DNA of 64,000 nt, taken from Tetracentron sinense (Eukaryota > Streptophyta > Magnoliopsida > Trochodendrales > Trochodendraceae). The stretch is taken from positions 17,742,548-17,806,547 of the forward strand of contig CM026565.1 in the NCBI GenBank assembly GCA_015143295.1, written 5' to 3'. The notes under the pieces were generated by a model, which did not search any database, was not told the origin of the DNA, and saw nothing but the letters and a program-made list of their open reading frames with translations. The translations under genes and the position numbers were made by a program. This document shows positions 1 through 64,000 of this stretch, piece after piece (positions within the stretch are counted from its first letter, which is position 1; each line of letters begins with the position of its first letter).

Positions 1-2567
1 TCTAGAGTTTGGGGATACACCACTTGTTCCCTTGAATGGTACGCCTAAACCATCTTTTTGTCTATCTACCATACTTCGCCTCAGGGTGCGAGTATGGTAG
101 ATAAAGATAGTTCTTAGTGTTCATTTGGTGAGTCTACTATCTCAAAATTGCTAGTCTACAGAGGCATGATACCACAATTTATTGAGGAAAGGGATATCGG
201 GTTGGGGTCTAGTCTGTTGTTGGGTTCCAGATATCTCATTGATAATGAGCAAAGACCTGAGTTAATGCATGTAGACCTTAATTATCGTGAAGGCCATGTA
301 AGCCAAAGGGGATGATCCCCATGGATCCCCTATTTGAGAGTCTGTGGGGTTGGAAAACTGAGATGGGGGTTAGTTAGCTCTTGGAGAGTTTTTAGGTCTA
401 TCTTTTGTGGGTCATTAGGAGGAAGCTAGAGCTTTGTTCCTCAATCCGGAGAGAGATAGGGTCGAGAAGGAAGAACAGTCCAAACTCAAATCCAAAATAG
501 GTTGGGGAGGAAGCTCAGCAATGGAGCTAAGGAGGTTGGAGTGTAATGTGAACCAAGGATAAAAAAATTCAACAACATCGGGGATAAATCACCAATATAT
601 GTCGATATTGCCACCTCCCGACTCATCTTTACACTGTAAGCATTTTTTTACAAGATATCGGTCGATATTGGTGGTATATTGACGATATCGACTGAAACTC
701 GTGAATGTGCACATTTTCCCCAATTTTTGCAGGTTGTATGTGTAGACAACATCAAAAAACAAAAAAAAAGTCACGGGAGCCTGGAGGAGGTTCAGTCCCT
801 ACAGTCAACTCGTGAATGATTTGAATTTTGTATGATTACTCTCAACCCTTTTGATCCTTGGTTGAGACTCATCAATCTTTTTGAATCTTTAATTTAGAGA
901 ATAAGAAGGAAAAATGGTTGAAAGTAGAGAAGGAAGAAGAGGCAAGAGACATACCTCTCGCCGTCGTTGTAGTTTGAGTCACCGTTGTGGGCCCATGGGT
1001 TGCTCGACTTCCATCTCCCCTCTTCGACTCTTCCTTTCCAAGCTCTGCCTATATTGCTTCTTCTGGTTTTTTTTGGTTGTTGATCGAATGAGCAAAGTTT
1101 GACATTTAAGTAACCTTAACAAGGGTAATGCTAGGGTTACTCCCATAATCCCATTAGATATACTTCTTTAATAGTTTTAACTTAATATAAGGGCAATGCT
1201 AGGGTCACTCTCATAATCTAATATTGATTTATATTATTACCCAAATTCAAAAAAAGTATTAAAATTTTAATAGAATGCCTTTTTTATTTTATTTTAAGGA
1301 TTATACATGAAATTCAAGAATATTTTATGTAGTTATGAATTTTAATAATTTTCTATTATTATTATCATTAATAGCTAATAATTCTAAATAATATACTTTG
1401 TAACATTGACCAAATAATATAACTTATTTAACTAAAGATAATATATAAAATTACTAAATATTACTTAAATATATTATTTAATAACATTAAAACTAAAACA
1501 AATTATTAATCTGTAAAAAATATAAAATATTATTAATCGAGATAGTGGAAACCGAAATACTTTTCACTTCTAATGCTATTCACGATTCTCTATATCTCCC
1601 TCTCACTCCCATGGTCACGATTCATGCATAAATGAATGAAACATGAATCAAGCATACATTATCGTCACTAATCAACGCACATCTTTGCTCTCTTCTGATT
1701 GCATCTCTTATGTACATTGCTGATTTTTTAAATGTTTTTGCATGGTCCATTTGGAGAGAGGAATAAGAGAGTTTTTGAGGACTCGTCTTTCGCGACACTA
1801 AGTATCTGCTCTAAAGTCCGATTGCTGGTTTTGGAATGGTGCTCTCCACTCGCCATGAGGGAGAGGACCTCTTTGTTCTGTTAGATTAATGGGTTCCGCT
1901 TTGTCTTTTTGATCTTTTGTATCTCGTGTTTTTTCTTGTTCTCTTTCGGTTCACGAGCTGGTGAACTCTTTTTTTATGTCTTTGTAGTTCTTTTGTTCTC
2001 TTATTTATATATAAACTTTGATTACTGATAAAAAAAATGCAATTCGCGGAAGATACATATATAAAAATCACTACATAACTATCATTCTCATCTTAATAAT
2101 GAAAGTTTTTCCATCTTAACCATTCACATAAAGGTATGATCACAAATATTTCATACATAAATTATGTATAGATCCAAATGAGAGAAAAGACCACAAACAA
2201 GCTCAATCAATCCAAATAAAAAATGCCCACAACTTAAGTCCTTAAAGTGCCACTTGTTGTAATCAGTGCAGTGACCTTCATAGCTCAACAACCATCCCGA
2301 CTTCACATCACCAAGAAGACCCAGAAACATCTCTTTTAATATCAAATGGCAAAAAGTCGATGACTTTGAGAAATAACAAGGGTTGGAGGATGGCAAACAT
2401 ATACTTCTTGTGCCTATTTAGCGTCTAAGGAGGAAGAGGTAGAATATTTCGTTTAATTATTTAACAAAATTTTGAATAATTTCATGAAGTGTGCTATAAA
2501 CCATGCATTTCATTGCTATTTGTAGTTCTCAAACTCTCTCTCGATGCGTGTATAGGGAGAGGTATTA

Positions 2568-2963
2568 ATGAGCCATGCTCATTGAAGCTTGTAACGAGCA
2601 GTCCAGTCCCTCTAGAAAGATGACATGTGGCATATCTTTTTTGAATCCGACTGTTGGATGTTAAGTTGGGTCCATTAGAGACACAGGGCAAAAAAATCAG
2701 TCTGATCGGACATGTTTAGACCGTCCAATTAGACCCTAGTTGATAGCATTAACCCCTTAGGGTTCACTAGACCCTACCTAGGCTATAGAAATGACTGATC
2801 TTCCCTTTGATCGGATGGTCTATAAATGTTCGATTGAATTAATTTTTTTGCCATGTGTCTCTCGAGCAACCTGTCTTAATATCCAACAATCAGATTTTGA
2901 AACAACTTGCCATGTCACATTATTAGGGGCCGCTCATTACAAGCTTCAATGAGCATGGCTCAT
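2568..2963. mobile_element. Foldback MITE with ~31-bp terminal inverted repeats
   Basis: The left end (ATGAGCCATGCTCATTGAAG, continuing to 2598) is the reverse complement of the right end (2933-2963) with one mismatch. Imperfect pairing continues inward, so the whole element of about 396 bp could fold into one long hairpin. A TA dinucleotide flanks each side (2566-2567 and 2964-2965), which fits a Tc1/Mariner (Stowaway-like) target duplication. TA is weak evidence in AT-rich DNA, so the superfamily is uncertain. No coding capacity is visible. Confidence 0.8.
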
Positions 2964-2976
2964 TATGATGCTACTC

Positions 2977-2998
2977 ATATATATATATATATATATAT
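2977..2998. repeat. (AT)n microsatellite
   Basis: About eleven AT units lie just right of the foldback MITE. Confidence 0.9.
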
Positions 2999-3049
2999 TG
3001 AAAATAATCGCCTCCTTGGTCGATGACGCAAGGAGGGGCGTCTTGGGTC

Positions 3050-3200
3050 CCCTTTTCATGCCACGTGTCTCCCTTTTAACTCCTTTTAACTATGGTTAAG
3101 GTTCCGTTCACTAACCCCTAGGTTCACCCATCTACCCTTTGTTTTTAGAAAAATAAAATATAAAAAATTAACTAGGGTTAAAAATTAACCTGAGTTCACA
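3050..3200. mobile_element. Fragment of the TTAACC foldback MITE family
   Basis: It carries the hallmark words of a family seen again near 6865, 32510, 33060 and 62124: CCACGTGTC, CTTTTAAC, TATGGTTAAG, CCCCTAGG and a T/A-rich centre with TTTTTAGAAAAA. Only about half of a palindromic unit is recognisable, and no clear ends or target duplication remain. Confidence 0.55.
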
Positions 3201-3263
3201 GCAAGGCAGTTTTGTGAGAGTGAGGAGCAATAGTTCGCTCCTCTCCCGCAGAGTGAATTATTA

Positions 3264-3320
<57 letters not shown>
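3264..3320. repeat. Compound (CT)n(TA)n microsatellite
   Basis: About twelve CT units run straight into about sixteen TA units. Confidence 0.95.
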
Positions 3321-3324
<4 letters not shown>

Positions 3325-3427
3325 ACCTTTTTATCTGTGTACCTATGTCCAAATGTGTTGCTCTTTTTAATAGAGTATAGACAGTTGTAATAAAACATTA
3401 TTAGTCTTTTGATGTTATGTTTACTTT

Positions 3428-3635
3428 GAGGGGTGCTAGACCCAGACGCAGACATCCAAACCCCCTCACTGTGTAGCGACACTAGTCGTTGCTACACCTT
3501 CAATAGGTTAAGAAAACATTTTTTTTTCCAGAGGCTGTCATGGCTTCAACCTTTTCTAAAGGTAACATGGAAAAGTAGCGACATGTCGTTACTATAGTGA
3601 GAGTTTGGGAAGTCTACGTCCGGGGCTAGCATTTC
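3428..3635. mobile_element. Small MITE with TGCTAG-type inverted ends
   Basis: The left end (GGGGTGCTAGACCCAGACG, then CATCCAAACCCCCTCACT) resembles the reverse complement of the right end (CACT..GAGTTTGGGAAGTCTACGTCCGGGGCTAGCA), forming imperfect inverted repeats of about 40 bp. Inside, GTAGCGACACTAGTCGTTGC and GTAGCGACATGTCGTTAC are small palindromes. ACTTT flanks both sides (3423-3427 and 3636-3640) and may be the target duplication. The superfamily is not assigned. Confidence 0.6.
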
Positions 3636-3922
3636 ACTTTCTTTTTATCAATATTTAACCTTATTAATCCATACAATATTTGGGATAAAATGGTTGATGT
3701 AATCTTGGTATATCGAGACATTTCCAACATATGCTAAATGACACGGATACAGCGGTAAGTTATACTGATGCAAAAGCTACCATATGCACAAAATTCCAGC
3801 GCAACAACAGATGTGATGGTTAATGGGACAAATGGGGCTGTGCTTCCTAACGAGCAAGTTTCAAGTGAGCTTTAATCAAAGCCACACATATCAATAGTTA
3901 AAACTATGCTTGTTGATTTCTT

Positions 3923-4098
3923 AACCCACAAGGGTAGGTCAGTTGGTTCGGGTCTTGGGAGAGATCCCCAAGGTCTTGAGGTCAACTCCTCCCGGGCTTA
4001 CCTGATGCACGTGGTTTGCGGGTAATTGCGTGCATCCGAAGGGACTAGTCCTTCCTTGTCAGGGTTGGGACAACCTTCGTTATGAACCAAAAAAAAAA
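3923..4098 (+). mobile_element. tRNA-derived SINE
   Basis: A box-A-like word (GGTAGGTCAGTTGGTT) is followed about 40 bp later by a box-B-like word (GAGGTCAACTCC). The element ends in a run of A after TATGAACC. It is flanked by near-identical direct repeats, TGTTGATTTCTT at 3911-3922 and TGTTGAAATTCTT at 4099-4111, as expected for LINE-mediated insertion. It sits about 280 bp before the ZTL splice acceptor, on the gene's strand. A similar tail (GGGTTGGGACACC then A-rich) occurs near 61130-61180. Confidence 0.7.
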
Positions 4099-4342
4099 TG
4101 TTGAAATTCTTGGAGAATTGAGTAGGCTCTGGAGTGACTTGGGCTTTCTTCTTTTAAACAAGCATTTGTTTCTGTTTTTTTGTAGTTGCTCAACCCTTGG
4201 CTGTGCTTTTGACTGAAGATTATTTACTCTATGAATGTTGAACACATAACTATTCTTTTCTTTGTTAATGTTTTTCTGTTTTAGTCTTCTGCAGTGATTA
4301 ATTCCAGTCTGTTATCAATATCATCTTGATTTTTGAAACTAA

Positions 4343-5989
<1,647 letters not shown>

Positions 5990-6470
5990 TTCAGAAAAGA
6001 AAAAAAATTATAGAATGGTAAGTTGCATATTGGAATCATCGTCAGAGCCATTGACATTGATTCTAGCACTTCTTCAGATCAGTGACAGAAACTAAGAACA
6101 TACCAAGTAATAAAGTGGTGGTTGGATGTGCTTGTGTTCGCCAACAACTCCATTAACATGATATTGCTATTGGCAGGGCTCGTCTATTTATGGATTGCTG
6201 TGATGTATTTTCTTGTACGAAGTAGTTCTGATCGGAAATGAACTGATGAGGGATGACCGAATTACAAATTTATCTTTGTCAGCTGAGCTTAAAACTACCT
6301 TCTTTTACTATGCGCGATGCACTATTCTTCCTTATCAGGTCAGTAATACTTGGTAGATAGGTACTAGTACTAATGTAGGCTTACAAATGACGGGTGCCTG
6401 TATATTGAGTAATGTACTTTGTGTGCCTTTTACATGTAATGTGAGCTATGTTTGTAATGGTTTCTCCTTT
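5990..6470 (+). other. Probable ZTL 3' UTR
   Basis: This is non-coding DNA directly after the TGA. AATAAA-like signals occur near 6108 and 6605, and T/G-rich stretches (for example around 6400-6470) could support cleavage. The true 3' end cannot be fixed from sequence. Confidence 0.5.
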
Positions 6471-9092
6471 CTGTGGGTTGGTTTTGTTCACTTGTAGATC
6501 TGATCAACTTCCCTTAAATACTCATTTTGAACACCTCAAGACCCTTCCACTTTTCTTCCAGGTTAGGTGAGGATGTGAAGCTTTCCTCCCAAGCCTAAAT
6601 TTATAAATAAACCTCCATCTTGCAGAAACCCTGGGTGTACTGGTACAAACCATTCTTTGGCCCTGATCAAAGTATTTTTAGGGTTACCCAGTTGGCCTAA
6701 GAACTCGGTGGGACCCATAGAGTTGTGGGTTCCAAATCAGCTGTACATGTGCCAATGCTACTGGTTTGAGAAGATGGTTTATCTGTTCCACCTGCCTGAT
6801 ATAGGTATTAATCAAAGAGCTATACTCCTCGCCCCTCACAAAGCCCTCTTTAACTGCCTTGAACACGGGTTAAGAAGTTTTAACCCCATTGGTTATTTTT
6901 TTTTTAATTCTTCTAAAAACCAATGTTAGATGCTTTAACCCTAAGGGTGAGTGAATCTTAACCACAGTTAAAGTAAATAAAAAAGGGGATGAGTTCTGAT
7001 GGAAGTGAAGATGAATCCCCATAGAGAGGAAGTAGATAGCTTTCATCACCCTCACCCATAGAGAGGAACGGTGATAGAGCCATGCTCCTGTAGGCATGTG
7101 ACACGGTTGTGTTGGGCCCAATAATGTTCTTTAGCTATTACTATTAGGGCGTGATCAAGTTTAGTTGTAATGTTCTTGAGCTGTAATGTACGTTGAGTTT
7201 GTGGCCTTCATTGATTGACAATGGAGCCAATGTTTTTAAATGTTATCTTTGTGGCACTCTTATACACCCACGAAAAGTGGTTACCTATTCTCTAAACCCA
7301 CTTTAGACTAAACTAAAAACCGAATTACAATTCATTATTTTTGAACATGTTATTGTAGAATCATGCATTAAAATGGAAACATGCTAATTATAAAATTAAA
7401 CCAAAATTGAAAACATGCAAGGCAACTCTAGCATCATTCACCAGATAAAGCATGATTGCGACAAAATCAAACCCTAGTACAGCCCCATGCCCATGCCCTA
7501 TCTCCACTGTTTCATGCTTCAGTGTAAAATCCTTGGTTTAAGACCTGCCACAGTGCTGTGCAGTAATAGCTATAGCTATCTATATGTATATATATGTATA
7601 TATATTTATATTATTCACAATAACTCACCAAACACTGTTTATCGAGTAGCAATCTGGAAAAATTGGACATGGACCCGAACAATGTGTTAGTCCCCATATG
7701 CTAACACAAAGCCAAGAAAAGAGGGCAACAACTCCAATGATATTTTGTTAAACTTCTCTACATTTTCTAAGAATGACTCATTTAGAATTGTGATGGCTTT
7801 TATAAACTTGGTTGACACGTGCCAAAGCCTTAATAAAAGGAGATCAGTCCGTGTAGTCATGATTATCTTGTGGTCAGAGTAATCTGGAGCTGTCGTTGGC
7901 GGAGATCGATCGAGAGATTGTAGTTGCAGAGTTCTTAGAGGAGCACAATCTGTTGCGATTGATTATGTTAATTGCGAGGGCGTGATTGCTTATGGAGGCG
8001 TTGGAGATTGGTTCCTAAGGATTGTTGTGTCGAGTTTGGTTTGGTATAGTCTAAGTCTTGTACGTATTTGATGATTTTGCTCTTAATTAAATCTCTTTTG
8101 TTGGACTAGGTCCTATGGTTTTTTTCCGAAAAAAATTTCCATGTAAAAATCTCGGTGTTGTGGTTTATTTATTGTTTACCGTTTTCGCACTTTAATTTGT
8201 TAAAATTAAAATTGGTAGACAGATTTTAGGAAAATCTATTCACCTCCTCTAGGTCTTAATTTACACAAAAGGGATAATTTCAATTGATATCGTCTCTTCC
8301 ATATAAGAGTAGAGTATAAGAAGAGTGCCAATCTGTTGAAAGAGAATGACCAAGTTTTTAGGCATATATGCATATCTTTCTTTTACTAGGTATTCTTTGC
8401 ATTTTACTCTAGCAAATTTATAATCAAGTAGAGAGGGAGTTGGGGTAGTGATTATGAATTCTTTAATTCTTTCATTCCCCATGAATGATTTCAGGGGAAA
8501 GTCTTGCCAGTACATTTTGGGTTGCAGATAATGGTCGATGAAGCTGGAACCGATCTGATTTGGTAGCTTACTAGACCTTATTGAATAGTTTTGAGGAGGG
8601 TTGAATAGTTTGAGGAGGTTAGAGGAAATGGATGTGTTTGTATTCTTGTTGATACTAGAGATAGCATATCATGCTTAGTGAAAACAGTTGCAGCCTTGTG
8701 GGGTACAAGAATTTTGAATATAAGTACTGTCACATGTAATTTATGAATATCATTGGCTTGTGAACATTCCAAAAGGTGTATTTACAGTTCTAGACAGGCC
8801 TATTACTGTGCAATGCTTAGATAATCATGGAGTCTTCTTTTTCACATGCAGTTCAAAGGGTCCTAAGATGATAAAGTAAAGGCGGTGCTATGCGCACACC
8901 AACATTTGCTCACTATACGCCAAACTTAAAAAAGAGCTACTATACCATTAAACTAAAAATACTATCTTCTTCTTCTCTCATCTTTTGCCAAAGAACATGA
9001 CAACTCTTGTCAAGGCTCCTTATTTTTTGGCCAAAGACTCTAGCAACTCCTTCGAAGACATCATCTTCTTCCTCTCATCTCAAGCCAAACAC
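6471..9092. other. Intergenic region with degraded repeats
   Basis: No credible gene is visible. 6865-6975 is a scrap of the TTAACC MITE family (CCAATGTTAGATG, GGGTGAGTGAATCTTAACC). 7570-7610 is a TA/TG-rich microsatellite. About 7810-8260 ends in AGACAGATTTTAGGAAAATC followed by TATTCACCTCCTCTAGGTC, which resembles the tail of some plant Copia LTRs; I see no matching partner, so this is tentative. Near 8881 GGCGGTGCTATGCGCACACC resembles TGCTAG..GCGCAC words at 61597 and 63079 and may be a MITE end. Confidence 0.5.
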
Positions 9093-9097
9093 CCATT

Positions 9098-10710
9098 GTG
9101 TAGAGACCCAAAACTTTCATGTATTGAACTTGGTGCAAATTGAATAAAGCATTGAATTCCGTATCAAAACTCTTCAATTAATATGTAATTATGTTTGTGA
9201 ATATTGTATGAATAATAACTAAGGTTTAGGAAGAAGAAAAGTAGCAAGAAAACCAAGTGCAGGGCAATTCGGTCGACTGCCCAGACCGTCTAGTGAGAAA
9301 AGTGCATAATGTACAAAACATTAGCCTCCCAAGCAAACCTGGTCGATCGCCCGACCACTCCGGTCACCTGACCCCATCCGGTTGACCGCCCCACTGACCC
9401 GATCGACCGCCCTTAAGTGTTTTACCCAGAAAATACCTTCTAAATCTGAAAATTCAAGAATTCGAGGTCTCTAAGGACCCCTTGGCCTATATAAAGACCT
9501 TAACTTGTGGGTTTTAGAGTTTTCTATCATTCTAAGACTTTTAGAAATCCTAGAGAGAGTTTAACCTAGGTTTTGAAGAGAATTTTACAAGGAGAAGAGG
9601 GAAAATCTTGGAGATCACATCCAATGTCATTCTTAAGTGAGGGATTGTAGGGAAACGATCAAAGAAGGTATTATATACTGTACTATTAATGATGCTATGA
9701 TAAGATTACACGATTATGCTTGTATGTTGTTTTAATGACTATGTTCTTGCATGATGAAAAAGAGTAAGGGATCCGATCTGGGAATGATTTATGTAAAAGA
9801 TAATCTGATATACTACTGTTTCGATGATTTTGATTCGTTACTAGTGATGAGAATTGTTATATAATGGTGGGAGTGAGAATCTAGGGTTTGGAGATGTATG
9901 GAATAGAATGGTGATAATGGACTTGTGTTTATGGAATTATGATTACCGGATTTAATATTATAGGATTGTGTTTATCGAATTGTTAAGTTTTTAATAACCC
10001 TATTAATTTGATTGAATGTAAATCACTTATATGAATGGTAAGTACTATGAGTATGATGTTACTTGCTAAATTATAAGTAATTATGCATTATGATGGTTGA
10101 ATTTCAAAAGGGTAAATACTTGGAGGAAAATATTAATAACCTAGAATTCTCTAATTATTGTTACATGAGTGGCTTTAGCAGGGTTTCAAATGTGAAATAT
10201 CGGAATCTAAGGGATTACCTAGATGAAACTTAATCATGAAACTTAAGCACATTGTTCACGGCATGGTAAGTTGTTAAGGACATGAGTCTCACATGATCAT
10301 GCATGGATATGGAAAATGACATAATGTAACTGGTGTGTATCTTGGAAATTTGGTATGGATCTTGTTATTGGAAATCTAGTATGGACCTTGGCATGGACCT
10401 TTGGTATAGAAATTTGGTATGAAACCTAGATTCAAATGGACCTTGGAACCTTGGTATGGACATGGGAATTAACATGTTACTGTATGAATTTTATATGCAT
10501 ATGCACAAGTATATCACAAGTCTGCACGTAATGATGATATGGATATTGCTAACATGTTTTATGCACTTTGATCTTGTAAAGTATGGATACGTATGTAACT
10601 GCATGATATAATATGTATATTGTTAAGTGTACTTTATATGCACTGAGCGTTGTAAATGCTCTGCTGAATTGTTGTTGTTGGTAGTTTCACGAGGGTTCGA
10701 CATTTGTGTT
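9098..10710 (+). mobile_element. Solo LTR F1, left segment
   Basis: It starts TGTAGAGACCCAAAAC and is preceded by the CATTG duplication. A block of GGTCGACCGCCCC-like words at 9265-9415 lies upstream of a TATA-like CTATATAAAG (about 9487). The segment stops where the reverse LTR R1 begins (TGTCGCGCCCCG at 10711) and resumes at 28766. No internal coding region is attached, so it is a solo LTR of about 2.0 kb. Confidence 0.85.
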
Positions 10711-11990
10711 TGTCGCGCCCCGAAATCTTATCTTGGTCATAATGAGACTTTGGACCCATAATACTACATATCAAATCCTTATCCTTAAAACATGCAAGGC
10801 ATACTAAATATGAACTTGAAAGTTTTCCTTAATCATTAATAATAATTTCAACAATTATAATCCAACATGTCTGCCAATCATATATACCAAAATGAAACTG
10901 ATCATTCAATGTGATCAATGACTGAAAGATAAACCCAAATAATATAATCTGAAATTGTCTTATTACATCTCTTAAAATAAATTGAAATAACCAACTAATA
11001 TTCTAAACTCAATAATGTGGAAAGCAATCTAGATTGATCTCCTCTTCCTAGAAATCACCTTCCTGTTCTTCGGTGTACTCCTCTATCCAAGGTGGTGGAG
11101 CACAGATGCCGAACCCTTTTGAAACTACCGATATAAAAGTATAGTTGAACAAACGAAAGCTCAGTGTATACAAGGTCTAGCTAATAATATACAATAATAT
11201 ATCCTCATGATAATGCTTTACTATGAATAACATATCTTACAATTCATATGCGGAAAACATGTAAACATATTATCATGCAAAACATATAACCAAACTCTTG
11301 ACTTATGCAGACTTGTGAGACTTATAAGATGTTTGTTAGTTCTTTCTAGGTTTCTTAAAAGTAGCACATAACCATGCTAGATTGGTCATTACAACCACAT
11401 GTTACCATGTTTATTATACCAGTCCTTACAACCCCATGTTTTCATGTTTGTTTTACCAGTCCTTACTACCACATGTTGTTATGCTTGCTATACCAGTTTT
11501 CATATCCATACAGGTCCTTATAACCACATGTTGTCATGCTTGTTTTACCATTTTTTTCCATATCCTTTTCATTGTTTCCAGGGTCTTACAGGCCTTGTTA
11601 GATTATGTAAACTCATGACTTATGAACTTATGAGGACTTATCAATTATCATGTTGTGAGACTTGTGCTTAACTGTGTCATGATTAACCCTCATCAAGGTT
11701 ATCCCTTAGATTCTGATATCAAACCATAGAAACTCCACTAAAGCATCCATTTCCATGATAGTTAGAGAATTCTAGCTTTGTTAATATCCTTCTCTAAGTA
11801 TTCGCCTATTTGAATCTTAACCATCAATACATGCTTAATTTCATATGAATAACATGCAAGATCGTATCATGATCTTAATCATACATGAAAAATAATTCAC
11901 ACTATAAAATTCAGGTTAAATAAATGGCAAGGTTAAATCATAGTATCATTAGAAGTTATCAATATCTAGCATCAACCATAATTCATCATA
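10711..11990 (-). mobile_element. Reverse solo LTR R1, segment 1
   Basis: It begins with the reverse complement of the LTR 3' end and reads as an LTR on the minus strand. It is interrupted by G1 at 11990 and continues at 22703 and 28542. Its presumed flanking pentamers in F1 (10706-10710 and 28766-28770) agree at only three of five positions, so this insertion looks old. Confidence 0.75.
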
Positions 11991-14245
11991 TGTAGAACCC
12001 CAAAACTCATTCACCTAGTTGGTGAATAGTATCAATGAATAGTGATTTTTGATCAAAATGGGTCCTCAATGTGTTATGGTGTATGTAGTATGAATAAAAG
12101 GTGTTGGAACAAAAAATATAATGGTATATGGGTGTTAAAGCCAAGGTAAAAGAGTAGAAACACTATAGGTAAGTCAATGGAAGAGTGAAAGCACTCTAAG
12201 TAGAAAAAATGGGAAGAACAAGTGGATTCCCCAAGTTCTGATGAATTCGGGTCGACCGCCCCTTAAGGCTGGTTGATCGGCTGTCATGAAAAAATGGCCA
12301 AAATGGCCAACAGAGTGCTTCGGGTTCAGGCCGGTCGACCGCCCCTCAAGGCCAGTCGACTGATTGTGAAGAAAAAGCCCAAAATGGGCTTTATAGTAAG
12401 GAAATTTACAGGACCGGTTGACTACCCCTCCTACCCGGTCGACCGGGCGCCCGAGGTTTCACCTAGTTTGCTCTGATGGACCATTTCATTAAGGGTAAGA
12501 TGGTCTTTTGACCTCCTCTTTTCTTATATAAACCCCAAATTTGTGGGTTAGGGTTCACAAACCCTCAAGGCAAGCTAAGAGAGTTCTAAGGGGAGAAATT
12601 AGAGAAGAAGAAAGGGGAAGAAGCTAGGGTTTCTATTTAGGGATCCAGGTGGAGCTTTGAATCCTTCTTCAAGCTTGGTCCTTTCTTCAAGCTTAGATCA
12701 CACCTTCTCAAGCTTTCTCAAGTTTTTCTCCAATCCAAGAGGTAAGTACTTTCTACTAGCTAGCTTTACTATGATGCAAATATTTCAAAGTAAGATTCTA
12801 GTAGTGATGTAGAATAGAAATTGTAAGTACTCCTACTAACTTTGTTATGATACAAATTGTAAAAAGAAGATTGAATGTATGATTTTAAATAAGATTTGCT
12901 AATACTCTCTACTAGATGACTTATTTTGAATCTAATGAGTAAATAAGGATTTTTAAGCATGAGGTTTTCAATAAAAGGATAAATAGAGTTAGGCTTGTAG
13001 ATGATTGTTATTATCCTCAAATAAACTATGATTCTAAGTATGATGTGATGAAATAGGCTTAATGGTCAAGATTTGTGTGATGAAATGTTATGAATGAGAA
13101 TGTCCTATATTTTTAGAATTTGTTCAAGTATACTATGATGCTAATATGTCTTGTGTGAACTCATATGCAATGTCTAAAGCTTTCCTTATATATTATGATG
13201 CTCACAAGCACTTTACACACTCTATGTTTTACATAACCAAGGTTTTCTCATAAGCATGATATTTCAAAGATCGTAAGAAAGGTTTTTCAAAGGAAATTCA
13301 TGAGAAGAAGCATAAGTGCATAAATATTGACGAGGCCAAACTTTGGGTTGGTATTTTTAAGATCGGTTACCTCATGCTCATAAGGATCAAGTCTAAGATC
13401 TTGCATAAACTCTAAGGATCATAAGTCTCGCAAGGCTTCTAAGAATTCATAAGAATTACATAAGTCTAAGATCAGTTACAAGGCTCGCAAGGTTTCAAAG
13501 CTCACAAGGTTACAAGGCTTATAAGCTCTACGGATCATGTCTAAGATCTTGCATAAGTCTCTAAGGATCATAAAGCTGATAAGGACTCATAAGCTCACAA
13601 GAAATTCATAAGAACTCACAAGGCTCATAAGCATTCATAAGAACTCATAAGGCATGTACAAGTTGTTTTGTTTTCCACGAAAGATAAGATTTGACGAAAG
13701 GTCTTCTAAGATGAGTTTAAGCATGAATTTTATGAATGTTATTCCCTTAAGTACTTGCAGGTGATATTATTGTTATTATAGCATTGTTAGCTAGTGGCTT
13801 GTGCTCGCTAAGTATTCCATGCTCAGCCGTACATTTTATGTAGGTAGGTCATTTCAACATTTGCGAACCCAGTCCGTGGGTCGAGGAGGACTATGGTGAG
13901 GAGGAGCCCGCAAGGGCTCAGCCAGAAGAAGATAGGAACCTTAACAGGTGGCCTTATCCTGAGGACTAGTGAGAGTGAGCGAGAGTGAGAGACTACATTG
14001 TATTTTGATGAGTGGGCATGTCCACTCTTATTTGGTTTATGTATTGTATAAACTTAGAATACTGATCATGGATAGAAAATAAAATTTTAAGCTTACACTT
14101 CTGCACTTTGGTTTACGCTTCCGCATTATTATATGATTCTGCTATGTTATGCCTTGAGTATTTGTACAGGATGGTTTGGTATCAGATATGGCACATCACG
14201 AGCCAAAGTATCCCTAACTTCTAGGGGGTATTTTGGGTCGCGACA
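11991..14245 (+). mobile_element. G1 5' LTR
   Basis: It begins TGTAGAACCCCAAAACTC and ends GGGTCGCGACA. A word block (GTCGACCGCCCC, GGTCGACCGGGCGCCC) at 12246-12445 lies upstream of TATATAAA at 12535-12542, a plausible promoter. The word GAGTATTCCATGCTCAGCCG-like (about 13820) recurs in most LTRs of the window. At about 2.25 kb it is longer than the 3' LTR. Confidence 0.88.
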
Positions 14246-14249
14246 GAGG

Positions 14250-14261
14250 TGGTATCAGAGC
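14250..14261 (+). other. G1 primer-binding site (initiator tRNA-Met)
   Basis: TGGTATCAGAGC, four bases after the 5' LTR, matches the usual plant primer-binding site complementary to the 3' end of initiator methionine tRNA. Confidence 0.92.
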
Positions 14262-14664
14262 TAAGGCATTAGGTTCACTAGGGTTAGGTTGTTTTCTAAG
14301 TCGAACTTAGAACTCAGGTGAATTCTAAATGATAGGTCTGGTACTAGAGTGGGTATCAGTAATAGGTTCATTAAGGTCACTTAGAGTCCGATACCACGAT
14401 GGAAACAAGGCATTAGGATGAGAAATGAGTCGTATTCTAAGTATAGAATAATCACTTAGTCTTAGTCCATAACCTGTTGAAACCCAACTGAATTTAGTAT
14501 CCTACGCTAGAAGCCACAAATTGTTGGGTTATACTATTGCAATGTATACCTTGATGTATTACTATTATGTACCTTATGAATATGAAATGAGTTTGAAATT
14601 ATGATTAAAATAAAGTTGGTTTCCAAGTTAGACTCATGTTCTGTTACTGTTCTCAGGATTTATC

Positions 14665-15211
14665 ATGAGATGTGGCGGTCGGGGTCATGGTTACCAAACT
14701 AGGAGTAATGGAAATGGAGGAGACCCTCTATTGGGTGACGAACAACCTGACATATCTCAGTTGCTAAATACTATGGTCGAGACCATAACCATGTTAGCAG
14801 CCCGACAACCTGTTGCTACTACTACTACACTGGTGCATCCACCTCCTATACATCATACTTTGGGACTCGAGGCTTTCCGAAGGCTTCATACACCTACTTT
14901 CTATAGAACTACGGACCCCATGATTGCAAAGGCATGAATTATGCAACTAAAGAAGATCTTCCGTGCTCTTCCCTATACAGATGAGCAAAGAGTAGACTGG
15001 GCTGCCTTTATGATGGAAGGTGAAGCTGATTATTGGTGGAGAGCTGCATTGAGGCAGAGAGACATTGCCAGGGCCAGAGAGTCATGGTCTTGGGGAGAGT
15101 TCTTTAATGCCTTCTATGGGCGGTATTTTCCCAAGATTTTCAGACATCAGAAAGAGATGAAGTTCATGTCTTTGGTACAAGGAGAGATGAGTGTGGCCGA
15201 GTATGAGACCA
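14665..15211 (+). pseudogene. G1 gag, N-terminal part
   Basis: The translation shows a short arginine/glycine-rich start and then a retrotransposon gag core (WAAFMMEGEADYWWRAA, FFNAFYGRYFP, KEMKFMSLVQGEMSVAEYE). The region is split from the rest of gag by insertion of solo LTR F2 at 15212. It is a decayed fossil. Confidence 0.85.
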
Positions 15212-17496
15212 TGTAGCACCCTGGACTTTTCTATATTTAATGAATGCTACTTTTATAGCTAATTGGCATTTCTCGTAGTCTAATTAATAAATAAGGGAGA
15301 AATTAGAAATTCTGAAATCTCAAAAATGTTCCTTTTTGAAAGACGAACCCAACGCAAGTTGAATCGTCGAAATCCGACGAGCGAGTCAAAAGATATGGTC
15401 AAAACAGTCGGGACCTGCAGAGCACCGATCGCTCGGTCATTAGTAGCGATCGATCGGTCCAAAACCGATCGATCGGAGGCTATCGACTGGTTAACTTTTT
15501 TGTATGGGAAAATTTTCCAGAGAGCATGTTTTTGACCGGTTGATCGGTCAAGAACACCGATCGCTCGGTAAGCAACCGATCGATCGGTCATAACCACCGA
15601 TCGTTCGGTCTTCGCGTTTTTGCAGAAATTTCAGTAAGGGCTTTTTCGTCTTTTGGGCTTTAAACCCTTACCCCTAAGGGCTTGCTCGACCATTTGGGTC
15701 CTCATTCAATACACTTAGAGATATTTGAGAGAGAGGGAGAAGAAACTAGGGTTCTAAAGACCCCCTTCCATTTGGGAGTATGATCAAGGGTTCCAAGACC
15801 CAAAATCATTCCTTTTTGCTTGGATCTCTCAAAGCCAAGCCTCAAGCACGCGTGGAGCTTCTCCTCCAAAGCTAGGGCAGCGTTTCCACGGTAATTTCAA
15901 GAGGGTTTCTTCCTCCACTCGAGTCTTCTTCAAGTTGGAGCTCTAATCAAGGTTTCTACCAATATCAAGCCTTGATTCAAGGTTAGTACACCCTATTAAC
16001 TTGCCCTAGCAATAATCTGGGTTTTCCATGTGATATATGATTCTTGCTACTATGCATTCTCCCTTATGAAATGTATCATATTCATCAAATATAAACAAGA
16101 TAAGGAAAATGGTATGGATGCGTGGATGGGATATTGATTGAGGCGAATGAATGCCTATGTGTATGAATGTATGTTGTGTGTGAAATGGAAAAATGGATGA
16201 TGGGCATTGTATAAATAATGAACTCACTTTGGATGAAAAATATGCACTAAAAAGAAGAAGATTAACTATGGAGGAACCTTGCATGTTATGTGTTCGACAA
16301 ATTGCCTAAACCATGAATAAATGACTTAAATTTAGAAATGGAAGTAGGTTTTATGCATGTATTCTTATGAATGGTGAATTGATTTAAATACCATGTTAAT
16401 TACTCAAATGGCCATATGCATGTACTATGAATTGAATGAATTGTGATGTCATATCTTTCTTGTTATCCTCATTTTCATGATTGTACTATTAACACGTACA
16501 CGAGCACGCATGTTGCATGAACCGAGATTTCAAGAGCTTATGCATATAATAACCAACAAGAAAATATTGCATGTCAAGGAGGTTGGTAGCCCAGGGACAT
16601 TCGGGTACTAGCCTCTGGCTCACAAGAAAACTAAACAAGTAATAAAAATCACATATTGTCAAGGAGGTTGGTAGCCCAGGGACATTCGGGTACTAGCCTC
16701 TGACTCACAAGAAAACCATATATCAAGGAGGTTGGCAGCCCAGGGAGATTCGGGTGCTAGCCTCTGGCTCACAAGTTACAAGATGCAAGTTTACAAGATG
16801 ATAACAAGGCATTCATGCATGCATGCATACATGATTTCTACAAGGCATACCGAGATATGAAATGGGTTTTCAAGCACGAGTTTTATCGGAGTTTTCGCAT
16901 TCATGCACGCACATCAAGATGATTGCATTGTACCGTGTCTTATGCTATTTCTTTTGTGATGCTCCTATTTCTGCTTTGCATTGTACTATTGTTGTTGTGT
17001 GTTCTTATTGTTATGGTTAGTACGTAGCTTGTACTCGTTGAGTATTCCATGCTCAACCGTACTCTCATGTCGGTAGGTACTGAGGAAGCCCTCGACCCGG
17101 AGCCTTGGGTCGAGGAAGAGTATATAGAGGAGAGAGAGTCGTCTATCCCACTGCAGTCTCAGGCGGACCGAGACCTCGACGTGTGGCCGTACCTCGACTA
17201 CTGTTGAGGGGAGAGTATGAGAGGGTTTTATGTAGTTTGACATTTTGATAGGTGGGCCTGTCCACCTTAATCTTAGGCATGTTTGTATATTTATGATCAC
17301 TTAAAATACCATTTTGAGAACTACAGAAGAAATGAAAAGTTAGTTTATGCTTCCGCATTTATGTTTAGCTTCCGCGCTCTGATTATCATTGTTTTAGTAC
17401 TATAATTATCTTGTTCATGACAGGATGGTTTGGCAGGTACGTATAGTCACGCCTAAAGTATCCCTAAACTCTTAGGGGGTATTTTGGGGCGCGACA
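15212..17496 (+). mobile_element. Solo LTR F2 inside G1 gag
   Basis: It begins TGTAGCACCCTGG and ends GGGGCGCGACA, flanked by perfect GACCA repeats (15207-15211 and 17497-17501). The gag homology continues directly on the other side. A CGATCGATCGG-type word block lies at 15425-15612. Three near-identical tandem units (GTCAAGGAGGTTGGTAGCCC...CTCACAAG) lie at about 16570-16780. GAGTATTCCATGCTCAACCG is at about 17040. There is no coding region between its ends. Confidence 0.93.
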
Positions 17497-17501
17497 GACC
17501 A

Positions 17502-18210
17502 AGTTCATTGAATTGTCACGATTCACACCACACCTGATCACGACAGATGAGATGCGAGTCAGGAAGTTTGAGAATGAGCTGAAAGCCTTTATCAAGGACC
17601 GAGTCTCTATATTCCAAGTGGAGTCTTGGAGGGAGATTATGGGGAAGGTGAAGATCGCCGAGAGGAACTCAGAGGAGTTTCTTAGGAGGAGAGAGAATGG
17701 CTTCAAAAGAGTTATGCATAGTGGTCAGTCCAGTGGCTTAGCACCACTAGAGAAGAGGGCTAGGATTTCCCCGTATCTAGCTCCTAGGACTACACAGACA
17801 CAGAGGCCTCCTTTTGCACCACCAGCACCTCGTTCGACTACTTCGTAGGCACCTCGTCCCGCTTTTCCTCAGGGTGCTAGATATGTGCCACCTGCATCCT
17901 CATCATATTTTGAGGATTACAATTATTGTGGTCGAAGGCACTTGACTGGAGAGTGTCGGAGAGCATCGGGTGAGTGTTTTCATTGTGGCGAGTAGGGCCA
18001 CATGATTAGAGATTGCCCACGCCGATAGTCGCGGGTCCAACCTCAGGAGAGCAGAAACCCAATTCGTTAGACTGCTCAGCAAGGGTCTTCACAAGATTTT
18101 GCCTCTAGACCGACACGACCCTCACAGCCCACACAGTTTTCTCGCAAGACGAACCAGGGTCGGGTCTTTGCCTTGATTAAAAGGGACACACAGGCATCTG
18201 ACGATGTTGT
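17502..18210 (+). pseudogene. G1 gag, C-terminal part with zinc knuckle
   Basis: This part continues the gag homology (TPHLITTDEMRVRKFENELK) and includes a CCHC zinc knuckle of the type CFHCGE..GHMIRDC near 17975-18025, with a partial second one just before it. It belongs to a decayed fossil. Confidence 0.82.
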
Positions 18211-18358
18211 GCAAGGTACGCGAAAAATTATAAATTCTTCGAGTATGAATTGATGGTTATTATATGGTATATGTATGCTTACGTGTATATCATGCTACCT
18301 ATACTCTAGGTGTGTTCTTGTAATTATTAACCTTAGTTAATTATAATGCACAAACATT

Positions 18359-18628
18359 TTGCTAGTGAACGAGTATTTAGCTCGTGTGTTGATCGACACG
18401 GGATCGACACATTCCTTTGTGTCACCTAGCTTCGCCAAAGGCTTCTCTACTGAGTCAAGCCATTTATGTCAGGAGTTGGCCATTTCGACTCCGCTTGGCA
18501 AGTCGGTTGATACAGACCGAGGATACCGGAATTGTGTACTTCAAGTTGGGCAACATGAATTACCGATCGATCTGATCATCCTTGAGTTCCAAGACTTAGA
18601 CTTTGACGTTATTCTTGGGATGGATTAA
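18359..18628 (+). pseudogene. G1 aspartic protease region
   Basis: It shows VLIDTGSTHSFVSP, the retropepsin active-site motif, and ends FDVILGMD, typical of plant Ty3/gypsy proteases. Confidence 0.88.
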
Positions 18629-18739
18629 CTCATTGCAGACCATGGGCACGTAGCTTGCTTTGAAAAGATAGTAAATTTTTAGCCAAAGGGCATCAAGCCA
18701 TTCCACTTCTGTGGACTACGAAGGAGGGATATAGTTCGT

Positions 18740-19440
18740 CTAGCAGCTCTCAGTCTTTCAAATCCGGAGGCATGAGACTCTTAGCCATTCCAGTTGTGAG
18801 TGAATTTTTGGATGTATTTCCCGAAGACTCTCCGGGGTTGCCTCCAGATAGAGAGATAGAATTTGCTCCAGGCACTGCTCCAATTTCTAAGGCTCTATAC
18901 AGAATGACCCCAGTTGAACTTAAGGAGTAGAAGGAGCAAATAGAAGAGTTGCAACAACTCGGTGTCATCGTAGAGAGCCCCAATACTTTTCGTGAAGAAG
19001 AAAGATGGGTCAATGAGGATGTGCATCGACTACATGCAGTTGAATAAGGTCACGATTAAGAACCGTTATCCATTTCCTTGGATAAATGATTTGTTTGACC
19101 AACTGAAAGGAGCAAGGTTCTTCTCCAAGATTGATCTTCGATCGGGTTGTCATCAGTTGAAGATCAAGTCTGAAGATGTTCTTAAAACGATCTTTAGGAC
19201 TCGGTACGGGCACTACGAGTTCTTAGTCATGTCTTTTGGTCTGACGAATGCACCGGCGAGTTCATGGATTTGATGAACCGGGTGTTCAGACCTTATCTCG
19301 ATCGATGTGTCATTGTTTTTGTCGATGAAATTTTGGTGTATTCCCAGACATGGGAGGATCATGATTGAGACCTTCGTAGTACACTTGAGACTCTTCGAGA
19401 GCATAGACTGTATACCAAGTTGAGTAAGTGCGAATTTTGA
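18740..19440 (+). pseudogene. G1 reverse transcriptase region
   Basis: Reverse transcriptase blocks are readable: [69 protein letters not shown], and an active-site region related to YVDDILVYS. This is a decayed fossil. Confidence 0.9.
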
Positions 19441-19449
19441 TTTGAGAAA

Positions 19450-20110
19450 GTGGCGTTCCTTGGCCACGTGGTATCTGCAGAGGGTATTTCAATAGACCCA
19501 GCGAAGATAGAGGTAGTGATGAGATGGGAGAGACCTAGGAGTGTTATCGAGATACGTAGCTTCCTTGGGTTAGCAGGCTACTACAGGAGATTCGTAGAGG
19601 GATTCTCCAGCTTAACAGCACCACTCACGTACTTAACGCAGAAAAATACTAAGTTTGCTTGGAGTGACAAATTTGAAACAAGTTTCATAGAGTTGAAGAA
19701 GAGGCTTACTACGGCTCTTGTTCTCATAATACCATCCGGGAGTGGCAATTTTGTAATTTACAGTGATACCTCAAATATCAGGCTAGGATGTGTTCTTATA
19801 CAGTGCGAGAATGTGAGCCTATGCTTCCCGACAATTGAAGGATCATGAAAAGAACTATCCTACTCACGACTTGGAGTTAGCCACAGTGGTATTTGCATTA
19901 AAGATTTGGCAGGATTAACTTTATGGGGAACAACTTGATGTGTTCATGGATCACAAAATTTTGAAATATCGTTTTTCTCAAAAGGAGTTGAACATGCGGC
20001 AATGTCGATGGATGAAGTTCTTGAAGGACTATGAGTGTTCCATCCAGTACCATCTGGGTAAGGCTAACGTGGTGGCAGACGCACTGAGTAGGAAGCCTCT
20101 TGGACTTGTA
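19450..20110 (+). pseudogene. G1 RT thumb and RNase H region
   Basis: The sequence shows [19 protein letters not shown], the conserved [14 protein letters not shown], then an RNase H stretch ending [15 protein letters not shown], the usual boundary before integrase in Ty3/gypsy elements. Confidence 0.9.
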
Positions 20111-20189
20111 GCTCACATGATGATTCACGAGTGGAAGATGTTTGAGGTCATGACGAACCTCGATACTAGTTTTAGTATTCTGACCTTTG

Positions 20190-21110
20190 GGTTCGGATGC
20201 GGAGCTGATTGCTTACACAGATAAGGCGGTTAGCAAGGGGAGTGATGAATTCTCTTTAAATGGGGATATATGCATCACATTTAAGGGAAGGTTATGTGTT
20301 CCTACAGATGCAGAGTTGAGAAGCAAAATATTAGATGAAGCTCACCGATCCAAGTACACTGTGCATCCTGGTGGTACGAAGATGTACCAGAACTTGAAGA
20401 AGCACTATTAGTGGTGGAATATGAAGAGAGAAGTCACAGAGTGTGTTTCAAGATGCTTAGTGTGCCAACAGGTGAAGGCTGAGCATATGAGCCAGCAGGT
20501 CTTTTGCAATATCTTCCGATTCCCGAGTGGGAATGAGAAAATATCTCTATGGATTTCATTGTTGGGTTACCAAGGACGGTAAGAACTCCGATGCAATTTA
20601 GGTAGTAGTTAACCGTTTCGCAAAGTCTGTAAATTTCTTGCCTTATCAGACTACATTCAATACGAACTAGCTTGTCGCACTGTACGTCAAAGAAGTGGTT
20701 CGGTTGCATGGGGTCCCAGTGAGTATTGTGTCAAACAGGGATCCAAGATTCACTTCTAGGTTCTGGAAAAACTTTCAGAATGATATGGGTTCCCGATTAG
20801 ACCTTAGCACCACCTTTCATCCTCCGATAGATGGGCAAACCGAGAGGGTGAACCAGATTATAGAGGAGATTTTTCGGGCTTGCATGTTGGACTTCAAAGG
20901 TAGTTGAGAGGATCACTTGCCGTTGGTTGAGTTCGCCTACAATAATAGTTATCAGGCGAACATCCAAATGGCTCCTTTCGAAGCCTTGTATAGGAGAAGT
21001 TGTAGATCTCCTCTATACTGGGATGAAGTTGGAGAAAGGAAAATATTGGGTCCCAAGTTGATCGAACAGACCGCTGATAGGGTCAAAATCATCAGGGTAA
21101 GGTTGAAGAC
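20190..21110 (+). pseudogene. G1 integrase region
   Basis: An HHCC-type start (EAHRSKYTVHPGGTKMYQNL) is followed by core motifs VSIVSNRDPRFTSRFWK and TTFHPPIDGQTERVNQIIEE, then VEFAYNNSYQANIQMAPFEA and YRRSCRSPLYWDE. These are the classic plant gypsy integrase blocks. Confidence 0.9.
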
Positions 21111-21179
21111 AGCTCAGGATAGGCAGAAGAGCTATGCTGACAACCGTAGATGTGATCTTGAGTTTAGCATTGGCGATAT

Positions 21180-21590
21180 GGTGTTTGTTATGGTTTCGCC
21201 AACAAAGGGTGTTATGAGATTTGGAAAAAGGGGAAAGCTCAGCCCTAGGTATGTGGGTTTGTTTGAGATCATCACCCAAGTTGGTGAAGTTGCTTATCGG
21301 GTTGCCCTACCCACTCACATGGCGGCGGTTCACAACATATTCCATGTGTCCATGCTTCGGAAATACATTCTGGATCCTTCTCATGTGATCGACCTTGATC
21401 CATTAGAAATTTGTGAGGATCTCACCTTGGTGGGACAGCCGGTTCAGATTTTAGACCGTAGAGATCAAGTTTTGCACAATAAGACGATTCCCTTGGTTCT
21501 TGTTCAATGACAACATCATGCTAGAGAAGAAGCCACGTGGGAGCATGAAGCCGAAGTGAAAGAAAAGTATCCTCAGTTGTTCGTTTAGTT
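21180..21590 (+). pseudogene. G1 integrase tail with chromodomain-like end
   Basis: Readable motifs are KLSPRYVGLFEI, AYRVALPTHMAAVHNIFHVS and QPVQILDRRDQVLHNKTIPL, followed by an EEATWEHE-like end. This tail characterises chromoviruses, whose chromodomain is thought to steer insertion toward heterochromatin. Confidence 0.8.
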
Positions 21591-21639
21591 ATCTCATGTA
21601 TTCTGTGGTTCGTTTCAATTTCGAGGACAAAATTTCTAT

Positions 21640-21651
21640 GAGAGGGGAGGG
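21640..21651 (+). other. G1 polypurine tract
   Basis: GAGAGGGGAGGG lies directly before the 3' LTR start, as expected for plus-strand priming. Confidence 0.88.
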
Positions 21652-22702
21652 TGTAGAACCCCGAAACTCATTCACCTAGTTGGTGAATAGTGTCTATGAA
21701 TAGTGTCAATGAATAGTGATTTTTAATCAAAATGGGTCTTCGATGTGTTATGGTATGTGAATTATGAATAAAAGGTGTTGGAACAAAAAATATAATGGTA
21801 TATGGGTATTAAAACCAAGGTAAAAGAGTGGAAACACTCTAAGTAAGTCAGTGGAAGAGTGAAAGCAGTCTAAATAGAAAAAATGGGAAGAACAAGTGGA
21901 TTCCCTAAGTTCTGGTGAATCCTGATCGACTGCCTCTCAAGGCCAATCGACCGGCTATCATGAAAAAAGGGCCAAAATGGCCAACAGAGTGCTTCGGGTT
22001 CGAGGTCGGTCGACCGCCCCTCAAGGCCGATCGACTGACTGTGAAAAAAAAGTCCAAAATGGGCTTTATAGTAAGAAAATTCACAGGGCCGGTCGACCGC
22101 CCCTCCTAGCCGGTCGACCGGGTGCCCGAGGTTTTGCCTAGTTTGGTATGATGGACAATTTCATTAAGGGTAAGATGGACTTTTGACCTCCCCTTTTCCT
22201 ATATAAGCCCCAAATTCATGGGTTAGAGTTCATAAACCCTCAAGGCAACCTAAGAGAGTTCTAAGCGGAGAAATTAGAGTAGAAAAAAGGGGAAGAAGCT
22301 AGGGTTTCTATTTGGGGATCAAGGTGGAGCTTGGAATCCTTCTTTAAGCTTGGTCCTTTCTTCAAGCTTGGATCACACCTTCTCAAGCTTTCTCAAGTTT
22401 TTCTCCAATCCCGAGGACTATTGAGGGTGAGTGAGAGCGAGAGACTACATTGTATTTTGATGAGTGGGCATGTCTGTCCACTCTTATTTTGGTTTATGTA
22501 TTGTATAAACTTGGAATACTGATCATGGATAGAAAAGAAAAATTTAAGTTTACGCTTCCGCACTTTGGTTTACGCTTCCGCACTATTATATGATTCTACT
22601 ATGTTATGCCTTGAGTATTTGTACATGATGGTTTGGTATCGGATATGGCACATCACGAGCCAAAGTATCCCTAACTCCTAGGGGGTATTTTGGGTCGCAA
22701 CT
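21652..22702 (+). mobile_element. G1 3' LTR
   Basis: It begins TGTAGAACCCCGAAACTC and is clearly homologous to 11991-14245, including the GTCGACCG word block and the GGGGGTATTTTGGGTCGC end. At about 1.05 kb it is shorter than the 5' LTR. Confidence 0.88.
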
Positions 22703-23351
22703 TTATAACTCCATTCTTCCATATCAAGAATTTAATCCCATCCTCCATTATTGATTTCATAAACATAGGAATCATACATCCATCCCAAATTTTAATCTTC
22801 AGTATAATCATGGAATCAGTAAAACAATCATATCAATTAATTCTACATCTTATCCTTGAAATTCTCTTCAAATCATGCAAGAACACATTATAATATGCGT
22901 AATCAAATCATATAAACAATCCTACATCTTGATTTCATACAACCTCTTAGAGATATTATTAGGTTAGACAATATATAGTACATAATCATTCATTCATTTC
23001 CAATTCTTAACATCAAACTCTCTTTAAATCATGTAACCCATACCTTCAACATGCCCATTCAAACCATGATAACACGTAAAGACATATCCTGAATTTGAAA
23101 GTACTTATCTTATAGAAATCATTAGTTAGAACAATGTATAGTACATTCCTTGATTGTTTCCCTACGATCCCTTGCTTGAGAACGGTATTGGATGAGATCT
23201 CCAAGATCTCCCTTGCTTCTCCAATTGAAATCCTTAGAAATTCTTAGGTTTTCCCTCTTTTTAGGTTTCCAATTTCTTACAATGCTTTTCTAACCCTAAA
23301 CCCACGAAATAAAGAGTATTTATAGAGTTAGGGACCCTAAGGTATTAAAAA
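22703..23351 (-). mobile_element. Reverse solo LTR R1, segment 2
   Basis: It resumes R1 after G1. The minus strand carries a TATA-like site (TATTTATAGAG near 23314 as written) and a stretch similar to F1 9600-9690 (TCCCTACGATCCCTTGCTTGA in reverse). R2 interrupts it at 23352. Confidence 0.75.
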
Positions 23352-23637
23352 TGACATGACCCAAAATACCCCTTAGGAGTTAGGATACTTTTAGCTCGTG
23401 ACTTCATTTACCAAACCATCCTGTAAAACACACAAGACATACTATAGCGGAAGCGGAACTAAAATTTTCTTTTATACATATTGTATTCCTAAGTGTATAA
23501 ACAAAACTAAAGTAAAGAGTGAACATCTTCACTCATCAAAATGTATACACTCATCACTCCCTCTCGTCTCTCAGACATAGGGCCACCTATCAAGTGTCAT
23601 CTGCTCTTGAAGCTCACCCAGAGTAAGTGTCGCGACC
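23352..23637 (-). mobile_element. Reverse solo LTR R2, segment 1
   Basis: TGACATGACCCAAAATACCC is the reversed LTR 3' end. AAAAA precedes it (23347-23351) and also follows the far end (28537-28541). R3 is inserted at 23638. Confidence 0.78.
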
Positions 23638-26335
23638 CAAAACCCACCCTAGGAGTTAGAGTGAACTTTGGACGACTAATCATGGCTTACATGACTTGCT
23701 TGACAAACCAACCTGCAAAAACCCACAGAGCATATACAATAGAGGATGACAGCGGAAACATAACTATAAAACACAGCGGAAGTCTAACAACCTCTAAGTA
23801 TATACACATGGTCCAAGTTTAATACAAAGAAAGTGCGGACATGCCCGCCAAAATACATGGATATAATCACTCATGCTCACCCACAGCCAATCCACTTAGA
23901 ATCTAACACCACCTACTGATAACCCTTTACGGGAGGTTCCTCCAAAGGCTCCTCGTCGTACTCCTCTTCCACCCATGGACCAGGAGCACAAACATCAAAT
24001 GGAGCAGCAGCTCCCTCAGAACCTGCCGACATAAGAAGTACGGCTGAGCATGGAATACTCAGCGGGTACCAAATACTAACCAATAGTCATAGCATAAAAA
24101 TGGTAATACATAAATCAGGAGCAATTCATATATGTTAGACGGAAACAATTCATATCATACAAGGAAGTAAAGCAATTTATAATCATGCTTGTATTTCGTA
24201 GAAAGCCGATAAAACCTCTTGAAAACATCGTGCACTTGACTTGGCTTGAAATATCTTTTCGTACTTGAAAGCTTGTCGTGTTTGTCTTACTTGATCTTGT
24301 CGAGCGTGTCGTACGTGTCATGTCATGCATGTCATGCGTGCTTGCTTGTGATCATGTAACTTGTGAGATACACTTGTGAGATATCCTTGTGAGATGTGCT
24401 TGAGAGATGCCTTGAGAGGGAAGGGAGACCCTTCTTTATGCAATGCACTTGCGAGGGAAGGGAGACCCTTCTTCATGATATGTATGTACTTGCGAGGGAA
24501 GGGAGGCCCTTCTTCATGATATGCACTTGTGAGTGAGAGGAGACCCCTCGTGGAATGTTGGTTCTTGTTTTCTTGTGAAAAGCGAGGTAAAACATATCGT
24601 AGGATATGTCCCACTTCTAACCATGTTCTTGAAAACCTCGATAAATCATGTCATGCATGCCGTGCTCGTGGGAACCGTGTACATAATTGCATTTAAATTT
24701 AAATATGACATTTGAGTAATTTCACAACACATATAACATCAATGATTGAGCAATGTAATATTCATATCATTTAGGGAAAGCAAGAAAACACACTATCATA
24801 GGCCCTAGCAATATTCATAATTTATTAGGCATGCATTTCCTAATTTACAACTCATTTTATTCACCTTGGCATTTCATCAAACATGGTGTGTTCATTATTC
24901 ATTATTCATTTAAACCTAAATCATGCTTTTCTAGGTGAGTTTATTCACATCATAAAGATGTGTTTATTATGGATACATGCCCTCCCCATTTTAATCATCA
25001 CAACACAACCCTTGGCATCCAATCGCCCATTCCATCTCCATTCACCATTCACAACCATCCATCTCATAGCACGTGTAAATGAAAGAAAATCAAAAGAAAT
25101 AAAGGGAAAAGAGGAACTATAACTAGGAGGGTAGTAAGAAGTACCGACCTTGAAGAAATGAGGAAGAAACCCCTTCCAAAAACGACCGTGAGGTGCTGCC
25201 CTAGCTTGGGGGACGCTCTCCACGAGTGCTTGAGCCGTGATCTTGGAGAAAAATCGGACTTGAAGTGATCTAGGGTCTCAAAACCCTAGCTTAGGAAACC
25301 CTTTCTCCTCTCTTCTAATCCCCCAAATCCTCTAAGTGTTGAGAATGAGCCCTCAAGGCTCGGGTTAAACTCTTAAGGTAAGAGTGAACCGACCAAAAGA
25401 CCGTAATACCCTTACTGAAATTTCTGCAAAAACACGAGTGCCGAACACGTTGAGCTGTGAATAGTGCCAAACACGTTGTGCTATGAATAGTGCTGAACAC
25501 ATTGTGCTGTGAATAGTACCAAACACGTTGTGCTGTGAATAGTGCCGAACACATTGTGCTGTGAATAGTGCCGAACACGTTGTGCTGTGAATAGTGCCGA
25601 ACACGTTGTGCTGTAAATAGTACCGAACACGTTGTGCTGTGAATAGTGCCGAACACGTTGTGCTGTGAATAGTGCCGAACACGTTGTGCTGTGAATAGTG
25701 CTGAACACGTTATGCTGTGAATAGTGCCGAGTACGTTGTGCTGTGAAAGGTGCCGAACCCGTTGTCACGTTGTGTTGTGCATAGTGCTGAACTCGTTGTC
25801 CGTTGTCTTATATACAACGTGCCCGTCGTGAGCTGTACAACGTACCCGTTGTCTGTTGTGTTGTGCATAGTGCTGAGCTCGTTGTCCGTTGTCTTATGTA
25901 CATCGTGCCCGTCGTGAGCTGTACAACGTACACGTTGTCTGTTGCACAACGGATGCACAACGTATACGTTATCGGAGCTAGAGCTACGTTATCAGAGTAC
26001 GTTGTCTATGCGTTGTCTATGCGTTGTCTGTGCCTTATCAGAGCATGTTGTCAGAGCACGTTATCAGAGCTACGTCCTTAGTGCCTTCCGAGCTACGTCC
26101 TTAGTGCCTTCCGAGCGATCGATTGCCTGCAGGTCCAGACTGTTTTGGCCATATCTTTTGACTCGTTCGTCCGATTTTGACGATTCAACTTGCGTTGGGT
26201 TCGTACTTCGAAAAGGAACATTTCTAATGTATCGGAATTTCCAATTTCTTCCTTATTTATTAATTATATCTCTTTAAAGGCAAAATGACAACGAAAGTGT
26301 CATGCATTAAATGTGAAAAGGTTCGGGGCTCTACA
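23638..26335 (-). mobile_element. Reverse solo LTR R3
   Basis: It starts TGTCGCGACCCAAAACCC and ends GGTTCGGGGCTCTACA, with perfect GTAAG duplications at 23633-23637 and 26336-26340. It contains the reversed GTACGGCTGAGCATGGAATA word (about 24041). Tandem units (GCGAGGGAAGGGAGACCCTT) lie at about 24413-24545, and a large tandem array occupies 25440-25990. At 2.7 kb it is the longest LTR here, and it has no coding region. Confidence 0.93.
25438..25990 (-). repeat. 26-bp tandem array in the R3 promoter block
   Basis: About twelve units of roughly 26 bp (GCCGAACACGTTGTGCTGTG plus AATAGT) run to about 25760. Looser repeats of CGTTGTCCGTTGTCTTAT and CAACGTGCCCGTCGTGAGC follow. The array has long open frames on both strands only because the unit lacks stops; these are not genes. 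It occupies the place where other family members carry GATCGATC or GTCGACCG words. Confidence 0.92.
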
Positions 26336-26340
26336 GTAAG

Positions 26341-28536
26341 CACCTCCTCAACATACTCTTCCTTGACCCAAGGCTTCTGAAGACGATTGTAAACATCGAA
26401 AGAACCTGCCGAAGTAACAGTTCGGTTGAGCAAAGAATACTCAGCGTATACAAACTACTAGATAGTAATGCCATAAACATTATTAAAGCAGATATATCAC
26501 AATTAATCAAAACACATGCATTACTTTAATCAAAGAATGAAAACCTTACTTTTAAAATCAACATGTGCATAATTTTACAGAAAAATATCATCTTTGCTTT
26601 ACTTTACCATTTTTGCCTTACTTCCGATTACTTTACCATCTTTTCATTTCCACCAATACATTATCATCTTTACATTACTATCATTACATTACTTTCTTTA
26701 TATTATCGGTATTTAAAATACCTTAGTCTACCTTTGGAGTCAGACAACTAGTACTCATGTACCCACATAAATTGGGCAGGCCTACTATTGTCCTCCCCGT
26801 CGGCTACCTTCGGAGTAGACGACCAATATCCAACTCCCTTCTAGGTGGCCTGGTACCGTCGTAGTCTGAAGACCATTATCCAATTCCCTTCTGGGCGGCT
26901 TGCTATCATGCCTCCCCGCCGGCTTTACTCAGTTGATTAGTACCCATGAACCCTTCCTTGCTGGGCGGGTCTACTATCAACCTTAACACCTTTACTTCCT
27001 CTTTTACTTGCCTTTACTTTCCCCTTTACATCATCTTTTACACTTTACTTTTCTTATTTGGATACCCATACTTTAGCAAAAGCTCGATCATGCATATACA
27101 TATATGTCTGTGTAGCAATTGTGAATATCATGATAGACAAATGTAAACACTTTACATATAGCCAATACTTCACATATTCCTTCCATAGCAATAACTCATA
27201 TACAAATAAGTCACACACTATAGATTATATCGAAACATATGGTTTTCCTTTTGGTTTTTCCCAAAATTATGTCTTTTTGCATGCTTTTCATCTTTGATTC
27301 CTAATATAAAGACCATCCAATAGAAATAGAAAACATCTACCCTTTTTATTCTTTGGTTGAAGTCATAGAATCATCACAGTTTAACTAGTAGGATTTCCTA
27401 CTAGTTTATAGCACAAATCAAAAATTTTTATCATGCATTTACAATATGGTTTATGGCACTAAAATCTAGTAGAGTGTATCTACATTTCAAGACCGATTCC
27501 CTAAAGTCGTAGCGCTTTAGAAATGCCAAAGGATCAAGATCCAAGCTTGAGAAGGCACGACGAAAGTGAGATTGGGCCTTTGAAAGCACTAACCAAGCTT
27601 CACCTTCACTCTAGGTTCAAACCCTAGCTTCTCTCTCTTCTCTCTCTCTAAAATTCTCAAAAATATACCTTGAGGGTTTGTAAACCCTAAGGCCACGAAA
27701 TGAACTTTATATAGGTGTTTGGGGTTTGCCAAAAGCCCCAAATACCCTTAAAATATCCCCCAAGGTCAGCTATAGGGCAAAACACAGAGGTTCGGTCAAC
27801 CGGATATTGAACTTGGTCAATCGGACAGCTTAGGGGTTCTGGAAAAAAACCCCATACAAAAAATGCGACACTCAATCGACCGAATTCATGTTCGGTTGAC
27901 CGAATGAGGTTCGGTTGACCGGATTTGATGTTTGGTCGACCAGTTATGCCCTGTTTTGCTTGCCTCTGGTGTTCCGGCCATAACTTTTGATTGGCTTATC
28001 GAATTTAGGCGATTCAACTTGTGTTGGACTCGAAATTCGAAGGTGAACAATTTTGTGTCTAATGTACAAATCCTAATGCTGAATTATTAATGGTCTAAAT
28101 AAGCCATAAATTTGACAGTAATTCTCTTGAGATGAATTATAGCAGACCAGTCTTTGGAAAACAACCTTAAACCTAACTTCGACTCAAAATCTTGAAATGT
28201 GTTAAACATGAACATCGAAGAGGGTTTCAATATCTTTCTAATGAATCAAGAATCATTTGATTCCGATCAACGGTAACAAATTAGGGTTCCCTAAAGTTGA
28301 GGGTATGTCAAGACATCCATCTTTTTGACACTTGGAGTATTTTATACTCTTGTTCCTTCATCCCAAACACCCATAAACAATTTCCATACATAATTTAATT
28401 CATTCAAAACACCTCATATTATTTTAAAACATGAAACCACAATTACATAAGGCTTTAGACCTTGAAAAACACTATTCACAACAATATTCACAGCACTATT
28501 CACATGAACAGTGATTATGAGATCCGGGGCTTTATA
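26341..28536 (-). mobile_element. Reverse solo LTR R2, segment 2
   Basis: It continues R2 after R3. It carries the reversed TTGAGCAAAGAATACTCAGCG word near 26427, a repeated CCGGCTAC/GGAGTAGACGACCAATATCC region at about 26760-26960, a minus-strand TATA-like site (TTTATATAGG, about 27706) and a TTCGGTTGACCG word block at 27790-27950. AAAAA follows the end. Confidence 0.78.
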
Positions 28537-28541
28537 AAAAA

Positions 28542-28765
28542 TGGTCAAAATCAGTATTTTCCGGGAAAAAATCATGTTCTCGCCGATCAATCGCTTATGG
28601 AGTGCCGATCAATCGACACTGGCGATCGATCAGCGCTAGTGGTGCTGATCAATCGGTCGCCAAGCTTAAAAAAAAAAAATTTTTACTAATTTATTGTTAA
28701 CTTTAATTCTATGCAATTTAATCATATAAACGAGCTAAAATAAGCAAAAAATTTGGGTTTCTACA
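28542..28765 (-). mobile_element. Reverse solo LTR R1, segment 3
   Basis: This is the last piece of R1. It has a word block based on GCCGATCAATCG and GGCGATCGATCAGC at 28575-28660, and it ends TTTCTACA. F1 sequence resumes at the next base (TGCTCCAGGACCTTGGATTG). Confidence 0.75.
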
Positions 28766-29155
28766 ATGCTCCAGGACCTTGGATTGAGGAGGAATACCCA
28801 GAAGAACCTGAAGGTGACTACCAGGACACAGAAGTGAATCTGGATCATTATCCATATTATTGTTCTATTAGTTAGTTTTGGTTTAATTCAGTTGAAAATG
28901 AATGTAATAAGATAATTTAAAGATGTTGCTTAGGTTTAATTTTATATTTATGATCACAAGGGGTGATCAGATTAATTATATTGAATTGGTCATTATATCG
29001 TTAGATTATAGATGTTATTCTATTTTGAGGTTATTATTAAAATAAATTTCCAGACTCATTATTAGTTGTCTTGCATACTGTTGAGTTATGAAGAATATAC
29101 ATTATCACGGGCTCAAAGTCCTATTTGACCAACAATGAGATTTTGGGACGCGACG
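28766..29155 (+). mobile_element. Solo LTR F1, right segment
   Basis: It resumes F1. TGCTCCAGGACCTTGGATTG plus GAGGAGGAATA matches the same relative site in other LTRs (for example 13880-13900 and 43930-43960). It ends GATTTTGGGACGCGAC and is followed by CATTG. Confidence 0.85.
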
Positions 29156-29160
29156 CATTG

Positions 29161-30378
29161 GATTCCTAAAAACCGAGTCATATGCAAGAGTTTGACATCC
29201 TATGTTACAACAATTGAACAAGACATCTCATCTGATGGATTTATGAAGATCCACACATAATATTCCACTATTGGATCTCAAAAAATGCACAGATTACGAT
29301 TAGAAGCTTACTGATGTTTTGTTCTTTGTCTACCACTTTCGCATTCACGGAGATGAAATCATCTCGATGTCAGGATTTTCCGGCTATACTCGTCAGACTT
29401 GGGAGATCCATAAGTGCTGGTAGCAAAGTGTCTTCTTCACTTAAACTAATCAAGATTCCACTTTATTAAAGGTGAGAGAAATCATAGAAGAAAGAACAAA
29501 AGATTGAAATCTCTGTTTGTGCATTTGAAGATAAACATGTATTTGAGTTGTCAAGCTTGACCAAGCCCGAGCTCGTTTGAAAATTCTCGTGCACGGCTCA
29601 AGCTTGATTTTAAGCTCAATGTTCAGGGTTGAGTCGGTTTCAACAAGCTTGACCAAGCTTGAGCTCGGCTTGAGATCAAACTTGAGTCAAGCCAAGCTGA
29701 CCCAAGCTCGGGTTGGCTAAGCTTAATTCAAATCTTAGGGTTATTACTGTCAAATGTATATGATTTTAATAAAAGTATTTATTATTAAATAATAATACAA
29801 AATATACACAAAATTAGCTCATTCATATATAAAAATAAGATTGAAGGATAGTCCTTCAGTCATAAAGAGTAGAGTTAGGGTTAGACTTAAGCTTGGTTAA
29901 GCTTGTTCAAGTCGAGTCGAGCTTTATTCAAACTAAAGGGTTATTTTTTCTCCATTTATATGATTTTAATGAAAGTATTTACTATCAAATCACAATACAA
30001 GAAACTACACAAAATAAATTCATCCATATATAAAAATAAGATTTGAGGATAGTCCTTTAGTCTAAAGAGTAGAGATGAGATTAGGTCTTTTCCTTTTAAA
30101 TTCTCAACTTTTTTTAAATGTTCTCATAAACTTATTTATTATAAGTTATAAAGTTCATACCTTTAAAGAAAGTTAAAGTATTATAATATAATATGAATAT
30201 ATATATATATATATAAGAGAAAATCTAGAGTTCACGCAATACGTGAAATTCTAAACAGTCAAGCACGTGTAAGACATATGACTTTTTTGTAATTAATAAC
30301 AAACTCGATGACATTTATGTAATTATGAAAGATAATTGCTTTTACAAAATTGTCATTAGTTCACTCTATAATTATAGG
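29161..30378. other. AT-rich spacer between the LTR nest and the CACTA element
   Basis: No gene is visible. 29540-29720 and 29880-29930 are rich in AAGCTTGAGCTCGGCTTGA-like words, a common plant non-coding repeat also seen at 31890-31990, 32440-32480 and 59780-60000. Two related stretches (about 29740-29880 and 29930-30070, both with TATATGATTTTAAT...AGTCCTT) form a direct duplication. An AT microsatellite lies at 30198-30216. Confidence 0.6.
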
Positions 30379-30399
30379 AATCACTACAAAAATAAAGGC

Positions 30400-30745
30400 C
30401 TGTCGCGGCGGATTTTTGAAGGCGGTTAATAAAATTCGCCGCCATATATGGTATACCACGGCGGTATGTTTATACCGCCGTACAAGCTGTTTTCGGAAGA
30501 AAATTAACGGCGGTTAATTAATACCCCGCCGTGAATGTTCTATATAGCGATGGTTTAATCCCTAACCGTCGTAGTAAGATTTCCCTCCAACCCTTTTGGT
30601 TTCCCGCCTTTGCAATATAGCATGGCGGTTTTAAAAATAACCGTCGTTAAGATTGTAGTTGACACGACGGGTTTATTGTAACCGTCGTGGTATGTTCATA
30701 AATTATTGCGGTTATATGAAACCGCCGTGAGAATTAATTAATATT
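30400..30745. repeat. Left subterminal repeats of the CACTA element
   Basis: Many direct and inverted copies of CGGCGGT and diverged forms (ACGGCGGTTAATTAATACC, GTATACCACGGCGGTATG, ACCGTCGT). In CACTA elements such subterminal words bind the element's TnpA protein. Confidence 0.85.
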
Positions 30746-30749
30746 AGCC

Positions 30750-31182
30750 CGATGGTTTCTTCTTTCTTCTTTCTTATTTCTTCCTCTCTTGCTCTCTGCT
30801 CTGTTCTCCTGCACTCTCCCTCATCTCTAGCTCTCCGGCCACCGCACCAACTCCGACCATCTGAAGTCTAGCCACCTCACCATCTCCGACGACCTCCGAC
30901 CAACGCCAGTGACCTGTATCATTCTCTCTGGTGACCTGCTTATTCTCGGCGGCCACATCCGGAACCTTCGGCGACATCCAAAACCTCCGGGCAACTAGGT
31001 GATCCCTCGAAATCGACATGCAAGCAATTTTTATTTTTGCTTTTGGGTTTCTCTCCCTTAACTCTCTCTCTCTTTCAATTTCACGACACCAGCACCGGAC
31101 ACCACCACCATCAAGTTCACGGCACCAGCGCCGAACACCACCACCTCCATCATCATCTTCTCGACGCTGCTGTACACAGGTG
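30750..31182 (+). other. Probable 5' untranslated exon of the CACTA transcript
   Basis: The stretch is rich in CTCTC and CACC and ends CTGTACACAG|GTGAGC, a strong 5' splice donor. It lies just inside the left subterminal repeats, where CACTA promoters and leader exons sit. No conserved protein is readable; an open frame at 31018-31254 is low-complexity. The exon call is inferred from position and the donor. Confidence 0.45.
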
Positions 31183-32511
31183 AGCCCCATTTCCTTTTTT
31201 ATTTTTTTAATAATTTTTTTTCTTTTATGGATGGTTAATTTTAGATTTAGTTAAAATGGATTGAATTATGTTAATTCATGTTTTTGATTTTTTTTAATTT
31301 AATTAGTTTATCTCAGATTTTAGTGTGTATATTAGGGTAGTTTGAAGCCATTTTAAAATTCTTTTTTGAACAAAACATTAGTTTAATTTTTCAAATCCTG
31401 TTTAAGTTAGTTTAGGCTAGCTTCAATTTGATTGATAATTCTAATTTTTCTTAGTTTTATTTTTAGTTAGTATTAACCTAGCTAAAATTTTGATTCTAGT
31501 TTATGTTGTTAGATTTAACATTATCATGTGGGTTACCTTGTTTATACCATGGTTAATTTTCCTTTCCATATATTAATTTCTGGTTTGGATTATAGGTATC
31601 GGGGATTAGGTCTTAAGTTGGTAAATCTAATATTTTAGATAGTGCTGATAGGTTAATTTTAATTTGTATCAAATTTGATTTCATGTTAATTACACTGATT
31701 TTGTTGTAAAAACATAGTGAATTTTAGCTCTATGTCGGACCTTTCATCACATGGAGTATTTTATTTCAATTGATGGCATTCAATTTTTTTCTTTTAAAAG
31801 TCATATGAGTACTTAGTCGACAATCAGATTAATAGTGTCAATATTTGTTCTAAGATTAATAGGGGTAGTTATTGAACAAAATATTTGTGAACTACTCGGG
31901 CTCGGCTCGTTAAAAACTCGAGTATCATTCATTTATTTAGTAAACGAGCCGAGCTTGAACACACCCCTACTCGACTCGATAAAAGCTCGGTCGGATTATA
32001 TATATATGTATATATATATTTATTTGAAATAAATATATAATTTATTTAAATGCTAAAAATAAATATGTTTATATATTTATTTTATTTATTAGTTACTAGC
32101 GGGCTGCATGTGAGAGGGAGGGAGAGGGACTCTAGTGAGGGGTATTTTGGATAAAAAATGAAATAGTATTTTAGGTATAGAAACTTGAGGGACGACATTT
32201 TGGGTAAAAAAAATTGTCCCGTATTTTAGAAAAAAATCTAAATAATATTTTAGGTATGCATATGAGAGAGAGGAGAGGGAGATAAACTATGAAGAAGGGC
32301 CCTAGTGAGGGGCATTTAGAATAAAATTTAAGGAATATTTTGGCCCTCAAGGAGAGTTCAATGGCAATTAATTGTGATTTTATCTCTCACATTATAGTAG
32401 AAGATAAAATTCAATAAACGTTTTCAAGAGTTTATTTCGAACACCCCACTACTCGGCTCGTTCGGCTCGAGTATCACCCCTACACGTGCATGGAGGTGGA
32501 TGGATTTCTAA

Positions 32512-32850
32512 TCACAGCCAATTGTGATTAAACTCCGGGAGAGTTCAATCGCACCCATAGGTCAAACATGTGTCCCTTTTAACCCCTATTAACTGTGGTT
32601 AAGATTCAATAACCATTGGGGTTTAACAACATAAATTCAGTTTTTTTTTTTAAATATATTAAAAATATAAATCCTAAGGGTTAAAAATTCTTAACTAGAG
32701 TTTAATATTTTTTTCCTAAAAACTAAGGTTATATTGTTGAACCCCAGGAGTTAATAAATCTTAACCACATCTAATAGGGGTTAAAAGGGACACGTGTTGG
32801 CCCATGGGTATGATTGAACTCTCCTCAAGTTTAATTGTGATTGGCTTTAA
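32512..32850. mobile_element. Complete foldback MITE of the TTAACC family
   Basis: The left arm (AGCCAATTGTGATTAAACTC, GGGAGAGTTCAATCG, GTGTCCCTTTTAACCCC) is the near reverse complement of the right arm (GGGGTTAAAAGGGACACGTG, GATTGAACTCTCC, TTAATTGTGATTGGCT). Each arm is about 130 bp around an A/T-rich centre. The exact ends and any target duplication are unclear. Left-arm sequence recurs at about 32999-33075. Confidence 0.8.
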
Positions 32851-33059
32851 AATCCTCTAAAGTTATAATGTATTAAACTAAGAGCACGTGATTGAACTTG
32901 GGGTGTGATTGAACTCGGGGAAAGTTTAATCGTGATTCAATACGATCTCAACACAAAAAAAAAAAACAAATTCAAAGTTTAGGGGCACCTACCCCCATTC
33001 CTAATCCTAGAGATCGAATCACAGCCAATTGTGATTGGATATGGGGAGAGTTCAAAAGC

Positions 33060-34000
33060 ACCCATCGACCAACATGTGTCCCTTTTAACCCAAATCAATC
33101 GTGGTTTTGATTAACTAACCATTGGGGTTCAATAATATCAACTTAAGGTTAGTATATATTTCCAAAATCAAGTATATATATATTTTTTTTCTAAAAACCA
33201 ATGTTAGATAGGAACTCTAGGGGTGACTGAATCTTAACCATAGTTAGTGGGTATTAAAATGGACACATGACGATTTATAGAGATCTTTTAATTGTGATTA
33301 AGTATAATTAACCAAAGGTTAATATGTTTAATTTTTTCTTAAAAGCAAGGTTAGATGGATTAAACCTAGGGGTAAGTGAATCTTAAACACAATTAAGTGG
33401 GTGTTAAAGGGGACACGTGGTGGCTTGTAGAGCCCCCTTTAATTGTGGTTAAGCATAATCAACCTAAGGTTTTTTTTTCTTCTAAAAATCAAGGTTAAAT
33501 GGATGAATCGTAGGGGTGAGTGAATTTTAACCACATTTAGTGGACGTTAAAGGGGACACGTGGCGGCTTATAGAGCTCCCTTTAATTGTGGTTAATCATA
33601 AACAACCTAAGGTTTTTTTTTCTAAAAACCAAGGTTAATTTGATGGATGAACCCCTAGGGGTGAGTGAGTTTTAACCATAGTTAGCGGGTGTTGAAAGGG
33701 ATACATTGCGGCTTATAGAGATCTTTTAACTGTTGTTAAACATAATTAACCTAGGATTAATATTTTTTATTATATTTTCTTATAACCAAGGTTAGATTAT
33801 TGAATCCTGAGGATAAGTGAATCTTAACCACAGTCAGTGGGTGTTAAACGAGACACATGACGGCTTGTAGAGCCCTCTTTAATTGCGGTTTAGCATAACT
33901 AACCTAAGGTTATTTTTTCCCTAAAACTAATGTTAGATGGATAATCCCTAGGGGTGAGTAAATCTTAATCATAGTTAATGTATGTATTCAAGTAATAGGG
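33060..34000. repeat. ~147-bp tandem array derived from a MITE
   Basis: Six head-to-tail units of about 141-151 bp share CTAAAAACCAAGGTTAGATG, CCTAGGGGTGAGTGAATCTT, AACCACAGTTAGTGGGTGTT and GGACACGTGGCGGCTTATAG. The CTTAACCA word starts near 33233, 33381, 33525, 33670, 33823 and 33962. The unit equals the inner part of the neighbouring foldback MITE, so the array appears to have grown out of a MITE copy whose left end survives at 32999-33075. Confidence 0.88.
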
Positions 34001-34639
34001 ACAAAATGGGAAAAGGGTAATTTTATAAACTAGAAGGGAGGTTTCTGAAATTTCATCAAACCTCAAGGGAAGGGAGTGTATATATGCCCAGTAAGATTTG
34101 TAGTTCAATTGTATGTATCTTGTGCTTACTTAATTGTTAACATCCTTGTTCCCGTTCTGGTACACTTTGTATAGTGCATGCATGATTGAACCTCGTGATC
34201 TATGTTAACTGTTTGAGTGGTTATATGATATTTCCTTTTGATCTTTATGTTATATGTCAATGTTGGAGCAGATAATGTACATATTACCCTATGAAGGACA
34301 TTATCAGTGACTAAATGGAAATTTAAGTTCATATGTTCATACTTTTTTTTTTTTTTAAAAGCCACTCAGGAGGAGTGGGGGGTTTAGCAGACCCCTACCG
34401 GTTTATTAATAAAAAGAGATGGGGGGGGGGGGGACATAAAACCTTACCCCTACAAAGATTCAAAAGCATAGGGGGGACATAAAACCTTACCCTTAAAAAG
34501 ATACAAAAGAAGGAAGAGGGAATTAAAAACCCTCACCCAAAATAAAAAATCAAAATACTCTAATATGACCAAGGTCCACTTTATCCAGAAAGATAAGAGC
34601 CCTAAGATTAGGAGAACTATCCTGTAAGGACTAAAAGAA

Positions 34640-37600
34640 ACCTGAACCTTGAAGATCACACCCATAGTTTGCAAGGAAATCAGCAACCTGATTTGCTTCT
34701 CTATAAATATGGGAAAAAGATGAGCAAATATTGTTGATTCTTTTAATTCTTTTGTTCCAATACTAGGCAGACCAGGGGTGGAGACATTTACCATTCCAGG
34801 CATCAACTAGAGTTTTAGAGTCAGATTCTACCTCAATCTGAGTAAACCCCATGGAATGACAGAGCGAGAGACCATCAAGGAGAGCTCTAGATTCGGCAAT
34901 ATAGCTGGTAGCATGATCATAAAATGAGAAGAAGCTAGCTAATATATCACCATTATGATTTCTAATGATTCCTCCTCCACTAGCTAACCCAGGGTAACCT
35001 CTAGATGCTCCATCCACATTAAGCTTTATGATACCTAGAAGAGGCCGAGTCCATTTGATAACTGAGATATGATTTCTGACCTGAGGAGGAGAAGGCCCAA
35101 TGCCGAAAAGAGAAAATTCCAGTTTTGTTTTGGATGGAATTTTCCCCAAGTCCACTAGCCAAGCTTTGCTTCAAGCAATGATGATGTCTGGAGGCTTTCT
35201 TACATTCTTGAATTTTCTTGAGCATCTCTCCTTTCAAAATTTCCAAATAATAATAAGAGGGAGTAAAGTGTATATGACATTATTTTTCCTTTCAGAAACT
35301 TTGAACCATCTCTTAATAAAGCATTCAATAGAGTCACTAGGCTGAAGGGCAATGGAACAAAACCTAGTAAAATATCTCCAAATTCTATCTGCAAGATCAC
35401 TTAAATAAAGAAGGTGAGACAAAGTTTCTATGTTACCATAATTACAGCAATAACAACGACTTGCAAGAGGAATACCTGTTGCTTGGATCATGTTATCTGT
35501 CGATAAAGCGCCATACATTACCTTCCACTCAAAGACCTTAATTTTTGTTGGAAGAATAGAATTCCAAATATTCCTACTCCAGTCCTTGCAGGGATTATTT
35601 ATTCTAACAGATTCCCAAGCAGATTTAATTGAAAATTTACCATTCGAACTTGGATTCCAGATAAAAATATCATCAGAGTCATTAGTAAAGAAACCTGTAG
35701 CTCTAATATCTAATTTCAGATTATCAGAAATATGATCATTAACAAGAAAGAAATCCCAATTACATTTAGAATCAAGCATGTTTGAAATAAAAGGAAAAGA
35801 CTGGGGAGGGTAAAGAGCAAACTCAATTAAAGGAACCTCTCCAAACCAACAGTCTAACCAGAAATTTATCTTGTTACCATTTCCTATTAAAGTTGTAGCT
35901 CTATAGATCACATCTTTACAACATTGGCTAATTTTGATCCATGTTTTAGAAGCACCAACATTATAAGAAGCATGCGAAATATGATTAAAATGAAATTTAC
36001 TTTTGAAAAAGTTTGACTAAAGATTATTCGATTGATAAAGATGCCAAACTTGTTCCATTCTAAGAGCATGAGAAAAGTCATTCATTTTACGAATACCAAG
36101 ACCCCCTTCCAACAGGGGAAGGGAACAAGTGTTCCAATTAATCCAATTATGTTTCCTGGCTTCATTCGTATTGTTCCAAAATTTTTTTGTCATAATTCTA
36201 TCAATCTGATAAATAATCCCTTTGGGCACGTGGATGCCGGCAAGGAGATAGGTGGGCATGGAAGCTAAGACATGTTTAATCAAAGTAAGGCGACCCCCGG
36301 AGGATAGAAGTTTAGCCTTCCAACCTTCTACCTTAAAAGAGATTTTATCAATGAGAGAGTTAAAGTAGCTCTTTTTCAAACGACCTTTGTAAAGAGGGAC
36401 TCCTAAATAAATAAAAGAGAATTTTTTCCTAGGGATACCCACCCAATTATAAATATGATCAATTCTCATTCTATTTATTTTATTAGAACAATAGAAAGAA
36501 CTTTTAATTCTATTAATTAATTGCCCGGAAGCTTTCTCATATTCTGTAATGAAATCAAAAGTTTTTTTAATATTCTTCTTCCTACCATTACAAAAATGAG
36601 AGTATCATCAGCAAATAGAAGGTGAGAAATAGGGTTACCGAATCTTCCTAATTTATAATTAGATGAAACACTCTCTGATATCCTTTTCAAACCCCTACTG
36701 AGTACTTCTTCTGCAATGATAAAGATAGCTGGGGATAAAGGGTCACCTTGGCGAAGACCCTGCGTGCTCTGAAAAAAACCTTGAAGACAACCATTAGAAA
36801 GATGGATTAATAATGCAACCACGAATCAATCTAATAGAATCCTTATTAAAGCCTATCTTTTTAAGAACTGAAAATATGAAGTTCCATTCCATTCTATCAT
36901 AAGCTTTAGACATATCAAGTTTAAATATAATATTACCTCCCGGACTTTTCCTATCAATGTCTTGCACCATTTCTTGTGCAATACTAACATTATCTAAAAT
37001 ATTTCTACCTTTAACAAAAGCACTTTGCTGATCGGAGATAAGATTAGGAAGTAATACGCCAATACGATCAGCCAAAATGCGAGATATTATCTTATAAAGA
37101 ACATTGCAAAGGCTGATAGGTTTGAAATCCGAAAAAGTCATAGGAGAGTTGCATTTAGGAATTAAAGCAATGACTGTAGCATTTATAGCTCTAGGAATTT
37201 TAGCAGTTAAGAAGAAATAAGAAATAGCATGCACAAGATCTTTCTCAACAATAGTCCAACAAGAATGAAAAAAAAGTCCCGAAAATCCATCGAGACCTGG
37301 AGCACTATCCTTAGACATGCTAAAAACCACTTTTTAAATTTCTTCTAGAGAGGGAAGAGAAGATATAGAATTATTATCTTCCTCAGAAATGATACAAGGA
37401 ACATGATGCAATATATTATCATCAAGAATAGTATTTTCTGGAGAAAGCAAATTGGTAAAAAAAATTAACCGCTTCATTTCCTATATCTTCTTGAGATTCT
37501 AGCCAATTATCATGAACGTCTTTAATTCTAGATATGCAATTACGTCCTCTTCTAGAATTAGTGATCAAATGAAAGAATTTTGTATTGTTATCACCTTTTG

Positions 37601-38643
37601 ACTCTAGATTTCTGTCTCCAGAATATCTCTTCATAAAGAAGAACAGTCTGCAATTCATCTTTGAGATTAGATAATGAATTATTTTTAGCATCTTTGAATA
37701 TCATCTTCCATTTCAGCAATTTGGCTCTCAAGAGAGTTAATTTTATGAAAAATGTTACCAAAGACTTCTCTATTCCAAGTTTTTAAAGTGTTTTTGAGCC
37801 TTTTAAGTTTAAGAAAAAAAACTATGAGGGGATTGGCTAAAATAGAGGCCCCCAAGAATCAGAAACAAGTCTGGAAAAGTCCGGGTGATTAATCCACATT
37901 TGCTGAAATTTAAAAGGAGAGGGTTTTCTATTAAGATTGTTACCAAATTCTAATAAAATTGGAGCATGATCCGAAGCAATTCTAGATAAATGTTTAACCG
38001 AGGAAAAATTGAAATTATTAGTCCAGACAGGGTTAAACAAAATACGATCTAAACGGGCATAAATACGCTGCATACCAACCTGGTTGTTGCACCAAGTGAA
38101 CCTATTACCTGAAAAGCCCATATCCATCAGACCCAAAGCATTAATCATATTATTAAAATCTTCCATAGAGTCCATGTTAACCTCTTTGCCTCCCAGCTTT
38201 TCAGCAGAATTTGAGATCGCATTGAAGTCACCACCTATGAAAAAAGGACCAGAAAAAGTAGAGAAGGCCACACCTATCTCTTCCCAAAGCGGCAACCGAT
38301 CCCTTCTTGTGCATTTAGCATAAATGAAAGCACATTTAACAGAATTAAATTCTATAGAAGAAATATCAACAATTAGCATTTGTTTCGAAGAAGAAATATA
38401 TTGAACTTGAAGATGTTTTTTCCAAAAGAGCCAAATCTTAGCATGAGAAAGATGGGCAGCTAAATGAGAGTCCATATTAATAAAAGAACAGACTTCTTGG
38501 AGAATATCCTTATTCTTTTTTGGTTCTATAATGGCCGATAAATCAATATGGTTTGTAGAAATCAGTTGTTTAAGATGAGTTTTAGAAGCAAGATTGCCAA
38601 TACCACGAATATTCCAAATAAGAAAATTATTCATTACGAACAA
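34640..38643 (-). pseudogene. LINE ORF2 (endonuclease, reverse transcriptase, RNase H)
   Basis: The AP-endonuclease domain (about 38640-37960) has LIWNIRGIGN, IGGDFNAI and IASDHAPILLEF. The reverse transcriptase (about 37330-36520) has DSAPGLDGFSGLFF, FKPISLCNVLYKIISRILA, QSAFVKGRNILDN, KLDMSKAYDRMEW, LRQGDPLSPAIF and the catalytic FADD. A zinc-binding zf-RVT region is near 35500 and a plant-type RNase H at about 35070-34640 (KLNVDGASRG, AESRALLDGL, VESDSKTLVDA, YREANQVADFLANYGCD). At least six frame changes or stops split it. RNase H after RT is typical of plant L1-clade LINEs. Confidence 0.9.
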
Positions 38644-40411
38644 TGTTTGAGTTGTTAACCAAAGAACGGATCGCTGATCTAGATCGAGTAATTCTACCTG
38701 TTGTAATCATAGGATTAGCATCTGTAATTTTTTCTTTGTATATTTTCTCCCAGTAAGAAGAAAATAAATAAGAATTTAGTAATCTTTGTGAAAAAATTTT
38801 CCCCGCCTCCTTGAAGAGATCAATGTCCTTTTTTAAGCAAGGAATTATATGGGAGTGGTATTCAAAAGTTTGGGAATTTTCCACCAAAGAATTTCCTGAC
38901 CTCAAAGTTTGTTTTATTTTGGAAAAACTTTCTAAAGGTTTGCTCATTTGTTCCCACATGCGATAATGAAAAGGGTGGTTTAAATTTGCATTATCTTGAG
39001 CATGTTTTCTGTTATTATTCATAGCAATTCTCAAATCAGTAATAGAAAAATTAATTTTGTTGTTTATCATTGATCTATTGATTAGAGTTTCTTCCAAGTC
39101 ATGGTTTTCAATGTTCATAGTAAACATTGGAATAGCAACTAGACTAACATCACTGTTAGACTCGGGTTGAGCATCTTTAAAATTCTGAATATCTGCAATA
39201 ATATTTCTAGATTCAGTTTCCATTAAGATATTTTCTTTAGGATGAGGTATTAGGAACTTACCTGATGAAGGGGCCGATGATGAGCCTGCAAAAATCTAAA
39301 CGTTTCCCTTTTCTATGGCTGTAGAAGATTCACCAAGACCAACTAGCTCTATGCCCTTTTCTTTGCCTGTATTGGAATCACCCAGATCAACTATTTGAAT
39401 TTGATAGCCATCAGAATTTACTATGCCTGTAACCATATCCAAAGGAATATGATTTGGATGATCAACTAGAATATTTGGATCTGAAGTATTGTCTGGATTA
39501 TGATCTTTATTTTGCAGCATTAACTGGGAATCCGCAGATCTAGCAACTCCAGAATTATTTCCAGCAAACTGTTTCACCACCCATTGTTTGGTGGTGACCT
39601 TTTGCGCTTCCTCAACATCTTCCTTGTTGCCCATATCCTTTTCCTTGCAATTAGATGATTTCAGCCAAGTTTTCGATCTGGTTTTTTGTCCCAGTCCACA
39701 AGAGGATGCCTCGTGACCAAGCTTCTTGCAAGAAGTGCAATACAGGAATTTTTTTTCATATTCTACCTTTTGCCACTGACCTTGAGTCCCCAAGCCCAAC
39801 CAGAATCTGTCCGGGTGTGATTTTAGGAGATCAATCTCTATACAAATCCTTGCTGCACTCGGTCTTGAGATTGATTTCATGGCTCCATCGATTCTTAGTA
39901 CTTTCCCAAAGATACTTCCAATTGATTGAAGTGCTGAATCATTGAATAAGTGAAGAGGAAAATTGGGAAAACAAACCCATATTGGGACTATGGATGATTC
40001 GGCCCCTGAGATGAAAGAAGTTGTCCATTTGAAGAACCGAAATAAGAAGCCTTTAATGTAAATCACCTCTTTGATTCAGATCATTAAGAAATCATCCTCC
40101 GAAGTGAAACGAAATAGCAAGTGTCTCAAGTCTAAGATCCCCACTTTAAAACCCATATGGAGACCCTCAGATTTCATCATATGAGCCTTGATCACATCCA
40201 GTGATGGTCGGCCATAAGAGCATTTTGCCACTAGGGCTAAAGCATGAGGTTTTGCTAAAACATCGTTTTCTTCTTCCGAGAAGAAGATGGCATGCTCTCC
40301 CTTGTAAGAGGCAGGAGACTTGATAGGAATAGAGGAAGAAGAAGACATGGAGGGAGTTTTTCCTACTATTTCCGCATAGGAGAAGTTGTTGTTGGGCTAT
40401 CGGCCATGGAG
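38627..40411 (-). pseudogene. LINE ORF1 (DUF4283-like domain plus zinc knuckle)
   Basis: The frame begins MADSPTTTS and, after a one-base shift, YAEIVGKTPS, a start common in plant LINE ORF1 proteins. A DUF4283-like region follows (VLAKPHALALVAKCSYGRPS, FLFRFFKWTTSFISGAESSI), then CTSCKKLGHEASSC, a CCHC knuckle. Stop codons near 40073 and 39293 interrupt it. Its last codons (NIVRNE, stop at 38627) overlap the start of ORF2 by about 17 bases. ORF1 protein binds the element's RNA. Confidence 0.82.
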
Positions 40412-40455
40412 ATCTCCCTCCTTGCTGCCGGCCGCCCTAGGGTTTTCCATGAAAC

Positions 40456-41242
40456 CCTAGCAAAAAACACACCAAGAACTGCTAACATGCACCTAAAAGT
40501 TTAGATTGCTAACATGCATTGAAGCTTAGATTTCCTGTTCAACAATCATTGCGTGACAAGTGCATTTCTTGTATCACCTATTTGGATGAATTAGTTGTAA
40601 ACTATGTCATTTAGTTCTCTTGTGGGGCTAAATGCAGGTTAACAACATTTCGGTTTTGTTTGTGATACAATGTATTTGTCTGTATATGATTCTTGAATTG
40701 TCCGGTTGGATAGTTTGGGAATGCATAATCTCTAGTATATTTAGTTACTCATTGTTTGTCCAGATTGAGAAAAATTTTGGCAGTTGTTTCTCTTGTTCTC
40801 TGGGTCCATATTTAGACTATGTGGCATGCTTGCCCCTAGTCTAAGTCGTGTGCTTGGAGAACCATAGGGAAATACTGCTGAAATTTCCTTGAAATGGAAC
40901 AAACCACTTGAGCAAGTGAATATTGGAGATTATGCATTCCTAAATGGGATAGGAACACCCCACCCGTTAGAAGAGAAGTTGAAAACGATAGGAAGCATGC
41001 ATGCATACATAATGTGTAGATGGGGAAGTCATTTGATAGTTGTGCTTTTGCAATTGACTGATGTGATCAATGTTTCCTATTTCTCAGAATAGCTAATAAA
41101 GCAGGACTTAGAAATCTCATCTCATCCCTCAAGGATAAGAGTTGGATTAGAAAGTCAAGGTACTATTTGTCATAAGTTTTGACGAAACCCGGAATGATAA
41201 AATATGACCATCGAAGCATATGATATTTTTTTGGTTACATAG
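40456..41242 (+). other. CACTA intron remainder before the transposase exon
   Basis: Non-coding DNA between the LINE and the transposase. CTAACATGCA occurs twice (about 40481 and 40508). It ends TTGGTTACATAG, a good 3' splice site for the exon starting at 41243. Confidence 0.5.
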
Positions 41243-41626
41243 GGTTTCAAAGGAATACATAGAAGGGGTGAAGAAGTTTATAGAGTTTGCATTAGCTCGT
41301 GGAGCGACTGATAACAATGGCGGTATAAAGTGTCCATGTCCCAAATGCAACAATGTCCTTTATCAAGAGAGAGGTACAATGTACAATCATATGATCTGTT
41401 ATGGATTTGACGTTAACTATAAAATCTGGTTTTATCACAGGGAAGACATATTACAACACACATCGGTTGGCGGAAGAATGTCTCAGAATCCTGATGTGCA
41501 CGACAGCCATAATGAGATGGAAGACCTGGTGCACGATTTGTTTGGGATACCAAATCGAGATGAAACCGGTGCCAGTAGTCGGGATCCCACTCCTGAGGTG
41601 GATAAATTTTTCCAATTGGTAAGGGA
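41243..41626 (+). pseudogene. CACTA TNP2 transposase, N-terminal zinc domain
   Basis: The translation KEYIEGVKKFIEFALARG, then CPCPKCNN and MICYGFD, matches the transposase-associated zinc domain that opens plant TNP2 proteins. The usual MDRSWM start would be in an earlier exon, which I did not find. The open frame runs without a stop to VRD at the F3 insertion point, and its continuation (AGQALYPGCLNHMKLFVIVR) is at 44310. Confidence 0.88.
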
Positions 41627-44304
41627 TGTAGAGCCCCGGAGTTTAGGTTCACTGTTCATGTGAATAGTGCACCTGCCTAGTGTGTGTAAAGGCCTAAAGC
41701 CTTTTAGGTGTTCTTGATTAGTGTGTGTAAAGGCCTAAAGCCTTTTAGGTGTTCTTGATTAGTGAAAAAATGTCTCAAAAGAAGAGTATAATAATCCGCT
41801 CAGTATATAAAATCATAGGGTATAAAATACCCTATGTGTGAATGTAGAACCCTGGGAACCAAGTTGACAATGTTGTGAATAGTGCTGTGAATAGGGTAGT
41901 GACTAGTGCCCTTGGGTATTGGCCTAAGGCTTTCTAGTATGTTTTTGGTTTTATGGTGAGTCGAGTGAGGGTTTTATGTGCGTGTGTTGGATCTCAGAGA
42001 TAGAGAACAAAGACGCTTTAAGTGGGAAAAAACATTGGCATAAAATAGCCTAAGTGCTTAAAAGGGTCTTAGTGAATAGTACGTGAATAGTGCTAGTGCA
42101 AGAAGCATAAAGAGGTCGGGACCTCTCCTTGCATTTTGGTATGTGTTCAGTGATCATCAAGGTGGGTTAAGAACCCATGGGGAATGAGTAATGAGGTGTG
42201 AGTATGGTGTTGGACCAAAGGTAAGAGAGTATAAAATACTCTAAGTGTCAAAGAGGGTGAATGTCTTACCATAACCTCATCTTTGCGGACCTCTAGTTTT
42301 GTCGTCTCTCATCGGAATCGAGTGATTCTTCAACCTTTGGAAATGTATTGAGCCCCTATTTAAGGTTCATGTTTATCACTTTTTGATATTTGGAATAGAA
42401 GTTAATTCAAACGTGGGATTTCTAGAAAGCGGGTCTACTGTCATTTCAGCAATCCCTTGGACCAGTAGCATTTAGGGCCATTTTGGAATATGAATACGGA
42501 AGAATTGGGTTTTGTGCAAACATGAAAGTTGTTCCCCTTTAAATGAAGAATCCAACGCAAGTTGAATCATCAAAATTTGATCACCGAGTAAAAAGTTATG
42601 GTTGAAATACCACAGCGGGAAAAATGAAGGAATGAACAGTAGAAGGATCTATCTAGTTTGGGGAGGATAGATCCTTCAATTCGACACACTGATGGATCTA
42701 TCCATACCCATGACCGATCGATCGACCAAGCCCAATTTTGTATGGGTTTTTTGGCCAGAGAGTGATTTTTTGAAGGATCTATCGGTGCTCTTGACCGATA
42801 GATCCTTGGTGATGGTTTTTGCCTGGAAACGACTCCTGGAGATATTTTGGGGGTGTATGGGTCATTGGCCTCAATCCCTTGGCCCATATAAACCACAATT
42901 TCGTGGCTAGGGTTACAAGAACCCTAGAGAGGAGATTTTTGGGAGAAATTTTGAAAGAGAAGAGAGGAATGTTTGGGTTTTTGCTAGGGCTTGTGCTAGG
43001 AGTAAAGAGGTGAACTAGGATATGCTTCTCAAGCTTGGAGCTCGCCTCCACAAGCGTTCTAAAGCGTGAATCTTGTTCTCCTCAAGCTTTATCAAGCTTG
43101 GGATTGATTCACAAACTTCCTCAAAGCTTTCTCTTGCTACCAAGGAGTATTCTCAAGCTATAAACCGTAGGGATTCGGTTTTGAAAGGTAGATACACTCT
43201 ACCTTGTGCTATTATTTTAAAGGCAAAACTATATGTTAAGCTTGTTCTTGGACTGATTTGGATGATGATTGGTATATGGGATGTAAGCTATCACTATTAT
43301 TGATTTCCATGAATATGATGCCATGTTTACAAGTTTTCTAAGATCACCATGATATTCACAAGTACTATATGCACCTATGTTCACAAGTTTAGCATGATAT
43401 TCATAAGTCTTGCACGATTCGATGATTTCTCACAAGAAAGGTATTTTCAAAATTTCATAAGCAAGGTTTTATTAAAAGAATTCTCACAAGCTCACAAGTG
43501 ATAAGGCCAAACTTTGGGTTGGTATGTGACAAGTTCTAAGATCGTTTCAAAGCTCACAAGGAATCCCACTATACATGGACTCACAAGTAAGTAGTCATGT
43601 CTCACAAGCTCACAAGTTCACAAGCTCGCAAGTTCACAAGAAAATCATGCATACTCAGATCCTCGCATGCTCACAAGGAATCCCAACTCTCGCAAGAATT
43701 CATAAGAACTCACAAGAACATGATTATCACATGACAAGTTTTACCTAGTTTTGATTTCACACAAATACTGTTAAGAAAAAGGATTTTGGTAACTACTTTA
43801 ACGAATGTTATACGCTTATGCATGTTCATGATATTATTCACTATTAGGTAGTAGTTTGTATATCACTAAGTATTCCATGCTCAGCCGAATTATTGACTGT
43901 CGGCAGGTGCACGCGTTCCATTTGATGTCTGTGGTTCGGATCCTTGGATAGAGGAGGAGTACTATGAGCCGAAGCCTTCTATGGATCATTACCAGGACGA
44001 GGGAACAATAGATAGGTGTCCCGACTTTGACTTTGGTTGAGTGAGCTAGGAAGAGAGATATTTGTATATGTTGAGAGTGGGACTTGTCCACTCCATCTTT
44101 TGGATATGTTAGGTTGGTTCAAACTTGAACCTAACGATAGGAGTATTTTATTATAAACTATTTTCGCTTTGTTTCTGCTATGTGTTATAACTTGTGTACT
44201 CTGACAGGTTGATATGTATGCCTTATGTGTCATATGGGATGTATGATACGGCGGTCATGAGCTAAAGTATCCCTAACTCCTAAGGGTTATTTTGGGTCGC
44301 GACA
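41627..44304 (+). mobile_element. Solo LTR F3 in the TNP2 gene
   Basis: It begins TGTAGAGCCCCGG and ends TTTTGGGTCGCGACA, with perfect AGGGA duplications (41622-41626 and 44305-44309). A 41-42 bp direct duplication (GTGTGTAAAGGCCTAAAGCC...) sits near 41679-41762. A second LTR-start-like word (TGTAGAACCCTGG) appears at 41845. A GATCTATC/CGATCGATCG word block lies at 42640-42810 upstream of CATATAAACC (about 42885). CACAAGCTCACAAG repeats occupy 43540-43720, and AGTATTCCATGCTCAGCCGA lies near 43869. There is no coding region. Confidence 0.93.
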
Positions 44305-46151
44305 AGGGATGCGGGACAGGCTTTGTATCCAGGATGCCTGAATCACATGAAGTTGTTTGTCATCGTAAGATTATATCACATTAAGTGTCTTAGTGGATGG
44401 AGCAACAAATCATTCACCTTGTTGCTTGAGTTGTTGAGGGAGATACTCCCCGAGGGATCAACACTACCAGATACGTACTTTTAGAAAAAAAAAGTGATGT
44501 CTGACTTGGGGCTTAACTATGAAAAGTCAATGCTTGCCCCAATGATTGCATGCTTTACTGGAAAGACACTGTGAACAAGCAAACATGTGACATATGTGGT
44601 GAATCAAGATGGAAGACAAGGGATGATTGGTCGGAAGGCAAGAAAAAGAAGACTCCTGCGAAGATTTTACGTCACTTTCTGTTGAAACCCAGGTTACGAA
44701 AATTGTTTATGTCGTCCAAGACTGCTTCTGGAATGAGATGGCATGATGAGGGTCGAACTAAGGATGAGAGGTTAAGGCATCCTGCAGACTCACCGGCCTG
44801 AGAAAATTTGGACAACAACTACCTTTTTTCGCTTCGGATATTGCTCGAATATGAGACTTGGGTTGGCGACTGACGGCTTCAATCCATTTGGAACGATGAG
44901 TATTGCTCACAGCACATGGCCTGTGGTTCTTATCCCATACAACTTACCACCATGGATGTGCATGAAGCAGCCGAACTTCATTCTATCCTTGCTTATTCCT
45001 GGTCCCTCCGGGCCTGGAAATGCCATTGATGTCTACATGATGCCTCTAGTCGAAGAGTTGAAGGACTTGTGGGAGAATGGTGTGCCAACTTATGATGTGT
45101 CAAAAAAGGAGACATTTGTAATGCGTGCAGCATTGCTCTGGACTATTAGCGACTTCCCAGGATATGCTATATTGTCTAATTGGAGTACGAAAGAAACGTT
45201 TGCATGCCCGTCATGCTACAAGGACACTTGCAGTCGGCACTTGTCTAATAGCAGGAAACAATATTACATGGGGCACCATCGTTTCCTAAAGGCGGATCAT
45301 AGGTTTCGGAGGGACAAACACTCTTTTGATGGCACTGTAGAGTTAAGCACTGCTCCAACTACAATGTTTGGGTCTGATGTGTACCGTCAATTGGAGGGGA
45401 TTGCTTTCTGCCTTGGGAAGCAGACAGGACAAAAATGATGAAGGCAGGCTACCCAGGATATCATGCCATATAACTGGAAGAAGCTGAGTATATTCTTTGA
45501 GTTGCCATATTGGAAGCACAATTTGTTGAGGCACAACCTTGATATAATGCATATTGAGAAAAATGTATGCGACAATGTGCTTGAAACTTTGTTGGGTTTG
45601 GATGGAAATACGAAAGATAGCTTAAAAGCTCGACTCGACTTGGTTGATATGCGCATAAGACCAGCATTTGACCCTCAATTGCAGCCTGACACAAACAAAG
45701 TGTATCTGACCCCGGCTTGTTTTTCGATGGACAAGAATGAAAAAGAGTTGTTTTGCAAAGTTCTAAAGAGTGTGAAGGTGCCAGATGGTTACTCGTCTAA
45801 TATTGCAAGACATCTCAATATCGGGCAGCGTAAAATTTATGGACTAAAGAGCCACGACTCTCATGTCATAATGCAACAATTTCTACCATTTGCTGTGAGG
45901 AAGACATTGCCGAAGAATGTCACTTCCGTGCTAATTGAATTGAGCAACTTCTTTCTGGTTTTATGTTCCAAAGTCTGTGATGTCGAGGAATTAAGACGGT
46001 TAGAGGAGAAAATTGCACTTACGCTATGTCATTTAGAGAGAATTTTTCCACCGGCATTCTTTGATGTTATAGTGCACTTGCCTATACATCTGGCAACAGA
46101 GGCAAGGCTAGGTGGACCTGTACAATACCGGTGGATGTATCCCATCGAAAG
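44305..46151 (+). pseudogene. CACTA TNP2 transposase, catalytic core
   Basis: Transposase_21-type core. Readable blocks are KCLSGWSNKSFTLLLELLRE, then CDICGESRWK, AKILRHFLLKPRLRKLFMSS, MRLGLATDGFNPFGTMS, TWPVVLIPYNLPPWMCMKQ, FILSLLIPGPSGPGNAIDVY, LSIFFELPYWKHNLLRHNLD and MHIEKNVCDNVLETLLG. The DUF4218-type region follows (PPAFFDVIVHLPIHLATEAR, then RWMYPIER). Stops include TAG at 44482-44484 and TGA at 45436-45438, with frame changes near 44540 and 44830, so no active transposase is made. It ends at a GT donor (intron 46152-46240). Confidence 0.92.
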
Positions 46152-46240
46152 GTATGACTTCAATTATAATGTATCAATTGCTCAAACTTCTTGTCATTAT
46201 ATGATTCTCTCATTATTTTACCTAAATGTAATTCCTATAG

Positions 46241-47583
46241 GTACTTGTCGACGATGAAATCGTATGTCCGCAACCGAGCTCGACCAGAGGGTTGCATAGC
46301 AGAAGGGTACTTGGCTGAAGAATGCTTGACATTCTGCTCAAGGTACCTAAATAATTTTGAATCGAGATTCAATCGACCGGTGAGGAAGGAAGATGAAAGT
46401 GTAATCGGGGGTGCGCAACCATTTGCCCTAAGTGAATTAGAATGGCAGTAGGCACATCGTTTTGTGTTGTTCAATGATGAGCAACTCACAACATATCGAG
46501 AGTAAGACGAATACTATCATGAATATTTTGTTAATTGTCTTTAATTTAATTTTTATTTTTGATCGGTTTGACTTTGAAAAACATGGATCGATTCGTTATC
46601 TGTAGTCAACACATGAATGTACTGAAGATGACCAATCCCAAACTAAGATCATCTCTGCACGAACTCTAACGAAAGCACAGCGATCAGTTTGTTGAATGGT
46701 TTTGGGATTATGTAAGTCATATGCTCTTAACTTTTATATTTGCACAACGTACACCTATACGAAGTTTTGCATATTGAACCAATCTTATTATGTAAGTCAT
46801 ATGCCTTTGGTCTTCAATTAGGTTGAAATGCTGCGAGTGTCATGCAGTTCGGTGTCTAACGAGATTAAATACCTCGCATACTGTCCATAGTCAGTCACAC
46901 AAAGTTTTAAGGGCTATGTCATTAATGGATATAGGTTTTGTACTACAGATAGAGAGCGCGGGCGCAGAAGTCAAAATAGTGGTGTTACGGTCACTGCAAT
47001 GACTCCTTGTTATGCATCTTCTAGGGACATGATTCCCATTGCAGGAGATATAACCTACTATGGTCAGCTTAACCGACGTTGTGCAATTGACGTATTCAGA
47101 AAACTTGAAATTTGTATTGTTTAAGTGCGACTAGGTTGATGTGACATCACAGAGTAGAGGAATAAAGATCGATGAATATGGGTTTACGCTTGTGAACTTT
47201 ACACGCCTGCTCCCGACACACGTTGTGTCTCATGAACCATATGTAATGGCATCTCAGGCAGAACATGTACTTTACGTAGAAGATCCTTCTGACCGAGATT
47301 GGTATGTTGTCATCAAGACAAAACCAAGAGACTTTTTTGACATGAATGAAGAATCTACTATGGATGATAGCGCATTCAGAGAAAACGAGCCATTCAAGGA
47401 CCAACATTTAGATGTCACTGAACATGACAATGAAAGTGATGTCAGTTGGGTGAGATTAGGGATTACCGGAACAACTGTTGATGCGCACTCTCAAGTGCAA
47501 TGCCACCAAACTCCTTCGACCAAATCTAGTGAGGATGAAGTTGAATCGAACTATAACGATGAAACAGATTGCAATAAATAATA
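46241..47583 (+). pseudogene. CACTA TNP2 transposase, C-terminal exons
   Basis: After an 89-bp intron (GTATGA...CTATAG, 46152-46240) the protein continues YLSTMKSYVRNRARPEGCIA, ECLTFCSRYLNNFESRFNRP. A stop follows ELEWQ where relatives have Q. Later exons give SSLHEL..HSDQFVEWFWDYV (about 46600-46715) and, after 46820, a DUF4216-type region (FKGYVINGYRF, SGVTVTAMT, GDITYYGQL, EPYVMASQAEHVLYVEDPSD, WYVVIKTKPRDFFDM). The frame closes at TAA 47579-47581. It is degenerate but collinear with intact TNP2. Confidence 0.85.
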
Positions 47584-47639
47584 TGCACCTAAATATACAA
47601 ACATAAACAATGTAAGTTTAATCCAATTGCGAAGGTGAA

Positions 47640-48035
47640 TGAGGTTATTTTTATAAAGAACGTTGCTATCGGTTGTTTATTTGCTTGTTAATGGCGAAAT
47701 CCAGATACTTTTATGTGTTTAAACCATTTAAGTATGAAATTTCCTTTACTTGGTTAAGTGTTTATTTGCATATGAATGACGAAATCCAGATACTTGCTCT
47801 ATATGTTTAAACTTTCTAAGTATAAAATTTCCTTTTACTTGGTTATGTGTTTATTTGCATTTCAATGACGAAATCCATATACTTTCATAATTGAGAAAAC
47901 TCTCTAGTATTAAATTTCCTTTACTTGGTTAAGTGTTTATTTGTATGTTAATGACGAAATCTAGATATTTTTATGTGTTTAAATTCTCTAAATATGAAAT
48001 TTTCATTAATAGCTTGTTTATTTGCATGTTCTTTT
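47640..48035 (+). repeat. ~86-bp tandem repeat between the two CACTA genes
   Basis: Four to five diverged units of 84-88 bp share AATGACGAAATCCAGATACT, TATGTGTTTAAAC and AAATTTCCTTTACTTGGTTA. The GACGAAATC word starts near 47694, 47778, 47867 and 47953. The array ends at the acceptor TTTTTCAG before the next gene. Confidence 0.88.
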
Positions 48036-49213
48036 TCAGATGGATCCTGTAGGACTTAGTGGTTCGCCACCACATGCTGAGTCCTTTGCACCTATGCCCG
48101 GGCCTACGAGGAAGACCGAGGCCATACTAGGATGCTGGGTATGTACACTGCCTAGCCGGGGGAGTTGATAGAGGTTGAGATCGATGATATTGTCCAGCCC
48201 GTAGGGCCGGGTGGTAAGACGTTAGGTCAGTTTTTGGGTACCATAGCTCGAGACCCACACCTTTTGCCCTTCGATGTCGGTTGGAGGGACATCGGCATCG
48301 AGGCCAGGGCAAGTGTTTGGCATCTAGTCCAAGTAAGACGCAAAAAATATGCATGTCTTATAGTTTTCAATTTTGAATAGAATGACATTTGTTATATTAA
48401 TAGTTGAAAAAGTAAGCAATTGACAAAGTGATCCAGGAACATTTCCGGGTCCCGCCTAGCCTCGAGAAAAATGTCTTCCACTCACTCGAGCATAAGTGGA
48501 GGGATTGGAGGTCGAGGTTGAAGAAGAAATACATGATCGCGGAGCTTGGACTGGCGGGTGTCTATGCCCCTCAGATATTCTAGAGAGCCAGAAGAGCCAG
48601 TGGCATGGCTTCATGGATTATTGGTTCTCCAATACGGGGATGGTATATCTTCATTAACTTCTTTATTCTAATATGTAATAGACTTCAATAATGTCACTTA
48701 CATTCTCAACGGGAATAAATTTCAATTTTGCAGAAAAGAAGCGCTCAAAATAAAGAGAATCGGAAAAAGCAAAAGGTGATGCACACTTCTGGGTCGAAGA
48801 GCTTTGCTCGCGTCAAAGACGCGATGGTATGTTCGAAGAAATGTTTCCTAAATTTGAAATTTATCATTCATCTTTATGTTATGTTGGCTGATTGATGTTG
48901 TCATTATGGGAGCACAGAAGAAGGCAAGCCCGACCCAGACAGCCTTGGGGCGTGCAGAGGTGTGGATCGTCACTCATTAAGACAAGAGTGGTACACCGGT
49001 GAACGAAGAGGCCGGGGAGTTGATGGTCGGTAATCTTTAGAAGTTCGAATATTCCATTATATAAAATAGTTAATTTTTTAACATATGCGACATCCAACAA
49101 CTATTTCTAATTGTTTGTAGGGACGCATGAGGGAACTCCTGGCGCAGCTACCGGATGGGTCGTAGGACAGCATGGCGCGAGATGATGTATTCTCCCAGGT
49201 CATGCCGCCTGAG

Positions 49214-51637
49214 TGTAACGACCCCAAAATCCCACAAGGCTAAAATAGGACTTTAGGATCGCCACATTACTTAACCTGCTTAAAATCCATGATATGCAAG
49301 GCACACTAACACGAGTCTCCAAAAATGAGGATAATAAAATTTTGGTATATAAACTATAATCAAATAGCAAAAGTCTACGATAAATATATACAACTCACTC
49401 TAAAACCAAAGAGTCTGATACACAACTAAAAAAAATTCTACTAAGTAACATCTACTCAAGTCTAATACAACTCTCTCAATCAAATGAAATAAAAACTAAG
49501 AGGTGTAGCCACCCAAGTCTCTGGCTCCCTCCTCAGAAGGCTCACCTTCACCTCCTTCCTCTGCGTATGTTTCCTCAACCCACGGCTCCGCCGTGTACTC
49601 CTGCTCTAAACCTGCCAAGACAAAGTCCGGCTGAGTACAAAGGTACTCAGTGTATATAAAATCCAACCAACAATAATAATATACCTGCACTTAGTTAGAA
49701 ACATATCCAATAACATAATAACATAATCAGAGTGCAGAAGAACGTGTGCGCATATACATCATATCATCACCTTGACTCCTGTACTTGTGCGAATCTTAGA
49801 CTTGGAAGACAATATACTTATGAGTTGCTTATGCTTATGAGACTACGTGCTTGTGAGATGCTTATGCTTATGCACTTATTCAGATCACACAGTAATGAGA
49901 CATGCCGTTCTTGGCGGATACAGACCATGCCTTAGAAATCATATGGTTGACATGCCGTTCTTGGCGGATACGGACCATGTCTAAGAATCAGGTTGACATG
50001 CCGTTCTTGGCGGATACGGACCATGTCATGCTTATGCTTATTCAGAATGTCATACATATGTCATGCTCATGTTTGTGGTCCACATGTGTGACTTGTGAGA
50101 CTCTTATCTTAACATACGCGTGCTTGTGTACTTAAGTGTCGAAATTAACATTCGAGTCGGTAATTGCTTAGATTCCGATCTCCCACCATGGAAACTCCAC
50201 TATATGTCCCATACCAAATAGTTAGAGAATTCCCGGTTTGAGAGATGTTCCTCTAAGTTCTTACCTTCCCGACTACCAATTTCCATGCAAGTAATTAGAT
50301 ATACTCACCAAACAATCATATATATATATCTTATCATAATTCTTAACACAATTCATGATCTATTTACCACTATTTCATAAGAGTATAATAGCATTTATCC
50401 TTTCAAGCATTTTCACAAACACCTTGTGTACGCATAATATGAATCCATTTCCTTTCTATAATTTCAAGCATTCATCAAACCATAATTCATCCATACAATC
50501 AATTCACTATTCACATCCACATATTAATCCCATCCTCCATACATTTCCCATCCTCCATATATTCTATCCACATTTCCATCAATAATTAGCTTATTTCATA
50601 GAAAATTTGGGGAAAATGTATTTGATCTCTATTCTATCATTTCTATCAAATTAATATTCACAAAACATTAAAATAGAGTTGATTAGGATAGTCTATCGAC
50701 CTTAAGAACTTCCCTTGGATTCAAAACGCTCCCGAGGAGATTTGGAGAAGCTTTGAAGACAATCTCCAAGCTTTCCTTTCAATCTTCTAGCAACCTCCTT
50801 CTTCTCCAAGCAACCCTCTCCCTCAAACCCTAGGTTTTCTCCCCCTTTTTGCCAAATTAGGTTAGAAATAGGTAGAGTATTTTAATATTTCGAGTAGGAC
50901 CCTCTATTTATAGCCCCAAGGTCTGAGAACAAAAGACCAAAAAGCCCTTACTAAATTTTTGCAAAAAAACGAAGGACCCAGGGATCGGTGGTTATGACCG
51001 AGCGATCAGTTCTCAACCGAGCGATCGGTGCTCTTGACCGGTCGATCGGTCAAAAAAGCACTCTCTGGAAATTTTTCCCATACAAAATTCTGGACCAGTC
51101 GATAGATACCGATCGATCGCTACTTCTGACCGAGCGATCGGTTGCCTACAGATTTTTGACCCGCTTTACTGTTTCGGCCATAACTTTTGACTTGTTCGTC
51201 GGATTTCGACGATTCAACTTGCGTTGGATTCCTCTTTCGAAAACGAATATTTCTGACATTTTAGAATTTCTAAATTCCACTTAATTAATAGACTAAATTG
51301 TCTCCAAAGTTGACTGATCTGCAATTCCATTAGATAAAACCCACCATTGACTTGGCTTAAACTCAAAATAAGGAAAAAAATTAAACATGAACTTCGAAGA
51401 GGGTTCCAACACCTTTCTAATGGTTCAAGAATCGCTCCATTCCAGTAAACGGTACCAAAACTAGAGCTTCCTAAAGTTTAGGGTGTGATATGATATCCCT
51501 CCGTTACAAGTTTGATTAAGCCTAGTTTACACCACACCAAATAAATATATAATACAATAAACATCAAAACATCACAAGGGCAATAATACCCCTAATACAA
51601 TGAAGTAAAAACATGAAAAAGATTCAGGGTCTCTACA
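49214..51637 (-). mobile_element. Reverse solo LTR R4 in the second CACTA gene
   Basis: It starts TGTAACGACCCCAAAATCCC and ends AGGGTCTCTACA, flanked by perfect CTGAG duplications (49209-49213 and 51638-51642). GTCCGGCTGAGTACAAAGGT lies near 49628. Three units of GACATGCCGTTCTTGGCGGA lie at about 49898, 49948 and 49994. A minus-strand TATA-like CTATTTATAGCC lies near 50910. A GACCGAGCGATCGGT word block occupies 50975-51150. There is no coding region. Confidence 0.94.
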
Positions 51638-51837
51638 CTGAGCGTCTTGGGAGAATACGTGATTAGGCCTGACCGCCACCCAGTTAGGCTGGTCACGATC
51701 GTCGAGCCATGCCGGTTTGGCATCAGGAGCTGCTGAGACCCAGATGCTGAGGGATCAACTCACGTCTACTCAGGTGCTTGTGGCGACCCAGCAGACTCAG
51801 ATCGCTCAGATCCAGGCGACCCTTGACTGGGTACTAC

Positions 51838-51892
51838 AGGGGATGGGGCTGGGGCTGGGGCTGGGGCTGGGGCTGGGGCTGGGGCTAGGGTA
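51838..51892 (+). repeat. (GGGGCT)n hexamer repeat coding Gly-Leu
   Basis: About nine GGGGCT units sit in frame at the end of the second CACTA gene, giving a (GL)n tail after the coiled-coil-like segment. Confidence 0.92.
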
Positions 51893-52129
51893 GGGGCAGG
51901 TATATAATCTAATCGACATTAACTAAACATGTTTAATAATATGAACTTGAATCATTTATTGACTCAAATACATCACGAACAACATGCAGATGAGCCTTCG
52001 ACAGCACCACACGCATCAGAGTAGGTAAATGTTAATTTTAAATGTTTTATTTTCTATTTTTAACTGCATTAGAGCATTTCTAGCAGGCTCACCAACTTTT
52101 ACTCACCAAAATAGCCAAAACTCAGAAAA

Positions 52130-52510
52130 AATTAATGGTGGTGCTACTGGTGGTGGTGGTAGTGGTGGTGGATGGATGGTAGTGGTGGTGGATGGGTGGT
52201 AGTGGTGGTTGGTAGTAGTGGTAGTGGTGGTGGATGGGTGGTAGTGGTGGTGGGTGATTATAGTAGTGGTGGTTCTAGTGGTGGTGGTAGGTAGTAGTGG
52301 TAGTGGTGGTGGATGGGTGGTGGTAGTGGTGGTGGTAGTGGTGGTGGGTGATTGTAGTAGTGGTGGTAGTGATAGTGGTTGTAGGTAGTAGTGGTAGTGG
52401 TGGTGGATGGGTGGTGGTAGTGGTGGTGGATGGGTGGTAGTGGTGGTGGATGGGTGGTGGTAGTGGTGGTGGTGGTAGTGGGTGGTGGTAGTGGTTGTGG
52501 GTAGTGGTTT
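52130..52510. repeat. GGT/GTA-rich low-complexity block
   Basis: Irregular GGTGGTGGATGGGTGGTAGT units cover about 380 bp. Long open frames on the minus strand (Thr/Pro/His-rich) are composition artefacts. A shorter GGTGGT stretch recurs at 54570-54640, on the far side of the SUVR fragments. Confidence 0.9.
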
Positions 52511-52617
52511 TGTTAATATTGTGTAATATGTCAAATGTAACCTTGAATGTAATTGGCCAAAAAAAAAATCTGCCATTCCTTAGTATAGAGAGCATTCCTA
52601 GCTAGTAGTCTCACCAA

Positions 52618-53370
52618 AATTTAAACCTATTTAGTTAAGTATGTTAGTAATGGACATACCTCATTTTCATAAGTTCGAACACTTTATTCTGCAAATCTGA
52701 ATCTTAGACCTATTTAGTTAGTATGTAAGTAATGGAAATACCTCATTTTCATAAGTTGGAACACTTTACCTTGCAAAATCTAACTCTTAGACCTATTTAG
52801 TTAGTATGTTAGTAATGGAAATACCTCATTTTCATAAGTTCGAATACTTTACTCTGCAAAATCTGAATCTTAGACCTATTTAGTTAGTATGTTAGTAATG
52901 GAAATACCTCATTTTTGTAAGTTGGAACACTTTACCTTGCAAAATCTGACTCTTAGACCTATTTAGTTAGTATGTTAGTAATGGAAATACCTCATTTTCA
53001 TAAGTTGGAACACTCTACCTTGCAAAATCTGAATCTTAGACCTATTTAGTTTGTATGTTAGTAATGGAAATACCTCATTTTCATAAGTTGGAACACTTTA
53101 CCTTGCAAAATCTGAATCTTAGACCTATTTAGTTAGTATGTTAGTAATGGAAATACCTCATTTTCATAAGTTGAAACACTCTACCTTGCAAAATCTGAAT
53201 CTTATACCTATTTAGTTAGTATGTTAGTGAAGGATGAACCTTACTTTTGTGAGTCGGACTCTATACCTTGCAAAATCTGCAATATATATGATTGCTTAGC
53301 ATGTGTTAGTGATAGAGATAGCTCACTTTCGTGAGTTGGAACACTATACTCTACAAATCCAAGATTTAGT
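52618..53370. repeat. 83-bp tandem array
   Basis: About nine units, each near 83 bp, share ACCTATTTAGTTAGTATGTT, AGTAATGGAAATACCTCATT, TTCATAAGTTGGAACACTTT and GCAAAATCTGAATCTTAG. The last two units (from about 53206) are more diverged. Confidence 0.93.
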
Positions 53371-53517
53371 TAGATTAATTTGAGACTTCCTAAGGTTAAA
53401 ACTTAAGGGTTAGCTTCCAGATAGGGAATTCGGCTTTTCGGTGCCCAAATCGGACATCAAAAGGTGCAGATGTAACTCCAACACTAGCTAACACTAAATT
53501 CAGAACAAGGACAAACT

Positions 53518-53990
53518 TTGACTTGTAGATTGCATGTTATGCCTCGATGTACCACCCAGTTCCTGCACTGTTTATTACAACCACATTTATGGAAGAAGAT
53601 ATTTGATAAATTTTCTTACTAAATGACCCTTACAGGGGTCAGGAATGTCCTCATTCTTGGACAACTCATGCAAACACTCTTTACAATAAAAAGTCTGGTG
53701 ATGTTGAGATTCGCGATTCATAGATATACATTCTTTTAGAACCTCTTCCTTGACCAGACCTTCACGTGCACATGCACATGGAATGGATGATGATGACATA
53801 CAATGACCAAAACAATGTGAACTACAATATTCACCTTTGGTTATGTCATTAGCATCGTGGAGGGTTCCGTGTTACTGAACAATCACCAAACTAAGTGAAT
53901 TTGAATAACCTGAACTTTTCATTTCATTCTCTTCTTATCCCTATCTCCATTACCGTTCCCGACAACTTCCTTGTTGGGATGAAGGTCATC
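53518..53990 (-). pseudogene. Captured SUVR-type histone methyltransferase fragment, copy A
   Basis: The minus-strand translation gives HDANDITKGE, CSSHCFGHCMSSSSIPCACA, EGLVKEEVLKECISMNRE, FYCKEC, DPCKGHLVRKFIK and, after a frame change, KCGCNKQC and VVHRGITCNLQV. These are the pre-SET and zinc-cluster motifs of plant SUVR1/2/4 proteins (family pattern CARE..EG.LKE.FL, CKGHL.RKFIKECW.KCGC..QCGNRVVQRGI). Segments normally between NDITKGE and the cysteine cluster, and after CARE, are missing, and there is no SET domain. It is not a working gene. It lies inside the CACTA element, so it looks captured. Copy B lies head to head with it. Confidence 0.85.
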
Positions 53991-54129
53991 TAAACCATTC
54001 AAACATAGAAGAAATGACATCTCGGTGCCCAAATCGGGCTGACTTCCAAGAACCTAGTCTAAATCCAGGTATAAAATTAGTGGAAGACATAGTCGCTCAA
54101 ATCGGAAAGAAGTATGAATTCCAGATAGT

Positions 54130-54565
54130 TCTTCGAATGGATAGCCAAATGAAGTTGTTGTAAATGGTACTAGTGAAAGGGATAAGTCGAGAAATGAATC
54201 CAAATTTTCAGCCTATTCAAATTCAGGTATTTTGGTGGTCTTCAGTACGTAGCACGGATTCTTCCACGATGTTAATGACATAATTCAAAGGTGAATAATA
54301 TTGTATAAGTATTGTTCTGGTCACCGTATGTTATCAACATCGATTACGTGTACATGCTGACACGAAGGCCTGGTCCAGGGAAATGTTCTGAAAGAATGTA
54401 TATTTAGGAATCACGAGCCTCAACATCATCGGAACTTTTATTGTAAAGAGTTCCCGTATGAGCGGCCCAAGAATGAGGACATTCCTGACCCTTGCAAGGG
54501 TCATTTAGTAAGAAAATTTATGAAGTATATTCTTCCATAAATGCGGTTGCAACAAGCAGTGCAGG
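54130..54565 (+). pseudogene. Captured SUVR-type fragment, copy B (inverted relative to A)
   Basis: The plus strand gives, over several frames, HDVNDI, EGLVQGNVLKECIFRNHE, FYCKEF, NEDIPDPCKGHLVRKFMK and HKCGCNKQC. It pairs as an inverted repeat with copy A over about 430 bases; by eye roughly three quarters of positions agree, with long exact runs such as AAGAATGAGGACATTCCTGA and GGGTCATTTAGTAAGAAAAT. The two copies are separated by about 140 bp. Homology ends at CAGTGCAGG (54565), earlier than in copy A. Confidence 0.83.
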
Positions 54566-54639
54566 ATTTGCTAGGAGGTGGTGCATTAGTGGTGGTTGGG
54601 TGGTTCTACTGGTGGTGGATAAGTGGTGGTACTGGTAGT

Positions 54640-57600
54640 GCTAGTACTGAAACCAATTATGGATTTCGGCCGAAGTATAGTATCCAATTATGGATTTCGG
54701 CCGTCTCGGCGCCCATATCGGGTATACGGCCTCAGATTCGCTTGAAACCAACTCGAATACTTAGGATGTACTGAAATACACACGTTAGAAGAAATGAGAT
54801 CGAAATCAAAACCCCGGTTTGGAATTGGTGGGACGATGTAGGTTTAGGCCGAAGTACAATATCCAATTATGGATTCTGGCCGTCTCGGCGCCCATATCGG
54901 GCATACGGCCTCGGATTTGCTCAAAACCAATTCAAACACTTAGGATGTATTGAAATACACGCGTTAGAAGAAACGAGATTGAAATCCGACCCCTGGTTTT
55001 GAATTGGTGGGACGATGTAGGTTTAGGCCGAAGTATAGTATCCAATTATGGATTTTGGCCATCTCGGCGCCCATATCGGGCATACAGCCTTGGATTCGCA
55101 TGAAACCAACTTGAACACTTAGGATGTATTGAAATACACGTGTTAGAAGAAATGAGATTGAAATCCGACCCCTGGTTTTGAATTGGTGGAACGATGTAGG
55201 TTTAGGCCGAAGTATAGTATCCAATTATGGATTACGGCCGTCTCGGCGCTCATATCGGCAGTACGGCCTCGGATTCCCTCGAAACCAACTCAAACACTTA
55301 GGATGTACTGAAATACACGCGATAGAAGAAATGGGATCGAAATCCGAGCCCCGGTTTGGAATTGGTGGGACGATGTAGGTTTAAGCCGAAGTATAGTATC
55401 CAATTATGGATTTCGGCCGTCTCGGCGCCCATATCGGGCATACGGCCTCGGATTCACTCGAAACCAACTCGACCACTTAGGATGTATTGAAATACAGGCG
55501 TTAGAAGAAACGGGATTGAAATCCGACACTTGGTTTTGAATTGGTGGGACGATGTAGGTTTAGGCCGAAGTATAGTATCCAATTATGGATTTTGGCCGTC
55601 TCAGCGCCCATATAAGGCATACAGCCTCGGATTCACTCGAAACCAACTCGAACACTTAGGATGTATTGAAATACACGCGTTAGAAGAAACGGGATTGAAA
55701 TCCGACCCCTGGTTTTGAATTGGTGGGACGATGTAGGTTTAGGCCGAACTATAGTATACTATTATGGATTTCGGTCGTCTCGGGGCATATATCGGGCATA
55801 CAGCCTCGGATTGGCTCGAAACCAACTCGACCACTTAGGATGTACTGAAATATATGCGTTAGAAGAAATGGGATCGAAATCCGATCCCCGGTTTGGAATT
55901 TGTGGGACGATGTAGGTTGAGGCCGAAGTATAGTACTTAATTATTGATTTCGGCCGTCTCGACGCCCATATCGGGGATACGGCCATGGATTCGCTCGAAA
56001 CCAACTCGAACACTTAGGATGTATTGAAATACACGCATTAGAAGAAATAGGATCGAAATCCGACCCCCGGTTTGGAATTGTTGGGACAATGTAGGTTTAG
56101 GCCGAAGTATAGTATCCAATTATGGATTTCGGCCGTCTCGGCGCCCATATCGGACATAAGACTTCGGATTCGCTCGAAACCAACTCGAACACTTAGGATG
56201 TATTGAAATACACGGGTTAGAAGAAACGGGATTGGAATCCGACCCCTGGTTTTGAATTGGTAGGACGATGTAGGTTTAGGCGGAAGTATAGTATCCAATT
56301 ATGGATTTCGGCCGTCTCGGTGCCCATATCGGGCATACGGCATCGGATTCGCTCGAAACTAACTCGAACACTTAGGATATATTGAAATACACGCATTAGA
56401 AGAAACGGGATTGAAATCCGACCCCTGGTTTTGAATTGGTGGGACGATGTAGGTTTAGGCCGAAGTATAGTATCTATTTATGGATTACGGCCGTCTCGGC
56501 GCCCATATCGGTGTACGGCCTCGGATTCGCTCGAAACCAACTCGAACACTTAGGATGTACTGAAATACATGGGTTAGAAGAAATGAGATCGAAATCCGAC
56601 CCCCGGTTTGGAATTGGTGGGACGATGTAGGTTTAGGCCGAACTATAGTATCCAATTATGGATTTCGGTTGTCTCGGCGCATATATTGGGCATACGGCCT
56701 CGGATTCGCTCGAAACCCACTCGAACACTTAGGATGTACTGAAATACACATGTTAGAAGAAATGAGATGGAAATCCGACCCCCGGTTTGGAATTGGTGGG
56801 ACGATGTAGGTTTAGGCTGAAGTATAGTATCCAATTATGGATTTCGGCCGTCTCGGCGCCCATATCGGGTATACGGCCTCGGATTCGCTCGAAACCAACT
56901 CAAAACCTTAGGATGTATTGAAATACACGCGTTAGAAGAAATGAGATCGAAATCCGAGCCCCGGTTTGGAATTGTTGGGACAATGCAGGTTTAGGCCGAA
57001 GTATAGTATCCAATTATGGATTTCGGCCGTCTCGGCGCCCATATCGGACATACGGCCTCGGATTCGCTCGAAACAACTCGAACACTTAGGATGTATTGAA
57101 ATACACGCGTTAGAAGAAACGGGATTGGAATCCGACCCCTGGTTTTGAATTGGTGGGACGATGTAGGTTTAGGCGGAAGTATAGTATCCAATTATGGATT
57201 TCGGCCGTCTCGGTGCCCATATCGGGCATACGGCATCGGATTCGTTCGAAACTAACTCGAACACTTAGGATATATTGAAATACATGCATTAGAAGAAACG
57301 GGATTGAAATCCGACCCCTGGTTTTGAATTGGTGGGTCGATGTAGGTTTAGGCTGAAGTATAGTATCCAATTATGGATTTCGACCGTCTCGGCACCCATA
57401 TCGGGCATACGGCCTCGGATTCACTCGAAACCAACTCGACCACTTAGGATGTAGTGAAATACACGCGTTAAATGAAACGGGATCGAAATCCCACCCCCGG
57501 TTTGGAAGTGGTGGGACGATGGAGGTTTAGGCTAAAGTATAGTATCCAATTATGGATTTCAGCCGTCTCGGCGCCCATATCGGTCATACGGCCTCGGTTT

Positions 57601-58085
57601 CGCTCGAAACCAACTCGAACACTTAGGATGTATTGAAATACGTGCATTAGAAGAAACAGAATCAAAATCCGACCTCCGGTTTGGAATTGGTGGGACGATG
57701 TAGGTTTAGGCCGAAGTATAGCATCCAATTATGGATTTCGGCCGTCTCGGCACCCATATCGGGCATACGGCCTCGGATTCGCTCGAAACCAACTCGAGCA
57801 CGTAGGATGTATTGAAATACACGTGTTTGAAGAAACGGGATCGAAATCTAACCCCCGGTTTGAAAATGTTGGGACGATGTAAGTTTAGGCCGAAGTATAG
57901 CTTCCAATTATGGATTTTGGCCGTCTCGGCTCCCATATTGGGCATACGGCATCAGATTCGCTCGAAACCAACTCCAACACTTAGGATGTACTAAAATACA
58001 TGCGCTAGAAGAAACATGATCGAAATCCGACCCCCGATTTGAAAATGATGGGACAATGTAGGTTTAGGCCAGAGTAATACTGCGA
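54640..58085. repeat. ~178-bp satellite-like array, 19 units
   Basis: Nineteen head-to-tail units of about 178-179 bp share CACTTAGGATGTATTGAAAT, AATCCGACCCC, GACGATGTAGGTTTAGGCCG, AGTATAGTATCCAATTATGG and TTTCGGCCGTCTCGGCGCCC. Many open frames of 60-90 codons on both strands come from stop-poor units and are not genes. A higher-order repeat is visible: units at 56034-56405 share private variants (AGGCGGAAG, CTCGGTGCCC, GAAACTAACTC, GGATATATTG, TTGTTGGGACAATG) with those at 56928-57299, 893 bp or five units away. Confidence 0.96.
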
Positions 58086-58434
58086 ACTATTAATATTTTG
58101 AGATGAGTTTGGATCTTTGCATATTTATTAATTATTACATTCTCAAATTTTCTCATTTAGAAAAAAAGATTAATACTTTCATGGGCATGTATATATAATT
58201 TTGATATTTCAGGTGTTTGGGGCATTTTTTTAATTAGATGAATTTTTTATTCTTAGTTGGAATTAGATTTTGTTACAGGTACAATACATGTTTATTTAGA
58301 TTTATATTGCTCACAGGTACAGATAATACTGGAAATTTTTTTTTTTGCAAAAATAATTTCTTTTTTTTTAAATATTTTAATATGGCGGCAGTTTGGAACC
58401 ACCGTGATATTAATAATATTTTAATTTATTAAAA
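58086..58434. other. AT-rich stretch between satellite array and right end
   Basis: T-rich DNA with several poly(T) runs. I see no gene or repeat unit in it. Confidence 0.5.
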
Positions 58435-58740
58435 TAATATTACGGCAGTTCTGCTCGCCGTAAGGTGTTACGGCGGTTGAAACTGCCGTAGATTTTTGAT
58501 ATATATCGGTGGGAACTGACGCCGTGATAGAATCAATACAGTACGGCGGAATAAAACTACGGCAGTTACCAACCGCAGTAAGTTCTTCATATAAGACGGC
58601 GGTCGTTATTAACCGCTGTTCATATCCGCCGCGATAGGAATCCCCGACAACATATTCTTCGACGGGTCAACTTACAGTCGTGATATATTATGACGGTGGT
58701 AATTTTAGATAGTACGGCGGTTTAGAATTGCTATAAAAAA
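58435..58740. repeat. Right subterminal repeats of the CACTA element
   Basis: Direct and inverted copies of TACGGCGGTT, AACTGCCGTAG, ACGGCAGTT, GACGGCGGTCG and AACCGCTG mirror the left-end block. Confidence 0.85.
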
Positions 58741-58760
58741 GCTCAAGTTTTGTAGTGAAT

Positions 58761-59116
58761 GCCATCGAAATTGAACATGTGTGGTCTTTTAGAGCTTCAC
58801 GCATTGTGTGAAATCTAGGAGGCCAATATATATATATATATATATTAACAGAGACCTCATGCGATGCACAAATGTGAATAAAAAATAATAATAAATAGTC
58901 GACTCTTTATCCCTTACAATCCCTTAAAATCCCTCCAATATAATTGATCAATACATCTTTAAATTCTCTCTCTATCCCTCGTATTACAATCCCCTAAAAC
59001 TACTCTCCTTTTTAGAGGTGTCACGTTAGCACTTGTTGATTTCCAGGGATTGGAGTTTGGAGATCAAAGAAGAGAGTCTTACTTCTTTATTTTATTATAT
59101 ATATATATATATATAG
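58761..59116. other. Right flank of the CACTA element
   Basis: 58790-58822 (GAGCTTCACGCATTGTGTGA) is a diverged inverted partner of 30220-30250 (TCTAGAGTTCACGCAATACG) on the other side of the CACTA element. The two may be the ends of a small MITE that the CACTA element entered. (AT)n tracts lie near 58830 and 59095. No gene is visible. Confidence 0.45.
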
Positions 59117-59445
59117 AGGACCTCTTCAGGCAGCCCCATGAAGGAGACAATTGTAAGCAAGAAAGAGCATTTGGAAGAGGTGACAATTGCAAGAAAGAGC
59201 ATTTGGAAGAGGTGACTACTCTATTCTAGGCCAAAAACTCAACGACCTCTTCAGGCAGCCCCATGAAGGAGACAATTGTAAGCAAGAAAGAGCATTTGGA
59301 AGAGGTGAGTCAACTCAACAAGCTCTGCCCTCAGGAATCTTGGCTCCCCATCACTGAATCCAGAAACGGAAACGCCTTCTTCTTGGCTTTCCACACCCTC
59401 AGGTCTAGATTGGGGTTATGGACCCTGGTTTTCAATGAGAGGGAC
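59117..59445 (+). pseudogene. Fragment of a lysine/histidine-transporter-like 8 gene
   Basis: The translation HLEEVSQLNKLCPQESWLPI, then TESRNGNAFFLAFHTL matches the N-terminal segment just before the first membrane helix in LHT8/AATL1-type amino acid permeases (family pattern DAWLPITESRNGNAYY.AFH.L.SGIG.QAL). Homology fades after HTL (RSRLGLWTLVFN against CSGIGVQALVLP) and stops within 15 codons. None of the ten or so membrane helices is present. The first part (CTCTTCAGGCAGCCCCATGA...GAAGAGGTG) is duplicated in tandem, about 59118-59182 and 59240-59307. It is a dead fragment, perhaps moved by a transposon. Confidence 0.7.
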
Positions 59446-61236
59446 AGAGAGAGAGAGAAGAGGAGTTAGGGTTTCTTACCAGGAGGGGGCCGGAGAAGAT
59501 TTACACTTGCAGCCACCGGAGAATTTCCCACTTGCAACCACTGGAGGGATGAAGAGAGAATGGAAGATGAGCGGTCTTGAATGCGTTTGGAGAAGAAGAG
59601 ATGTGTTGGAGGGTTTACATCTCAAATGAAGGGTATTTTTGGTAATTACAAAATTAGTTATAAAGGGTTGTTTAATCCTGACCATTGGTTGTAATCTAAC
59701 GGTATAGAGGAGGTGAGCTGATTATAAGGGGTATAATCAGCCAGGCTTACTAGTCACCTCCTCTATATATATATATTATTTCGAGCTGAGTTGAGCTTAA
59801 GGAGAACTATGCCCTAAATGAATAGAGCTTTGAGCCAAACCATATCAAACAGAGCCTAGTTTGAGTTCATGTGTTATAAACATTAATCGAGCTCAAATAA
59901 AAGCTTAGATTAAGTTGTTCGACCCTGAAATGCTAGCTTTAGCTTGGCTTGAAAGTGTTGAGCCAACGAGCCAGCTCGGCTTGAGTGCAGCGGTGTTTAT
60001 AGAAGTATGGTCTAGAATATGTTCGGCTAGCTAGGTGGAGGGATTAGAGCCATCGGACCAGATCTTAGAATTGTAGGGTGTGCCATATCACTCGATGAGC
60101 AATTCATCCTACCATAATCATATGATAGTGAGGACAGAGCGTCATATGTAAGTGCAACGATACATTAGCAGAAATGATTTTTTTGGGTTGGCAAGGTTTT
60201 TCACTTAGAATCGAGAGAAGAAGAATCTGGCACCTTGGCTAGGATTGCTGGAGACGAGAGATGGTATTCTGAATATAATAGTGTGATCAATATTTTAAGT
60301 TGGATAATGCAAGCACCACTTTCTTTCAAAAATCATTTTTTTATTCGATATATGTAAGTACAAAAAACGTGTCTTTCTTTTATTGGAAGACAATATCACA
60401 TATTTTTTCCTTGGGCACTAATTGTTTGAGAGGAAAATAGGTGTAGGAAATCATTTCCAAGGGAAAAGTTTTCTTCAAGTGTTTAGTATCTGGGGAAATA
60501 TACTTTGTTGTAGAAAACTTTTCGCACGAGTTAATATTTTCTATGGAAAATTATTTCCTCAAATATGGAGGAAAGTTAATTCCTTGGAGAGACCCTTTAA
60601 GGTCTCCAAATAAAAACGTGAACTTTCCTAACAAATTTTGGGAAATGATTCTCTTGGAAATTTTTTTTTTCATCCTATTTTCCATGCAAACAAACATGGC
60701 CTTAAAAAAAAAGTAGGGCTAGCATTACCCTGTTTGGTGCATAATAAGCACGTGTTGTTGTGCCAATAGCAGCATCCTCAAATAACTGCTAATGTGATTT
60801 ATAAATTCGACATGGAACAGTTAAATTGAAAGGAATTTTGATTTGCCGTAGGGGAATATCCTTATGCTAAAATCTTTGTTCATATCAGTTGAAATTGAGC
60901 TTTGATTTCATCGGACAGCAGAAAATTAAAGCCTCTTCTATCTTTTGCAGGCTCCATGTCCATTTGGGGAATGCTAACACTATGCTCATACTTTAAAATT
61001 TTCATACTCTCACAATTGAAGTAAGTCACGGGTTTTACTTGTGGCGAGTTGCGGGCTCACGGCTCAGACTTCAAATTTTTCATACTCTCACTATTGAAGT
61101 TGCGGGCTCACGTCCCACCCACGGGAATTAGTCCTGATCCAAAGGGTTGGGACACCCCAAGTCCTAAAAAAATAAAATAAAATATTACTTTTACAAGGGT
61201 TATCTACTTTTTTTTGGACCCGTTATTGAAACTCTT
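59446..61236. other. Non-coding region with MITE remnants
   Basis: 59704-59766 is an inverted repeat (TAGAGGAGGTGAGCTGATTA...TAATCAGCC...GTCACCTCCTCTA). 59780-60000 holds GAGCTCGGCTTGAG-like words. 60410-60705 resembles a degraded palindromic MITE ending TTTCCATGCAAACAAACATG. Near 61005-61100 TTCATACTCTCACAATTGAA and TTGCGGGCTCACG are duplicated. 61105-61180 resembles the tail of the SINE at 3923 (GGGTTGGGACACC, then A-rich). No credible gene is visible. Confidence 0.5.
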
Positions 61237-61245
61237 CTTGACGAA

Positions 61246-61537
61246 GGCCTTGGCTTGCCTCTGGCGAAGCCAGAAAGGGCTTATCTCGGGGTTCCATAGA
61301 ATAGGTAACATGTGGTGGAGAAGTCAAAATCATGGGGCCCATGATTTTGACTTCTCCACCTATAATAAGACATGTGGCGATAAGTGTGTGAGATTAAGGG
61401 TGTGAGATATCAAATGGGGAGAAGTCAAAATTAAGGGGAGAAAATGGAATGGCTTCTCCCCCATTTTACGCCAAGTGTCGCACAATGTATGGAACCCCGA
61501 GAGCCCTTTCTGGCTTCGCGAGATACAATCCGAGGCC
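61246..61537. mobile_element. Mutator-like MITE with 9-bp target duplication
   Basis: A perfect 9-bp direct repeat, CTTGACGAA, flanks it (61237-61245 and 61538-61546), the size typical of Mutator-like elements. The ends are inverted: GCGAAGCCAGAAAGGGCTTA then CTCGGGGTTCCAT on the left, ATGGAACCCCGAGAGCCCTT then TCTGGCTTCGCGAG on the right. Inside, GTGGAGAAGTCAAAATCATG and its reverse complement form a second hairpin (about 61316-61361). At 292 bp it has no coding capacity. Confidence 0.85.
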
Positions 61538-62123
61538 CTTGACGAATGCCACTGTAACAAAATATTACTTTTACCACCTGTTAAAACAGAACAGGGGTGG
61601 TGGTAGGCGCACCCCACTCTTTTATGATTACACCCCAAATTTATAAAAAATGTTTTAAATAAATAACACAAATGATAAAATGACTAAATATCCTGTCTTC
61701 ATCTTCTTCGTTATGTCTTTGGCGTTCCCAGTAACGCATCTGATCAAAGAGGATTGTTTTTTTTCAATTTATATTATATAAGCTGCCTTCTCCACTTCTT
61801 TTCAATCGTCAATCTAAGAAAATAAGCAATTGGTGTTTGGGTGTCGATGGTATCAATTTTGGGCATATGGTGTTGATTGAGCTTGAAACCATAAAGAACA
61901 CGATACCGAATACACTAAATCATTCAAAATCTTAAATGGATCCGATTCTACAATTACCCGTGAGATCCTCTCCCAAGCCCTCTCCTACCACCAAGCACAG
62001 ACCATGCGATCAAAGAGAGGGTTTGTCGTGTTTGGTCGGAGAGGATCATTGATATTTGGAATGGTAAGAGCAGTCACTCTCGGAAAAACTGGAATAAGCA
62101 GATTAAAAATGGAGTCAAATCCT

Positions 62124-62465
62124 CTACGGTGAAAACCGGATTTGGCAAATCCGGTTATCACCCCTAGAGGTTGCCACCTGTCTCCTTTGACACCCCTTAA
62201 CCATGGGTAAGATTCACCCACCCCTAGGGTTCACCCAACCATCCTTGTTTTTTTTTTTAAATTAAAAAACTGTTTTTAGAGTTTTTTTTTAATATTAAAA
62301 ACAGTTTTTTAATTTTAAAAAAGAATTAATATTTGAAAAACCAAGGATGGGTGGATGAACCCTAAAGGTGGGTGAACCTTACCCACGGTTAAAGGGTGTC
62401 AAAGGAGACAGGTGACGACCTCTAGGGGTGATAACCGGATTTGCCAAATCCGGTTATCACTGTAG
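62124..62465. mobile_element. Foldback MITE with CCGGATTTGGCAAATCCGG ends
   Basis: The left arm (CTACGGTGAAAACCGGATTT...) is the reverse complement of the right arm (...AAATCCGGTTATCACTGTAG) over about 31 bp with two mismatches. Pairing continues through CACCCCTAGAGGT, CCTTTGACACCC and TTAACC to an A/T centre. Within each end GGATTTGGCAAATCC is itself palindromic. The inner arms share the GGTTAAG, GGTGGGTGAACC and CCAAGGATGG words with the TTAACC family at 3050 and 32512. The target duplication is unclear. Confidence 0.85.
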
Positions 62466-62812
62466 ATGATTTGGTCCATTAAAAATTTGCTAAACTTTCT
62501 CTCAGTCATGTCTATAGAGAAGCAACTATGGTGACGAACTCCCTTGCTGATTATGGTTGTGACCTTTAAAATTCGGGAATTTTTCGGTCGAATCATGATA
62601 CTCCTCCCAATCTCAGAGCTATTATCTTCTTAGATAAAACTGGTATTGGTAACATTAGAACAATCCATTTTTAAGTCTTTTGTGTCCATGAGTCGTTGTA
62701 GGGGTAAGGTTTTATCTCCTTTCATTCTTTTTATTTTGTAATAAAACTAGGAGGGATATGCCAAATCCCCCGCTCCTTCTTATTTACTTTTCTTATAAAA
62801 AAAAAAAAATTT
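62466..62812 (+). mobile_element. 5'-truncated LINE, 3' end only
   Basis: The end of an RNase H domain is readable (LSHVYREA, then LADYGCDL), matching YREANQVADFLANYGCD of the LINE at 34343-40455. The shared 3' UTR word GTAGGGGTAAGGTTTTAT and a terminal run of A (62798-62810) follow. The 5' part is absent, as is usual for aborted LINE insertions. Stops interrupt the reading frame. Confidence 0.75.
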
Positions 62813-64000
62813 CATTGATGAGAGAGAGAAAGAGAGGCTGGTGGCTCTTTGCAGCAGTGAGATTGCTGAGACAAAAAAGATCCTCTCCAAAATGCTCCCT
62901 TATTACCAATCACAACTCGTGAAATCAAAGAAGAGTTGCCTGTGTATGGCCGAGAAGGGTTCTTGATGAGAAAGAGTGGTTGTTGGGTTTTTGCAGGATG
63001 GGGTTGCCGAGATGGAGGATGAAGAGATGAAGATCAAGTAGAGCTTTTTTGCCATTTAATTATTTTTTATATTTATTTAGGATGGTGCTAGGCGCACTCC
63101 AAATATCCAATACAAATAATAAAATGCCAAAAAAAAATAAAAATTCCTTCTTCATCTTCTTCATGCATGCTGTCTCTGGTGGCAACCCTAACACCTCTCT
63201 CCTAGTTTCAAATCTTGCCGTTGTCTAGTTTTAGATTAATATCAAATTTTCTTTTCTTCTTAACATTTCGATGTAAGCTCCACATAATCGAGCTACCAAT
63301 CAGCCAGCTTATATTTTCCTTCCCTCCTAGTTAAACACCTCCCTATTGAAGACCCATATAAGATCGAAAGGAAAGAAACTAGTTCTCAAGTTTCAGTTTT
63401 CAATTCTAAATCCAAGCTTACAATAGTTCCTCCACCCTCCAAATTTGATGGAAGCTTGCTTCTTGGACTCATCTTCTTCACTTCTTGGCTTGAATAAATG
63501 AAGATCTTCCTCACCATATTGCTGAACCGGAAGAAGTTTGGGGTTTTCTTTAATACCTTATTTCAACTTCTGATGAAAATAGAGGAACTCTTTTTTTTTT
63601 TTTTTTTCTTTTGATACTCTCGTTGCTTGTTGAAGGTCGATGAGAGAGTGGCTGTTGGGTCTTTGAAGAGGGGTTACCGAGGGAGGAAGAAGAACACATG
63701 CTTCACATGCTACGTGCACCTCAAAGTTTGCTGATGTACACCAAAATTTGAAAAATCTCATTATTTGCTAATATACACAGCAAACAGGAGAGAAAAAGAT
63801 AATGATGCCCTTGTCATCTTCCCCTTCAAGGGAGAAAAAGACAATGATGCCCTTGTCTTCTTCCCCTCCTTATTGATAGCTGCCTATCAACTAAGAAATG
63901 GAAACCCTAACGATTTCATGTCGAAGATCTTTGAAGAGAATACAGAAAGAAAGTTTTTTCACATTCGAGAGATCTTTTTATTAAACTTGAGATTCATTTC
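62813..64000. other. Non-coding right end of the window
   Basis: AT-rich DNA with GAGAGAGAAAGAGAGGCTGG and a related GATGAGAGAGTGGCTGTTGG stretch (about 62820 and 63640). GGTGCTAGGCGCACTCCAAA occurs near 63075, and a poly(T) run lies near 63590-63607. A roughly 42-bp tandem duplication (GGGAGAAAAAGACAATGATG...CTTCCCCT) lies at about 63785-63870. No gene is recognised. Confidence 0.5.

Follow-up and report, generated by a model that had tools for sequence, protein, structure and literature searches.

A SUVR2-like inverted repeat inside a CACTA transposon of Tetracentron sinense is probably an ageing, captured gene fragment

The CACTA element and its surroundings

The stretch of DNA analysed here (the window) comprises 64,000 nucleotides of Tetracentron sinense (GCA_015143295.1, contig CM026565.1, positions 17,742,548 to 17,806,547 of the forward strand) and contains a long DNA transposon that carries two SUVR2-like gene fragments in opposite orientation (Table 1). 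The terminal motif CACTACAAAA is present in just two copies in the window, one at 30382 on the plus strand and the other at 58748-58757 on the minus strand, compared with 0.32 expected occurrences, and at least two were seen in 3/100 shuffles. Terminal inverted repeats (TIRs) and target-site duplication (TSD) taken alone do not exceed chance: among 37 pairs matching at 11 or more of 14 positions, one had equal 3-bp flanks and about 0.6 (37/64) would be expected. On the other hand, 20 WCGGCRG motifs were found in the window against an expectation of 7.05, a number that none of 100 shuffles reached, and 13 of the 20 are located at the two ends of the element. The central region matches Transposase_21 with an E-value of 2.7e-85. 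An earlier note on this DNA had described a TSD-bounded CACTA element of 28 kb, and this description stands on all parts together, with TIRs, AAT flanks, subterminal repeats and tnp2 transposase in combination identifying the sequence as a CACTA element. In the transposase, two in-frame stops (45436-45441) and a shift of frame within DUF4218 break the reading frame, and as read this copy would be unable to make a whole transposase. Any benefit to the element would therefore require helper copies.

Table 1. Coordinates of the CACTA element, of the SUVR2-like pair and of associated repeats in the window
Feature	Position	Strand	Description
CACTA DNA transposon	30382..58757	+	28,376 bp; TIRs CACTACAAAAATAAAG / CACTACAAAACTTGAG; AAT at both flanks
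5' TIR and subterminal repeat zone	30382..30952	+	6 WCGGCRG motifs
Nested L1-type LINE	34763..40075	-	DUF4283, Exo_endo_phos, RVT_1, zf-RVT; interrupted frames
Transposase gene region	41208..47581	+	Transpos_assoc, Transposase_21 (tnp2), DUF4218, DUF4216
179-bp satellite-unit remnant outside arm 1	53411..53457	+	nhmmer E 5.5e-4
Arm 1, SUVR2 fragment	53518..54015	-	sense on minus strand; LNGLDDLH (end set by eye) to ITCNLQ
Best-kept 94-bp stem, arm 1 half	53565..53658	-	KNEDIPDPCKGHLVRKFIK, shared 13-nt block, KCGCNKQC
Short 179-bp satellite-unit remnant between arms	54018..54046	+	weak: nhmmer E 0.062
Arm 2, SUVR2 fragment	54130..54566	+	sense on plus strand; up to KCGCNKQCR; inner end set by eye
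Best-kept 94-bp stem, arm 2 half	54469..54562	+	
Satellite array beside element 3' end	54664..58076	+	19 copies of 179-bp unit
3' subterminal repeats and 3' TIR	58442..58757	+	7 WCGGCRG motifs

The SUVR2-like pair lies inside the element, as the earlier note had it, and is positioned 3' of the transposase between an array of 83-bp units (52621-53357) and the array of 179-bp units (54664-58076). The 19-base motif CTCGGTGCCCAAATCGGGC of the 179-bp unit is present as an exact copy at 54021, between the arms. Similar TGG-rich repeats flank the pair at 52136-52508 and 54577-54640 (self-blast) and are perhaps the border of an old duplication. Ten further frames of the element, from the 74 listed with at least 75 codons, contained no captured-gene domain: eight were without a match, one held an extra piece of DUF4218 and one gave a weak match to DUF7296 below the cut-off. 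One PHROGs scan returned nothing. Elsewhere in the window, further self-complementary stretches (fold-back elements) were observed at 62097-62491, 32516-32846, 2566-2965 and 61314-61360, and an ADAGIO/ZEITLUPE gene (LOV, F-box, kelch) is located at 4343-5989 on the plus strand; its frame matches HHK36_021123 of Tetracentron sinense at 100% identity over 98% (next best match, 88%).

Structure and origin of the inverted pair

Both strands of 53518-54565 were read, and the region was compared with itself. Self-blastn of the window returned one strong pair, comprising 53561-53972 on the minus strand and 54148-54566 on the plus strand, in which 330/420 columns (79%) are identical with 9 gap positions (E 5e-93), so that the inverted pair described earlier is real. 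A looser local alignment joins 53547-54067 to 54081-54586 over 480 ungapped columns with 82.3% identity and 67 gap positions. The arms are arranged head-to-head and their sense strands diverge. Palindromic artefacts of long reads do occur, and an assembly palindrome, or else similarity by chance, could be invoked for the pair. However, a read artefact is expected to yield near-identical arms, whereas these are 21% different and contain indels. Because of the score and the divergence between the arms, both forms of artefact are excluded, and we regard either as next to inconceivable.

A search of a large protein set with the joined reading of arm 1 gave 172/187 candidates at E<=1e-3. The top match was SUVR2 of Magnolia sinica (E 3.7e-34, 66% identity over 89% of the query), followed, among the best 120 of the 172 relatives, by proteins of Nelumbo, Persea and Macleaya; many of these 120 are named SUVR2, SUVR1 or SUVR4, and the rest are unnamed, hypothetical or SET-domain proteins. 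The protein search that had been proposed as a check of the SUVR homology thus recovered it, and, since the best of the 172 matches is a SUVR2, the arms are pieces of a gene of the SUVR2 clade. The similarity covers the pre-SET region of SUVR2 and SU(VAR)3-9-related proteins. Intact pre-SET, SET and WIYLD domains are not encoded, the arms representing a fragment with frameshifts, stops and internal deletions, and the joined fragments matched neither Pre-SET in Pfam at E<=1 nor any entry in the PDB. No SUVR entry labelled Tetracentron was present in the best 120 of the 172 relatives or in 11/11 entries of another list, many entries being unnamed; the donor would presumably be the host's own SUVR2 gene.

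The motifs listed in the earlier note hold in part. KCGCNKQC is found in both arms, in each of them out of frame with the preceding part, but RGITCNLQV is restricted to arm 1, with arm 2 stopping soon after KCGCNKQC. Likewise, the spelling GLVKEEVLKECISMNRE is that of arm 1, while arm 2 has GLVQGNVLKECIFRNHE instead.

Reading both arms and their alignment against the SUVR family revealed that they have their lesions in common. Roughly 45 codons following KGE and roughly 10 at ETGGEFAYTL are absent from both, and in each a 13-nt block, TATNTTCTTCCAT, replaces the ECWS codons and shifts the frame. The outer and inner ends are nearly equal between the arms as well. The shared lesions and ends point to one captured and damaged fragment that was subsequently duplicated once, head-to-head. 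Alternatively, the arms might derive from two independent captures in opposite orientation, with either SUVR2 itself or a pair of SUVR2 paralogues left by the genome duplications of Trochodendrales as the source. This would fit the third-position divergence of the best-kept stem (8/26 codons, K about 0.40), which comes close to the 0.38 calculated for a duplication 59 million years ago at the published rate. Separate captures are, however, not expected to share two large deletions, a 13-nt frameshift block and near-identical ends; these rule out an independent capture of the arms, which we judge very improbable, and we retain a single capture followed by duplication.

The SUVR likeness of arm 1 ends between CTACAA and GT, where SUVR2 genes have an exon end. 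In 12/20 relatives that were hand-picked and inspected, likeness is lost right after LQ or LQV, which we read as retained introns marking the intron at which the likeness of arm 1 stops. Because it stops at an exon-intron border, we infer that the fragment was derived from unspliced DNA. In one Salvia protein, precisely the residues from NEVN to GLV are missing, and this single protein suggests that the two large deletions may each have taken out an intron plus its borders.

Divergence, predicted fold and possible function

Between the arms, the K2P distance over 407 ungapped core columns is 0.20. The synonymous rate given for Trochodendrales in PMC7709256, 3.25e-9 changes per site per year, converts this into an age of about 31 million years, near the Tetracentron/Trochodendron split, for which the same source gives 30.7 million years. 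Since methylated transposon DNA probably mutates faster than the published rate, we lowered the estimate to a range of 10-30 million years. The pair may be older than the present CACTA insertion.

Differences between the arms are spread evenly over codon positions 1, 2 and 3, both in three codon-assigned blocks (14/89, 15/87 and 13/87; p 0.915) and over 392 columns (20/132, 24/130 and 26/130), ruling out codon constraint on the arms as a whole. A search for wobble bias towards one strand was negative, as 19 differences are G-U-compatible in the plus transcript and 22 in the minus transcript (p 0.76). Clustering of identical columns was not significant by four measures (p 0.39, 0.22, 0.32 and 0.15) or by two more (p 0.32 and 0.20), and identical 21-column windows are in slight excess (11/404, p 0.068). 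Residues conserved in the family have been lost in both arms. Because the codon-position, wobble and clustering tests show no bias, the whole pair looks neutral, and the overall differences between the arms fit neutral decay.

The earlier note had predicted that a transcript across the pair would form a hairpin, and folding bears this out. For a plus transcript of 53565-54560 the predicted energy is -496.8 kcal/mol (mean of 20 shuffles -233.4, z -43.6), and for the minus transcript of the same positions it is -490.2 kcal/mol (shuffle mean -235.9, z -28.7). A fold-back of this predicted strength follows from the inverted repeat as such and is no proof of function. A single 72-nt piece from one arm folds with a z of -1.9, which is uninformative. 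In Rfam the pair had no miRNA match, SNORD99 alone being returned far below threshold (22.7 of 60 bits).

One part of the pair departs from this pattern. In the stem from KNED to KQC (53565-53658 / 54469-54562), to which all 11 identical 21-column windows are assigned, 8/8 codon-assigned differences between the arms are at the third position, and one further difference falls inside the 13-nt block, where no codon is assigned. The best segment contains 0/38 differences at positions 1-2 and 8/19 at position 3, for which a scan gave p 0.002 (1000 shuffles), an optimistic value given that the pattern was noticed by eye before testing and rests on 8 differences. At positions where 80% or more of relatives share a residue, departures amount to 1/36 in the stem, compared with 12/40 in the GLV..RS part and 3/12 in the unpaired tail of arm 1. 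Uniform neutral decay predicts neither the third-position-only change nor the 1/36 departures. A single protein cannot account for the pattern either, because the frameshift block splits the stretch. The choice is thus between chance, which we favour, and a stem held matched to a codon-constrained target mRNA. If the 94-bp stem, once derived from SUVR2, had been kept matched to SUVR2 mRNA, codon constraint on the target would confine change to third positions while the remainder decayed; we consider this quite unlikely.

The anomaly, though post hoc, keeps alive the idea of an active counter-defence, in which small RNAs from the outer 94 bp of the hairpin would match SUVR2 mRNA, lower its level and ease silencing of the element, with selection keeping the stem matched as the rest decays. 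The idea draws on the account of Arabidopsis SUVR2 in PMC4260354, according to which the protein acts in transcriptional silencing at targets of RNA-directed DNA methylation (RdDM), histone methyltransferase activity not having been observed in the work described there. It also draws on pre-miR820 and OsDRM2 as a precedent (PMC3459959), on the strong fold-back predicted for both strands, and on the third-position pattern and few departures of the stem. Against it stand the post hoc nature of a signal resting on 8 differences, the overall neutrality, the lack of the strand bias expected of a selected hairpin (19 vs 22 differences) and the broken transposase, by which any benefit would depend on helper copies. 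The action against the host SUVR gene that the earlier note proposed is accordingly not supported: the arms, at 79% identity, have both decayed, few of their 21-column windows are identical, differences over the whole core look neutral and Rfam offers no miRNA match. We rate an active counter-defence as unlikely.

Reading of the pair and its significance

Passive capture with a later inverted duplication is probably the better account, with mostly neutral drift and little or no effect on SUVR2 today; capture alone had been named in the earlier note as the alternative, and it is this alternative, with the duplication added, that the evidence favours. On this account, a CACTA element of Tetracentron sinense would have taken up a piece of SUVR2 genomic DNA, presumably from its host. 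The captured piece would then have lost intron-spanning parts and gained the frameshift block, and the damaged piece would have been duplicated once, head-to-head, beside the 3' satellite array of the element. Some 10-30 million years of drift, most of it neutral, would have followed. A transcript of the pair, if made, would form a long imperfect hairpin open to cutting by Dicer enzymes, as the inverted-duplication model has it for young MIRNA genes of plants, and the expected fate of the pair would be decay.

Young MIRNA genes are reportedly born by inverted duplication of protein-coding genes (as Allen et al. 2004 are said to have proposed). PMC1790633 describes inverted duplications as founders of young MIRNA genes, which in many cases drift and are lost. 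Like the loci described there, the Tetracentron pair has two arms that resemble one protein-coding gene over more than 21 nt and that have drifted; unlike them, it sits in a transposon, and no miRNA/miRNA* window stands out clearly as conserved. Some young Arabidopsis MIRNA loci have, according to the same source, drifted to the point of no longer interacting with their parental transcripts, and the pair might similarly be a decaying MIRNA-like locus without regulation of SUVR2, whose drifted small RNAs act on the element itself or on nothing. The imperfect stem agrees with this, the lack of an Rfam match above threshold does not, and we hold it to be distinctly doubtful.

The precedent of miR820 that the earlier note invoked is genuine. 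As reported in PMC3459959, five CACTA copies of rice carry a fold-back that resembles parts of OsDRM2, exon as well as intron, and for miR820, small RNAs of 22/24 nt were detected and cleavage of OsDRM2 was shown. As with pre-miR820, the Tetracentron fold-back lies inside a CACTA element and shows similarity to a silencing gene of the host, in exon as well as intron-border sequence. Compared with pre-miR820 as described in that source, it has a longer stem and more strongly decayed arms, and its candidate target is a different gene, SUVR2. The likeliest reading of the pair is an ageing fold-back built like pre-miR820 of rice.

Inverted duplications whose transcripts yield silencing small RNAs are known from Mu killer and from the hairpins of teosinte pollen drive. 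The Tetracentron pair is likewise an inverted duplication; the target of Mu killer is the transposon itself, whereas the arms found here would hold host sequence. Capture of gene fragments by CACTA elements is described for Tgm-Express1 of soybean (PMC1947982) and for Chenopodium elements, which also carry 3' satellite arrays (PMC8978399). The Tetracentron element resembles both in containing apparent exon and intron pieces of the host, and the latter in the satellite array near its 3' end. In contrast to the captures described in these two sources, it carries one fragment twice and inverted, and in contrast to the Chenopodium captures, reported from the 5' region, its fragment occupies the 3' region, amid satellite remnants. 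Captured fragments can, according to PMC13317346, feed siRNAs against their donors or act as camouflage. A limited literature search brought up no CACTA element with a SUVR fragment, and a literature search for Tetracentron small RNA gave nothing relevant.

The pair is thus ordinary in kind, with a well resolved history, and it is a good candidate for testing. Should the stem indeed be held matched to SUVR2 mRNA, it would be the second independent CACTA case, after miR820 and DRM2, of small RNAs directed against the RdDM pathway; the pathway would be hit at another point, and the host is a tree whose lineage diverged early among eudicots. If active, it would mean that CACTA transposons have repeatedly made hairpins from the silencing machinery of their hosts, and the arms-race reading of miR820 would become a general rule testable across plants. 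If inactive, which is more likely, the pair would provide a dated example of how a captured fragment becomes a fold-back and decays, from capture through shared lesions and inverted duplication to neutral drift.
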